Source of the DNA: Oryzias latipes
Taxonomy: Eukaryota; Chordata; Actinopteri; Beloniformes; Adrianichthyidae
Reading direction: 5' to 3'
NCBI RefSeq assembly: GCF_002234675.1
Contig: NC_019876.2
Location: 25,206,250 to 25,270,249, forward strand
DNA: 64,000 bases
The position numbers and the translations under genes were made by a program. Below the pieces are notes generated by a model. That model was not told where the DNA came from. It saw nothing but the letters and a program-made list of their open reading frames with translations, and ran no database searches. How positions within the stretch are numbered: position 1 is the stretch's first letter; the number at the start of each line of letters is the position of its first letter. Positions 1 through 64,000 of the stretch are shown piece after piece.

Positions 1-193
1 ATGTACCAAACAGACAACTAAGGATCTAAAGACATTAATCACTTACAATTATGACAGACTGTGGTGATGCAGGAGGCTCCATCAATATGTACTGACAATC
101 GGCATCTGCAATACAGTAAAAACAGTCAGATACTCCATGGATTTTCTCAAGCAAACACCTAATAAAGGAGAATCAGTATTCATTAGACATCAT

Positions 194-462
194 ATGCAGT
201 AATATTGAATAGGGGGGAGCCGGTTTAGCTCGTGCTGGTTTGCAGCACCTTCCGTCCGTGAAACCAGGGTTCAACTCCAGGCTGCTCCCTGTTCCCTTCT
301 CTACCTCTGTGCCAGTCCCAAGCCCGGTTGCTTTGAGAGGGTTGCATCAGGAAGGGCATCCGGCGTAAAACATTGATAAGTTTACCGTGCAACTCATTCG
401 CTGTGGCAACCCCTGAAGGGAAAAGCCAAAAGGGAAACAACAACATGCAGTAATATTGAATA
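194..462 (+). mobile_element. tRNA-derived SINE with perfect target-site duplication
   Basis: The body (212-444) begins with a tRNA-like head: a box A-like stretch near 223-240 and a box B-like GGTTCAACTCC near 268-278. It ends with a tail (GGTTGCATCAGGAAGGGCATC, then GCTGTGGCAACCCCTGAAGGG) of a kind common in teleosts and resembling RTE-type LINE tails. An identical 18-bp direct repeat lies on each side (194-211 and 445-462), which indicates a recent target-primed insertion. A diverged copy lies at 52283-52536. The exact SINE family name is not certain. The first 193 bases of the window show nothing recognisable. Confidence 0.8.
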
Positions 463-1036
463 AAATATACAATAGAAATGCATAACACATAAAAGTAATG
501 ACTGAAATATGCTTTCTAAATTTGTTTAAATGGTGAATGTAGATTTGATGTATTCAACACTGAAGCACAGTAAAATCGTCAATTCTTCATGTCTTATAAT
601 GTGAAATACCTACATTTAATTAAACCACTTATGTTTGTTGCCACTTCTGATGAGGTGTTCCCTGGAATCCCATTCACAGGTCTCCCTGTAATTGATGGAA
701 ATTACAGGGTGAGTGAAGGTGCAGGTTAACCCCTGCCTGTTTGACGGGCCTCAGCCTTTTTTCTATTGGCTACATAATCACATTACATGGAATATTCCAT
801 TTCATGACAATTCTGAAAGTTGGTATCTTGATATTAATATTTTACCTTGTTGGAGAATCTTCTTGTGCTTCATTTTGACTTGCGTCAGGGTCCTCCTCGT
901 TTTGGAAGTATTACAGCTGATAACAAAGGAACCACAAATCATATATTAGTCTTAGATATATATGTAAACTGCTTCTCATCTCCCCATAAGCAGTTTGCAT
1001 TGCTATGACAATGGAAATAAGATTATACTCATGCGT
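463..1036. other. No gene seen; AT-rich spacer
   Basis: AT-rich sequence without a convincing coding frame, inverted repeat or RNA gene. Probably decayed repeat DNA. Confidence 0.4.
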
Positions 1037-1354
1037 TCACTCTACCCGTGATTTTTGTTTTTGTTTTTGCCAAGCAGCCATTTGCTCTCTCGTTGATGCA
1101 GCGGTATTACTTTTCCTGGTGATTATATGCTTAAATTCCTCGTATGCCGTCATCAAAATCTCCAACTCCAACGTCTTGCTACGTCTTGCTACAGTAAAGG
1201 GCTCTCTTTTTTCCTCCACTCGTTTCCATGGTGACTCGTGAAATCTGCGATCCATTGAGAATGTCTTTACGTACCTGCCGTTTGCGTGCATTAATCCAGT
1301 GTTAACAAGTCCAGCGTAATTACGCTTACTCATATCCAGTCTTTTGGAACCCAC
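1037..1354 (-). pseudogene. Possible MYB/SANT-like fragment of a transposon accessory protein
   Basis: A 105-residue minus-strand frame contains a stretch (about residues 60-95: LELEILMTAYEEFKHIITRK then SNTAAS and AAW) that resembles the first helices of MYB/SANT-like DNA-binding domains in the second gene of PIF/Harbinger transposons. The domain stops after its first half and no splice-linked continuation was found, so it looks like a relic. It lies about 1.7 kb from a same-strand Harbinger transposase remnant, which fits but does not prove a common origin. The similarity is short and could be chance. Confidence 0.3.
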
Positions 1355-1980
1355 ATACCCAAATTAAGCAAGTTCAGGCGGATTTTAGCCAGAGTTCAGG
1401 GTTAAAGTCAGTGTGGTTTAAACATGCTTCCTGGAATACTTCCCTGGTATCATCATTATGTGTTAAAATGGAAGTAGTTCACCTGTAGACCAGGTGGTAG
1501 CTATTAACGCGTTTTTCAAAAATGTTTTACATATGTCGGGACAGACGAGGATGTGGAGAGATTGATCCGCCTGCAGATGGAGAAAGAACCTGTTTTCAGG
1601 CAAAATATTTGCCTCAGCTGCTGGATGGGAGTAAAGATACAGCTCAGATTTTACTCATTTACCATTAAAGTGTTAATCGTTGTCATTTGGGGAAAAGGTT
1701 TTTGCTGTTACCTTGTATTTAGAGCAGTGATACGGGAACTGGGGCTGACAGAATTTATTAGTCCAGCCAGAGCCGCAAAAAAATGGGAGAACCTAAAGTA
1801 AACATACAAGGTTTGTGAAGAAATAAAGCCCTAGAAAAGTCTGTGTAAACTTAATTAAGAGATTTTTTCACAAGTGTCCTTTTGGTATTTCAAGGAACTT
1901 CTAAGGCCTACCACCGGCAGTGGCACTGAGGCAGGGGAAGCTTCAGCAGCATCCTGGAAGTATGTGGTTCTCCCTGATGC
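1355..1980. other. Spacer, no recognisable feature
   Basis: Contains a short motif near 1485-1500 (GACCAGGTGGTAG) that recurs near 23290 (GACCAGGTGGTGG), so at least part is dispersed repeat. No coding frame of note. Confidence 0.3.
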
Positions 1981-2077
1981 ATGAGGCAAAAGGCAGCAGA
2001 GCATCTGTTAGGCCTCCATGACTCATGCTGGGAGAACCCTTCCACATCCTCTGGAGCATCCTCTGCCTCAGTCCAAC

Positions 2078-2625
2078 TGTCAGGCGTCGGGGTCGTCCCC
2101 GCACACCTGCTTGAGGATCCGGTCTTGCACACCTGTTCAGCATCCAATCAGGGAACCTATTTTAGTCCATCTTGCCCTCCAGCCAGTGTCGGTTCGTCTG
2201 CTCTAATGAAGGACTCGCCGATCCAAGCCAAAGCCTACGCTAAAGCCTACTCTGAAGCCTACGCTGAAGCCTACGCCAGAGCCAACGCCAAAGCCAAAGT
2301 CAATGCTTAAGTCTATGCCAAAGCCTACGCCCAGCCAAAGCCAAAGCCAAGCCAAAGCCGACGCCCCAAGCCAACGCCAAAACCAACATCCAAACCAAAA
2401 TCATCAGAACCCAAGCCACAAGAACCAAAGCCACCAGAACCCAAGCCTCCTGATCAAAAGCCACAACAAACTCTGAATCCACCTCCACAGAACAAAAACC
2501 CAAAGAACCAAGACCAACGCCAAGGATCCAACACCCAACCCCTTCTTTTCATCCTCCAATAAAACACACTAAATCATACCAAGTCCCTGTCTGCCTTTTT
2601 GGGTCCAGCAACTCCAAACCTAACA
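2078..2625 (+). mobile_element. Solo LTR, Ty3/gypsy-type, with 5-bp target duplication
   Basis: The 548-bp unit starts TGTCAGGCG and ends CCTAACA (TG...CA) and is flanked by the direct repeat CCAAC (2073-2077 and 2626-2630). It contains an AATAAA signal near 2560 and the GTCTGCCTTTTTGGGTCC block typical of the 3' end of teleost gypsy LTRs. No internal retrotransposon genes are present, so it is a solo LTR left by LTR-LTR recombination. It interrupts the Harbinger-associated coding remnant. Confidence 0.75.
2215..2480 (+). repeat. GCC(A/T)A-rich hexamer minisatellite inside the LTR
   Basis: Degenerate array of 6-bp-based units (AAAGCC, TACGCC, GAAGCC, later AACCAA/AAGCCA). In one frame it would read AKAYAKAYSEAYAEAYARA, but no gene context supports translation. 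Confidence 0.7.
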
Positions 2626-2693
2626 CCAACAACAGCAGCAGCAGGCAGGGGAAGAGGAGGATGAGCGACCGCCAGCTAAGAGGCCACGAGGCA

Positions 2694-4300
2694 GCCTAAG
2701 AGGCAGCCTTTTCAGTATTTTAGAAAAGGCAGAGAGCAGAGAGGAAGAAAGAGCCATAAGAGAGGAGGAAAGGGCCAGAAGAGAGGAAAAGAGGCAAGAA
2801 AGACTCTTACTAGTTCTGGAAAAGATTGTTGAAAAAATGTAATGTTGTTTTTATTGTTTCAATATGTTTAATAAATTCATGAACAGAAATGAATTATTAG
2901 CAAGTATTATTTAAACCTGAGCCATTTTTAACAATCTCAAAAACATTATCAATCTCATAAACATCAGAGGTAAATATTTACAATTTCATCTTATATTTAA
3001 CCTCTTTTTTTATATATCTTAACAATAATCGTGGTCTTCTAGAGCCATTTGTGGCACAGTTGGAGCTGACAGGAAACCAGAGATTTGTCCTCGCAGACGG
3101 ATGCCACTTTGCTCGTCCTGCTGGTTCCTGTTGTCGTCCTGCTGTGGCTCAACAACTGTGGGCTCCAACCAGTCCCCTTCACTGATGCACATATTGTGCA
3201 GGATGGCGCTGCAATGATTTTGACGGCAAATTTTGTTTTAACTTCCAACGACCCCAGAAATATGGCTCTCCACCTCGTCTTCATCATTCCAAAGGCTCTC
3301 TCCACCACAGAGCGTGCCTTGGCGTGGTGCCGGTTGTATCGGGCCTCAACTGCATTTCTCAGGGGTTCCCTGTAGGGTGTTAGCAGCGTGATGGGTTGCG
3401 CAATGCAGGGATTCCTACCATCACCTAAAAGGATGTATCTTTCAGGTGGGTACGTTTTATTGGCGTAAATTGGGCTGTTGCGCAGAACCCGTGAGTCATG
3501 GACCGATCCAGGATATCCAACAAAAATGTCTAAAAATTTGGCATTCGAGTCACAAACAGCCTGCATTTGAATTGAATAAAATTAGCTTCCGGTTAAAATA
3601 AGAAACTGGATCTTCTTTTGGGGCCTTGATTCTGATATGGCAGCCATCGATGCTCCCCACGATTTTTTGGAAGGCAGCAGACCCAGCGAGCTGCTCAAAA
3701 CCGGAGGCGACTAATGGTAGTTCAGCCCTACTGGGAAGGCGGATGACCCTGGACATCAGCTGGAGGATGCGGTCTGCCGTCCTGTGGACAATGTCACTCA
3801 CAGTGGACCGTGGCATGTCAAAGGCCCTGGCTACCACACGGTAAGATGTTCCACACGCCAGCCAGAAAAGGAACATCAGGACCTCAGTGTCCTGTACCCC
3901 CCCAGAGTGTGAGGAACCCGAAGCTGCTCCACCAGATACTTGATGGTCCTGCGGGTCAACCGAAAATCCGGTCTTGTGTCAGACTGACCGTCAGCGTAAA
4001 GGGCCAGGACAGAAACCTTTATGTTGGGAAGGCAGTAGATGCGCGGAAGATCCTGTAAAATGGAACATTATTTCATTTTGGAAACTAAATCTCAGTTTTG
4101 GAATGTTTCTATTTATTCTGATGTCTTACATTTTAGTTTATAAAGTATTTTTGAATGCTGGAAAATCTCAAGTTTCTTTGGCTGGGTATTTGGGTTTTCA
4201 TATTAATTTTTAAAAATGAAAGCATTTTTGTATAAAACAAGTGTGCTGCAAATCTTTTTTCTAAATAAACTGGTATACAATACTTTGTGTTGAAGAACAG
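2694..4300 (-). mobile_element. PIF/Harbinger transposon remnant, copy 1
   Basis: Homologous to 19508-22784: the two share sequence from CCTAAGAGGCAG on the left to TTTGTGTTGAAG on the right. Contains the transposase remnant on the minus strand and the charged-tail coding remnant on the plus strand. Clean terminal inverted repeats and the 3-bp target duplication were not identified, so true ends are uncertain. Confidence 0.6.
3100..4030 (-). pseudogene. PIF/Harbinger (HARBI1-like) transposase remnant, copy 1
   Basis: Reading leftwards, the frames join into a HARBI1-type DDE nuclease: a helical N-terminal part (DGQSDTRPDFRLTRRTIKYL), a helix-turn-helix region (SYRVVARAFDMPRSTVSDIV), the first acidic motif (GSIDGCHIRIKAP), the second motif region (GDG, here followed by RNP instead of the usual GYP) and the glutamate motif (VERAFGMMKTRWR). 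At least two frame breaks are visible, one in the GGGGGGG run near 3900 and one near 3560, so it cannot encode an active enzyme. Harbinger transposases cut and paste DNA with a 3-bp target duplication, and the host gene HARBI1 derives from this family. The near-identical copy 2 is better preserved. Confidence 0.8.
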
Positions 4301-4498
4301 CGGCATCTGGTGGCAGACAGGACGTATATCATCTACTCCACTAATTTCCTTGCCCTTGTAACACTTCAGTGTGGAAATAAAACAAAGACGATGTTTGAAC
4401 ATTTGTGAGAAGTGCTTGTGTTACATTGTGAATGCCATATATTAAGTGAGAATGAGTGGTTGTGAACCAGGGTCTAACATGACTGGGTGGGATACATG

Positions 4499-6926
4499 TT
4501 ATAGATTTTTATTTAAAAACCGAATTTTCTCCACTGTGCTGGGCTTCAGCCTGTTTCGTCTTTGGCTGACGATTTCGCCAGCCTTGGAGAAGATCCTCTC
4601 ACAAGGCACAGATGAAGCTGGTGTGCATAAAAACTTCATTGCCAGCTTGTAGAGATGTGGGTATAAAACCTTGTGGGTAACCCAGTATCTCAGTGGGTCC
4701 TGAGTCCTTGGGATGTGAGGTTCCTTTAAGTACCTAGAAGGACATTAATAGCCTATTGTCATGCACCAGTCTAAAATGAGCAGAAGTTATGATGAGGATT
4801 CTAATCCTTACTTTACCTCTGAACCTCCACTGTTGCACTGGCAGTTGTGCTGGTCACCTGCTGTTGAACCCCCACATGCCTGTCCAGCAGGGCCCAGAGA
4901 CCACCATCTTCCTGCTGACTTGAAGGACCTTCTCTAGGTGGCGACTGTGGCTGTGCCTCTGGAAGTAGCGCCTGCACTGTTGCAGCACACTCTTTAGTGA
5001 GTCGCTCTATGGCCGTGTGGGCAGAGCCTTGGCTGCAGAACCCCAGCTCTTTAAACCTTGGGTCCAACAAGGTTGCCATTGACAGAGCAGTGACCTTCTC
5101 CAGAGCTGAAAACCTCTCATGGAGATTGTTCTTCAAGTTAGTGGCCAGTTTTTTTCACCAAGTGGGTGTGTGATCTGACCACACCTGCTTGAGATGTAAT
5201 GTTTCAGCATTTTGACCATGGGAATGACTTTGGATGCTGACACTCGTTTTTCTGTCGAAAGCTCAACTGTGGCCTCTTGAAACGGTGAAAGAACACTCAA
5301 GCAGTGGTGTATGGCCTGGTAGTCCTCTGAGGTGAGTGGAGGAAGGTCTGTATGGAGGGTGGCCAGAGCTGCCCCCAGTGGCTCTCTCTCCTTAAACAAC
5401 CTTTCCAACATATTAAATGTGCTGTTCCATCTTGTTTCCACCTAAGATAAGACAGCAAGCACATTTTAAAGGAGAGAAGAAAGTAACACAATAAACAACT
5501 GCAAAAACATGTAAAATCTTAGATTTAAAAAAAAGAAAATGTTTCACCTCTTGCATTAATTTGTGCTCTGGCCTGGCCAGCTGTCGCTCCATCTCTGACA
5601 GCTTCTCCTTCGCTGTGGTGCTGGATTTAAAAAGACCGACAATCCTACGCCCCTTACTTCGGACATCCTCTAGTTCAGGGGTTTGGGCTAGGGACTTTTT
5701 CACCACCAAATTAAGCATATGTGCAAAACACATTATGTGCCGAAGCAGTAATATATTAGCACATGCAACCATGTTGGGAGCACAGTCTGTAACCAGGCCT
5801 GTCACCTGGAAGAAAGATTACATGTTCACAAATCATGTATATTAGGTAGTGGGAGGCCATGTTGATGAATGATCTCGTACTTTATTGATCTGGCTCGCAC
5901 CTTCCCTTTAATTCCCCATTCTTCCATGAGAAGATTTTTGGCCTCAGCCAAGTGAGCTGCGGTGTGGGTTTGGGGAAACTTCAGAACCCCCAAGACCACA
6001 GAGGCCAGCTCCACCTAGAATGAACAAAATCAAACTGAGATACATAAAACAAAGCATTGCACAAAGCAGGGGATACCTACCTCCTCGGTGATAAAATGGC
6101 TTGTTACAGCCAAGTAAGCGTCCATGTTAATGGATGTCCACATGTCTGCTGTAAGGCTGACAGCAGAGGCCCTGCTAACCACATCTAAAGCCTTCTCCTT
6201 TTTGGCTTTGTACTTCTCCTCCACCATTGTCCTCAAGGCCTTCCTATTAGGAATTATGTAGGATGGGTCCAAAAGGTTGACAAAAGCCTAATAGTGACAA
6301 ATAAAATACAGCTTATTATGTACACAAAGACATAAATAATGTAAATGCTATATAATATTAGCCACCTTACCTTGAAGCCCTTGTCTTCAACAATTGAAAA
6401 TGGTTGTGCATCCATTACAATCATATCCACCAATGCAGAATCAAGTTCTTGCTTTCTTGACACTGCAAAATATACATATGAAGATAAAAAAAAATTAATT
6501 GTAGAAGCTGAGCCTCAAACCCACAACCTCAGCATACTCATGTCACTGATTTTTCCACTGAGCTATCTGTTTAAGTTCTTACTTAGTGTGCCATTAGTTG
6601 GATATATTCTTATTACCAATATGAGGTGGATTGAAGGCTTGATTTGCCGACTGCGGAGTTTCAACATGATGAACGGAGCGGAGATGTCGCATCATGGAGG
6701 ATGTACTGTCATTAAATGCAAATTCATGTTTGCAAATCAAACATTGCACCTAAAAAAGAAATGGAAAGAATAAAAATGATTCCTTTCAACTGACAGACAT
6801 ATCTATAAAACTGACATAATCAGCAATGGCAACTAATAAAATAACGTTAATAGTGTATTACCTTATTTGGAGAAATCAAGTTGAAATGATCCCAAGCCAC
6901 AGAACGTTTTTTTTACCGGGTGCCAT
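4499..6926 (-). pseudogene. hAT-family (ZBED-like) transposase gene with eight exons, two frameshifts
   Basis: Minus-strand exons with GT-AG borders: 6926-6862, 6749-6617, 6462-6371, 6287-6081, 6014-5901, 5805-5548, 5441-4817 and 4733-4499 (stop TTA complement at 4499-4501). The second exon carries a BED zinc finger (CLICKHEF ... RHLRSVHH). Later exons carry hAT core motifs (LTADMWTSINMDAYLAVTSH; DCAPNMVACAN; CFAHMLNLVVKK; ETRWNSTFNMLERL; ATLLDPRFK), and the last exon the C-terminal dimerisation region (YPHLYKLAMKFLCTPASSVP, then CERIFSKAG). Frame is lost at two A-runs (near 6907-6914 and 5151-5157), both homopolymers, so sequencing error is possible. A candidate right terminus (complement of TAGGGATGGCCCGTTTGACA) ends near 7201; the left terminus was not found. 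A domesticated ZBED gene is less likely given the transposon setting. Confidence 0.75.
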
Positions 6927-7456
6927 GACGTTGATTCTTACGATACACGGGAAACAACAGAACTGGTCGGGAAACGTTGTTTGGGATTCATCTGTATTTA
7001 TAGACAACAGCGCGCCCTTCTGATCAAACACACCTGAGATCTGAAACCTGGTTCAGGTGAATGATGCATTTGGCGCGTCATACGTCATCAATCACGTGAT
7101 CTGCGCTGGTTGACACACGCTTCGAAACCTTGTGCCGAAACACTCTGTTTCATGAAGGTGAACCGCGCGCCGAAGCCCCGTGTCAAACGGGCCATCCCTA
7201 CTATGTTCCCCGTCCCAAGATCCAACCTCTCACGAGTGACGGCAGCGCGGACCTTTCATTCTACGGCTCAGGAGATCGGAAACCCTCGGCACCCGCTAAC
7301 CGTTTCTAAACCCTCCAGCCTCGCCACAGCCACGTCTAGTCTGGACCCTCTTCAACCATCTTCACCTCTGGAGAAAATAATAAATCCTTTCTCATCATCC
7401 ACTTACCTGTCTTCCTTCTGGGTTGCAGCAACTGGGTTCCTCATCTTTGTGAGATC

Positions 7457-8057
7457 ATGACAGAACAAACTGGCCCAATTCCGGACCCAGCTGATCCAGA
7501 GGGACTTCGTTTTGCCGTCAGCCAGCAAGACATCGCCCTGGGCCGTCAAGCCGACGCTCTGTCGCAAGTATCCTCTGCCCAACAGGAGCTTTTTTCGGCG
7601 TCTGGACGGCCTAACGCAAACATTGATGAACTACCCCGAAGCGCCTCCTCCCGCTTCCAGTATCGCCGCCACTTCCGCCTCTGGTCCGTCACCTGAAAAC
7701 TACCGCCTACAGCCGGAACCATTCTTCGACTACGTCGAAGCTTGTGGAGGGTTCCTGCTGCAATGCAGTCTCCTGTTCCAGCAAGCTCTGAGGTATTATG
7801 ACTCCGACCTCAGCAAGATTACGTTAATCATAAACTCACTCCGCAATAAAGCGCTGCAGTGGGCTCAGGCTTACCTGGCTGCCAGTCCTGTCACCCTTTT
7901 AACGTACAAGCGCTTCATTAATGAATTCAGGCTGGTTTTTGACCAACCCCGTAAGCGGGAGGAAGCCTCACGGAAGCTTCTCGCTCTTAAGCAGCGAAAT
8001 CGGTCAGTGAGCGACCACGTCATAAACTTTAGAATTCTGGCGGTGGAAGCCGGCTAG
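7457..8057 (+). pseudogene. Ty3/gypsy gag remnant
   Basis: Starts MTEQTGPIPDPADPEGLRFA at 7457 and continues in a second frame after a shift between about 7600 and 7650. It then reads a gag-type core: PEPFFDYVEACGGFLLQCSL, ALQWAQAYLAASPV, FRLVFDQPRKREEASRKLLA, and SVSDHVINFRILAVEAG before a stop at 8055-8057. This core is characteristic of vertebrate gypsy (sushi-like) gag proteins, which package retrotransposon RNA. The zinc-knuckle C-terminus is missing. Confidence 0.75.
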
Positions 8058-8104
8058 ACTGATCCAGCATTCTGGGGTTCTCCTGGCTTCGTCACCACAA
8101 CCCG

Positions 8105-8320
8105 CAATTTGATTGGGTCCATCATCGCATTATCGGTTGGAGCGAGTTCTACCTCGCTAACTGTTTGCAATCCGCTGTTCCACCTGCTAATTCTGCCTCC
8201 ATTAGGTCTCCTGAAGAGATCGATCTGTCTAACGTGCCTAGTTGCTACCACGATCTCCACACCGTCTTCAGTAAAGTTAAGGCCGGTACCTTACCTCCCC
8301 AACCGGACTTACAACTGAGC
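8105..8320 (+). pseudogene. Ty3/gypsy pol scrap (protease-RT junction)
   Basis: Plus-strand translation gives FDWVHHRIIGWSEFYLANCL and then LSNVPSCYHDLHTVFSKVKA followed by GTLPPQPDLQL, the pattern found just before reverse transcriptase in fish gypsy elements. It directly follows the gag remnant, so most of gag's end, protease and all of RT-RNase H-integrase are deleted. Confidence 0.6.
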
Positions 8321-8430
8321 CCGAGCCGCTCACATGGCTGCCGTACAGCCTGTACCCCGCCTTTGCCCAACAGTAGCTGGGACAGGCTCCAGCAACCCTG
8401 TCACTCTGAAAGGGATACAGCGGGTTAAGA

Positions 8431-9055
8431 ACTCTGAACTTTGAACTCTTGCCTCGCTGCTCAAATTCTGCTGCACCCGTTGCTCAAATCACGCTGCAGG
8501 ACTTCAGATACCATTGACTTGACATTGAAAGTGCTCCTCCTGACGTGCAAATCACGTTTGTTGTTTATGCAGCTTCAGATGCTCAAACATTTAGAAATTT
8601 AGAAAATAAATGTAATGAAAACATTATTCTAATCTTGTCCATAAAGTCTAACCTGATGATGCTGCAGTGGGATTGAAATCATTACGTCAGTGTTTGTATT
8701 TTTTGTAATATTTGCTTCATCAGTTTGACATTTTCATGCATTTAGTGCTTGTATGTATGTTTGCTACAATAAAAATGAAGTTCATTTTCTTTGTACATAT
8801 GATTTCTATATTTTATAATGATCTTTACAAAGTTCTTGAAATCTTAAATTTCACTTTTTTAAATCTGTGACCATCTTGACAGTGTTTGTATTTTTTTCAA
8901 TTTGAGTATATTTACCAATTTGATTTACTTAGTTTGTTTTAACTTGTGGTAAAACCAGCATCAGCTCAGTATGTTGTGGTATTTATTGGGATCAATAGAT
9001 CAAACTCTCAGGGATCTATTGATTGCTGAGAGTTTGTTTGTCTGGAAAAACCACA
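8431..9055. other. Spacer with an interleaved inverted repeat
   Basis: AT-rich DNA without a coding frame. Its only structured part is the double inverted repeat at 8992-9035. Confidence 0.5.
8992..9035. repeat. Two interleaved perfect 10-bp inverted repeats (pseudoknot order)
   Basis: TCAATAGATC (8992-9001) pairs with GATCTATTGA (9013-9022), and AAACTCTCAG (9002-9011) pairs with CTGAGAGTTT (9026-9035). The order A-B-A'-B' is that of an H-type pseudoknot if transcribed. It ends about 20 bp before the left edge of the segmental duplication at 9056 and is not present beside the second copy. Confidence 0.75.
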
Positions 9056-11441
9056 TGTATGAGCTTGCATACGCTGTTGTACTCGGAAGAATCCGTGAAT
9101 AAAACACACAAAATGTTCAGTGGTCTGCTGTTCATTTAAAGTGTGCAACACATTTCTGAGTATTTCTTTATTAATTCAGGAGCAGATGAAAAAGTGCTGT
9201 TTGAAAAACCAAGTAGATCTGATGGGTGGGGGGCTGTAAGATAGCAGGAGAGTGTAAACATAGGGATGATTGGAAATTGGAGCAGGCTTCTAAATTACTC
9301 CATGCCATATGCTCCGCCCAAAATATAGAGGTGAATTTCTGATGAACTCTGCAAAAAACCCAGTTTTATTTTGTTTTTGTCTAAAATCGGCATAATCATT
9401 ATTAAAAGACCACTGGCAACACTTTTACTATGAATCAAAAAATGACTGGAACAAAAAACCCGTGCCATTTTCCAGGACATAGTTTCTGCAGAGCGACAGT
9501 TTATCACAAACTCACCTCTTCACAGTTTATCTGCTCCATTCTATCTTTATCTCCATTCTCCTGTCCACTTTTATCATCATCCTTCTTTAGGTCTCCTTGG
9601 TCCCCTTTTCTAGTTCTCCTCATTATTTCCTCAATTCTCCATTTGGACTGTTGGCGCAGAAGTGAGCCATGACCCCTTTGTTTACACTCTCTTCCACTAA
9701 CTTACAGCCCCTCACATTACCGGTGCAACAAAAATGGTGAGCAATATTGACTTTTTGATCCAGATTCCAGCTCAGACGAGGTAAACAAAGACGTTTATGG
9801 ATCTATTTGTCTGTAAGTGGATGTTCTCAAAAGTCCAGTTTTTTTTTCCACAGAATCTACAGCTGCTTGTCCTTCTCTTGTCTATGAGGTGAAATATTTA
9901 AAATCTTTTTTGTGTTAATAGTTCTGAGCTCTCAGGTTCTGGTTCTCTGGTTGGGTGGTGGACACAGTGCTGTCAGCAGATTAGTGTATTTTACTGATAA
10001 AGCCTGAGTTTATAGGTTGGGGATAATTAAGTCACATTGTTGTGGGACATGATGACAAACATTGAAATGAGAGACTTTCTAATGAGCTTAGGCAAAGAGG
10101 AAGGGGACAGTTGGAGGTTGGTGTGGTAAACATCAGGCTCCTCCATGACGGTGGCCTTTACCTCCTGAGAGTATCCTGGGGGACACGCCTCAGTAAATAC
10201 AGAGCAGGACTCTGTGCCAAGTCTCACTAAACGACAAGTAGTCTGTTTTTTGTAAATTAAATGGTATTAAAAAGGCTTTGTTTGACGAAGACTGGGACAT
10301 TTTCTAAAACAGAAACAGGACTTGCACTTTAGGCGAAGGTGGAGCTGGCCAAAGTCCGTGTGTTTCCCAGTCGACCGGACTGCCTTCACCCGTTAGTGTT
10401 GGTCCTTTGTTAGCGGCCTTTGGATGATACAGCCAGTAATGTGTTGGCTATAGGCCAAAGTTGGTTTATTTTTTCCAACTGAACAAAGGATAACATGCAG
10501 CATCAACGCCACAGGCGTGCAAGCACCAATGGAAAAAAAGACTATTGGAGCAGAATTTAAATCAAGTAAAATAAGGGGGAACAAACAGATAATTAAAAAA
10601 AAGAACTTTCATTATGAGATAATTTCTGCATCATTTTAGGTTTTAAATCTTGTTTATGAACGAAAATGTGATTAAAAGTCATTCTTAAAGAAGGAATTGG
10701 AACATTTAACACCCCTCCATTAGCAGTTGTGAAAGTTCTATTTTGTTATTCTTGGTATTTTCAAGGGTTGTAGACAGGGCCTCAATAAGAGGTGTCAAAC
10801 TGGTTTTGGTTCGGAGGCCACATTCAACCCGTCTGATCTCAAGTGGGCCGGACCAGTAACGTAAAAGCAAAAAAAAACAGCTTTGTTTTTCTTTTTTTTA
10901 CTGAGTTAGAAAAAAGGCCTCAACCAACATGGTATCCTTTTCACTTATTATTACACATTCATTCATTCCCAGAGGCCAATGGATCTCAAAGAAAATGCAT
11001 TTCACTTTTAAAAAAAGTCTGTTTGTTCAATTTGATGCAGACTGAATATTTTACATCTGACACTGAAGCAATCCTGATAGTAAACTCAAGAGGGGGCTAC
11101 AGAAAAAAATGAAACCCACTGCCTAAAATGTAAATGTGCAAATCAATGAAAAATTCAACTAAATTGAACTTGAAACATTTGTGAACATAACAAGAATTTG
11201 GAGTTAACCTCCCTTTCTCTCCTGAAACTTCACCCGGCTGTCAATATCGGGATTCAAATCCTTTTTAGGTTGTTTGATTGTGTGTGTTTTCCAAAGGTGT
11301 GTTTTGTATGCTTCCTTAACATAAAAATAGATTTTAGGTAAAAATTTTAAGTAATACACCCCCCCCCCCCCCCCCATATCAAAGCTGATTGCATCACTAC
11401 GCATCACACCACCAATGACATAACTCATACATCACATTAGA
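9056..11441. other. Upstream region of the coiled-coil gene, repeat-rich, no gene seen
   Basis: No convincing exon on either strand. Stretches resemble dispersed fish repeats: about 9290-9790 (ending with TTTACACTCTCTTCCACTAA and CAGCCCCTCACATTACCGG) and 10787-10860 (GTGTCAAACTGGTTTTGG ... GATCTCAAGTGGGCCGGACC, resembling a hAT-type end). A poly-C tract lies near 11358-11375. The same sequence recurs at 25625-28005. Confidence 0.4.
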
Positions 11442-11545
11442 ACATATGATGTCATATCACTTCAAATGAAAACATTTGATGTCAAATGATGTCATATGAT
11501 GTAACATCATCTGTCATGATGTATTGTTAAAAGTTCCTTTATAGA
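11442..11545 (+). promoter_or_regulatory. Candidate promoter: repeated TGATGTCA-like motifs and a TATA-like box
   Basis: Between 11442 and 11524 variants of ATATGATGTCATAT and TTGATGTCAAATGATGTCAT recur, one mismatch from the CRE/AP-1-family palindrome TGACGTCA. TTTATAG at 11538-11544 lies about 134 bp before the start codon at 11678. Position and clustering suggest a core promoter; this is inference, as the transcription start is not known. The same arrangement precedes the second gene copy. Confidence 0.35.
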
Positions 11546-11677
11546 ACCAAAATCTTCAGATTTTCATCCACACAAGGTTCGTCTATTGCAAAGAACCAAG
11601 TATTAAGTTGAAGAAGTGCCATCAGTTACAAAGAACTTTTCTTGTCAAACTGATTAGAAACCTCAATAAATCGTACC

Positions 11678-14035
11678 ATGGAACCATCAAGACGCCGTCC
11701 TGTCCGAAAAAGCACCAAGAATTTGCAACTCAGCTATTTTGATTCTGTTGTGGAGAACGAGTCCACTTTTTATTTTAGGTTTGATTCTACCCGTCCTAAA
11801 AATCTAAACACTTTCATGGACTGGGATGACACTGACGAAGACAATGATTACCCTCCCCCTTCAGATGATGATAATGAGGAGGAGGAATTTCCTGAGACTC
11901 CAGGAACTCCTCACTATGATTATTCTCCCCTTTCTGAAAATGAGGATGAAGAATTTACTGAGATGCCAGAAACCCCTGAACCAAAAAAACAGCAGGATTG
12001 GGGAAACCTCAAGCCTAAAACCTGCCCAGAAAACCAAACCTTAGGGTTAAAACCCTTAAGTTTTGCTCCACCCGTCTCCTTTCGTCCAGCTGCATTCTTT
12101 CCTGTGAAGCCGGTGTCTGTCCCTAAATCAGCTCAGCCTGAAGAAATCAAACCCTTGGGAAAGGGAAAACAAAGTGCAACTGCTTTGGATGAGCCAACTT
12201 CAACCTCTGAGTCGACCTCAGTGGAGAACGCAGAAGCACTTCAAGTAGAGAACACTGCTCTGAAAAGTGAAGTAGAGCGTCTGAAGGAGCTTCTCCAGCA
12301 GAAAGATCAGAAGCTGGCGGATGCTGCTCTCAAAGCTGATCACTTTGAAGAACAGATGAGCCACAAGACAGAACTTTTAGCAAAAGAGCGTCTTCTAAAT
12401 GACCATCAGCTGGCATTAACAGAAGCCAAAAACCATCTGGCTAAAGAAAGAGAAGAAAACACCTCCCTCAAGCAACAAATGGCTGAACTAAGAAAAGCTC
12501 ATGAGCAGGATAAGGCCGCAAATGAAAAGAACTTTCTGGAGGCGCTCTCCAGTAAAGAGAAGAGCATGGAACAGTTAAGAGAAACCATCACAGGAAAAGA
12601 GACCATCATGAGCAAATTTGAAAAGGTCTCCAGGACAAGGATCGTAAAACTACTAGGTCAGATCGACGACCTAAAATTGGAGCAACGGAAGAAAGATTAT
12701 ATGCTGCGGGAAGCCGCTCGGAAAGCCGATGAGTTGGAAGAAGAGATGAGCCAAGAAAGACAGCAATGGCAGGAAGAAAAGTCCTCTGTCTTCCAAGAAA
12801 TGGCTCAGCTAAAGTCAGTTCAGGAGGACAAGGAGACCCAGGTGACTGAGTCTAAAAGAGTCTCCAAGAAAAAGATGGTCCAACTACTCCGTCAGATGCA
12901 CGACCTAAAAGTGCAGCATGAGCAGGAACATTTGGACCTCACCAGCAAATGGGAAATGGAGAAAGAGTGTCTTCTAAATTACCATCAGCTGACATTAACA
13001 GAAGCACTAACTCAGCTGGCTAAAGAAAGAGAAGAAAACACCTCCATCAAGCAAGAAATGGCTGAACTAAGAAAAGCTCATGAGGAGGATAAGGCCGCAA
13101 CTGAAAAGAACTTTTTGGAATTGCGCTCCAATAATGAGAAGAGCATGGAACAGTTAAAAGAAACCATCAGAGAAAAAGATGTGATCTTAAGCAATTCTGT
13201 AAGGGTCTCCAAGAAAAAGATCGTCCAGCTCCAAAATCAGATTGAGGGTCTAGAAAGGAAGCAACAGCAGGAACGTTTGGAGCTTACCAGAAATTTGGAA
13301 AAGGAGAAAGGGGATCTTCAATATCACTATGCTATGATGTTGGAGACAGAACAAGATCAGATGGATGAAGACAGAGAAGCATGGAAGAGGGAAAAGGACT
13401 CCATGCTGGAAAAAATAGCTGAATTAGAAAGAAAATGTGAGGAGCATAAGGCAGCCTGTTACCAAAGTGAAAAGAACATTTCAGAATTGCTCTCCAATAA
13501 CAAGAAGGCCATGGGAAAATTAAGAGAAACCATCAAAGAAAAAGATGCGGTCATAAGCAATTCTAAGGTCATCTTGAGGGAAAAGCTGGAGCAAAAAGAC
13601 CAACAGCTTGAGACGGTAAAAAAGGCCTCTGACAAGAAGAATTTGGACCTCAGCATGAAATTACACCAAGTGGAAGAAGAGCTTAAACAAGAGAGGGTCA
13701 AAACAAATCAAGCCAAACACAGCTTTGACCTGGAGGTAGAGGAGTCCACCAAATTAAGAGCTGCTTTGGTCCAGAAAGAACTGGAAGGCCAGCAGCAGCT
13801 GGAAGAAGAAAGACAACAGCTGGAAGAAGAAAAGTCCACCCTTTCACAACAAATCGCTCACCTAAAGAAAGTTGTCAAGAAGAAAAAGACCATCATCAGA
13901 AAAACTCAAGAGGATTTCCAGCTCCAAGTTCATCAACTACAGCAGCAGGTGGATGAGCTGAAAGAGAAGACGACAAAGAAAAATGTTGGTCGGAGGTTCC
14001 TGAACCTGTTTAGAAGATCTAGAAAAAAAGACTAA
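11678..14035 (+). CDS. Intronless 785-residue coiled-coil protein, unknown function (copy 1)
   Basis: One uninterrupted frame of 785 codons. The start sits in a strong Kozak context (TACCATGG) and no upstream in-frame extension is evident. Residues 1-50 are basic then aromatic. About 50-100 are highly acidic with Pro/Thr motifs (FPETPGTPHYDY, TEMPETPEP), 100-180 are proline-rich and disordered, and about 185-765 form a long heptad-type coiled coil. The coil has an internal repeat of about 193 residues (241-335 against 434-528, with a weaker third copy at about 571-640) sharing LAKEREENTS, MAELRKAHE and KSMEQL. The C-terminus is strongly basic (GRRFLNLFRRSRKKD), suiting a nuclear signal or membrane/nucleic-acid contact. 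I do not recognise the family. Lack of introns suggests an old retrocopy or a rapidly evolving lineage-specific gene. Myosin-tail or golgin-like hits would be expected from composition alone. An identical copy lies at 28242-30599. Confidence 0.8.
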   Translation: MEPSRRRPVRKSTKNLQLSYFDSVVENESTFYFRFDSTRPKNLNTFMDWDDTDEDNDYPPPSDDDNEEEEFPETPGTPHYDYSPLSENEDEEFTEMPETPEPKKQQDWGNLKPKTCPENQTLGLKPLSFAPPVSFRPAAFFPVKPVSVPKSAQPEEIKPLGKGKQSATALDEPTSTSESTSVENAEALQVENTALKSEVERLKELLQQKDQKLADAALKADHFEEQMSHKTELLAKERLLNDHQLALTEAKNHLAKEREENTSLKQQMAELRKAHEQDKAANEKNFLEALSSKEKSMEQLRETITGKETIMSKFEKVSRTRIVKLLGQIDDLKLEQRKKDYMLREAARKADELEEEMSQERQQWQEEKSSVFQEMAQLKSVQEDKETQVTESKRVSKKKMVQLLRQMHDLKVQHEQEHLDLTSKWEMEKECLLNYHQLTLTEALTQLAKEREENTSIKQEMAELRKAHEEDKAATEKNFLELRSNNEKSMEQLKETIREKDVILSNSVRVSKKKIVQLQNQIEGLERKQQQERLELTRNLEKEKGDLQYHYAMMLETEQDQMDEDREAWKREKDSMLEKIAELERKCEEHKAACYQSEKNISELLSNNKKAMGKLRETIKEKDAVISNSKVILREKLEQKDQQLETVKKASDKKNLDLSMKLHQVEEELKQERVKTNQAKHSFDLEVEESTKLRAALVQKELEGQQQLEEERQQLEEEKSTLSQQIAHLKKVVKKKKTIIRKTQEDFQLQVHQLQQQVDELKEKTTKKNVGRRFLNLFRRSRKKD

Positions 14036-14105
14036 GTGGACCCCCCACCACAGCTCTGGAGAGAGAGCCTTCTACCCCTCACCCCCACCACACCACCACA
14101 ACCCT

Positions 14106-14340
14106 GAAACGACCGCGGTGCAGCGGTAGGGCGGTCGACCCCTGATCGAATTGTTGCAGGTTCAATTCCTGTCTTGCACGCCCTTGTGTCCTTGGGCAGG
14201 ACACTGAACCCCACCATCCCTCTGGTGGAAGGTTGGCGCCAGTGTGTAAATGTGTGTGTGAATGTGTGTGTGACCGTAAAGCGCTTTAGGCCTTCAAAGA
14301 AGGTGGAAAAGCACTTTATAAGTAAACGCCATTTACCTCA
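14106..14340 (+). mobile_element. tRNA-derived SINE with L2-type tail, just downstream of coiled-coil gene
   Basis: Contains a box B-like GGTTCAATTCC (about 14159-14169), the body motif GTGTCCTTGGGCAGGACACT, a (TG)-rich middle, and the tail AAAGCGCTTTAGGCCTTCAA ... GCACTTTATAAGTAAACGCC, which resembles L2-clade LINE 3' ends. It begins about 70 bp after the stop codon and so may lie in the gene's 3' UTR. The A2 counterpart is at 30670-30904. Confidence 0.7.
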
Positions 14341-14862
14341 CACAGACCAAGCCCCCCCCCCCAACACCCACACACATTTAGGCTTTAACCCTTTAACACC
14401 TTAGATGGAGTTATGACCGTCCAAGAACGGCCAAACAATAGGAAAAGCTCCAGTGTTAAAGAGTTAAACATTGAATTGTTATCGTGTGGGTAAAAACTAG
14501 AGAGGCTTTTTCCTCTTTTTCTATTCTAAATGTGTATCTTGTAAATGTGTATCTTCTAGTTTATTTTTTAATTTATTGTTTTAAAGGTAACTTTCCACGA
14601 CTCCCCTTTTACGTCTTAACTAGGTTTTTCTTTGACTACTTCAGTTTTGTTTTACTTTTTGTCTGAATTTTTATTTTGTTTGGTTATGAAAAAAAAGTTT
14701 ATTTTAATGACTGTACAGTTTTAGTTTAGTTCCCTAATAATTAGAATAAAAAAATAAATAAAAAGAAATGACAAAAAATAGCAAAAGTATTATGTATTTT
14801 AAAAGTTACAAAAATCCCCCCTCCTTGAATTGCCACCTTATTGCGGTGGAGGGGTTTGCGTG
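14341..14862. other. Probable 3' flank of coiled-coil gene
   Basis: AT-rich, with several AATAAA/AATAAAAAAATAAATAAA sequences around 14743-14765 that could serve as polyadenylation signals. Visible identity to copy A2 ends near 14778. Confidence 0.35.
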
Positions 14863-15243
14863 CCCAAAAATATAAAATATGTAAATCAAGATTGGTCAGG
14901 GTTCAGATGCTAGTGGGAGTGTGTGTAGTGATTGAGTTCAACTTTTATGGATTTATTTTAATTAAAAAAAACGGGCTGCATGGTTAAATTGGCGTGTTCT
15001 TTCCATGCATGCGTGGGGTTTTCTCTGGGTGCTCTAGTTTCCCCCCACAACCAAAAATATAAAATATGTAAATCATGATTGGTCAGGGTTTAGAAGCTAG
15101 TGGGAGTGTGTGCAGTGATTGATTTCAATTTTTGTTTTTTTGTTTTTGTTTTTTAATTGAAAAAACGGGCTGCATGGTTAAATTGGCGTGTTCGTTCCAT
15201 GCATGCGTGGGGTTTTCTCTCGGTGCTCTAGTTTCCCCCCACA
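14863..15243 (+). repeat. Two tandem ~190-bp repeat units
   Basis: Each unit runs from CCAAAAATATAAAATATGTA through a TAGTGGGAGTGTGTG block to the end CCATGCATGCGTGGGGTTTT ... GTTTCCCCCCAC. Units start at 14863 and 15051. The CATGCGTGGGGTTTTCTCTG block is a widespread fish repeat motif. The same pair is present at about 31428-31805. Confidence 0.75.
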
Positions 15244-16069
15244 CACACAAAAAAGTGAAAATCACGATTCCTAAATGTAATGACACAAGACACTGGTAAT
15301 ATCCAGGAAAACATTGAAAAAGATTTTAAGAACATTTATTTTTTGTGGTTAAATTGAAGCTTTTAACAAAAATGTTCATGTTTACTTCCAGTCATTAATT
15401 AAAACTGTATTATATTTTATTTCCATGTATTTATGAAAATGTATATAATGTACAAAAACTAGTTATGTGTTAGCATGTAATAAAAAATTAAAATTAAAAA
15501 AAGGAAAAAAAAAACATATATATAATCCAGCCTCAGAGAGTCACTAAGCTGTGTACTTTCTGTGATGGTCCCAAGCCCATAGAAATGGAGAGGGTATATA
15601 TGCTGGTTGGACTCCAGGTTTTTCTTTGCTTCCATGTTCAGTCAAAAAAGCAAAAGGCACTGGTAGATGGAACTCTGGCTTCAGCTAGACGGGGTTCAAC
15701 TCCCTGCAGTGTCCTTGATAATTCTTTGACATGAAACATCAAAGTAAATAGTCTTCCAAAAAATATGATTCTAAAGTTTTAAAGATTATATGTTGATAAG
15801 AATTGATCAGGCATTGATGAATATAGCAATATTAAATGTATTTCATGTAAATGTATTCTTTTTTAACTCAGTTGCTTGCATTGGTTTGTATTATGATTGT
15901 ACCAACCTGACACTTTTTCCCCTTAAGTTTCAGATATGAGGAGGCAGCTGCTGTTCCTGGAAATGTCTTCATGTCAAACCAAAGATTGAGCTCCAGTTGA
16001 AAAATGCTTTAACCTCTTCTGTTCCAGAAAGGTTCAACACTATTGGGTTCAGAGAAAGTCTTGTGTTTT
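15244..16069. other. Duplicated spacer containing the empty LINE target site
   Basis: No gene. Bases 15849-15864 (AAATGTATTCTTTTTT) are the uninterrupted counterpart of the target duplicated on both sides of the LINE in copy A2 (32410-32425 and 39419-39434). Flanking sequence continues without a break into AACTCAGTTGCTTGCATTGG, matching AACCCAGTTGCTTGCATTGG after the LINE. Confidence 0.85.
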
Positions 16070-17060
16070 CTCTTCATAGTAAAACCATAGTAGCCTTCAA
16101 CACAAAGTGTTTCATATTTAAAAAAAACAATTGAAAATCCAAAATTCTAGCCAAAAAACAACATGAGATTTTCCAGTATTAATACTTTATAAATGAAATT
16201 GTGAGACATCAGAATAAATAGAAACATTCCAAAAATGAGACTTAATTTTTAAGTGGGGGGGTACAGGACACTGAGGTCCTGGTTGGCGTGTGGCACATCT
16301 TACCGTGTGGTAGCCAGGGCCTTTGACATGCCACGGTCCACTGTGAGGGACTTTGTCCACAGGACGGCAGACCGCATCCTCCAGCTGATGTACAGGGTCA
16401 TCCGGCTCCCCACTGTGAATGAACTACCATTAGTCGCCACTGGTTTAGAGCAGCTCTCTGGGTCTGCTGCTTTCCAAAAGGTCATGGGGAGCATTGATGG
16501 CTGCCACATAAGAATTAAGGCCCCAAAAGAAAATGCAGTTTATTTTAACAGGAATCTTTTTATTCCATTCAGATGCAGGCTGTATGTGATTCTAATGCCA
16601 CATTTTTAGATATTTTTGTTGGGTATCCAGGATCAGTCCATGATTCACGGGTTCTGCATAACAGACCAATTTATGCCAATCAAACATTCCCACCTGAAGG
16701 ATACATCCATTTCGGTGATGGTGGGTATCCCTGCATTGCTCATCCATCATGCTGCTCCATGCTAACAGAAGCAAATCACATTTTTTGCAGTTGGGAGGGA
16801 GCAGGAATAACAATGACAATGGGATGCTTGAAGTACCCACAGATATCCTTACCATACAGGCCATTGGCTGGAACAAGCGGAAGGTGGAAAAGCTTGACCA
16901 GACACTAGCTAAAAGATGCATCAAGGTAAAAACCAGATATGTTTTTTTAAGTGTTTTTACTTTTTTCATTCAAACATTACTCAACAATTTTGCAATGTTT
17001 TTGACTGTAAAAAGGATTTCTGAGGCATCAGCAGACCTTGATCAGCTGACAACATAACTA
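16070..17060 (+). pseudogene. PIF/Harbinger transposase remnant, plus strand (in A1)
   Basis: The plus strand reads the transposase helix-turn-helix (SYRVVARAFDMPRSTVRDFV), IDGCHIRIKAP, DIFVGYPGSVHDSRVL and GDGGYP motifs, in two frames shifted near 16560-16600. It then jumps to unrelated sequence, so the catalytic glutamate region is lost. About 180 bp of the N-terminal coding region present in the A2 copy (39815-40030) is deleted near 16250. About 16750-16925 encodes AIGWNKRKVEKLDQTLAKRC, which I cannot place. Frame breaks and the deletion make it non-functional. Confidence 0.75.
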
Positions 17061-17668
17061 TTGATACAAGAAGACACTGTCCAGCAATGGGTGTCTGATG
17101 TTAAAAAGTGGGCTGCAGGTGCTGTGGAACTTAATATACTGTATATATTGACACTTTTTTATGTCCAATAATTACTCTAGTAGTGAACTCTAGTAATATC
17201 AAGTGAACGCCTTTTTATAGCATCTTGCCTCAAGTCAAAATGTCCAAATACTTTTTGTTCCTAAAAGAATTGTGCTAACTTTTCTCCCCACAAAAACCAA
17301 CCTTGAAAATCCATTGAAGGACTTTATCTGAGCCCAGCAGAGGAAATATGAGCAGTATCACCAGACAGGTGAGGGATAAAATGCAAAGATCTTGAAGCAA
17401 ATATTATTTAATTTCATTTGCCACTTAGAAAGTTTTGTTTACAATGTCTTGGCATACATATTACTTCATATAAAACAAGTGGCCTTAAATCATTGCAATA
17501 AGAAAGATGTGCTGTACAGATATGTACCCTTGGATTTGTATCAGTATGAAATAAAAAATAAAGAGCTTTACATTTCATCAAAAATGTTATGTAAGGTTTT
17601 CTTTTTTGCCTCATTGGCTTATTGTTCTGCTTCAGGCATTTGGAATTTTTTCAGCTGTTATGAGACAG
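17061..17668. other. Duplicated spacer, no gene seen
   Basis: AT-rich; matches about 40800-41399 in copy A2 with scattered differences. No recognisable feature. Confidence 0.4.
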
Positions 17669-19412
17669 CTTTATGTTTCTGCTCATCACTCACTTATGGA
17701 GCTTTACTTGACCGTCATGTATACCAGCAGGTGGCAGTAGTAAACCAGAACATTGTTTCTGGAGACTAATATTTACACAGCTGTATTTTCAGCTGTTCAT
17801 GACAATATTTAATGTTTCTTTTAAATAACATTTTGAAAAAAGCTGACATTTCAAAGCTCAAAAACAGTGAATGTGTGGAAGCATTTGTGTAGCATAGTTA
17901 AAAATAAAAGTCAAAACCAGAAATACTTTTTCATTTTTAAAATAAGCTGCATTTTGTGGCTTTGTGACGGCTGTGCACTGTTGATGATTGTACACAGCTC
18001 ATCAGGACTACGTAGCAGCATTTCCGCCTTCCGCGGTCCTCCTTCAGATGTATAATCATGACCGTTAGAAAAGCACATTTAGAAGATATTCTCCTGCAGC
18101 TTGGCGCTGATTTTGCTGTTCGAGGACAGCTGGAGCCCCATCAACAACTACAGCACATTTCGCCATGCTAAACATTTGCCGTTTAGACCAACACGTATCG
18201 TCTAAATGTCCTTTTATTACTGTTATGGTTAATATTAAGGGCCTGCTCGCTCATAATTGTTTAATCTGTCTGGTCAGTGCTTTTTTCTTGGCTCCAAGGA
18301 CCCGATAGAAGGGTTAGCATGAGGCTAATACGTGCTAAAAGCATTAGCCATGGAGGAACTCCATAATGCAATAATTAGCATCTTGGATGTAAATATGTGG
18401 GAATAACATCAGCCTTTATTGTGTCTGGACACCACTGGAAAACCAAATTCATATAATGTTTTAGAGTTTCTCAGATCACTTCGGCGATCTGGAGCTTCGG
18501 ATGGCGGGGCGTCGCGCTCCGCTCCGCTACGCTACAGCTCTGCCAGTCCGAAGACAAAGCTAGTCCGGGGGGAAGTTTCGCCGAAAGAGGACCGCGGAAG
18601 GCAGAAGTCTCGCTGTACCATGCCAAGCCATGCTTCTTCTTAAGGAGGGTTGCAGGGGCCGCTCCTCTTAGAGTTTTCTTTTATCTTTGTCAGATTATGT
18701 TTGTTACTCTCTTTATTTCTCCATTCTGTAACTGTTTTTTTTAATGTTTTCATGTATTTCTGGGTTTTCATGTCAAATGGTCGAACATGCTTCATAAGTT
18801 TACATTTATTGGAGAATCTAAATTGTCCCGATGTGTTGATGTGAGTGTGTGGTTGTGCGGCCTTGCAGTTTGGCCAAACAGAATCAACTATTTACCCGGA
18901 CCATGGTATCATTTCTGATATGTACACTTCGTCAGCCATTAACCCTTACGTAACTTCATTCACATAACAACTACTTCACTATACATTTAAAGATACATTT
19001 CCCGACAATGGTACATTCCTTTTTTATGGCAATGGTACATTCCATTTTCATAAAGTCCCTTAAGGGCGGCCGAAAAAGCCTCAAGGGAGGGAAGGACAGA
19101 CCTTTGCTCCACCGAGGATCCAAAAGACCCAAAGTCCCACAGCAGCAACACAGGTCAAACCCCCGTATGGGTGCATGTGACTACGGCTTAATGTGTTAGA
19201 GAGAACAGCTCTGATAAAGTCAAAGTGTGCTGACCACACCAGCTGATGATTAACAGACCACTCCCAGAAACAGATTTTTGTGTTGAACTTTGGTTATCCT
19301 GTAAGTTAAAAGACACAAACTTCTGTGATATATTTGCTTTTGTCTTGGATCATATTTTTAAAATGGTAAATACTTTAAAATTGTTAGCATATATAATGCA
19401 GCGTTGAAACTG
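17669..19412 (+). repeat. Repeat unit R, copy 1 (right end of A1)
   Basis: Corresponds to 41400-43187 and 43527-45297. Contains a GC-rich patch (about 18480-18620), and a short tandem array of about 26-bp units with TACATTCCATTTTCATAA near 18995-19050 (about two units here, three in the other copies). Its interior around 18205-18370 is related to 20250-20420 inside the inverted-repeat transposon. No coding frame is convincing. Confidence 0.75.
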
Positions 19413-19991
19413 GCCTGGGTCGCATTTGAAAAGATCGGATCTGTGTCATTCAGACTGTCATGAAGAGATCGGAATTGGGGCAAAAAAATCGGAATTGGGT
19501 CGTTTCAGCCTGCAGTATGAACGTAGCCTAAGAGGCAGCTTTTATGTATTTTAGAAAAGGCAGACAGCAGAGAGGAGGAAAGAGCCATAAGAGAGGAGGA
19601 AACGGCCAGAAGAGAGGAAAAGAGACAAGACTCTTACTAGTTCTGGAAAAGATTGTTGAAAAAATGAAATGTTGTTTTTATTGTTCCAATATGTTTAATA
19701 AATTCATGAACAGAAATGACTTATTAACAAGTATTATTTAAACCTGAGCCATTTTTAACAATCTCAAAAACATCAAAGGTAACTATTTACATTTCATCCT
19801 ATATTTAACCCCTTTTTTTATACATCTTAACAATAATCGTGGTCTTCTAGAGCCATTTGTGGCACAGTTGGAGCTGACAGGAAAGCAGAGATTTGTCCTT
19901 GCAGACGGACGCCACTCTGCTCGTCCTGCTGGTTCCTGGCGTTGTCCTGCTGTGGCTCAACAACTGTGGGCTCCAACCAGTCCCCTTCACT

Positions 19992-21663
19992 AGCCGCGGT
20001 TACATGGGCAGAATATCTTGATCGGATCAATGGTCGGGTTAAAATTCACCCGTGCACATGGGCACAGAAAACCTTTTTCCGATTAGAACAAACGTTCCCA
20101 TGGCTCACACTCTCGTTCGGAATGAATAATTTGGGCATGCGCAGTAGTGTAAAATCACCCGGATGAGGAACTAGGTCCCGTTGTAAACAAACCGCTGCCA
20201 CAGACATTTATGCAGCAGCTCGGTAACATACGAGACGATCTTCCAAACGTGCTTTTATTAATGTTATGAATATTATGAAGTGCCTGTTCGCTCATCGTTA
20301 TATTTAATCTGTGTGGTCTGTGCTTTTTTTTGGAAGAATTTAGATGGACGTAAGCTAAGGACAGGCTAACACGGGCTAACATCATTAGCCTGATGGATGG
20401 ACACAAAATCCAGGACCGTGCGGGAAACGCAGCAATCTGCAGCTTTCTAAGGACTGAGTGACATTTATTTCTGCTCTGAAAAGTTCACACAGACCGCCCC
20501 AAAGCCACTCTGTGAGCTAGCGGCCCAAGCTCTGTTCGAACACGGTTCCTCCTGAGTCCTGCAGCCGGTAACCCAGAGCGGCGGGACGGCTCGTCGCAGT
20601 CTGAATTCTCCCACACAACAAAACAACAAAACGCACATGTAAAAAAGCACCCCCCCCCCACACACACACCCACACACACAAAATTATTAATCCAGCTGCT
20701 CTGCTCACTCAGGTGCCAGTGGACCGAGTGAGCGTCGGGGCCACGAAGCAGTCCTCCTCTGAATCTCCCCCGTGAGGGGTGAAAGAGAGGGGAGAGCCGG
20801 AGGGGCGAGAGCGGAGTGGCGTTTTTCACGGGGCGTCCGCAAAGCAGCTGGTCGGTCCCGTATGCGCTCCAAAGCTTTCTCTCAGCGAAACACCGTCTAT
20901 GCATGACGTAAACCAGAGCAGCAGTGACACACGATCGGAATGACCGTTTACATGCTCCACGATCGGATAAACGATCGGTATAACCCACCTATCTCGATCG
21001 GAAAGAAATTCTGATCCGATTGAGTCTGATCGGGGCAGAGTATTCCGAACGGCGCGTTTACATGACGCATTTTCTTTCCGATCAGGCGTTCATTCCGATT
21101 ACTTTTGTCAGGACCAGGTCTTGAGGACCAACAAAATATGACAGACCCAGGAGTGAGAACTTCAGAGTTTATTTGAGGACCAGAGCAGGCAGGATGATGG
21201 CTGAAACTTGACACCAGAGGGAGCTGAGGCAGACTTGTGGGTGATGAGGAATGAGAGGAGGAGGGGAACGGAGCAGAGTCCAGAGCCGGTCTAGGAATGA
21301 GGAAGTCCGTGAACACAGAGTTTTGTAGATGAGGAATGTCTTACTGCTTGGTATCTTGAGAGAGGACTTGGCAGTGAGAAACTGGAGGTCACAGGCAGGT
21401 AGGTTGATTGTTGGAAGCTTGAGGCAGGCAGGCAGGCAATCTGAGAGCGTGGAGCAAAAAGCAGGCTTGCAGACAGACTGAAACCACAAAGCATGAGTAA
21501 GCTGGGAATCAGGCAGAAGACTTGACGTTCCAGCAGTGAGTGGAGCTGCATGGCAGCAATATATACTCAAGTGAACAGGTGGAGTGAATCAGAGGTGACG
21601 AGCAGCAGCTGGGGGGGCAGGGCAGCTGCTGTCATGACAACTTTTGCCCATGTAAACGCGGCT
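19992..21663. mobile_element. Non-autonomous inverted-repeat DNA transposon inserted in Harbinger copy 2
   Basis: Begins AGCCGCGGTTACATGGGCA and ends with the complement of AGCCGCGTTTACATGGGCA (18 of 19 matching). It is flanked by the 3-bp duplication ACT (19989-19991, 21664-21666), and copy 1 at about 3180 shows the empty site with a single ACT. Subterminal regions carry many GATCGGA/TCCGATC motifs, mostly at 20930-21100. No transposase is encoded. A 3-bp duplication fits Harbinger or CACTA-like groups, but I cannot assign a superfamily. Confidence 0.8.
21106..21639. mobile_element. Solo LTR nested in the inverted-repeat transposon
   Basis: The 534-bp unit starts TGTCAGGACC and ends GTCATGACA (TG...CA with short inverted ends) and is flanked by ACTTT on both sides (21101-21105, 21640-21644). 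No internal genes. Orientation is not fixed by the sequence. This is the third layer: LTR in inverted-repeat transposon in Harbinger. Confidence 0.75.
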
Positions 21664-22540
21664 ACTGATGCACATATTGTGCAGGATGGCGCTGCAGGCA
21701 ATGATTTTGACGGCAAATTTTGTTTTAACTTCCGATGCCCCAGAAATATGGCTCTCCACCTTGTCTTCATCATTCCAAAGGCTCTCTCCACCACAGAGCG
21801 TGCCTTGGCGTGGTGCCGGTTTTATCGGGCCTCAACTGGATTTCTCAGGGATTCCCTGTAGGGTGTTAGCAGCGTGATGGGTTGTGCAATGCAGGGATAC
21901 CCACCATCACCTAGAAGGATGTATCCTTCAGGTGGGTACGTTTTATTGGCGTAAATTGGGCTTTTGCGCAGAACCCGTGAGTCATGGACCGATCCAGGAT
22001 AACCAACAAAGATGTCTAAAAATTTGGCATTCGAGTCACAAACAGCCTGCATTTGAATTGAATAAAAAAGCGTCCTGTTAAAATAAGAAGCTGGATCTTC
22101 TTTTGGGGCCTTAATTCTTATGTGGCAGCCTTCAATGCTCCCCACGACCTTTTGGAAGGCATCAGACCCAGCGAGCTGCTCAAAACGAGAGGCGACTAAT
22201 GGCAGTTCAGCCCTACTGGGAAGGCGGATGACCCTGGACATCAGCTGGAGGATGCGGCCTGCCGTCCTGTGGACAATGTCACTTACAGTGGACCGTGGCG
22301 TGTCAAAGGCCCTGGCTACCACACGGTAAGATGTTCCACACGCCAGCCAGAAAAGGAACATCAGGACCTCAGTCTCCTGTGGCCCCCCCCAGAGTGTGAG
22401 GAACCCGAAGCTGCTCCACCAGAGCTTGATGGTCCTGCGGGTCAACCGAAAATCCGGTCTTGTGTCTGACTGACCGTCAGCGTAAAGGGCCAGGACAGAA
22501 ACCTTTATGCTGGGAAGGCAGTAGATGCGCGGAAGATCCT
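21664..22540 (-). pseudogene. PIF/Harbinger transposase, better-preserved copy 2
   Basis: A 207-residue frame (22445-21822) carries SYRVVARAFDTPRSTVSDIV, then HIRIKAPKEDPAS, DIFVGYPGSVHDSRVLR and an intact GDGGYPCIA motif. After a small shift, the next frame carries VVERAFGMMKTRWRAIFLG, so all three catalytic regions are recognisable. The first motif reads GSIEGCHI instead of GSIDGCHI, so the first catalytic aspartate appears replaced by glutamate. The N-terminus (LPRIYCLPSIKVSVLALYAD near 22530-22450) is out of frame after a poly-C run at 22383. The C-terminal end is separated by the insertion at 19992-21663. Confidence 0.8.
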
Positions 22541-22784
22541 GTAAAATGGAACATTATTTCATTTTGGAAACTAAATCTCAGTTTTGGAATGTTTCTATTT
22601 ATTCTGATGTCTTACAGTTTAGTTTATAAAGTATTTTTGAATGCTGGAAAATCTCAAGTTTTTTTGGCTGGGTTTTTGGGTTTTCATATCAATTTTTAAA
22701 AATGAAAGCATTTTTGTATGAAACAAGTGTGCTGTAAATCTTTTTTCTAAATAAACTGATACAGAATACTTTGTGTTGAAGGCT

Positions 22785-23983
22785 GATACGGTTTGATGGC
22801 GTACCCCCAAATGCTAAAGTTTAACTCACAAGTTGTTCATATCTGGCTAGGGCAGCCAGAGGAAATCTTCTGAAAATGAGACGTCTGCTTCTGCCGCTGT
22901 GAGAAGCCTGGTTCTGCTCCTTGCCGCCTTGTCAGTTCGTTTTTGGACTGATGTTGCAAAAAACAATCAAATTATTGCCAACAGAAAAACGGCCAGATTA
23001 ATATTCCCCATTTTCTCCTCGAACGGGACAGTAAAGGGTCAAGCGGCGCGAAAATAAATATAAACATTGCCATGGACTGGTAAACTTGCCGCTTTATTTC
23101 TGAACAAATACATTAGATCCACACCAATGTGTTTGTAATTTTATTATTTATAAATCAGTCAAATTTTACATCATCAGAACACAGCAGATTCATAAACACA
23201 GTCTTCGTAAAATCTTTATTTATATTTTTTTTTACTTTGGATAATTTGGTTTCGTCCTAATCTGTTAAAGTATAACTAGTTCATCTCCAGACCAGGTGGT
23301 GGCGGTAATGCGCCACTTTGTTTTCGTGTCAAGCGCCATATGAATAACACCCGAAAGAGAAAAGTAGTGAGCACGGGTGTCCGAATTGCTTTGAAGATTC
23401 AGAGAACTATAGAGAACTATATAGTGCCGCACTATATAGGGTTTTAGTAGTTAGGGGTTAGGGTAGGAATTCGGACACAGCCAGAGTTTGTGTGGTGCAA
23501 GATTTGAAGTGTTTTCTTTCATTTTGACAAAATAAATAAGTTATGGTAAAACTACAGAACAATATAACACACAGAACATTCATTCAAAACATTAAACTTT
23601 TAAGACATAACTAGTTTGTCTTAAAATACTACTAATAAATGTAACTTATACTGTAAATAACTGTAAATAATAAACATGATTTTTCCTTAGATTTGGGGAT
23701 TAAGGGTCAAACCAAGAAATGTACGTTTATGAATCTTTTCAAAACGGGGATTTCAAAGTCTCTGAATTAACAACGATTTTCCATGGAATCTAGGTAAGTC
23801 TTGGCTTTTAGTTTTTTTATTGTTGCAATAATTGGCCATATATATTCGGTTGCTGAATATCTGGTGCATCCCTATCTGTTAGTACACAGAAAACTCCTTC
23901 CTGCTTTTAATAGAGCTTTATCGGATTTGTTAAGACAATAAACGATCATTTGGCAATGGATTTAAAAAATGTTTTTCACATTT
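22785..23983. other. Spacer with a 102-bp miniature inverted-repeat element
   Basis: No gene. At 23377-23478 GTGTCCGAATT ... AATTCGGACAC forms an 11-bp perfect terminal inverted repeat around a short core with ACTATATAG palindromes and a GGGTTAGGGTAGG stretch. This resembles small MITEs common in fish. The rest is AT-rich and unassigned. Confidence 0.55.
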
Positions 23984-23995
23984 TTAATTTTCTTT

Positions 23996-24399
23996 TACCT
24001 GGGTCATGGGTACCAGCTTCTGTCCCTGTAAACCACCTTTCTTGGCATACACCTTCAAGAGACGAGGAGACAGATCATCCAATTCCATGAAGAACTTTGA
24101 GTGCAGCTGGACTGTTGTGATTCTCTGGAACTCTGCATTCAACTTTAAAAAAATCCAAACACAAAGAAAACAAAGTAACAAACATTTCCCAATTGATGAG
24201 CTCCACAGTCTTTCCCAAAGTGTTATTCCTTCACAACTTAATTTGCTTACCTGACCCACGCTGAGGAGTGCTGGCCACCTTGTTTTGAAATCAGGAATGA
24301 TGGGTGCCTCTACGACAACATCCTGCCTTCCACGTGAAAAGGACTTCTCCATCATTGACACATTGACGTCATTGTTTTGCTGACTTCCAATTTGCAAAT
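23996..24399 (-). pseudogene. Two-exon fragment of a repetitive fish gene family (IPDFKTRWPAL type)
   Basis: Minus-strand translation gives MMEKSFSRGRQDVVVEAPII, PDFKTRWPALLSVGQ, then a GT-AG intron (about 24251-24144). It continues LNAEFQRITTVQLHSKFFME, LDDLSPRLLKVYAKKGGLQG and VPMTQ before a GT donor near 23999. This pattern occurs in a multicopy teleost protein family often annotated as SAMD3-like or uncharacterised, and probably spread with mobile DNA. Upstream and downstream exons are absent here, so it is a fragment. Family naming is from memory of the motif. Confidence 0.5.
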
Positions 24400-25624
24400 C
24401 TTACAGAACAGGAAAAGGAACTTTATTATTTTTCACAACTCCGAAACAGCGGCTGGCCGCGCATGTATGCCCTCCACCACTCACACACCCCCCCCCCCCC
24501 CCCCCCCCCCCCGTTCCTCAGCTCAGACACACTGGTTTTAACACACACTCACAAGTGCTCACTCCCCCCTCCCTTCCTGCATGGCGTGATTTCAGACACA
24601 CCGGTTTTGGCACGCGGGCGCGCGCTTACACACACACACACATATACACACTAGACTTTGAAATGCGCCTTATGCTCGTGAAAATACCGCACGTCTGAAC
24701 AATCTTGTCGGAAAAACGTTTAAAGAGGACAACGCTGAAAGAAGTCCGGCAGCATGCAACACGAAGAAAAACAAACCCTGTAGGCTAGGCTTTTAATATG
24801 AATTTTTTATCGCAACAGGTGATTCAAACAGTGTTTGCATAATATTCACAATATTAATCAGATACATTACAAGAACTGCCCCCAGCCCCTTCCCCCACCC
24901 CCGCAAGGCTTACCCGGTCCGCGGCCACAAAATAGAAAAAAACTATACATTTAAGACTGCGCTTATCACTGGTGATCCAGAAGAAAAAAAAGCTATTTTG
25001 AGGACAACTTTTATGAAAAAAAAGTTAACACTTATCACTTGTGAAGGACAAAAAATAAAATACAGTTGTGAAAAATTAAAAAATAAATACACAAATAATA
25101 ATAATACAATATGGAAAGTTTATTTTAAACAGTCATTCTTTTAGAACTTATGAAAGTAGTAAGAAAGCCTACGTGTCATTGCACTGCAGCTAGCTTACCC
25201 TGCGTGCACATGCTAACGGTCGTAATAAAAGAAAAACTCTTGTCAATCATGTTCACTAACGCATTTAAATGTTGGTAAAACTTATAAATGAACCATAGAC
25301 AGTATATTAAAACAAGATATCGAAAGAATTCACGAGGATTCACAAGGATTGTTTTCAGCTTACCTGTTCAGTGCTCGGGATCTGTGAAAAATGTAACTGT
25401 TTCCGTCTTCTTCCCTCCCTTTACACGTCTTCCGGTTTTGAGTTTGAACATGATTTTTTCAAGCCACCTCAACATGATTAAATTTAATAAATATGAAACG
25501 AAGCAAAATCACGGGAATATAACATGAATTTAATATGTTTACGTTAAAAACACGTTTTTATTATGTACAAATTAAATAAAACATTTTCATTAGATGTACA
25601 AGGTGTCAAATTCCTTTTTTTGAG
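24400..25624. other. Spacer, simple repeats only
   Basis: Contains a long poly-C tract (about 24488-24513), a CA-rich stretch (about 24630-24652) and AT-rich DNA. No gene or transposon end is recognisable. It ends at the left border of copy A2. Confidence 0.45.
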
Positions 25625-28005
25625 TGTATGAGCTTGCATACGCTGTTGTACTCGGAAGAATCCGTGAATAAAACACACAAAATGTTCAGTGGTCTGCTGT
25701 TCATTTAAAGTGTGCAACACATTTCTGAGTATTTCTTTATTAATTCAGGAGCAGATGAAAAAGTGCTGTTTGAAAAACCAAGTAGATCTGATGGGTGGGG
25801 GGCTGTAAGATAGCAGGAGAGTGTAAACATAGGGATGATTGGAAATTGGAGCAGGCTTCTAAATTACTCCATGCCATATGCTCCGCCCAAAATATAGAGG
25901 TGAATTTCTGATGAACTCTGCAAAAAACCCAGTTTTATTTTGTTTTTGTCTAAAATCGGCATAATCATTATTAAAAGACCACTGGCAACACTTTTACTAT
26001 GAATCAAAAAATGACTGGAACAAAAAACCCGTGCCATTTTCCAGGACATAGTTTCTGCAGAGCGACAGTTTATCACAAACTCACCTCTTCACAGTTTATC
26101 TGCTCCATTCTATCTTTATCTCCATTCTCCTGTCCACTTTTATCATCATCCTTCTTTAGGTCTCCTTGGTCCCCTTTTCTAGTTCTCCTCATTATTTCCT
26201 CAATTCTCCATTTGGACTGTTGGCGCAGAAGTGAGCCATGACCCCTTTGTTTACACTCTCTTCCACTAACTTACAGCCCCTCACATTACCGGTGCAACAA
26301 AAATGGTGAGCAATATTGACTTTTTGATCCAGATTCCAGCTCAGACGAGGTAAACAAAGACGTTTATGGATCTATTTGTCTGTAAGTGGATGTTCTCAAA
26401 AGTCCAGTTTTTTTTTCCACAGAATCTACAGCTGCTTGTCCTTCTCTTGTCTATGAGGTGAAATATTTAAAATCTTTTTTGTGTTAATAGTTCTGAGCTC
26501 TCAGGTTCTGGTTCTCTGGTTGGGTGGTGGACACAGTGCTGTCAGCAGATTAGTGTATTTTACTGATAAAGCCTGAGTTTATAGGTTGGGGATAATTAAG
26601 TCACATTGTTGTGGGACATGATGACAAACATTGAAATGAGAGACTTTCTAATGAGCTTAGGCAAAGAGGAAGGGGACAGTTGGAGGTTGGTGTGGTAAAC
26701 ATCAGGCTCCTCCATGACGGTGGCCTTTACCTCCTGAGAGTATCCTGGGGGACACGCCTCAGTAAATACAGAGCAGGACTCTGTGCCAAGTCTCACTAAA
26801 CGACAAGTAGTCTGTTTTTTGTAAATTAAATGGTATTAAAAAGGCTTTGTTTGACGAAGACTGGGACATTTTCTAAAACAGAAACAGGACTTGCACTTTA
26901 GGCGAAGGTGGAGCTGGCCAAAGTCCGTGTGTTTCCCAGTCGACCGGACTGCCTTCACCCGTTAGTGTTGGTCCTTTGTTAGCGGCCTTTGGATGATACA
27001 GCCAGTAATGTGTTGGCTATAGGCCAAAGTTGGTTTATTTTTTCCAACTGAACAAAGGATAACATGCAGCATCAACGCCACAGGCGTGCAAGCACCAATG
27101 GAAAAAAAGACTATTGGAGCAGAATTTAAATCAAGTAAAATAAGGGGGAACAAACAGATAATTAAAAAAAAGAACTTTCATTATGAGATAATTTCTGCAT
27201 CATTTTAGGTTTTAAATCTTGTTTATGAACGAAAATGTGATTAAAAGTCATTCTTAAAGAAGGAATTGGAACATTTAACACCCCTCCATTAGCAGTTGTG
27301 AAAGTTCTATTTTGTTATTCTTGGTATTTTCAAGGGTTGTAGACAGGGCCTCAATAAGAGGTGTCAAACTGGTTTTGGTTCGGAGGCCACATTCAACCCG
27401 TCTGATCTCAAGTGGGCCGGACCAGTAACGTAAAAGCAAAAAAAAACAGCTTTGTTTTTCTTTTTTTTACTGAGTTAGAAAAAAGGCCTCAACCAACATG
27501 GTATCCTTTTCACTTATTATTACACATTCATTCATTCCCAGAGGCCAATGGATCTCAAAGAAAATGCATTTCACTTTTAAAAAAAGTCTGTTTGTTCAAT
27601 TTGATGCAGACTGAATATTTTACATCTGACACTGAAGCAATCCTGATAGTAAACTCAAGAGGGGGCTACAGAAAAAAATGAAACCCACTGCCTAAAATGT
27701 AAATGTGCAAATCAATGAAAAATTCAACTAAATTGAACTTGAAACATTTGTGAACATAACAAGAATTTGGAGTTAACCTCCCTTTCTCTCCTGAAACTTC
27801 ACCCGGCTGTCAATATCGGGATTCAAATCCTTTTTAGGTTGTTTGATTGTGTGTGTTTTCCAAAGGTGTGTTTTGTATGCTTCCTTAACATAAAAATAGA
27901 TTTTAGGTAAAAATTTTAAGTAATACACCCCCCCCCCCCATATCAAAGCTGATTGCATCACTACGCATCACACCACCAATGACATAACTCATACATCACA
28001 TTAGA

Positions 28006-28109
28006 ACATATGATGTCATATCACTTCAAATGAAAACATTTGATGTCAAATGATGTCATATGATGTAACATCATCTGTCATGATGTATTGTTAAAAGTTC
28101 CTTTATAGA
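28006..28109 (+). promoter_or_regulatory. Candidate promoter of coiled-coil gene copy 2
   Basis: Same cluster of TGATGTCA-like motifs (28006-28088) and TTTATAG (28102-28108) as upstream of copy 1, at the same distance from the start codon. Confidence 0.35.
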
Positions 28110-28241
28110 ACCAAAATCTTCAGATTTTCATCCACACAAGGTTCGTCTATTGCAAAGAACCAAGTATTAAGTTGAAGAAGTGCCATCAGTTACAAAGAAC
28201 TTTTCTTGTCAAACTGATTAGAAACCTCAATAAATCGTACC

Positions 28242-30599
28242 ATGGAACCATCAAGACGCCGTCCTGTCCGAAAAAGCACCAAGAATTTGCAACTCAGCTA
28301 TTTTGATTCTGTTGTGGAGAACGAGTCCACTTTTTATTTTAGGTTTGATTCTACCCGTCCTAAAAATCTAAACACTTTCATGGACTGGGATGACACTGAC
28401 GAAGACAATGATTACCCTCCCCCTTCAGATGATGATAATGAGGAGGAGGAATTTCCTGAGACTCCAGGAACTCCTCACTATGATTATTCTCCCCTTTCTG
28501 AAAATGAGGATGAAGAATTTACTGAGATGCCAGAAACCCCTGAACCAAAAAAACAGCAGGATTGGGGAAACCTCAAGCCTAAAACCTGCCCAGAAAACCA
28601 AACCTTAGGGTTAAAACCCTTAAGTTTTGCTCCACCCGTCTCCTTTCGTCCAGCTGCATTCTTTCCTGTGAAGCCGGTGTCTGTCCCTAAATCAGCTCAG
28701 CCTGAAGAAATCAAACCCTTGGGAAAGGGAAAACAAAGTGCAACTGCTTTGGATGAGCCAACTTCAACCTCTGAGTCGACCTCAGTGGAGAACGCAGAAG
28801 CACTTCAAGTAGAGAACACTGCTCTGAAAAGTGAAGTAGAGCGTCTGAAGGAGCTTCTCCAGCAGAAAGATCAGAAGCTGGCGGATGCTGCTCTCAAAGC
28901 TGATCACTTTGAAGAACAGATGAGCCACAAGACAGAACTTTTAGCAAAAGAGCGTCTTCTAAATGACCATCAGCTGGCATTAACAGAAGCCAAAAACCAT
29001 CTGGCTAAAGAAAGAGAAGAAAACACCTCCCTCAAGCAACAAATGGCTGAACTAAGAAAAGCTCATGAGCAGGATAAGGCCGCAAATGAAAAGAACTTTC
29101 TGGAGGCGCTCTCCAGTAAAGAGAAGAGCATGGAACAGTTAAGAGAAACCATCACAGGAAAAGAGACCATCATGAGCAAATTTGAAAAGGTCTCCAGGAC
29201 AAGGATCGTAAAACTACTAGGTCAGATCGACGACCTAAAATTGGAGCAACGGAAGAAAGATTATATGCTGCGGGAAGCCGCTCGGAAAGCCGATGAGTTG
29301 GAAGAAGAGATGAGCCAAGAAAGACAGCAATGGCAGGAAGAAAAGTCCTCTGTCTTCCAAGAAATGGCTCAGCTAAAGTCAGTTCAGGAGGACAAGGAGA
29401 CCCAGGTGACTGAGTCTAAAAGAGTCTCCAAGAAAAAGATGGTCCAACTACTCCGTCAGATGCACGACCTAAAAGTGCAGCATGAGCAGGAACATTTGGA
29501 CCTCACCAGCAAATGGGAAATGGAGAAAGAGTGTCTTCTAAATTACCATCAGCTGACATTAACAGAAGCACTAACTCAGCTGGCTAAAGAAAGAGAAGAA
29601 AACACCTCCATCAAGCAAGAAATGGCTGAACTAAGAAAAGCTCATGAGGAGGATAAGGCCGCAACTGAAAAGAACTTTTTGGAATTGCGCTCCAATAATG
29701 AGAAGAGCATGGAACAGTTAAAAGAAACCATCAGAGAAAAAGATGTGATCTTAAGCAATTCTGTAAGGGTCTCCAAGAAAAAGATCGTCCAGCTCCAAAA
29801 TCAGATTGAGGGTCTAGAAAGGAAGCAACAGCAGGAACGTTTGGAGCTTACCAGAAATTTGGAAAAGGAGAAAGGGGATCTTCAATATCACTATGCTATG
29901 ATGTTGGAGACAGAACAAGATCAGATGGATGAAGACAGAGAAGCATGGAAGAGGGAAAAGGACTCCATGCTGGAAAAAATAGCTGAATTAGAAAGAAAAT
30001 GTGAGGAGCATAAGGCAGCCTGTTACCAAAGTGAAAAGAACATTTCAGAATTGCTCTCCAATAACAAGAAGGCCATGGGAAAATTAAGAGAAACCATCAA
30101 AGAAAAAGATGCGGTCATAAGCAATTCTAAGGTCATCTTGAGGGAAAAGCTGGAGCAAAAAGACCAACAGCTTGAGACGGTAAAAAAGGCCTCTGACAAG
30201 AAGAATTTGGACCTCAGCATGAAATTACACCAAGTGGAAGAAGAGCTTAAACAAGAGAGGGTCAAAACAAATCAAGCCAAACACAGCTTTGACCTGGAGG
30301 TAGAGGAGTCCACCAAATTAAGAGCTGCTTTGGTCCAGAAAGAACTGGAAGGCCAGCAGCAGCTGGAAGAAGAAAGACAACAGCTGGAAGAAGAAAAGTC
30401 CACCCTTTCACAACAAATCGCTCACCTAAAGAAAGTTGTCAAGAAGAAAAAGACCATCATCAGAAAAACTCAAGAGGATTTCCAGCTCCAAGTTCATCAA
30501 CTACAGCAGCAGGTGGATGAGCTGAAAGAGAAGACGACAAAGAAAAATGTTGGTCGGAGGTTCCTGAACCTGTTTAGAAGATCTAGAAAAAAAGACTAA
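28242..30599 (+). CDS. Intronless 785-residue coiled-coil protein, unknown function (copy 2)
   Basis: Encodes a protein identical over all 785 residues to copy 1 (11678-14035), with the same TACCATGG start context, acidic/proline-rich N-terminal third, long repeated coiled coil and basic C-terminus. Such identity with an intact frame means the duplication is very recent, homogenised by gene conversion, or an assembly duplicate. A real second locus is supported by different outer flanks and by the LINE 1.8 kb downstream that copy 1 lacks. Expression of either copy cannot be judged from sequence. Confidence 0.8.
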   Translation: MEPSRRRPVRKSTKNLQLSYFDSVVENESTFYFRFDSTRPKNLNTFMDWDDTDEDNDYPPPSDDDNEEEEFPETPGTPHYDYSPLSENEDEEFTEMPETPEPKKQQDWGNLKPKTCPENQTLGLKPLSFAPPVSFRPAAFFPVKPVSVPKSAQPEEIKPLGKGKQSATALDEPTSTSESTSVENAEALQVENTALKSEVERLKELLQQKDQKLADAALKADHFEEQMSHKTELLAKERLLNDHQLALTEAKNHLAKEREENTSLKQQMAELRKAHEQDKAANEKNFLEALSSKEKSMEQLRETITGKETIMSKFEKVSRTRIVKLLGQIDDLKLEQRKKDYMLREAARKADELEEEMSQERQQWQEEKSSVFQEMAQLKSVQEDKETQVTESKRVSKKKMVQLLRQMHDLKVQHEQEHLDLTSKWEMEKECLLNYHQLTLTEALTQLAKEREENTSIKQEMAELRKAHEEDKAATEKNFLELRSNNEKSMEQLKETIREKDVILSNSVRVSKKKIVQLQNQIEGLERKQQQERLELTRNLEKEKGDLQYHYAMMLETEQDQMDEDREAWKREKDSMLEKIAELERKCEEHKAACYQSEKNISELLSNNKKAMGKLRETIKEKDAVISNSKVILREKLEQKDQQLETVKKASDKKNLDLSMKLHQVEEELKQERVKTNQAKHSFDLEVEESTKLRAALVQKELEGQQQLEEERQQLEEEKSTLSQQIAHLKKVVKKKKTIIRKTQEDFQLQVHQLQQQVDELKEKTTKKNVGRRFLNLFRRSRKKD

Positions 30600-30669
30600 G
30601 TGGACCCCCCACCACAGCTCTGGAGAGAGAGCCTTCTACCCCTCACCCCCACCACACCACCACAACCCT

Positions 30670-30904
30670 GAAACGACCGCGGTGCAGCGGTAGGGCGGTC
30701 GACCCCTGATCGAATTGTTGCAGGTTCAATTCCTGTCTTGCACGCCCTTGTGTCCTTGGGCAGGACACTGAACCCCACCATCCCTCTGGTGGAAGGTTGG
30801 CGCCAGTGTGTAAATGTGTGTGTGAATGTGTGTGTGACCGTAAAGCGCTTTAGGCCTTCAAAGAAGGTGGAAAAGCACTTTATAAGTAAACGCCATTTAC
30901 CTCA
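30670..30904 (+). mobile_element. tRNA-derived SINE, A2 counterpart
   Basis: Same element as 14106-14340, carried along in the duplication and not an independent insertion. Confidence 0.7.
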
Positions 30905-31427
30905 CACAGACCAAGCCCCCCCCCCCAACACCCACACACATTTAGGCTTTAACCCTTTAACACCTTAGATGGAGTTATGACCGTCCAAGAACGGCCAAAC
31001 AATAGGAAAAGCTCCAGTGTTAAAGAGTTAAACATTGAATTGTTATCGTGTGGGTAAAAACTAGAGAGGCTTTTTCCTCTTTTTCTATTCTAAATGTGTA
31101 TCTTGTAAATGTGTATCTTCTAGTTTATTTTTTAATTTATTGTTTTAAAGGTAACTTTCCACGACTCCCCTTTTACGTCTTAACTAGGTTTTTCTTTGAC
31201 TACTTCAGTTTTGTTTTACTTTTTGTCTGAATTTTTATTTTGTTTGGTTATGAAAAAAAAGTTTATTTTAATGACTGTACAGTTTTAGTTTAGTTCCCTA
31301 ATAATTAGAATAAAAAAATAAATAAAAAGAAATGACATAAAAAAGCAAAAGTATTATGTATTTTAAAAGTTACAAAAATCCCCCCTCCTTGAATTGCCAC
31401 CTTATTGCGGTGGAGGGGTTTGCGTGC

Positions 31428-31805
31428 CCAAAAATATAAAATATGTAAATCAAGATTGGTCAGGGTTCAGATGCTAGTGGGAGTGTGTGTAGTGATTGAG
31501 TTCAACTTTTATGGATTTATTTTAATTAAAAAAAACGGGCTGCATGGTTAAATTGGCGTGTTCTTTCCATGCATGCGTGGGGTTTTCTCTGGGTGCTCTA
31601 GTTTCCCCCCACAACCAAAAATATAAAATATGTAAATCATGATTGGTCAGGGTTCAGATGCTAGTGGGAGTGTGTGCAGTGATTGATTTCAATTTTTGTT
31701 TTTTTGTTTTTGTTTTTTAATTGAAAAAACGGGCTGCATGGTTAAATTGGCGTGTTCGTTCCATGCATGCGTGGGGTTTTCTCTGGGTGCTCTAGTTTCC
31801 CCCCA
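31428..31805 (+). repeat. Two tandem ~190-bp repeat units, A2 counterpart
   Basis: Same pair of units as at 14863-15243. The second unit here reads GTTCAGATGCTAG where A1 has GTTTAGAAGCTAG, so it lies beyond the tract of complete identity. Confidence 0.7.
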
Positions 31806-32417
31806 CACACACAAAAAAGTGAAAATCAAGATTCCTAAATGTAATGACACAAGACTCTGGTAATATCCAGGAAAACATTGAAAAAGATTTTAAGAACATT
31901 TATTTTTTGTGGTTAAATTAAAGCTTTTTCATGTTCATGTTTACTTCCAGTCATTCATTAAAACTGTATTATATTTTATTTCCATGTATTTATGAAAATG
32001 TATATAATGTACAATAACTAGTTATGTGTTAGTCTGTAATAATAAAATTAAAATTAAAAAAGTAAAAATAAAAAACATATATACAATCCAGCCTCAGAGA
32101 GTCACTAAGCTGTGTACTTTCTGTGATGGTCCCAAGCCCATAGAAATGGAGAGGGTATATATGCTGGTTGGACTCCAGGTTTTTCTTTGCTTCCATGTTC
32201 AGTCAAAAAAGCAAAAGGCACTGGTAGATGGAACTCTGGCTTCAGCTAGACGGGGTTCAACTCCCTGCAGTGTCCTTGATAATTCTTTGACATGAAACAT
32301 CAAAGTAAATAGTCTTCCAAAAAATATGATTCTAAAGTTTTAAAGATTATATGTTGATAAGAATTGATCAGGCATTGATGAGTATAGCAATATTAAATGT
32401 ATTTCATGTAAATGTAT

Positions 32418-32453
<36 letters not shown>

Positions 32454-32458
<5 letters not shown>

Positions 32459-34790
32459 TGTCCTGTCCAACAGCTGGGCAGACAGATGAGAGCTGAGGGC
32501 CTCTTGTGTTGGACAGATTTTACTTTAACAAGAGGGGTTATTAATCTTCAGACAAACCAAAGGTATGTCTGGATAAACCCCTTTTGTAATTGAGGCCAAA
32601 CTTTATTAATTTCAATCATGTCTGAAAATCTTTGGTGTTGGACCGGACGGAAAAGGAAAGAGGGGAAGAAGAGAGAGGGACGATAGAGAGAGGGGGGGTA
32701 GGGGGTGATAATAGGAGGGGAAGGGGGATAAGACCATGAAGCAGCATAAAGCAACAAGTTTACTGGTTGTTAATCATTATGGTAAGGTTCAAATGTAGTA
32801 CAATAAGGGCGGAGCCTGTCCACACACACACTCAAATGTTATAAACACACCTGCTAGCTGCAAAAAATGTCCACCTGTCGACATATATACAAAACAGATA
32901 GTGTTCACACGCATACTTATGCCTTAAAACCAACTAGTGTGAAATATTTCAGTCATTCAGTCATGCAAACTGTAAGTGCAAAGGTGAGCTAACACCTGTG
33001 CTCAGGTGAGTGTTTATGTTCTTCTAAAATGGATGGTGGAACGTGGAAAGAAGGAGGGAGAGTGCCCAGCCATCCCCACCCCAAGACCCCCACCGCAGCA
33101 GCAGCGGCAGCCGGAATCCCCCCAACGCCACACGGGAACCGGCAGGGAACAACCGCCGCCCGGGCGACCAAGCCCGCCACCCAGGCCAGGGCCAGCAAGA
33201 CCGCCGCAAGGCCCCCAGAGCCAGAGAGCAGGGAAGCACGGAGGGAGAGAGAGCGCCGCCCCAGCCCAACCAGGAGAGCAGCCCCCCCGCCGCGCCGGGA
33301 GAACCCAACGCAGGGCCCCACCGGAGACGGACGCCCACAGCCCCAGACGAGCACCCCACCACCACCCAGGAGTTCCGGGCATCCCCCCGCCCCAACCCCA
33401 GGTACGAGCCAGGACCCCCCAAGGGAGACCCGCTCCGCGCTCCAGGCAGCCATCCGCCCGGCCCGCGGCTGGTCCAGGGAGGAGCGGGGCAGGGGCCCGC
33501 CGCCCCCGCCCAAGAGGGGGGGAACCCCGGAGAGGGTGTGTGTGTGCATGTGTGTGTGTTTATGTTGGAATGTATATATTGAGGGGGGAGGGGTGTGTGT
33601 GCTAAGGGGGGTGCAGTTAAAATTGGCGGGTAGGGCACTGAGGGGACATCTCCTGATTACTCACAGTGACGTCCCCTCACCCTCCCCACCAAGGGACCCT
33701 AAATGTCTAAGGTGTGGTTAAAATTGGCGGGTAGGGTGCCAGGAGGACATCCGCTGCTTGCTGGCAGTGATGTCCAAGCACCCCCCCTACCAAGGGCCCT
33801 ACATGTCTAAGGTGCAAATAAAACCGAAAGAGGGGGGGCCCACTCCATACGGCAACCATGGGAGGGGGGCCACTGCCTAGTAAACCCCCCCCCCAAGGCT
33901 CATCGCAGGCTAAGCCCCCCACCCCCTCACCCTATTATGAGGTTATATGAGGAAGGGGGTAAGTTGGGGACAGCTGGTAGACTGTCCCCCGGTGGTCAGA
34001 CAGCTGCCCCCCCCCCCCCCCCCCCCCCAGCAAGGGGGCCAGGCCCACCCAGCCCAGGGGCCCCACCCCCGGAGGCGCCGACACCCCAGGCCCAGCACCA
34101 CCCCCCCCCACACAGAGAGAGAGGAGCCAGAAAGCGTCGGCCCCCCCCAGGAGCAAGCCCAGGCCCCCACCCCCAAACGCCGGCCCTGGAAGAGCTCTGG
34201 TCAGGCCTCGACGGGACCGAGGCAGCCGACCGGCCGGGGAAACCGCCGATGGCCTCAGCGGAGACCCCGACCCGTCAACCCCCCCTGCCCCGTACCAATA
34301 GTGCCCCCCCCCCCCTCCCCCAGAATGCCCCCCCACAAGGCAGGGCCGACAAGACCCCCCACCCCACCACCCCCCAGACCCCGCAGCCAAAGCGGATGAC
34401 ACCCAGAGCGACCGGGGGCCCCAAGAGGGTTGTCCCGTCCCGCCCCAGAGCCAGGGAAGGGCCGATCCCAGCCCCAGGTGTAGGTGGGAAGCCCATCCAG
34501 CGCCGCTGGGCCCCCCCCGAGCAGCGCCCCCCGCCAACCCCCCCCAGCACAGGCAAAGGGACCACCCCCCCAAGCCAAGCCAGACCACCACCCCACCCCC
34601 CCACCACGCACCCCCACACCCAAGCCCAGAGGACCACGCAGCGCCCCAGCCCGCCCAACCCAGGCGCCGGACCCGACCCCCCGACCAACGGAGCCCCCAC
34701 CACCCCCCGCCAGGCACCGGAGGCCCCGACCCCCACCCCAGCCCACGGCAGAAGGGCAAGGAGCAGCGACGACCAGGCCCCCCCCACCCC
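32454..34790 (-). other. G-rich 3' UTR of the LINE
   Basis: About 2.3 kb from the ORF2 stop to the poly-A tail. The sense (minus) strand is very rich in G runs, including an uninterrupted run of about 23 (34006-34028). L1 elements of mammals also have G-rich 3' UTR tracts able to form G-quadruplexes. Long proline- or glycine-rich frames on both strands are a by-product of this composition. The last ~1030 bp recur at 48598-49623. Confidence 0.75.
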
Positions 34791-37700
34791 CTAAGTCACG
34801 GAGTTAGCTATGGGAGACCAGAGAGACTGAGTTCTTTCAAAGTTACTTGAACCTTGGGCTGACATTTTTTCCAAGCTGATATGATCAAGCAGCAGATTTC
34901 TGTGTTGACTTATATTTATATTTTTCTTGCTTTTCCAATTTATTAAAATAGTTTTTTTAGCAATGCAAAGAGTTATGAAAATGATAGAGCCTAATCCTCC
35001 TTCTACATCGATGGCACTCATGTCACCAAGCACACAAAGTGACGGTGAAGCTGTGATTGAAACCTTAAGCCAGACTGATAGATCGGCACATACCTGCTGC
35101 CAGAGAGCCTGGACAGGCGTGCAGAACCGTAGTGCATGCATGTAATTGTCGGGTAGATTACTGTCACAGTGCTGACAAATGTCTGAGTTACTGAGACCCA
35201 TCTTGAACATCCTCTGTCCAGTGTAGTAAATTCTGTGAAGAGTTTTGAAATGGATTAGCTGCAGATTTGGACTTTTTGTCAGTTTAAAGGTGTTTAGACA
35301 AAGTTCTGACCAAAAGCTTTCATCTGTGCTGATGCTCAAATCCGCATCCCATTTTATTGTCGGAAGTGAAATATTATTATCTAAATTACATAAAAGTTTG
35401 TATATTTTGGAGAGAGTTTTATTCATTGTGAAATTGATCAGAGTGGTAACTACATCTGGTAGCTTTAAATCGTTGTCTCTGTATTTAAACTTTTTAGTAA
35501 TAATTGATTTAAGTTGCTGATATTCCAAGAAGTTATTTATTCCATGTTTGTCTTGAAGTTCCTGGGGAGTTATGAATCTTCTATCAATAATTATGTGCTC
35601 TAGTTGTTTTATGCCCCCTGCCTGCCAAGCTGGGAAGTGGATAATCTTTTTGTTTATGAGGATGTCTGGGTTGTTCCAGATGGGTGTCATTTTGCACGGT
35701 TGAATTGATGATTTTGATATTTTGAGAAATTCCCACCAGGCTGTTAAGGTGGCATTTATATTAGTACTTTTGAAACAATCCTGTCTTTTAACTATTTGGC
35801 TGATAAATGGAAGATCTGACAGGTTGATCTTTCCACATAACGCCTGTTCCAAGTCTAACCATGAGTTGGTTTCTGGATTATTTTTTAACCATTTTAAGAT
35901 GTATTGTAGTCTATTTGCAAGAAAGTAATTGTGGAAATTAGGTAATTCTAATCCTCCACAGCTTTTTGCAGATTTTAAAGTTTTTAGACTAATTCTTGCA
36001 GGTTTATTGTTCCATAGAAAGCTTGATATGGATGAGTCTAATGTTTTGAACCATTTTAATGGCGGTTGTGTGGGAATCATTGAGAATAGATAATTAACTT
36101 TGGGTAAGATTTTCATTTTTACCGTGGCTACCTTGCCCATAAGGGACAAAGGCAGGTTGGTCCAGCGTGTTAGATCGTCCTGTATGTTTTTCCGTAATGG
36201 GGTGTAGTTTAGCTGCACCAGTTCTGATATTTTGGGGGGAAAATAAATACCTAGATATTTTATATTGCCTGATTTAACTGGTATTGTGGGTCCTTGCTCC
36301 GCATTACTGTTCAGTGGTAATAAAACAGATTTATTCCAATTAATGGAATAGTCTGATATAGAAGAGAATTCATTAATGATTGTTGCCGTTTCATTTACAG
36401 AATGTATATTACTTAAAAACAGTAATATGTCATCTGCATAGAGACTAATTTTATGATGGCTGTGTTTGGTTTTAATTCCTTTAATACTCTCATTCTGTCT
36501 TATTGCTGCAGCTAGAGGCTCGATAAATATTGCAAAAAGAGAGGGGGAGAGTGGGCAACCCTGTCTAGTTCCTCTTCCAAGAAAAAACCTGTTGGAAGTC
36601 TGTTTATTAGTTCTAACTGATGCATTGGGGTTGTGATATAATATTTTGATCCAATTGATGAATGATTCTCCAAACCCAAACTTATGGAGGGCAGCAATGA
36701 GGAACTTCCAATTTACTCTATCAAAGGCTTTTTCAGCATCCAGTGATAGTATAGTCATTTCCTGGTTTTTGATGGTGGCAAAGTCTATTATGTTAACGAG
36801 TCTGCGGACATTGTCATCCGAGTGTCTGCCTTTGATGAATCCAGTTTGATCAAGGTGAATTATGTGAGGAGTGACTTTTTCTATTCTCTGTGCTAGTGCT
36901 TTGCAGATAATTTTTACATCTGCATTAATTAAAGAAATGGGGCGATAGCTTGAAGGACTCGTGGGGTCTTTGTCTGGTTTTAGAAGAAGGATAATGTTGG
37001 CAGAGTTCATGTTAGGTGGTAGAGATTGGCTTTCATTGATAAATTTTACCGTTTTATAAAACGTTGGTGCCAGTTGTTCCCAGAATTCCTTATAAAACTC
37101 TGCTGGAAAGCCGTCGGGTCCTGGTGCTTTGCTGTTAGGCATAAGTAACAGAGCTTCATGAAGCTCAGACAACGAGAGCGGAGAGTCTAAATTTGTGATT
37201 TGATCTTCGTTTAACTTGGGCAGGTTTATATTGTTAAGAAATGAGTTGATGCTTTGTTCTGATGGATTGATCTGTGGAGTGTATAAGTTTTGATAAAAGT
37301 CTTTAAACGCATTATTAATTTTTACCGGGTCATGGGTGACATTCCCTGTTTTGTCCATAATAGAAGCGATTGTTGATTTTTCTTTATTAATTTTAAGCTG
37401 ATTAGCTAGAAATTTGCCAGATTTATTTGAGTTTTCATATCTTTCCAGTCGAAGCCTTTGTATCTGGAATTGTGTTTGTTTATTGATGATGTCATTAAAC
37501 TGCAGCTTTAAATTTTTCAGGTCGCCCAGTATGTGTTCCTGTGCAGAAGCAGCATAAGCAGTCTCCAGGGTTTTGATTTTATTTTCTAATTCTAATAAAT
37601 CTGCTTTCTCTTTGCGTTTTTTATGCGTTGAATAAGAGATGATTTTCCCTCTCATGACTGCTTTTGCTGTTTCCCAAAGAATACTTGGTGATATTTCAGA

Positions 37701-38534
37701 AGTATTGTTGAATTCTAAGAAGGTTGCCCACTCTTTTTTAAAGAATTCAATAAATTCCTGGTCTTTTAACAGAGACGTATTAAATCTCCAGGTTGAACCT
37801 GAGGGTGTGGGTACTTCCCTTGAAATAGTAACAGAAACTGGTGCATGGTCACTGATAATAATTGGATGAATGTTGGAACTTTTAATTTCTTTCAAAAGGG
37901 AGTTACTGACTAATAAATAATCTAAACGAGAGTGTGAATGATGAACTGGAGAGAAAAAGGTGAACCCCTTAGTGTTTGGATGACATGAGCGCCAAGCGTC
38001 GCAGAGACCCAGATCATTCATGTACTGCTTTAGAATACTTGCAGACTGCCATGTACGCTGGTTTGCTGCTGTGCTGAGTCTGTCAAGTTCAGGGTCCAAA
38101 ACCAGGTTGACGTCTCCTCCTATAATGATTGTGGAGTCAGAGTGAGCTGAGAGTGAGGTGAAGAATCTGTGAAAGAAGGAAGAGTCGTCAACATTCGGAC
38201 CATAGATGCTGGCGATGCAAAAGTCTTTATTCTGAATGGATATATTAATGATTACAAATCTGCCTTCTGGGTCAGTTACTGTGTCCTTATGAGTAAATGT
38301 AACATTTTTCTTAATCAAAACTGCAACCCCTCTTTGTTTGGAGTTGAAACTGGCAGAATACATAACTGGATACTGGGAACAGCACAGGAGATGACCAGCT
38401 GATAAAGATAAATGGGTCTCCTGCAGCAGAGCTATATCTGCTTTAAGATCATTCAGGTGATTTAACACTTTCAATCTCTTTGGCCCAGAACCAAGTCCAC
38501 GCACATTCCAGCTAACGATGTTAAGACTGTTCAT
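34791..38534 (-). CDS. L1-like LINE ORF2: endonuclease and reverse transcriptase
   Basis: 1247 codons without a break, close to the usual length of L1 ORF2. Residues 1-235 form the endonuclease: IVSWNVRGLG (6-15), QETHLS (39-44), IYGPNVDD (110-117), GGDVNLVLD (139-147), SRLDYLLVS (202-210) and SDHAP (228-232), covering the catalytic Asn, Glu, Asp and His positions. Residues about 505-780 form the reverse transcriptase: YRPISLINADVKI, LDAEKAFDRVNW (598-609), TRQGCPLSPSLF (656-667) and the YADD catalytic motif (699-702). Near the C-terminus is CQHCDSNLPDNYMHALRFC, a zinc-knuckle-like motif typical of L1 ORF2. The protein nicks target DNA and copies the LINE RNA in place. All key residues are present, so activity is possible. 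Confidence 0.93.
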   Translation of the reverse strand: MNSLNIVSWNVRGLGSGPKRLKVLNHLNDLKADIALLQETHLSLSAGHLLCCSQYPVMYSASFNSKQRGVAVLIKKNVTFTHKDTVTDPEGRFVIINISIQNKDFCIASIYGPNVDDSSFFHRFFTSLSAHSDSTIIIGGDVNLVLDPELDRLSTAANQRTWQSASILKQYMNDLGLCDAWRSCHPNTKGFTFFSPVHHSHSRLDYLLVSNSLLKEIKSSNIHPIIISDHAPVSVTISREVPTPSGSTWRFNTSLLKDQEFIEFFKKEWATFLEFNNTSEISPSILWETAKAVMRGKIISYSTHKKRKEKADLLELENKIKTLETAYAASAQEHILGDLKNLKLQFNDIINKQTQFQIQRLRLERYENSNKSGKFLANQLKINKEKSTIASIMDKTGNVTHDPVKINNAFKDFYQNLYTPQINPSEQSINSFLNNINLPKLNEDQITNLDSPLSLSELHEALLLMPNSKAPGPDGFPAEFYKEFWEQLAPTFYKTVKFINESQSLPPNMNSANIILLLKPDKDPTSPSSYRPISLINADVKIICKALAQRIEKVTPHIIHLDQTGFIKGRHSDDNVRRLVNIIDFATIKNQEMTILSLDAEKAFDRVNWKFLIAALHKFGFGESFINWIKILYHNPNASVRTNKQTSNRFFLGRGTRQGCPLSPSLFAIFIEPLAAAIRQNESIKGIKTKHSHHKISLYADDILLFLSNIHSVNETATIINEFSSISDYSINWNKSVLLPLNSNAEQGPTIPVKSGNIKYLGIYFPPKISELVQLNYTPLRKNIQDDLTRWTNLPLSLMGKVATVKMKILPKVNYLFSMIPTQPPLKWFKTLDSSISSFLWNNKPARISLKTLKSAKSCGGLELPNFHNYFLANRLQYILKWLKNNPETNSWLDLEQALCGKINLSDLPFISQIVKRQDCFKSTNINATLTAWWEFLKISKSSIQPCKMTPIWNNPDILINKKIIHFPAWQAGGIKQLEHIIIDRRFITPQELQDKHGINNFLEYQQLKSIITKKFKYRDNDLKLPDVVTTLINFTMNKTLSKIYKLLCNLDNNISLPTIKWDADLSISTDESFWSELCLNTFKLTKSPNLQLIHFKTLHRIYYTGQRMFKMGLSNSDICQHCDSNLPDNYMHALRFCTPVQALWQQVCADLSVWLKVSITASPSLCVLGDMSAIDVEGGLGSIIFITLCIAKKTILINWKSKKNINISQHRNLLLDHISLEKMSAQGSSNFERTQSLWSPIANSVT

Positions 38535-39057
38535 AGCTGTTCTAACCGGGAGAGTGCAAGGCTAAATAGTGCGTGTGCCCGTCCGTGTGCGCGTGCCCGC
38601 TGTGCGTACCTGCTACACTGACAAGCGCTGTGCGTAGGAGGTGGACATGTCTTGGCTGTGAGCTGCATGTTGCGTGCGTCCTGTGTGAGCCTAAGTGAGG
38701 TTTTTGCAGTTTGTCAACGTGTGTGTGCGGGATCGCGTGTGCATGCTCTTATGCGCGCTAGTATGCGCGCGCGCCCGTTCCGTGCATAAATAAATACTCA
38801 CCGTGGTTACGTTGACTTTACCTGATTCACATATGAGGACATGGGAAGGGGGGGGGACAAGAGAAAAGAGAGAGGAAAAGAGAAAGAACAAAAAACAAAA
38901 ACAACGAAACAACAACAGAAACATGAATGTGAGAGAAAGAAAAAACACTTTTCCTGAGAGGTGTGGATTATTGATGATCCGATTATTTCCTATTCAATTA
39001 AATAAGTTTGCGGGTTTCTTCTGGGCGGCGCAGATGTCAGTGCGCCTCTGAAAGCCT

Positions 39058-39415
39058 TCAGCACAGCCAGGGTGTTACCTCTGGGTCCCGGAACAGCTTG
39101 CCATTCACAAAAAGTTTATCAACGGCAACCACCGCGCGTGCTCCAGCAGACAGGTGCTTCCTCCTCAGCGGGAAGAGGATTTTCCGCCGGCGGAGGATCT
39201 CGCCTGGAAACTGATCATTCACGCTGTAATGTGTGCCTTTCAGCTCGCGTCCTCTGCTTTTTACCTGCTCCTTTTGTTTATAATGTTCAAATTTAGCAAC
39301 AATAGGACGGGGACGCTGATTGTCCGGCCTTTTCCCTCCGAGCCGGTGAACCCTGTGGAAGGAGATCTTCTGGACTTCCTCCTTGGGGATCTTCAGATGG
39401 TCTTCCAAAAAGATG
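39058..39415 (-). pseudogene. L1-like LINE ORF1, C-terminal part only
   Basis: Reads HLKIPKEEVQKISFHRVHRL, RPRPIVAKFEHYKQKEQV, YSVNDQFPGEILRRRKILFP and VVAVDKLFVNGKLFRDPE. This matches the C-terminal RNA-binding half of L1 ORF1 proteins (Transposase_22 family). The frame runs straight into the target-site boundary with no ATG, so the 5' end of the element was lost at insertion. About 520 bp separate its stop from the ORF2 start, an unusually long gap for an L1. Confidence 0.8.
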
Positions 39416-39639
39416 TAAAAATGTATTCTTTTTTAACCCAGTTGCTTGCATTGGTTTGTATTATGATTGTACCAACCTGACACTTTTCCCCTTAAGTTTC
39501 AGATATGAGGAGGCAGCTGCTGTTCCTGGAAATGTCTTCATGTCAAACCAAAGATTGAGCTCCAGTTGAAAAATGCTTTAACCTCTTCTGTTCCAGAAAG
39601 GTTGAACACTCTATTGGGTTCAGAGAAAGTCTTGTGTTT

Positions 39640-40800
39640 TCTCTTCATAGTAAAACCATAGTAGCCTTCAACACAAAGTGTTTCATATTTAAAAAACAAT
39701 GGGAAAATCCAAAAATCTAGCCAAATGAGATTTTCCAGCATTAAAAGTTTATAAAATAAAATGTCAGACATCAAAATAAATAGAAACATTCCAAAAATGA
39801 GACTTAATTTCATAAATAGAATAATTAATGTTACATTTCACAGGGTCTTCCACCTCTCTACTGCTTTGCCAACATTAAGGTTTCTGTCCTGGCCCTCTAT
39901 GCTGATGGTCAGTCCGACACAAGACCGGACTTTCGGTTGACCCGCAGGACCATCGGGCATCTGGTGGAACAGCTTCAGGTTCCTCACACTCTGGGGGGGT
40001 ACAGGACACTGAGGTCCTGGTGTTCCTTTTCTGGTTGGCGTGTGGCACATCTCACGTGTGGTAGCCAAGGTCTTTGACATGCCACGGTCCGCTGTGAGGG
40101 ACTTTGTCCACAGGACGGCAGACCTTATCGTCTAGCTGATGTACAGGGTCATCTGGCTCCCCACTGTGAATGAACTGCCATTAGTCGCCACTGGTTTAGA
40201 GCAGCTCTCTGGGTCTGCTGCCTTCCAAAAGGTCATGGGGAGCATTGATGGCTGCCACATAAGAATTAAGGCCCCAAAAGAAAATGCAGTTTATTTTAAC
40301 AGGAATCTTTTTATTCCATTCAGATGCAGGCTGTATGTGATTCTAATGCCACATTTTTAGATATTTTTGTTGGGTATCCAGGATCAGTCCATGATTCACG
40401 GGTTCTGCGTAACAGACCAATTTATGCCAATCAAACATTCCCACCTGAAGGATACATCCATTTCGGTGATGGTGGGTATCTCTGCATTGCTCAACCATCA
40501 TGCTGCTCCATGCTAACAGAAGCAAATCGCCTTTGTTGCAGTTGGGAGGGAGCAGGAATAACAATGACAATGGGATGCTTGAAGTACCCACAGATATCCT
40601 TATCATACAGGCCATTGGCTGGAACAAGCGGAAGGTGGAAAAGCTTGACCAGACAATAGCTAAAAGATGCATCAAGGTAAAAACCAGATAGGTTTTTACT
40701 TTTTTCATTCAAACATTACTCAACAATGTTTTTGACAGTACAAAGGATTTCTGAGGCATCGGCAGACCTTGATCAGCTGACTACAGAACTATCGGTACAA
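39640..40800 (+). pseudogene. PIF/Harbinger transposase remnant, plus strand (in A2)
   Basis: Counterpart of 16070-17060, with about 180 bp more of the N-terminal coding region (39830-40030: the plus strand reads LSVDPQDHRASG frames from the DFRLTRRTI region). It keeps IDGCHIRIKAP, DIFVGYPGSVHDSRVLR and GDGGY, but has a stop in the HTH region (CGTCTAGCTGAT near 40127-40138) and the same loss of the C-terminal glutamate motif. It differs from the A1 copy by roughly 5 percent by eye. Confidence 0.75.
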
Positions 40801-41399
40801 GAAAACACTGTCCAGCAATGGGTGTCTGATGCTTAAAAGTGGGCTGCAGGTGCTGTGGAACTTAATATATATATTGACACTTTTTTATGTCCAATAATTA
40901 TTCTAGTAGTGAACTCTAGTAATATCAAGTAAACCCCTTTTTATAGCATCTTGGCTCAAGTCAAAATGTCCAAATACTCATATAATAATATGAAATGTGT
41001 TAACTTTTCTCCCCACAAGAACCAACTGGTCAAAATAACCTTGAAAATCCATTGAAGGACTTTATCTGAGCCCAGCAGAGGAAATATGAGCAGTATCACC
41101 AGACAGGTGAGGGATAAAATGTAAAGATCTTGAAGCAAATATTATTTAATTTCATTTGCCACTTAGAAAGTTTTGTTTACAATGTCTTTGCATACATATT
41201 ACTTTATATAAAACAAGTGGCCTTAAATCATTGCAGCAAGAAAGATATGCTGTACAGATATGTACCCTTGGATTTATATCAGTTTTTAAATAAAACATAA
41301 AGAGCTTTACATTTCATCAAAAATGTTATGTAAGGTTTTCTTTTTTGCCTCATTCTTCTGCTTCAAGCATTTGGAATTTTTTTAGCTGTTATGAGGCAG

Positions 41400-43526
41400 C
41401 TTTATGTTTATGCTCATCACTCACTTATGGAGCTTTACTTGACTGTCATGCATGCCAGCAGGTGGCAGTAGTGAACCAGAACAGTATTTCTGGAGACTAA
41501 TATTTACACAGCTGCATTTTCAGCTGTTCATGACAATATCTAAATGTTTTTTTTAAATAACATTTTGAAAAAAGCTGACATTTTAAAACTCAAAAACAGT
41601 GAAGGTATGGAAACATTTGTGTAGCATAGTTAAAAATAAAAGTCAAAACCAGAAATGCTTTATCATTTTTAAAATGAATCTGCATTTTTGTGGCTTTGTG
41701 ACGGCTGTGCACTCCTGATGATTGTACACAGCTCATCAGGACTACGTAGCAGCATTTCCGCCTTCCGCGGTCCTCCTTCAGATGTATAATCATTACCGTT
41801 AGAAAAGCACATTTAGAAGATATTCTCCTGCAGCTTGGCGCTGATTTTGCTGTTCGAGGACAGCTGGAGCCCCATCAACAGCTATAGCACATTTCGCCAT
41901 GCTAAACGTTTGTCGTTTAGACCAACACGTATCGTCTAAATGTCCTTTTATTACTGTTATGATTAATATTAAGTGCTTGCTCGCTCATAATTGTTTAATC
42001 CGTCCGGTCAGTGCTTTTTTCTTGGCTCCAAGGACCCGATAGAAGGGTTAGCATGAGGCTAATACGTCCTAAAAACATTAGCCATGGAGGAACTCCATAA
42101 TGCCGTAATTAGCATCTTGTATGTAAATATGAGGGAATAACATCAGCCTTTATTTTGTCTGGACACCACTGGAAAAACAAATTCATATAATGTTTTAGAG
42201 TTTCTCAGATCACTTCCGCATTCGGCGATCTGGAGCTTCGGATCGCAGGGCGTCGCGCTCCGCTGCACTACGCTGCACTACGCTCTACAGCTCTGCCGGT
42301 CCACAGACAAAGCTAGTCCGGGGGGAAGTTTCGACGAAAGAGGACCGCGGAAGGCAGAAGTCTCGCTGTACCATGCCAAGCCATGCTTCTTCTTAAGGAA
42401 TGTTGCCAGGGCCGCTCCTCTTAGTTTTCTTTTATCTTTGTCAGATTATGTTTGTTACTCTCTTTAGTTCTCCATTCTGTAACTGTTTTTTTTAATGATT
42501 TCATGTATTTCTGGGTTTTCATGTCAAATGGTCGAACATGCTTCATAAGTTTATGTTTATTGGAGAATCTAAATTGTCCCGATGTGTTGATGTGAGTGTG
42601 TGGTTGTGCCTTCTTGCAGTTTGGCCAAACAGAATCAAGTATTTACGCGGACCATGGTATCATTTCTGATAATGTACACTTCGTCAGCCATTAACCCTTA
42701 CGTAACTTACATTCACATAACAAATACTTCACTATACATTTACAGATACATTTCCCGACAATGTTACAATCCATTTTTATGACAATGGTACAATCCATTT
42801 TTATGACAATGGTACATTCCATTTTCATAACGTCCCTTAAGGGGCGGCCGAAAAAGCCTCAAGGGAGGGAAGGACAGACCTTTGCTCCACTGAAGATCCA
42901 AAAGACCCAAAGTCCCACAGCAGCACAGGTCAAACCCCCGTATGGGTGCATGTGACTACGGCTTAATGTGTTAGAGAGAACAGCTCTGATAAAGTCAAAG
43001 TGTGCTGACCACACCAGCTGATGATTAACAGACCACTCCCAGAAACAGATTTTTGTGTTGAAGTTTGGTTAACCTGTAAGTTAAAAGACACAAACGTCTG
43101 TGATATATTTGCTTTTGTCTTGGATCATATTTTGAAAATGGTAAATACTTTAACATTGTTGACATTTATTATGCAGCGTTGAAACTGTACGCTACGTTAA
43201 TGGGACCCACATTTGAATGGACTTAAAATTTCCCTTTTTTTCACAAGTTTTGTTCATAAAATATTAACTTTGAGAACACGGGACACGTTAAAGACACAGT
43301 TTTCCTTCACACTGAAATCAAAGTGTTGGAATGTGCATCACTATTTTTTCCTGTTCTGTCAAAATGGATAACCATGGCTTGATCCTTGTGGGTAAAATAC
43401 ATTTATATCTAACCCCTAATAGTTGATAGTTGATGGGTTTTTTGCTGCCAACATTCTTGTTGGACAGTTTGATGGAAAACCAGCAGCAGAGTTAATAAAT
43501 GGAAACAAAAATCGGTGTAAAACTTA
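41400..43526 (+). repeat. Repeat unit R, copy 2, extended (first unit of local tandem duplication)
   Basis: Begins CTTTATGTTTATGCTCATCA and ends GTGTAAAACTT(AC). Its first ~1.79 kb equals the right end of the segmental duplication. The last ~340 bp (43188-43526) match 45298-45597, the sequence directly upstream of acox3. Ends abruptly where the second unit begins. Confidence 0.85.
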
Positions 43527-45597
43527 CTTTATGTTTATGCTCATCACTCACTTAAAGAGCTTTACTTGACTGTCATGTATGCCAGCAGGTGGCAGTAGTG
43601 AACCAGAACAGTGTTTCTAGAGCCTAATATTTACACAGCTGCATTTTCAGCTGTTCATGACAATATCTAAATGTTTCTTTTAAATAACATTTTGAGAAAA
43701 GCTGACATTTCAAAGCTCAAAAACAGTGAATGTGTGGAAGCATTTGTGTAGCATAGTTAAAAATAAAAGTCAAAACCAGAAATGCGTTTTCATTTTCAAA
43801 ATGAATCTGCATTTTTGTGGCTTTGTGACGGCTGTGCACTGTTGATGATTGTACACAGCTCTTTAGGACTACGTAGCAGCATTTCCGCCTTCCGCAGTCC
43901 TCCTTCAGATGTATAATCATGACCGTTAGAAAATCACATTTAGAAGATATTCTCCTGCAGCTTGGCGCTGATTTTGCTGTTCGAGGACAGCTGGAGCCCC
44001 ATCAACAGCTATAGCACATTTCGCCATGCTAAACGTTTGCCGTTTAGACCAACACGTATCGTCTAAATGTCCTTTTATTACTGTTATGATTAATATTAAG
44101 TGCTTGCTCGCTCATAATTGTTTAATCCGTCCGGTCAGTGCTTTTTTCTTGGCTCTAAGGACCCGATAGAAGGGTTAGCATGAGGCTAATACGTGCTAAA
44201 AACATTAGCCATGGAGGAACTCCATAATGCCGTAATTAGCATCTTGTATGTAAATATGAGGGAATAACATCAGCCTTTATTTTGTCTGGACACCACTGGA
44301 AAAACAAATTCATATAATGTTTTAGAGTTTCTCAGATCTGCGTAGCAGCACTTCCGCCTTCGGCGATATGGAGCTTCGGATCGTGGGACGTCCCGCTCCG
44401 CTACAGCTCCGCCAGTCCGAAGACAAAGCTAGTCCGGGGGGAAATTTCGACGAAAGAGGACCGCGGAAGGCAGAAGTCTCGCTGTACCATGCCAAGCCAT
44501 GCTTCTTCTTAAGGAGGGTTGCCAGGGCCGCTCCTCTCAGAGTTTTCTTTTATCTTTGTCAGATTATGTATGTTACTCTCTTTATTTCTCCATTCTGCAA
44601 CTGTTTTTTCATCTATTTCTGGGTTTTCATGTCAAATGGTCAAACATGCTTCATAAGTTTATGTTTATTGGAGAATATAATTTGTCCCGATGTGTTGATG
44701 TGAGTGTGTGGTTGTGCGGCCTTGCAGTTTGGCCAAACAGAATCAAGTATTTACCCGGACCATGGTATCATTTCTGATATGTACACTTCGTTGGCCATTA
44801 ACCCTTACGTTACTTACATTCACATAACAAATACTTCACTATACATTTACAGATACATTTCCCGACAATGTTACATTCCATTTTTATGACAATGGTACAT
44901 TCCATTTTTATGACAATGGTACATTCCATTTTCATAACGTCCCTTAAGGGGCGGCCGAAAAAGCCTCAAGGGAGGGAAGGACAGACCTTTGCTCCTCTGA
45001 AGATCCAAAAGACCCAAAGTCCCACAGCAGCAACACAGGTCAAACCCCCGTATGGGTGCATGTGACTACGGCTTAATGTGTTAGAGAGAACAGCTCTGAT
45101 AAAGTCACAGTGTACTGACCACACCAGCTGATGATTAACAGACCACTCCCAGAAACAGATTTTTGTGTTGAAGTTTGGTTAACCTGTAAGTTAAAAAACA
45201 CAAACTTCTGTGATATATTTGCTTTTGTCTTGGATCATATTTTTAAAATGGTAAATACTTTAAAATTGTTGGCATTTATAATGCAGCGTTGAAACTGTGA
45301 GCTACGTTAATGGGACCCACATTTGAATGGACTTAAAATTTCATAAAATGTTAACTTTGAGAATAAAAGGGACACAGTTTTCCTTCACACTGAAATCCAA
45401 GTGTTGGAATGTGCATCACTATTTTTTCCTGTTCTGTCAAAATGGATAACCATGGCTTGATCCTTGTAGGTAAAATACATTTATATCTAACCCTAATAGT
45501 TGATGGGTTTTTTTTGCTGCCAACATTCTTGTTGGACAGTTAGATGGAAAACCAGCAGCAGAGTTAATACATGAAAACAAAAATCGGTGTAAAACTT
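43527..45597 (+). repeat. Repeat unit R, copy 3 (second tandem unit, next to acox3)
   Basis: Head-to-tail repeat of 41400-43526, about 95 percent alike by eye. It ends at AAAACTT (45591-45597), where sequence continues into GACACGACTAATCCCAACATGG of acox3, while the first unit instead jumps back to its own start. The tandem breakpoint therefore lies about 115 bp before the preferred acox3 start codon. Confidence 0.85.
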
Positions 45598-45711
45598 GAC
45601 ACGACTAATCCCAACATGGCAGAGGAAGTTGAATATTTTCATGTGGATTTAGGGGCTTTTGATTGCAGGTGTCGTCCAGGTGTGTGTCTGAGCTCCTGCA
45701 GCCTGAAGAAG

Positions 45712-45831
45712 ATGAAGCACCAAATAGCAGACTTCCCCAGCGGGCCGCTGGATATTTACAGGAAGAAGGCCTCCTTCGACTGGAAGGAAATGCTCGGTTT
45801 CATCGATGGAGATGAAATCCTCCAGTTCAAG
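45712..45831 (+). CDS. acox3: acox3 coding exon 1
   Basis: 40 codons, [20 protein letters not shown] to LQFK, followed by the donor GTGAAC. If the ATG at 45616 is used the protein gains 32 residues (starting MAEEVEYF) with no resemblance to the family. Confidence 0.85.
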
Positions 45832-48800
45832 GTGAACTAAGAGTCTCTGCTCCTGCTGATGATCTGCATTGGTAGTTCGGTCTCACTTGCTGGAGTCTGT
45901 AAACATGAAACTTGATGTGTAAAGACCCACTCTGATGAAAATTGTTTTTTTTCTGATGGAGGACATTTATAAAGAAAAATAAGCGTAAAATTGAACTTCT
46001 GAGTATTTCTTTATACAAACTGGTGTCAATCAGGAGTGAACGAGAAAATACCGTTGGAAAAAGAGCAAATTTGTGACGTTCAACCTCCCTGCTCCAAGCT
46101 CTCAGCAATGGGTAGACTAGAGGAATAAAACACAGTTCTTTTCCATTTCTGCTTAAACTGTGTGATCATAATTAAGAGACCATGGGGAACACTTTAAAGA
46201 TGCTCAGAGTGGAACTTTAAGGCTGTTTGAGTTCAGATTTGCAGCTTTTAAACATCAGAATCTTTCTAGTTCGTATGAAATGAAAGAAAAGACTACAGTG
46301 GTTTTTTGGAAAACGTTCCAACTCGAAGAGCTGAAAAATGTTAGATTTCCAGAGCATTTAAATGAAATTTTATTATCAAACTGTGTTTTATAAAATAATT
46401 TGTATTAATCTACATTCTTATATTTTGTTGCCAAACATAGGTTGTTTATTGTGTTTTTGTGCAGAGTTTTGAAAGTCAGTGCTTTTCCATTTGACTAATT
46501 TTATGTTTGTTTTACTAAACCAAACCTGATGAAACTTTTCCTGGTTGAAACAGTCTCCCTGTAAAAAGTGTCTGGAAATAAACGTATCTGTTCTACGTTC
46601 ACTCATAGACCATAAAAACAACACTTCCTGATACGGACGCCGCCACGTTGAAACCAGTCGACAGTGATTTGCTCTGAGTCATTGTAACTATGGTAACTAC
46701 ATTGCCATAGATACGATGACTCAGAACGACTCAGACAACTCAATCATTGTAAACTGGTTTCAACATGGCAGTGCCCATACCAGGAAGCAATGGTACATCC
46801 TGTTTGGGAAGACGACATGGGAGGGGTTGAGCTGTCCATTGTTTTTACAGTCTATGGTCCCACTACATTGTTTAATGTGGTGCCCTTTTGTTGTGTCTGC
46901 ATGTATTCTGTATTCTTCATGCAGGAATACATCTTCAAGAGTCTGGAGAACGATCCTCTGTTTGCCCGTCAGCCAGGAGAAGACCTCTCCGTAGAGAAAA
47001 TGAGAGAGTTGAACTTCCTCAGGTGACCACGTATGATGAATAAATGATCTTGTTCTTCACAAACATTTTCTGATGACAATTTTAAAATCTCCAGGATGAA
47101 GCAAATTTTTCGCTACAATTTCCTGACAAAAGAAGAAGAGATTGAGAACCCCTGGAAGCTGATAACCCTGGAGGACTGCCTCGGCATGTACGACTGGTCC
47201 TGCCTCGCCAACGTCTTTCTCAACAAAGGAGTGAGTCATAAGGAGCACATTATGGGTCAGTTTGTTTCAAAAGACCTAAATAACCAGGGCATCATAGGTG
47301 ATTATACCTGTAGTACCTGATAACATTCCAGAAAATATTTTCTGCTTTAAGTAGAGCCACGACCAGGACAAAAACTGATCTGTTCCTTTTGATTCTGTGG
47401 TTTGACTATTGTCAGAATTCTCTTCAGCACTACCCAGTTGATTTTTTAGGGATGATGAATAATGTATGTGTGTGTGTACTGTAGCTGTAGATAACCCTTT
47501 GGAACAGGAATTGCTCTTTACAAGGAGGACCAGTCTGCCAGTTCAGAGGCATTGTGAGATGTCAAAAGGACATATCACTCAGGATAGCCCCACAATATCC
47601 ACCTTGGGTGCCTTGGTACCAAGGAGGTTTGACTAGTTCATTGACTGCAGCTTGGGGATGTTGTTGCCCACCCTTGGCAATGTCCTCAGTTGAGTGGAGT
47701 AGCTTACCACCAGCTCTGTAGACGGTATTGGGAGAGAACAGTTTTCCCCTCTTGAGGTTTGGTACGACTTGCCATAATTTCTTTGATTCCAACCAATTGT
47801 CCCTCTCTATGGCCTCCCCAAACTCCTCTTACACCTGAATGTTTGCCTCTTCAATTAACTGTGGTAGATGCTAATTGGACTATCACTACATGTTGACTGC
47901 TTTGGGAGGCCCGGAAGTCAGCCCAGCTCCATAAGACTCCTACAGGTTGATGGCATCCCTTACTTTTGGCGACAGTCCCCAGATCTGTGAATTGCTGCCC
48001 CAACTAATACCAGAAATCTTACAGCCACGCCGTCAGTGGACAGTGGTACCTCATTAGAGCTCTTGCTCATAAGGGTTTAAGGACCCCTTCTGACAGTGGG
48101 CCCAGCAAACTATGCCCAAAAGACTCCCCCAATACTTTTTAGTCTTCGTGGCTTGTCCGACCTTCTCCTCCACCAGTGGATGATTGATTAACATCTCTGC
48201 CCCTCTTTTCATCCAAAAAAAATACACATGACAGAAGGTCAGATGTCACAACGTCAAAGTTGATCATTCAACTTCTTCCTTGGCTGTTCTGGTTCCATGT
48301 GCACTGATGGACAACCTTGTACCCAACACGGTGTTTATAATCAACAAACTGGGACTGACACAGAATTCCAAAATCAGGGATTCAGAACAGTTCTCCCAAC
48401 CATGACCTTCCAGGTATAACTGTCACTGTCCATGTAGGCAACAAAGTCTCTCAGTAAGACAATAGAGTCCCATTTGGAGCACTTTCTAATACTTCTCCTG
48501 GAGACTCCAAGAAGGGTGGGTACTCTGTACTAAAGTGTCCCTTAGAAGCCAAGATCCCAGGTAGAGACCTGTCCCTGACAGGTCTCTACCTGGGATCCTC
48601 CCTGGACCAACCGTGGGCCGGGCGGATGGAGTGCCTGGAGTGCGAAGCGGGTCTCCCTTGGGGGGTCCTGGCTCGTACCTGGGGTTGGGGCGGGGGGATG
48701 CCCAGAACTCCTGGGTGGTGGTGGGGTGCTCGTCTGGGGCTGTTGGCGTCCCTCTCCGGTGGGGCCCTGCGTTGGGTTCTCCCGGCGCGGCGGGGGTGCT

Positions 48801-51800
48801 GTTCTCCTGGTTGGGCTGGGGCGGCCCTCTCTTTCCCTCCGTGCCTCCCTGCTCTCTGGCTCTGGGGGCCTTGCGGCGGTCCTGCTGGCCCTGGCCTGGG
48901 TGGCGGGCTTGGTCGCCCGGGCGGCGGTTGTTCCCTGCCGGTTTCCGTGTGGCGTGGGGGGGATTCCGGCTGCCGCTGCTGCTGCGGTGTGGGTCTTGGG
49001 GTGGGGATGGCTGGGCGCTCTCCCTCCTTCTTTACACATTCCACCATCCATTTTAGAAGAACATGAGCACTTACCTGAGCACGGGTGTTGGCTCACCTTT
49101 GCACTGGCGGTTTGCGTGACTGAATGACTGAAATGTTTTACACTAGTTGGTTTTAAGGCATAAGTATGCGTGTGAGCACTATCTGTTTTGTGTACATGTT
49201 TACAGATGGACATTTTTGCAGCTAGCAGGTGTGTTTGACACTTGGGTGTGTGTGTGGACAGGCTCCGCCCTTTTTGTACTACATTTGAGCCTTACCATGG
49301 TGATTAACAACCAGTAAACTTGTTGCTTTATGCTGCTTCATGGTCTTATCCCCCTTCCCCTCCTACTATCACCCTCCTTCCCCCCCTCTCTCTAACGTCC
49401 CTCTCTCTTCTTCCCCTCTTTCCTTTTCCGTCCAGTCCAACACCAAAGATCTTTAAACATGTTTGAAATTAATAAAGTTTGGCCTCAATTACAAAAGGGG
49501 TTTATTCAGACATACCTTTGGTTTGTCTGAAGATTAATAACCCCTCTTGTTAAAGTAAAATATGTCCAACACAAGAGGCCCTCAGCTCTCATCTGTTTGC
49601 CCAGCTGTTGGACAGGACAAGGTAAAAAAAAAAAAAAAGAAGCCAAGATCCCAGGTAGAGACCTGTCCCTGACAATGAATGGCAGTGATGTAATTCTCTC
49701 ACTCACTGGGAAGAACCTCAACCAATGACTATTCTGCCTGGTCCTTGCCTGTAAGCCCCGAACCCCAGGCCTGGCTCCGGGCTGGGATTATGTTGATGTC
49801 AGTCTAGGCCAGGGGTCGGCAACCGATGGCTCCGGGGCCACATGTGGCTCTTTCATCCTTCTGTTATGGCTCCCTGTGACTTTGTAAAATAATGAGTATT
49901 TTATAAAAATTCAATTTTATTTTAGTTTGTTCATTTTTCATGGCATTTCAAAGGCGCTGCTGGCTCCATACGAAGCGCGTGCGACGTAAAAAACAGCTTC
50001 CTTAATGAATGAGCTCGTATTTATCGGCGAGAACCGCAGAGTTGATAGCAGGAGGACACACGCGGGGCGACTTCAATAAACACTCCGGGTCCGGAGTGGT
50101 TTTCTGCCGGGAACTTGACGTGCCGCGGGGCAGAGAGTAGCTCTCTGATGACAGAAAGTTTGCGCTTAGTGTTTTTAAAATCTAAGGAAAATGTCCAAGT
50201 CTTTTTCTGCCCCACAGCACATCATGTCCCCGTTAAAAGACCAACAACCGGAGTGTTTATTGAAGCCCCCCCCGCGTTTTTTCTTCCTGCGATCAGCTCT
50301 GCAGTTCTCGCCCAATAAATACGAGCTCATCAAGGAAGCTGCGAGGCACGCGCTTCGTACGGAGCCAGCAGCGCCAAATGCCTCACAGTATGCCACGCTC
50401 CCCGCATTGCACGGTTTATGACAGAGCATGAAATACGATGGTTGCTGCCTTCTGTCTTTGTAATAAAACGCTTCATCTGTTAATACAAAAGTGTCTTTGT
50501 GTAATCTCACTGTGTAATTTTTAATCATCAGTACATAAACAATAATGTTCAAATAAACATGTAACTAATAAACATGACGATGGAAAGAAAGAAGTACTTT
50601 TTTTTTAAAATATTTTCTGGACCGCGATCTACACTCATGTCCTTGAAGATCAACCGGTCAATGGCGATCGACGTAATGAGCAACCTTGATATAATATATA
50701 CATGCATAATATATATAATGATGTCAAAACGGGTTGTAGCTCCGGGTGCTTTTTTTTCATTAGGGGCGGTCCCGAATGGCTCTTTGAGTAAAAAAGGTTG
50801 CCGACCCCTGGTCTAGGCGATCTAGCAGGCCTTGTTTTAAAATATTCAAAAGGGGAATTTGAAGTGTTCTTAGTCTGGTTTGTCACCTCAGACTCATTTG
50901 CCATGGGAGACCCTAACCAAGGACATTAGCTCCTGGTAAATGCATTTTACAAGATTAGCATAGTCCCTAGGATAATTCAAGCTCTCACACCCCTAGAAGG
51001 TGGCAGTTTATATGAATTTTCATAAAAAAATAAATAAAAAAAAGCTATAGGAAATAGTATTCGCATTGAGTTGGATCAAACTATAAATCAAATCATGAAC
51101 TTATGCACTGATTCAGAGTCTCAGTTTGTATCATTACTTGTGTAAGCATTCTTCTACCCTTTTTCCTGTTAATGTGTTCATTTCAGATGTTTGGAGGAAC
51201 TATTGCTAATTCAGGAACAAGCAGGCACAGAAAATTTGTTGAAAGCAGCGAAGACATGACGGTAAGAAGAAAGATTAAGGAGTTCCTGTTTGGTTTTAAA
51301 GCACCTGCCCAACTCTTGTCCTCAAGGTCTCCCCGTTCAACCAGCAGGCCCAAACGTTTTAGAACGACACAGAAGACTACAACTCCTATACAAAAACTGA
51401 AGTGCAAACCAGCAACACGGAAACATGGTGGCAATTAGGCCAACTTTACACAGGCCGGTCTTTTAGCAAAGTCCACCCCCAATTTTCCACCAGCACCTTG
51501 TGAATCAATTGCACCACAACTGACCCAGTATGGAAGTTCTGTCAGTGGTTTACATGGTTTATTTGGCTTTAGAGTTACACTGGAGGACATTTTCCTTAAA
51601 AATAATTATTTTTAATAACTCAAACTTAGAACTCTGACACCAAAGCGCTGGATTGTGCCCCTTTGTGGTTGCATTATCAAAGTTGCAAAAAACAATCCAC
51701 TCTATGTGTAAAGAGTATGTATCAAAATTCATTTGAATTGATTTTTTTAAATTCATTGTTAAAAAAAGCATTGTTTTCCCAGAGATTCAAAAAAAATTGT

Positions 51801-54800
51801 GAGTAACATTGGAGGATCAGGGTTGGGTAGCTGAGCACTGAGAAAACACTTGATGCCACATCGGTGACTCCTGAGTTATTCCTCCCATGAGGCTTTGCTG
51901 CCTTTGAATGACTTACCTACGTGTTCTCAGGTCTTTGGCTGTTTCGCACTGACTGAGCTGAGCCATGGCAGCAACACCAGAGCCATGAGGACCACAGCCA
52001 CATATGACCCATCCACCCAGGTCAGCCCACTCTGCCCATCATCCCAAACAACAAGGCTTGAAATCATAGAGTATAGAGAGACTTCTTTCTGGTTTGGTGT
52101 AGGAGTTTGTGATCAACCCTCCAGACTTCGAGGCAGCCAAGTTCTGGGTGGGGAACCTGGGAAAGAACGCCACCCACACTGTGCTGTATGCCCAGCTCTA
52201 CACACCGGACCAGGTCTGCCACGGCCTTCACTCCTTTGTCGTGCCGGTAAGTCCTTTTTGTCTCACAGATGTAATGATGGTTCTAGCGGAGCCAGTTTAG
52301 CTTGTGCTGGTTTGCGGCTCCTTCTGTCCATCAGACCAAGGTTCGAATCCGGGCTCCTCCCTATTCCCTTCTCTGCTTCTGTTCCGGTCCCAAGCCCGGA
52401 TAAATTGAGAGGGTTGCATCAGGAAGGGCATCCGGCGTAAAACATTGCCAAGTTAACCATGCGACTCGTCCTCGAAGGAGAGGTTGTTTCGCTGTGGCGA
52501 CCCCTGATGGGAAAAGCTGAAAGAGGAAGGAGGAGGTGTAATGATGGTTTTCACAATATTTTTCCAGCACAGCCCTCAGGTTTAGTTCTGTTTCACAGCG
52601 TCATTAGGACAAAACTTCAAAGTTTAGGGGTCACATTGTCAAACGGAAAAAAAACAGTTGTCACACTGTTGAACAAGAGATTTTTTGAAATATTTGTTTT
52701 AGGGAAAGCTAGCCGAGCTTTTCCACTTTTACAGCTCAAAATTATGGAAGCGTTTCTGAAGCATAACTAAAAATAACAGTCAATACCAGAAATGCTTCTT
52801 CATTTTCAAAATGAAGCTGCATTTCTTGACTCAAAATGAAAAAGCAATCCTTTAAAATCCTTTTTTCTTTTCTACTTCAACACTGCTTATTCTGTCACTT
52901 AATTAAAATTATAAAGAAAATAGTATTATACATTTCATTTTCAAAAAGTTCTGGTAAATGTGTAGCAAAATTCATATAGAAAAAATCTAATTTGATCATT
53001 AAAATGGATTAACAGAAATGTTTGTTCATTTTTACAATGTAACTGCATCAAATGGCTCAAAAATAAAATTAAATGTCAGTCTTTTAAAATGCTTTTTCAT
53101 TTTCTACTTCAACATCGCTCATTTTGTGACATAAATAAATCGAAAATGCAAAGAAGGGATTGCATTTTCCTTTTTCACATTCACACTGCAAAAGCTGTAG
53201 CAAAACTCAATACCAGTCAGCATTTCCAGGAGGGAGGCGGGGCGATGACATCAGAGCTCACTCGGTGTGGCTACATGCTCAACGCGAGCCAAGCATGTCT
53301 CTGATCAGTGCAGCCGGAGTCCTCGAGTTTGCGGGAAGGGGGCTTTGTAACGTACAACTCTCCGGAGGACGCTTCAGACCTCAGTCCGTACGACTGATCT
53401 GAGTGAGCTGCCCGGCTCAGGAGGACCGAGTCTCTGAGCAGAGGAGGAGCTTTAAAGGCGGCTTTTGAAGGCGGAAGTGCCGCTTTGGGCAGTCCTGACA
53501 AACAAAATGTTTACAAGGGATGTAATGTCAAATCATTATGTGGAAAAATTCCCCCGAACGCCGTCTGCTTAGACAAACTTCTGTCTTGTGTCTGGTGCTG
53601 TTGGTTCACATGGTTTTTAGATCACGTGAGGTTTGCAGCTGCAGGACAAATTCTGCACATTTTTTCAGGAAGTATGAAGTTTCCTGATGAAAAAGACAGC
53701 CTTCCTTCCTCCTGTAACCACACATGAACATGAGCAGGAGACATGACTCATGTGAACCAACCAAGAATTAGCTATGGTGTTCCCCAGGGCTCTGAGTTTG
53801 GACCACTTCCATGTTGTTAAACTATGCTTCTTTAACCCTTGTGCTATCCTAGGCACTTTAACGTTGGGAGTTGGGTCATCTAGACCCACTAGACAGTGCT
53901 CTGAACCTTTTTTCTTCAATGGTTTGTGATCTTCACTGGTGTCCATGGATTACATGAAATCTTTCCACCTTTGTCATGGTAGGAATAACACGTCAATGCA
54001 TGGGTGGGGTCATCTAAGATAGCACAAGGGTTAAAACTGTATGAACTGCAACAAATTTGTTTTTCATGCTGTTTTTTTCTTAATTAAGCTTCTGGCTCCC
54101 TATTGAAATAATATATTTCCATTCTGATCTATTTTTGTTTATTTGTACTAACATATGAATGACTGTAGAAACCTTGGATTTTTTTCTAAACGCAAAGACT
54201 TAAAATAAAGTCATGAACAGGGACTTGAGTACAATTATAGAGCCTGTAGTAAAAACTGAGATGAAAAATGAAATCTCTCCCTTCATATTGAGTCAGAGCC
54301 TTGTGAAACACAGCAGAAACATTCTGATGCTCAAATATCTCCAACATCAAAAGCTAAAAGCTGTTTGATCCGTTTTTCTGTTTATATTTTGTAGAACTTG
54401 CACTCAGAATGAGCTTAACTTTATTAATATTAAGTGATCAAAGATGTTCAACTCTGTGCTGCAGGTCAGAGACCCAAAGACCTTGCTGGCGTTGCCAGGG
54501 GTTGTTGTTGGAGACATGGGCAAGAAACTGGGCCATAATGGACTGGATAACGGGTCAGTGAGACCAGAGACCGACACTTTGCTGTGTTATTATTTTGTCT
54601 GTATCTAATGTTAAGTTTCCAGCTTTTCTCTAGAAGGGCTAGGAGGTGGAAGACACAGAACACAAACTATTATTTCATTTAATAGAATCGTTACCATGGA
54701 AACGGATAGGCTTTAGCATTAAAATGCAGATAAATATATCGTAATAGGAAATGTAGGAGTCATTACAAAGTTTGTTTCCTTCATACCAGGTTTGTAATGT

Positions 54801-56770
54801 TCCACAACTTGAGAATCCCGCGAGAAAACCTGCTGAACAAGACGGGAGACGTTACCCCTGATGGACGCTACGTCACTCCGTACAAGGTCAGAATTCTGCT
54901 GAACGAATGAGGATTTTCCCATTTATCCCATGTTTCAGGTGGATGTTCCAGTTTGACCAGTAATCTTTACATTTATCAGCTTCGTGTCTCAAAAAGAAAC
55001 ATGGTCTTTCTGTGGTTTCAACACCTTTGGGGGTGTTGAGATGGGTGGAAGGTTCTCACAGAGGTTTGGATCGTTTGTCTTTCCTAGCTCCTGCTGAACT
55101 AATGAAGGTTTAAAGAGCCTGAAGAAAAGTTGGTTTCAATCATCATCTTTGGTTATGTCTTCACTTCTTTTTCTGCTTCTATGTTCATGCAGGTGTCTGT
55201 GTGGAGAAAGTTTACAATTTAAGCTTTTTTGTGTTAAACCGACAACAAGAAGCTCAATTTAGCTGCACTAATGTTTTTACACGACTGCTTTGTGACAGAA
55301 TTAGACTTTCAATTATAGCTTAACCCTCCTGTTATGTTCATTTGTGAGGAACAGAGATGATGTTCACGGGTCAATTTGACCCGGTGCATGTTTTATTAAT
55401 TAAAAAATGTCTGAAACCCAGAAAATCCTAACAAGCAGTGTGAATATATCTTTACTAACTCCATTAACAGTTATTCTTTCAAAAACTTAGTTAAAATAGT
55501 GTTTTTTACCACTAACAGGAAGTGGTTCAATTATTTGATAATTCACTAGTTTTTCTTAAAAATATACATGTTCAAACTTTTTTTGAATTTTTCACTACTG
55601 TATTACTTTTGAAAGACCACCATACAAAATACAATACTTTTACATAACATTGAAACATAATCTTGAAATTGTGTTTTACATACATGCACTGTGAACCAGA
55701 AAAAAACAAAATCACAATACAACAGACAAGCAATCGCAATATGAACTTGCGTGTGTGTCTGTACATCTACACAGCACAAGAGTGACCAGTCATCACACTG
55801 TGCTTTGTGCAAATTAATTTTGCACATTTCGCACAGGTCACGCTTGTCTTGACCTAGGTCTCTTTCTCGTCTCGTCTCGCGCCCCCGGCCGTCCCCCCAA
55901 CTCCATCTGGATGAAGCTTGTCTGCTGGACTTTAAATATGTAGTTGAAGAGTTTGATAAAGTAATTCCTCTTTATGAGTTCTGGTAAATTGCCTGACCGT
56001 CCTGGGGGAGGATCCCTCCTTCATGTGGACACCCCTGAGGTTTCTTATTTTTTTCCGGAATCCGTTTTTTTTATTAGGAGTTTTTCCTTACCGCGAAGGG
56101 GGGTCTAAGGGCAGGGATGACAGTTTAGTTTAGTTTTCTTAGTTCGTTCAATTTAGTTTCTTCCTATTGAATTCTATGTATTCATGATCCTTTTGATTTT
56201 ATGTTTTACTTTTTCAATTACCAATATGAAGCCCATTGAGATGACAGTTGTTGTGAATTTGGGCTGTACAAATAAAATGGAACGGAATTGAATTGAATTA
56301 GATTGAGTTGAATTGAATTGACATAGTCACATGAGTCACTGCCATCCTAGTGGGCCTTGGCACTGTCTTTTTTATGTTTTCTGAAGACAGGTTTGTCTGA
56401 CGCATATTTGAGGATGAAGACCAATATATTTCACCATTCTTTGACATGAATGTCTTGCTTGGAGGAACAGGAATAGCAATTCCTTCATCCGTTTCAAAAT
56501 CAGAATCATTAGAATCAGAATTTAGCTCAAGATAGTCTTCTTCTGATCATGATCAGTGATGACTTCCAGAGCCTCCTGGACTGTCATCTTTCTGCTTCTG
56601 CTGCTCATTTTCTAAAGGTCTGCCTGACAGAGTAATGTTGGAAGGACTCCCATGCAGAGAATCTTTTAAATGTTTGGCCCCTCCCCTGTTGAGTGTCCAC
56701 TGAATGTGGGTTGAGTTTTCCTACGAGAACATAGATGGTTCCTGTCAAAAGTTATAACAACTATGCACCA

Positions 56771-56803
<33 letters not shown>

Positions 56804-59800
56804 TCTATGTGTGTGATTGGGTTGAAATATGTCTCACAACTGCAAAGAAAGCAATACTACTTATAATAAGACATCCTTGTACCTCAATTTTGACTGCCGG
56901 GTCAAATTGACCCGAACATCGTCTATGTTATATAAACATGCAAGGGGGGTTGCATATATGTGAGATGAACCATTTTCATAATATATGTTGATTACGCTAA
57001 TTAAGCCAAGCAGAAGTTTCATGCTGAAAAAATACTTTTAACTATTTTTTCTAGATGTTCAAACTTTAAAACGAGTCAATTTGACCCGGAACATAACATA
57101 AAAGTTTATAGGACTGTTCTATTAACATTAAAGGGCCTATATGATGCTAAGTCAATATTTTGAACTTTTAAGTGTATTGTAATGGTCATTGTTCGTGAAA
57201 AAAATTCCCAAACTGGAATTTTGATCCATTCACGCATTTCTGAGTATTCCTCTAAAAACCTGCTCTCTGGGCATCAGCCCCTCCCAGCTCAAGGAAGCAA
57301 GGGGGTCCTCACATTGTGACTTCACAAAGTGAGGAACCGCCCCTTCCAGGAAGAGTCTGCCAGCCCCGCCCCCAGGCTAACAAACACGCCCACTTTCTCT
57401 GTGGAGCTAGCGGTGATCGACTGAACCCTTTCCTTTTATATGCAAAATATCCTCATCCATCATTGCAAAAGTTCAGATGTTGTTTGTTTTTGTGGGTGAG
57501 AGGCAGAAACGCTGCCGAGGCCAACTCTGGGATGACGTCATCAAATGGGCGGTACCCACAAGGAGAGAAAGGCGGAGTTTCAGAGATCGAGTCATCTTAC
57601 TTCTAGGAAGGAAAATGAACTGCAAAAAGAACTCATATTTTAAAAAAATTGTTCTTTAGTTTGGCAAAGGTAATATATTATCATATATATGGATGTACTC
57701 TAAAAGACCTAAGAAAAGGAAGATAAAGGCCCTTTAAATCAATAAACCCCGATTCAGAATGAAATGGAAATACATCTGTCAGGTTTAGCTCTACTTTGAG
57801 TCATTTAGTGTGTTTCAGAGATTTAGCTTTTGTGTTTTATTCCGATTTCATCAGCAGATTTGACTGTAGTTTTATTACAACTTTGAAAGAAATCAGTTTG
57901 TGTGCTGAAGAGTTTACAGTCTTAAGTTTCTGTTTTCTTCTGCAGGACCCCAACAAGCGCTTTGGGGCCTCTCTGGGGGCCCTGTCTGGAGGTCGTGCGT
58001 ACATCGGCAGGATGGGTGTCGTCAATTTAAAGCTGGCTCTGACCGTGGCGATCCGCTTCTCAGCCACCAGGAGACAGTTTGGACCCAAAGACACGGAGGA
58101 GATTCCAGTGCTGGAGTACCAGCTACAGGTGGCTTTGATCAAACTGTCTGATTACTGAATTCCACAATACCTGGAGAAAATTGATCAGCCAATGAATGAA
58201 ACTCTGTACTGTACTAAACTGTAACAATACTGTACTATTGTAGAGCATTTATCGTATAAATTTTCTATATTTATTGATAAAGTACAGAAAATGTAATGAT
58301 GATGATAATAACTATAATAATGATTTAACCCTTCATGATAGAGCTGTGCTTCGACTCCCCTTAAACTCTGGTCCCACTATATTGTTTAATGTAGTGGGAC
58401 TCTTTCTCCCAAAACTTGAAGCAGATTACTTTGAAAGAGAATAATCTGGAGAGAATGAGTACACTTAGGTTTCCAAAACTCAAAGGAATTCTAGCTCTCA
58501 TGTTACTAAACATTCGGTCCAGTCAGCATTAAATAAAAGTCCGTTCCAGCTTGAAGGATCCTAGCAGACATCCTGAAGAGTCTCAGTCTTCAGGCTCCAG
58601 CTCAGACGTTGAGTCTCAGAGGAGAAAAGGCCACCAGAGCTGAGGATGTGGCTGCAGCTGATCACGGATCACGGCTTTTGGTTTCTCTGCAGCAATGGCG
58701 TCTCATGCCTTACCTGGCAGCAGCTTACGCTCTGGACTTCTTCACCAAATCTGTCTTCATGAACTTTGTAGAGTTCCAGATGGGACAGATGATGAAGGAC
58801 AAGAGTGACAGACAGGTGAGTGGACAAGCTGCACGTCTGGACGTCAGGCAAAGGTCATTGATGGATCAGAGGCTCACTCACGGCCTCTGCTTGGAGAAAC
58901 CAAGCGGCTTCAAGTGTCAGACTTTGCTGGTTTCGTCCACAGGACGAGTTGGGTCGGGAGATCCACGCCATCACCAGTTCCTGTAAACCTCTGGGCTCCT
59001 GGACGGCTCAGAGGGGGATCCAGGAGTGCAGGGAGGCCTGCGGAGGACACGGATACCTCGCCAGTCAGCTTCAGCGCACATGCTCAGACTGTGAGCGGGC
59101 CTGAGACCTGACTGCTGTTCTTGTGCGTTTCAGTGAACCGACTCGGCAGTCTGCGTGACGACAACGACCCAAACTGCACCTATGAGGGAGACAACAACGT
59201 GTTGCTGCAACAGACCAGCAACTACCTGCTTAGCTGTTTCCAGGCCAAACGGCACAGTCAGTGTCCATCTCACTCTGTGATGAGCTTTGAAGTTTCCGGG
59301 TTTTTCTCTGAATATTTCCTTCAGTCACTTTGACTCTAACACTGCAGACAGAAAGGTGGCAGCAGAGGCTGAGGCTGCAGCTGCAGCAACCATCAGTGAG
59401 GATCTCTGCTTCTCCATAACACCTCTGTGTTTGTCTGCTTTCAGACGCCGTTCACTTTCAGTCTCCTCTTCACTCTGTGGACTTTCTGGACGATTATCAG
59501 AACATCCTGAAGACCAGATTCACAGCAGAAACAATGGAGGAGTGTCTGAACTTAAAAGGTCTTCATGTAAAACTAATCACATTTATTAGACAAATGCAGT
59601 TTTTTATGGGAACGAAGAGTTTTCCTCAAAGCAGAGTTTAGTTTATCAAAACATATTTTTACCTAAAGAGGCAAGGCAAATTTATCTGTATAGCACAATT
59701 CGTACACAAAGTAATTCAAAGTGCTTCACAAAACAGAAAAATGCATTAAAATCACGATACATCATAGAAATAATCAACGTAAAATTTACTTTAAAAGAAA

Positions 59801-62800
59801 AGAAAAAATTTGAAAATTGATTTAAAAATAAAGGAAGGAAAGAAAAGTGCAGATAGGTATGAGGGGCCGTATAAGACATTATTTATTCTGAACCATTCAC
59901 ATTCATACATTCTTGCTCTCACAGTCATATATACTCTCTTTCGCATACATATGTTCTCTCTTGCACATACATATATACTCTATTTCGCATACATATATTC
60001 TCTTAAGCATACATATATTCTCACTTGCACATGCATGTATTCTCACTTGCACATCCATATATTCTCTCTTTCGCATGCATATATATTACATTACACATAC
60101 ATACATTCTCACTCTCATTGTCACTCTTAAAAAAGAATATATGTATGTGAAAGGCAAGTATATATGTGCGTGTGAGGAAGAGTATATATGTGCGTGTGAG
60201 AGAGGAGTATGCATGAAACGGAATTGACTTTGTATGAAAAGGAAGGCACTTTGCATGAAAAGGAAGGCAGATGATTTCTCGTGCTCTGATTGGACGAGAG
60301 GCCGCCAACTCCTATTTTGAACAGAGGCTAACATGAACTAGCAAGAAGGAGCCACGGTACATATCGCCGTACTTGCTCACTCTTCCAGAAGGATGTTGTT
60401 TCCATTCCTTATGTAGTTTCTTTTTGGAATAATTTAGTTTATCATTTAGAATGGAAACAAGATTTGGAATTTACCAGCAAAATACTTTTTAACCAATAAA
60501 GTGAAAGAAATCTCATTCAAACTAATCCATAAATTCTATCCATCCAAACTACAACTGCAAAGGTTCAAAAAAAGATATTGATGTTGCCTGCTCTCTTTGT
60601 CAAGAACACCCTGAAGATGCTGTACATTTATTTTGGTCATGTCCGTTTTCCACTACTTTCTGGTCTAAAGTTTGTCATTTCATTTCCGCCCACATTGACC
60701 CTGACTTTCGCCTGTACTTAGAAAATGTTAAGTTTCGCATCACCCACTGTCCATCTCATAAAAAAGAACAGTTGTACTTCATTAACCTTTTGTTGTTTTT
60801 ATGCAAATGGCACATTCATAAATCAAAAGTTACGAATCATACTCCTCATTTCTCAATCTTTATCAATGAGTTCAAACAATACATTAAGACAAAAAGAAAC
60901 TGATAATAAGAACGCCATCAAAATATTAGATCTGTGTGTTAGTTTCACAATATCTGCATAAAATGTATTAACCCCTTGGCTTGTTCCTTCGTTGTTGTTG
61001 TTCACTGTTTAACATTGTTCTGTATTGAATTTTTACATTCAATAAAGTTTGAAAAAAAAAAAGGAGCCACGGGGGTACTGCACCAGGCCATCAGAACCTT
61101 AAGAAATATTTTATCTTCACCTAACCATTGCCTTTTTTAAGACATGACAGCTGGTTTTCCCACATTTATATGAAGTTATGGATCGAAAACAAAAGGAATT
61201 TGTTTTAATGTAAATGCGTGTTCCGGCGTCTACAGGAAGTGTCGCCCATAATTCATGCAAAGGCTCATGGGGGCTAGGAATAAGGTGGATACGGGTTTTC
61301 TGTTTCGGTGGCGCTTCTATTGCCATTATTGGCATTTGAGACATTCCTTTGTGCCTCTAGAGATGCAGACAGATTTGTGACCACTTAAGGTGAAGATAAA
61401 ATATTTCTTAAGGTTCCGATGGCCTGCTGCAGGACCCCCGTGGCTCCTTCTTGCTGGTTCATGTTAGCGTCTGTTCAAAATGGGAGGTGGCGGCCTCTCG
61501 TCCAATCAGAGCACGAGAAATCATCTGCCTTCCTTTTCATGCAAAGTGCCTTCCTTTTCATGCAAAGTCACTTCCGTTTCATGCATACTCCTCTCTCACA
61601 CGCACATATATACTCTTCCTCACACGCACATATATACTTGCCTTTCACATACATATATTCTCTTTTAAGAGTGACAATGAGAGTGAGAATGTATGTATGT
61701 GTAAAGTAATATATATGCATGCGATAGAGAGTATATGAATGTGCAAGTGAGTATATATGTATGTGCAAGAGAGAATATATGTATGCGAAGGAGAGTATAT
61801 ATGACTGTGAGAGCAAGAATGTATGAATGTGAATGGTTCAGAATAAATAATGTCTTATACGGCCCCTCATAGATAAGACCTTTCAGTCATATACACGGCT
61901 AAACAGAAATGTTTTAAGTCTAGATTTGAACATGAACACAGAAGAGGCCTGTCTTACGACTTCAGGGAGGCTGTTCCAGATTTTAGCTGCAGAATATTAA
62001 AACGCTGATTCCCCTTGTTTAGTTCTGACTCTGGGCATAAACAGGAGGCCGGCCCCTGAGGTCCTCAGAGTACGAGATGGTTCATATGGCACTAACATGT
62101 CAGAGATGTACTTTGGTGCTCGGCCATGGAGAGACTTGTACACAAGCAGAGCTGCTTTGAAGTATATTCTTTGAGGTACAGGAAGCCAGTGCAGAGACCT
62201 GAGCACAGGACTAATGAGATCATACTACCTGGTTCTGGTCAGGACTCGAGCAGCAGCATTCTGGATGTACTGAAGCTGTTTTACAGCTCGTTTGGAGAGG
62301 CCGGTGAGCAGGCCGTTACAGTAGTCTAACCTACTGGAGACAAATGCATGAAGAAGTATCTCCAGGTCTGGCTTTGACACTATGGTTTTGATTTTGGCAA
62401 TGTTTTTCAGATGGTAAAATGCCGCTGATTTTACTGACCTAATATGACTGTTAAGGTCAGAGTCCATGATTACCCCTAGATTTCTGACTTGATTTGAGGG
62501 TTTAAGAGACAGAGAATGAGAGTGAGAATGAGTCCAACAGATGAGAAGCAGAAGAAGCAAGAAGCTCCTTTGACGTCTTTGTCTCTGCAGTGTCTCTACT
62601 GCAGTCTAACAGCGCCCTCGTCTGTCTCCTCAGTGCCTCTGGATGCCTATAAGTGGCTGGTTTGTTTCCTGATGGAGGAGAGTCAGAAGAGGCTGGAGCA
62701 GGAGAGAGCTGCAGGCAGAGACGACTTTGAGGCTCGGAACAACAGCCAGGTAGGAAAAGCAGCTTCATTTCAAACTAAAACTCCCACAGAACGTGATGGA

Positions 62801-63754
62801 TTCTCCAAAAATGTACTGGGAATTGTGGGAAAAATGGGAAAAAATACATTAAAGATTAGTCACTGTATTGTTTTTCCAATCTGTAAAAATGTAAAGCACA
62901 CATAGTGAAGATGAACACAGAAAAGAAGACTTGGAGCCGCGATCACTATGTTGAACCTGAGTGTCTCCTTGTGAAAATTATCTTATCATGAGATGTTTGT
63001 TTTTTATTAATGTTTCCCGTTTTCCAGTTTTTCAGTGGGTTTTTTTTTCAACATGGTCTAATTATTGGTTTCCAGCAAAGATGACATTATATATCATTAA
63101 TATGACTGAAATGGAGCTGGGAGCTGGACAGATGCAGGAGGATGGAAAAGCTCTGCATTCAGTTTGTTAGAGAAACATGTAACAATAATTTCAGAGAAAC
63201 AGCTTCATAGAAACCATAATCTGGTCATGAAAACCTCTTGAATTATCCTTTAATATTTGATGAAATTAGTCGTCTTTGTCCAGGTTTACTTCTGCAGGTC
63301 TCTGGCCATCGCCTTCATGGAGCACTGCTGTCTGCAGAACTGTCAGCAGCTGATCTCAGATCAGGACACGCCGGCTGCTCTCAGAGCCGTTCTCAGCAAG
63401 CTCTTCTCCCTGTATGGACTGTGGAGCCTCAGCAGCCACATGGCCACACTGTACCAGGGTATGTTGAGAAGGAGGCGGTCTGCTGGAGGCAGAGCTGGTA
63501 ACACAAAGGTGATCTGTGTGCAGGCGGATATGTGAATGGAAGGAGGCCTGCAGAGCTGCTGCAGACAGCAATCCTGGCTCTCTGCTCCCAGGTACACAAA
63601 GACATCCACCCACAGAGCAATGACTGTACGGCTGATGATGCTGATGCTGAATCTGTTTGTGGCTCAGCTGAAGGATGACGCCGTTGCTCTGGTGGACGTC
63701 TTGGCTCCGCCCGACTTCATCCTCAACTCTCCTATTGGTAAAGCAGACGGACAG
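45712..63754 (+). CDS. acox3: Peroxisomal acyl-CoA oxidase 3 (pristanoyl-CoA oxidase), 17 exons, 3' end outside window
   Basis: Exons: 45712-45831, 46925-47022, 47095-47230, 51187-51261, 51931-52020, 52103-52246, 54465-54553, 54790-54886, 57946-58128, 58693-58815, 58943-59063, 59134-59256, 59445-59558, 62634-62749, 63284-63458, 63524-63591, 63668-63754. All junctions are GT-AG and phases agree, giving 653 codons with no stop; family members have about 700, so about 50 residues and the peroxisomal signal lie beyond. The enzyme uses FAD to oxidise methyl-branched acyl-CoAs (such as pristanoyl-CoA) to enoyl-CoAs, making hydrogen peroxide in peroxisomes. Hallmarks are [60 protein letters not shown] and [19 protein letters not shown], whose TYEGD glutamate is the catalytic base in this family. 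Start choice: the ATG at 45712 follows a good acceptor (TTTTGATTGCAG, 45657-45668) and gives the short leader usual before [16 protein letters not shown]. An in-frame ATG at 45616 is possible. Confidence 0.95.
45921..46218. mobile_element. Miniature inverted-repeat element in acox3 intron 1
   Basis: AAAGACCCACTCTGA at the left is inverted at the right end (complement AAAGTTCCACTCTGA). The internal TTCTGAGTATTTCTTTAT motif also occurs near 9155 and 25725, so related copies are dispersed. Confidence 0.5.
46604..46856. mobile_element. Palindromic MITE in acox3 intron 1
   Basis: Ends CATAGACCATAAAAACAA and the complement of CATAGACTGTAAAAACAA (16 of 18 match). The interior is also partly palindromic (GTTGAAACCAGT near 46648 against ACTGGTTTCAAC near 46752). 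The adjoining motif GTCCCACTA...TTGTTTAATGT recurs at 58372-58395. Confidence 0.65.
46925..47022 (+). CDS. acox3: acox3 coding exon 2
   Basis: Reads [20 protein letters not shown] and then [11 protein letters not shown]. Flanked by TTCATGCAG and GTGACC; ends in phase 2. Confidence 0.95.
47095..47230 (+). CDS. acox3: acox3 coding exon 3
   Basis: Reads [20 protein letters not shown] and then [19 protein letters not shown]. Acceptor AAATCTCCAG, donor GTGAGT. Confidence 0.95.
47510..48540 (-). mobile_element. Antisense remnant of a LINE reverse-transcriptase ORF (RTE/Rex-like)
   Basis: The minus strand reads [20 protein letters not shown], then [20 protein letters not shown] and [10 protein letters not shown], a pattern of the linker between endonuclease and reverse transcriptase in teleost RTE-type LINEs. 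Further upstream (48200-47940) come degenerate frames such as [19 protein letters not shown]. Many stops and no recognisable RT core: an old relic in acox3 intron 3. Confidence 0.5.
48544..48597 (+). repeat. Hairpin junction at the 5' end of a truncated LINE insertion
   Basis: Bases 48553-48573 and 48577-48597 are perfect 21-bp inverted repeats separated by only three bases (CCT). The left half lies in the 37-bp target duplication (48544-48580, repeated at 49638-49674). The outer 17 bp of the right half (48581-48597) lie between the target and the LINE and appear to be an inverted copy of the target. Confidence 0.85.
48598..49637 (+). mobile_element. 5'-truncated L1-like LINE, 3' UTR only, in acox3 intron 3
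   Basis: Sense-strand copy of the same LINE family as 32426-39418: starts CTCCCTGGACCAACCGTGGG (matching the complement of about 33486) and ends GTTGGACAGGACAAGGT followed by poly-A (49624-49638). A perfect 37-bp direct repeat flanks it, longer than most L1 target duplications. It inserted in the transcribed orientation of acox3 and contributes AATAAA near 49470 and a poly-A run. Confidence 0.88.
49802..50818. mobile_element. Non-autonomous hAT transposon with long internal inverted repeats
   Basis: The element (49810-50810) begins CAGGGGTCGGCAACC and ends with its exact complement GGTTGCCGACCCCTG. An identical 8-bp duplication GTCTAGGC lies on each side (49802-49809, 50811-50818), the hAT signature. 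About 49951-50131 and 50212-50375 form imperfect inverted arms (for example GGCGCTGCTGGCTCCATACG against the complement of CGTACGGAGCCAGCAGCGCC). No transposase; short frames within are unconvincing. Confidence 0.92.
51187..51261 (+). CDS. acox3: acox3 coding exon 4
   Basis: 25 codons: [25 protein letters not shown]. Acceptor TCATTTCAG, donor GTAAGA. The preceding intron of 3.96 kb is the largest and holds three mobile elements. Confidence 0.93.
51931..52020 (+). CDS. acox3: acox3 coding exon 5 (FAD/substrate region)
   Basis: 30 codons beginning [20 protein letters not shown], the best-known acyl-CoA oxidase motif. Acceptor GTTCTCAG, donor GTCAGC. Confidence 0.96.
52103..52246 (+). CDS. acox3: acox3 coding exon 6
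   Basis: 48 codons including [20 protein letters not shown] and [10 protein letters not shown]. Acceptor TGGTGTAG, donor GTAAGT. Confidence 0.96.
52270..52549 (+). mobile_element. tRNA-derived SINE in acox3 intron 6
   Basis: Same family as 212-444: box A-like TTTAGCTTGTGCTGG, box B GGTTCGAATCC (about 52341-52351) and tail GGAAGGGCATCCGGCGTAAA. Flanked by the 13-bp repeat TGTAATGATGGTT (52270-52282, 52537-52549). Box B is closer to the tRNA consensus than in the first copy. Confidence 0.82.
52735..53240. repeat. Diverged relative of part of repeat unit R in acox3 intron 6
   Basis: Stretches such as TAAAAATAACAGTCAATACCAG followed by AAATGCTTCTTCATTTTCAAAATGAA parallel the AAAATAAAAGTCAAAACCAG segment of unit R (about 17897 and 43760). 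A weaker repeat of the same kind follows at about 53020-53110. Beyond, 53240-53500 is GC-rich and unassigned. Confidence 0.4.
53832..54034. mobile_element. piggyBac-type MITE
   Basis: A 195-bp element (53836-54030) starts CCCTTGTGCTATCCTAG and ends with the complement CTAAGATAGCACAAGGG. TTAA lies on each side (53832-53835, 54031-54034). CCC ends with TTAA duplications are diagnostic of piggyBac superfamily elements. Confidence 0.85.
54465..54553 (+). CDS. acox3: acox3 coding exon 7
   Basis: Reads [20 protein letters not shown] and KLGHNGLDN(G). Acceptor TGTGCTGCAG, donor GTCAGT, phase 2. Confidence 0.96.
54790..54886 (+). CDS. acox3: acox3 coding exon 8
   Basis: Reads [32 protein letters not shown]. 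Acceptor TCATACCAG, donor GTCAGA. Confidence 0.96.
55905..56325 (+). mobile_element. Retroposon 3' tail with (TTGAA)n end
   Basis: Contains GAGGTTTCTTATTTTTTTCC, GGAGTTTTTCCTTACCGC and TGGGCTGTACAAATAAAATG, then the tail GAATTGAATTGAATTAGATT. This block is widespread in fish genomes and looks like the 3' end of a LINE or SINE. Nested in the piggyBac remnant. Confidence 0.45.
56345..56608 (-). pseudogene. piggyBac transposase N-terminal relic
   Basis: The minus strand starts [17 protein letters not shown] at 56608 and after a frame break continues [28 protein letters not shown], as in the acidic N-terminus of PGBD4-like transposases. Catalytic DDD domain absent. Confidence 0.5.
56768..56813 (+). 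repeat. (GT)n microsatellite
   Basis: Interrupted GT repeat with TTTG and CTAT breaks. Confidence 0.85.
57128..57737. mobile_element. Inverted-repeat DNA element in acox3 intron 8
   Basis: Left end TTAAAGGGCCTATAT; right end is the complement of TTAAAGGGCCTTTAT. The interior is GC-rich in the middle (57290-57600) and carries only chance frames. The end sequence occurs widely in teleosts; superfamily not fixed here because the target duplication is unclear. Confidence 0.6.
57946..58128 (+). CDS. acox3: acox3 coding exon 9
   Basis: 61 codons, [20 protein letters not shown] through [20 protein letters not shown] and EYQLQ. Acceptor TTCTTCTGCAG, donor GTGGCT. Confidence 0.97.
58693..58815 (+). 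CDS. acox3: acox3 coding exon 10
   Basis: 41 codons, [20 protein letters not shown] to DKSDRQ. Acceptor TTTCTCTGCAG, donor GTGAGT. Confidence 0.97.
58943..59063 (+). CDS. acox3: acox3 coding exon 11
   Basis: Reads [40 protein letters not shown]. The CGGHGY motif contacts substrate and flavin in the family. Donor GTCAGC, phase 1. Confidence 0.97.
59134..59256 (+). CDS. acox3: acox3 coding exon 12 (catalytic glutamate)
   Basis: Reads (M)[40 protein letters not shown]. The Glu in CTYEGDN is the catalytic base of acyl-CoA oxidases. Acceptor GCGTTTCAG, donor GTCAGT. Confidence 0.97.
59445..59558 (+). CDS. acox3: acox3 coding exon 13
   Basis: Reads [37 protein letters not shown]. Acceptor TGCTTTCAG. 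The donor GTCTTC is weak, but phase and conservation support it. Confidence 0.9.
59859..61870. mobile_element. 2-kb fold-back element with ~500-bp inverted arms
   Basis: Ends ATGAGGGGCCGTATAAGACA and the complement of the same. The left arm (59859-60357 plus 61073-61128, interrupted by an L1-like insertion) pairs with the right arm (61385-61870) around a loop of about 255 bp. The arms contain tandem variants of CATACATATATTCTC. Flanks AGATAGGT (59851-59858) and AGATAAGA (61871-61878) match at 6 of 8 positions, perhaps an aged 8-bp duplication. No transposase is encoded. Confidence 0.8.
60346..61072 (+). mobile_element. 5'-truncated L1-like LINE inside the fold-back element
   Basis: The insert (60358-61060) reads [40 protein letters not shown] and [20 protein letters not shown], the C-terminal zinc-knuckle region of L1/Tx1-type ORF2, and then stops. 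It ends in ATTCAATAAAGTTTG plus poly-A, and AAGGAGCCACGG flanks it on both sides (60346-60357, 61061-61072). It is a different family from the LINE at 32426-39418. Confidence 0.85.
62634..62749 (+). CDS. acox3: acox3 coding exon 14
   Basis: Reads (V)[38 protein letters not shown]. Acceptor GTCTCCTCAG, donor GTAGGA. Confidence 0.96.
63284..63458 (+). CDS. acox3: acox3 coding exon 15
   Basis: Reads [20 protein letters not shown], then [20 protein letters not shown] and ATLYQ. Acceptor TTTGTCCAG, donor GTATGT, phase 1. Confidence 0.96.
63524..63591 (+). CDS. acox3: acox3 coding exon 16
   Basis: Reads (G)[22 protein letters not shown]. Acceptor TGTGTGCAG, donor GTACAC. Confidence 0.95.
63668..63754 (+). 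CDS. acox3: acox3 coding exon 17 (last in window)
   Basis: 29 codons, [20 protein letters not shown] to GKADGQ. Acceptor TGGCTCAG, donor GTGAGA. The family continues with about 45-50 more residues ending in a peroxisomal C-terminal signal, not contained here; 63755-64000 is the start of the next intron. Confidence 0.96.
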
Positions 63755-64000
63755 GTGAGAGCATCACCAGGAGCCGACTGCACTGAAAATCTTTTCATAC
63801 CATGTTTCATGTTTCAGCAGAAACGGCTGTTCTTAATGAAGAAGTGTCTCTCCTGTTTGCAGTTCATGGTTTTGACTTGTTCTTTATCAGTCCTGATGTT
63901 TCTGGATGATCCAGGCTCCATTTCTCCAAGTTCAGCAGGAAGTTTCTAGTTTAGCGTGGTTCTTTACAGGAGTAATGATTCAAGGCTTTCCTGCAGTTTC

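Follow-up and report, generated by a model that had tools for sequence, protein, structure and literature searches.

What kind of gene stands twice in this window (the 64,000 bp of DNA analysed here, C18:25206250-25270249 of the medaka genome) without a single base changed between its copies, and what might the RNA elements behind each copy do for it? The first-pass annotation had described an intronless gene in two identical copies, and base-by-base comparison bears this out, as the two open reading frames are 2358 bp each, have 0 differences and encode the same 785 amino acids. About 1.5 kb 3' of each stop codon, on the same strand, lies a predicted type-P1 twister ribozyme followed by a U-rich/A-rich stretch and a tRNA-like element (Table 1). 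This arrangement of gene and module hints at an unusual route to mRNA ends.

Table 1. Features of the window discussed in the text, with positions counted from its first base.
Feature	Position	Strand	Remark
785-codon intronless coiled-coil ORF, copy 1 (cc785 family)	11678..14035	+	start context TACCATGG
785-codon ORF, copy 2	28242..30599	+	0/2358 bases unlike copy 1
In-frame internal coil repeats	12383-12645 and 12962-13224		86.7% identical, NG86 dN/dS 1.47
Tract without substitutions, copy 1	9056..14773	.	poly-C run at 11359 differs in length
Tract without substitutions, copy 2	25625..31337	.	
Three AATAAA signals (14745, 14753, 14757)	14745..14762	+	possible ordinary poly(A) site upstream of module
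194-bp tandem duplication	14864..15253	+	junction of the gene's own 3' flank and the module-bearing element
A-rich tract directly 5' of ribozyme	15470..15514	+	A-rich in 22/22 module copies, sequence divergent
Type-P1 twister ribozyme, copy 1	15515..15602	+	predicted scissile bond 15523/15524 (U/A)
Type-P1 twister ribozyme, copy 2	32076..32163	+	predicted scissile bond 32084/32085 (C/A)
U-rich stretch and A-rich tract AAAAAAGCAAAA	15619..15655	+	adjoins tRNA-like element, as in malat1 candidate L010
mascRNA/menRNA-type tRNA-like element, copy 1	15656..15713	+	48.6 bits, gathering 42.5 (Rfam)
mascRNA/menRNA-type tRNA-like element, copy 2	32217..32274	+	48.6 bits (Rfam)
Stretch homologous to 3' region of same-genome Helentron	15600..16038	+	twister outside homology
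LINE ORF, 1247 aa, open	34791-38534	-	endonuclease + reverse transcriptase (Pfam)
Truncated twister-like sequence	52366-52413	+	29.2 bits (Rfam)

The duplicated pair and its gene family

The lack of substitutions that had been noted around the gene was confirmed by aligning 8900-15900 with 25469-32460. No substitution falls in 9056-14773, the sole indel (at 11359) gives copy 1 five additional C, and the right-hand limit of about 14778 was correctly placed, with the first differences at 14774 and 14779. Across 14774-15864 the copies differ at 17 separate places. The several percent of divergence noted for the distal parts was also found. On the right side it rises stepwise, from about 2% to 6.5-7.3%, with 93.5% identity between 15849-16248 and 39419-39810 and 92.7% between 16279-19412 and 40031-43187, two matches that are split in copy 2 by a LINE-bearing insertion. 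On the left side, 2693-4295 and 19525-22781 are 91-95% identical. Part of this left flank (3382-4231) overlaps a DDE-transposase repeat that also matches 39671-40507 in inverted orientation, and thus the distal matches do not necessarily all derive from one duplication. Homology ends abruptly at 9056/25625, so that the proposal of a tract centred on the gene is not supported and its centre tells little.

Compared with the window copies, the two other C18 copies are ~2-3% divergent in the gene and 3.5-5.5% in the 3' part, and the chance of zero differences in 5718 bp is 4e-18 even at a divergence of 0.7%. Zero substitutions in 5718 bp, set against 2-5.5% among the C18 copies, thus indicate a recent exchange or a recent duplication, barring assembly error. 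Of the gene conversion or second exchange suggested previously, what stands is a recent homogenisation, by conversion or fresh duplication, which fits the tract. It is also conceivable, but improbable, that assembly or polishing copied one consensus onto two loci. Nothing but a poly-C length differs over 5.7 kb, and homopolymers are error-prone. The flanks, the LINE-bearing insertion and the sequence from 14774 onward nonetheless differ between the loci, so there are two of them, and the abrupt step at 14774 would require a further assumption.

Locally there are indeed two copies of the gene, but it belongs to a large multicopy family, here called cc785. A protein search of the whole genome (734,051,031 bp in 25 contigs) and a hand count of its matches gave at least 34 open copies with a frame of at least 609 aa, along with at least about a dozen disabled loci with in-frame stops; these counts are lower bounds drawn from the best 57 of 160 candidates scored. 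The open copies lie on C18, C21 and C5 (four each), C11, C4, C17 and C8 (two each) and C23 (one, and 13 in an array). Both strands carry copies on seven of these eight chromosomes, and all 14 copies on C23 share one strand. On each of C4, C5, C8, C11, C17, C18 and C21, copies are arranged as inverted pairs, separated by about 18 to 640 kb.

The acidic PETP-rich N-terminus, coiled coil and basic tail ascribed to the protein are supported, and the tail, GRRFLNLFRRSRKKD, is almost invariant at the C-terminus of 10 aligned copies. The family was rightly called unrecognised: the best match in a Pfam profile search scored 15.2 bits against a cut-off of 27, no solved structure in the PDB matched the 785-aa protein at E below 0.6, and the viral contigs scanned with it held no relative. 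Residues change fast in cc785 while the frame persists. Values of dN/dS were 0.48-1.02 among 13 paralog pairs (10 ORFs), indicating that the reading frame is kept under weak or diversifying constraint on residues, and for the internal coil repeats the ratio is around 1 (NG86 dN/dS 0.79-1.47 in four pairs). In the copy at C18:24593642 the stop is lost and 22 extra residues follow. The window pair is best described as a recently homogenised member of a multicopy family of intronless coiled-coil genes that evolve fast.

The twister ribozyme and the tRNA-like element

Both twisters match the Rfam twister-P1 model over its full length (1-68 of 68), copy 1 at 15519-15598 with 59.7 bits (E 6e-11 in the window) and copy 2 at 32080-32159 with 55.8 bits (E 8e-10), scores that do not reach the gathering score of 67.2. 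Helices P1 to P4 are all present in both matches, and extending P1 to 15515-15602, where CATATATA pairs with TATATATG, yields a P1 stem of 8 bp. The predicted cuts in Table 1 were placed at what we take to be the cleavage site of the twister motif. The helices shared with other twisters of this genome were assessed in 18 twisters of three sequence types, counting P2, P4 and T1 and excluding P1 and P3. All 198 cells are paired, and 5 of 11 pairs show double changes, with 33 double-sided changes in total. P2 and P4 covary, and covariation was 0.444 versus at most 0.150 when the alignment was slid. Two of the five measures do not stand out from shuffles, since 195 of 500 shuffles had as many double-changed pairs and 477 of 500 as many pair types, and P1 varies among module copies without compensation. 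The minimum-energy fold of 15510-15720 contains P1, P2, P3 and P4, and the folding energy of this segment is not unusual, at z -1.04 and with 29 of 200 shuffled sequences folding equally well.

The twister is followed by a short hairpin, a U-rich run and then the A-rich tract that adjoins the tRNA-like element. U-rich motif 2 is complementary to part of this tract, with a partial predicted duplex of UUUGCUU and AAGCAAA. The 3' end of MALAT1/NEAT1 likewise has an A-rich tract adjoining an RF01684 tRNA-like element and a partly complementary U-rich stretch, but the window module differs from it in lacking U-rich motif 1, in having a twister in front and in the position of its tRNA-like half, which in this genome sits behind coding frames and a Helentron ORF. 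In the window module a single U-rich run was found and no U-rich motif 1 with its GC stem. Two Helentron modules also lack motif 1, and the identical test detects it in locus L010; a MALAT1 triple helix is thus unsupported for the window. L010 (C10:12319833-12322890; element at C10:12321333) has U-rich motif 1, a long stem, U-rich motif 2 and an A-rich tract, as well as the highest-scoring mascRNA (69.8 bits), and judging from these features it is probably the true malat1 of the medaka genome. We considered whether the window loci could be MALAT1 itself and rejected this, as they have no U-rich motif 1 and the best malat1 candidate is on C10. When the A-rich/tRNA junction was sought as a pattern, a single match came up (L001), by our estimate about what chance would give. 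MALAT1-like elements have been described in dozens of anole transcripts and some fish, according to PMC10869381 (citing Zhang et al. 2017).

With twister type P1 (RF03160) the window twister shares the helices, the pseudoknot T1 and the core nucleotides; it differs in lying in vertebrate DNA, behind coding ORFs. Hammerhead ribozymes occur in the 3' UTRs of mammalian genes. Like the window module, these and the HDV-like ribozymes of R2 elements are self-cleaving RNAs in an mRNA or a mobile element, but their folds are other than that of the twister. We know of no tRNA-like element adjacent to either. The HDV-like ribozymes of R2 elements are mentioned in PMC7761336, as are RTE retrotransposons with truncated twisters at their 5' end, from which the window-type twister differs in being complete, with its 8-bp P1. 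Among the papers searched, none joins the twister ribozyme with mascRNA, none joins it with medaka and, as far as titles and the starts of abstracts go, none concerns a link between Helitrons and MALAT1.

Carriers and conservation of the module

Searching the genome with 15510-15720 gave 22 full modules, one partial module (C18:25524572) and 17 matches to the tRNA-like half only; these counts refer to the best 40 of 61 candidates, and all 22 full modules were read. Fourteen full modules lie behind members of a second intronless coiled-coil family (cc2), four behind cc785 and four behind other frames, one of which was read. The orientation is sense in 18 of 18 placed full modules, or 19 of 19 with the partial module included. 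The cc2 proteins are mostly about 330-400 aa long, end in the tail KKGKKVKRFSFTKFWRRLF and, when compared with the 785-aa protein by BLAST, gave nothing better than E 0.3. In 15 of 17 cc2 loci a same-strand module follows at a distance of 0.5-1.3 kb, one of these modules being partial. Broken cc2 copies occur among the 15 carriers (three with in-frame stops and one fragment on C9), and thus the module is not always behind a working frame. In cc785 the module is found behind 4 of the 34 listed copies, all of them C18 paralogs. No module match lies behind the other 30, and the sole copy from another chromosome that was read well past its stop (L074, on C5) has no GG[TC]CCCAA downstream. Four modules on C10 have neither cc785 nor cc2 upstream; the one read, L096, follows open frames of 423 and 264 aa that gave no Pfam match.

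The tRNA-like half has a wider distribution. Among 30 tRNA-like loci with 1.5 kb upstream read, five follow cc2, two follow cc785 and four follow Helentron endonuclease frames (L016, L018, L019 and L020), while 19, including L010, have no recognised upstream frame. The locus of L019, read further as L075, contains an open ORF of 2592 aa with Helitron_like_N (E 7.8e-28), PIF1, OTU and endonuclease domains, and the tRNA-like half lies 3' of it. This Helentron, an endonuclease-encoding Helitron, thus has behind it the same tRNA-like half as the window module, but the window copies differ in that no Rep/helicase ORF was found in them, and L075 and the window have no DNA match except in the 3' half. 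Judged from this homology, the element that follows the C18 members of cc785 shares its 3' half with a Helentron. Behind copy 2, the Helentron-like 3' part is broken up by the insertion that carries the LINE ORF.

The ribozyme core and the tRNA-like element are better conserved than their flanks. Pairwise mismatch among the 22 modules, with gaps not counted, is 1.2% in the twister core, 3.9% in the whole twister and 4.3% in the tRNA-like element, compared with 15.2% upstream, 10.5% in the linker and 9.6% downstream. The least conserved sequence of the module is the A-rich tract before P1 (25.1%). The A-rich tract beside the tRNA-like element is intermediate, with 6.9% mismatch and 12.3% gaps; in the P3 loop mismatch reaches 12.7%. 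Compared column by column with the flanks, the twister gives a p value of 2.7e-11 and the tRNA-like element one of 2.1e-7, values that are indicative only since columns are not independent and the copies are related. The cleavage context N/AA (the slash marks the cut) and the pattern GGTCCCA.GCCC are kept in all 22 full modules, and the core is unchanged in 20 of 22, with one core change each in L088 and L089; L085 has lost one P2 pair. The tract before P1 keeps its composition, with a mean A content of 72% (minimum 53%) just before P1 versus a mean of 38% at -105 to -60. Between the two window copies there are 0 differences in 15524-15820 (297 bp) versus 16 in 14774-15523, and at that upstream rate the probability of 0 differences is about 0.002 (calculated by hand).

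A core kept in 20 of 22 modules, in sense position behind coding frames, is consistent with an off-switch, in which self-cleavage would cut off the poly(A) tail and thereby reduce expression, with the tRNA-like element as the mark of a cleaved by-product. We think this reading very unlikely, as it leaves unexplained both the A-rich tract found exactly 5' of the cut in 22 of 22 modules and the conserved tRNA-like element.

Possible routes to the mRNA 3' end

A tentative reading, and one that we hold to be quite possible, is that the transcript enters the element and that the twister, together with RNase P and RNase Z, sets the 3' end for this gene. The cc785 transcript would read through into the module-bearing element, and the twister would cut at 15523/15524 and leave an mRNA with a template-encoded A-rich tail. 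RNase P acting at 15655/15656 and RNase Z acting near 15713 would free the tRNA-like piece. The end or stability of the RNA may thereby be set without ordinary polyadenylation, or in competition with it, and the device may have spread partly by transposon. The position, strand, copy number, conservation and covariation of the module are established directly. Counting against the mechanism for this gene are the many cc785 copies without a module and the AATAAA signals ahead of it, and the shared element starts about 0.9 kb after the stop and may thus be a separate insertion.

An alternative possibility, in our view almost as likely, is that the module is a bystander that came from neighbouring mobile DNA, such as the 3' ends of cc2 or Helentrons, and has no role for cc785. 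A single insertion or fusion behind the C18 clade would have been copied by segmental duplication, and the gene itself would end near the poly(A) site at 14.77 kb. The structure of the junction is in keeping with such an event. Homology between the window copy and a C5 copy of cc785 runs from 10848 to 14871, exceeding the length of the ORF, and stops there, and the element shared with cc2 loci begins at about 14965. The AATAAA cluster could end the mRNA before the module, module matches are lacking behind 30 of the 34 cc785 copies listed, and since all four carriers are C18 paralogs the association may reflect one event. It is harder to reconcile a bystander with the absence of any difference between the RNA elements of the window copies over 297 bp, with the presence of the same module behind cc2 in sense, or with the C3 coiled-coil genes, which bear another twister type 0.5-0.75 kb past the stop and include one with 34% identity to cc785.

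Twisters also occur elsewhere in this genome. At least 61 twister-P1 matches were found, seven of them over the Rfam threshold, among the best 62 of 52,353 first-look candidates, which do not include the two of the window; there were none in 14 control genomes. Matches to the tRNA-like element number at least 65, with 59 over threshold, among the best 68 of 102,428 candidates. By our reading, 22 of 30 twister loci inspected with 1.5-kb flanks lie in sense orientation past the 3' end of a multicopy family's coding frame, tandem copies among the 30 not being independent. These frames are nine PIM-like kinases on C9, two HIPK-like kinases, an acidic gene on C15 and two sets of coiled-coil genes, seven on C3 that share the tail HRGFLSFFKRSKKKE and three at C18:0.8 Mb; the remaining eight loci have no such coding gene. 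The kinase domain was confirmed by Pfam in both kinases tested, and we presume that PIM and HIPK are the appropriate names. In 21 of the 30 loci the longest frame lies in sense rather than in antisense, the three at C18:0.8 Mb not being among them. On C6, a type-B twister stands behind a third intronless coiled-coil/acidic frame (L073, C6:8590000-8595900; 560 codons between stops), with a mascRNA element about 200 nt further on.

A broader reading, which we consider rather unlikely as a whole, is that a vertebrate possesses a polyadenylation-independent 3'-end system for coding mRNAs, in which a twister trims the transcript behind an A-rich tail that the template encodes, and a MALAT1-like tRNA mimic is cut away by RNase P. 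A Helentron would spread the tRNA-like half, at least two unrelated multicopy intronless families, perhaps expressed in the germline or the earliest zygote, would have acquired the full device, and the kinase and further coiled-coil families would carry other twisters in the same place. The earliest zygotic genes of fish are generally short and intronless, which may serve as a lead. If the module works as we propose, some vertebrate coding mRNAs would end by means of a self-cleaving ribozyme and tRNA-processing enzymes and not only by cleavage and polyadenylation, with part of the device supplied by a transposon. Helentrons would then be one suggested source of some of the scattered MALAT1-like loci, and natural twisters would be tied to coding genes in a fish, which would open their biological role to tests in a laboratory species.

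Several further observations concern the surroundings of twisters. Two additional twister/mascRNA pairs (L090 and L091) lie close to L073 on C6. In the C3 array (L060-L063, L068 and L069; C3:4.87-4.91 Mb), a tRNA-Lys(ttt) gene lies about 520 nt past the twister on the same strand at six loci, and at L067 (C3:4.42 Mb) tRNA-Gln and tRNA-Lys genes lie downstream of the twister. This order of twister and tRNA on C3 resembles the order of twister and tRNA-like element in the window. Among the 27 of 30 twister loci scanned with ARAGORN, the other 20 gave no tRNA, and L053 has a weaker Rfam tRNA. The truncated twister-like sequence in the right part of the window stands in surroundings that we take to be a common fish RTE/SINE tail. 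A pattern related to it has 1008 matches in the genome with up to 2 mismatches, versus 0 for the reversed control, and among those of the 1008 that were listed there was no type-B twister near cc785 copies elsewhere. Nearby, 52140-52245 resembles what is presumably an exon of an acyl-CoA oxidase gene (acox3-like).
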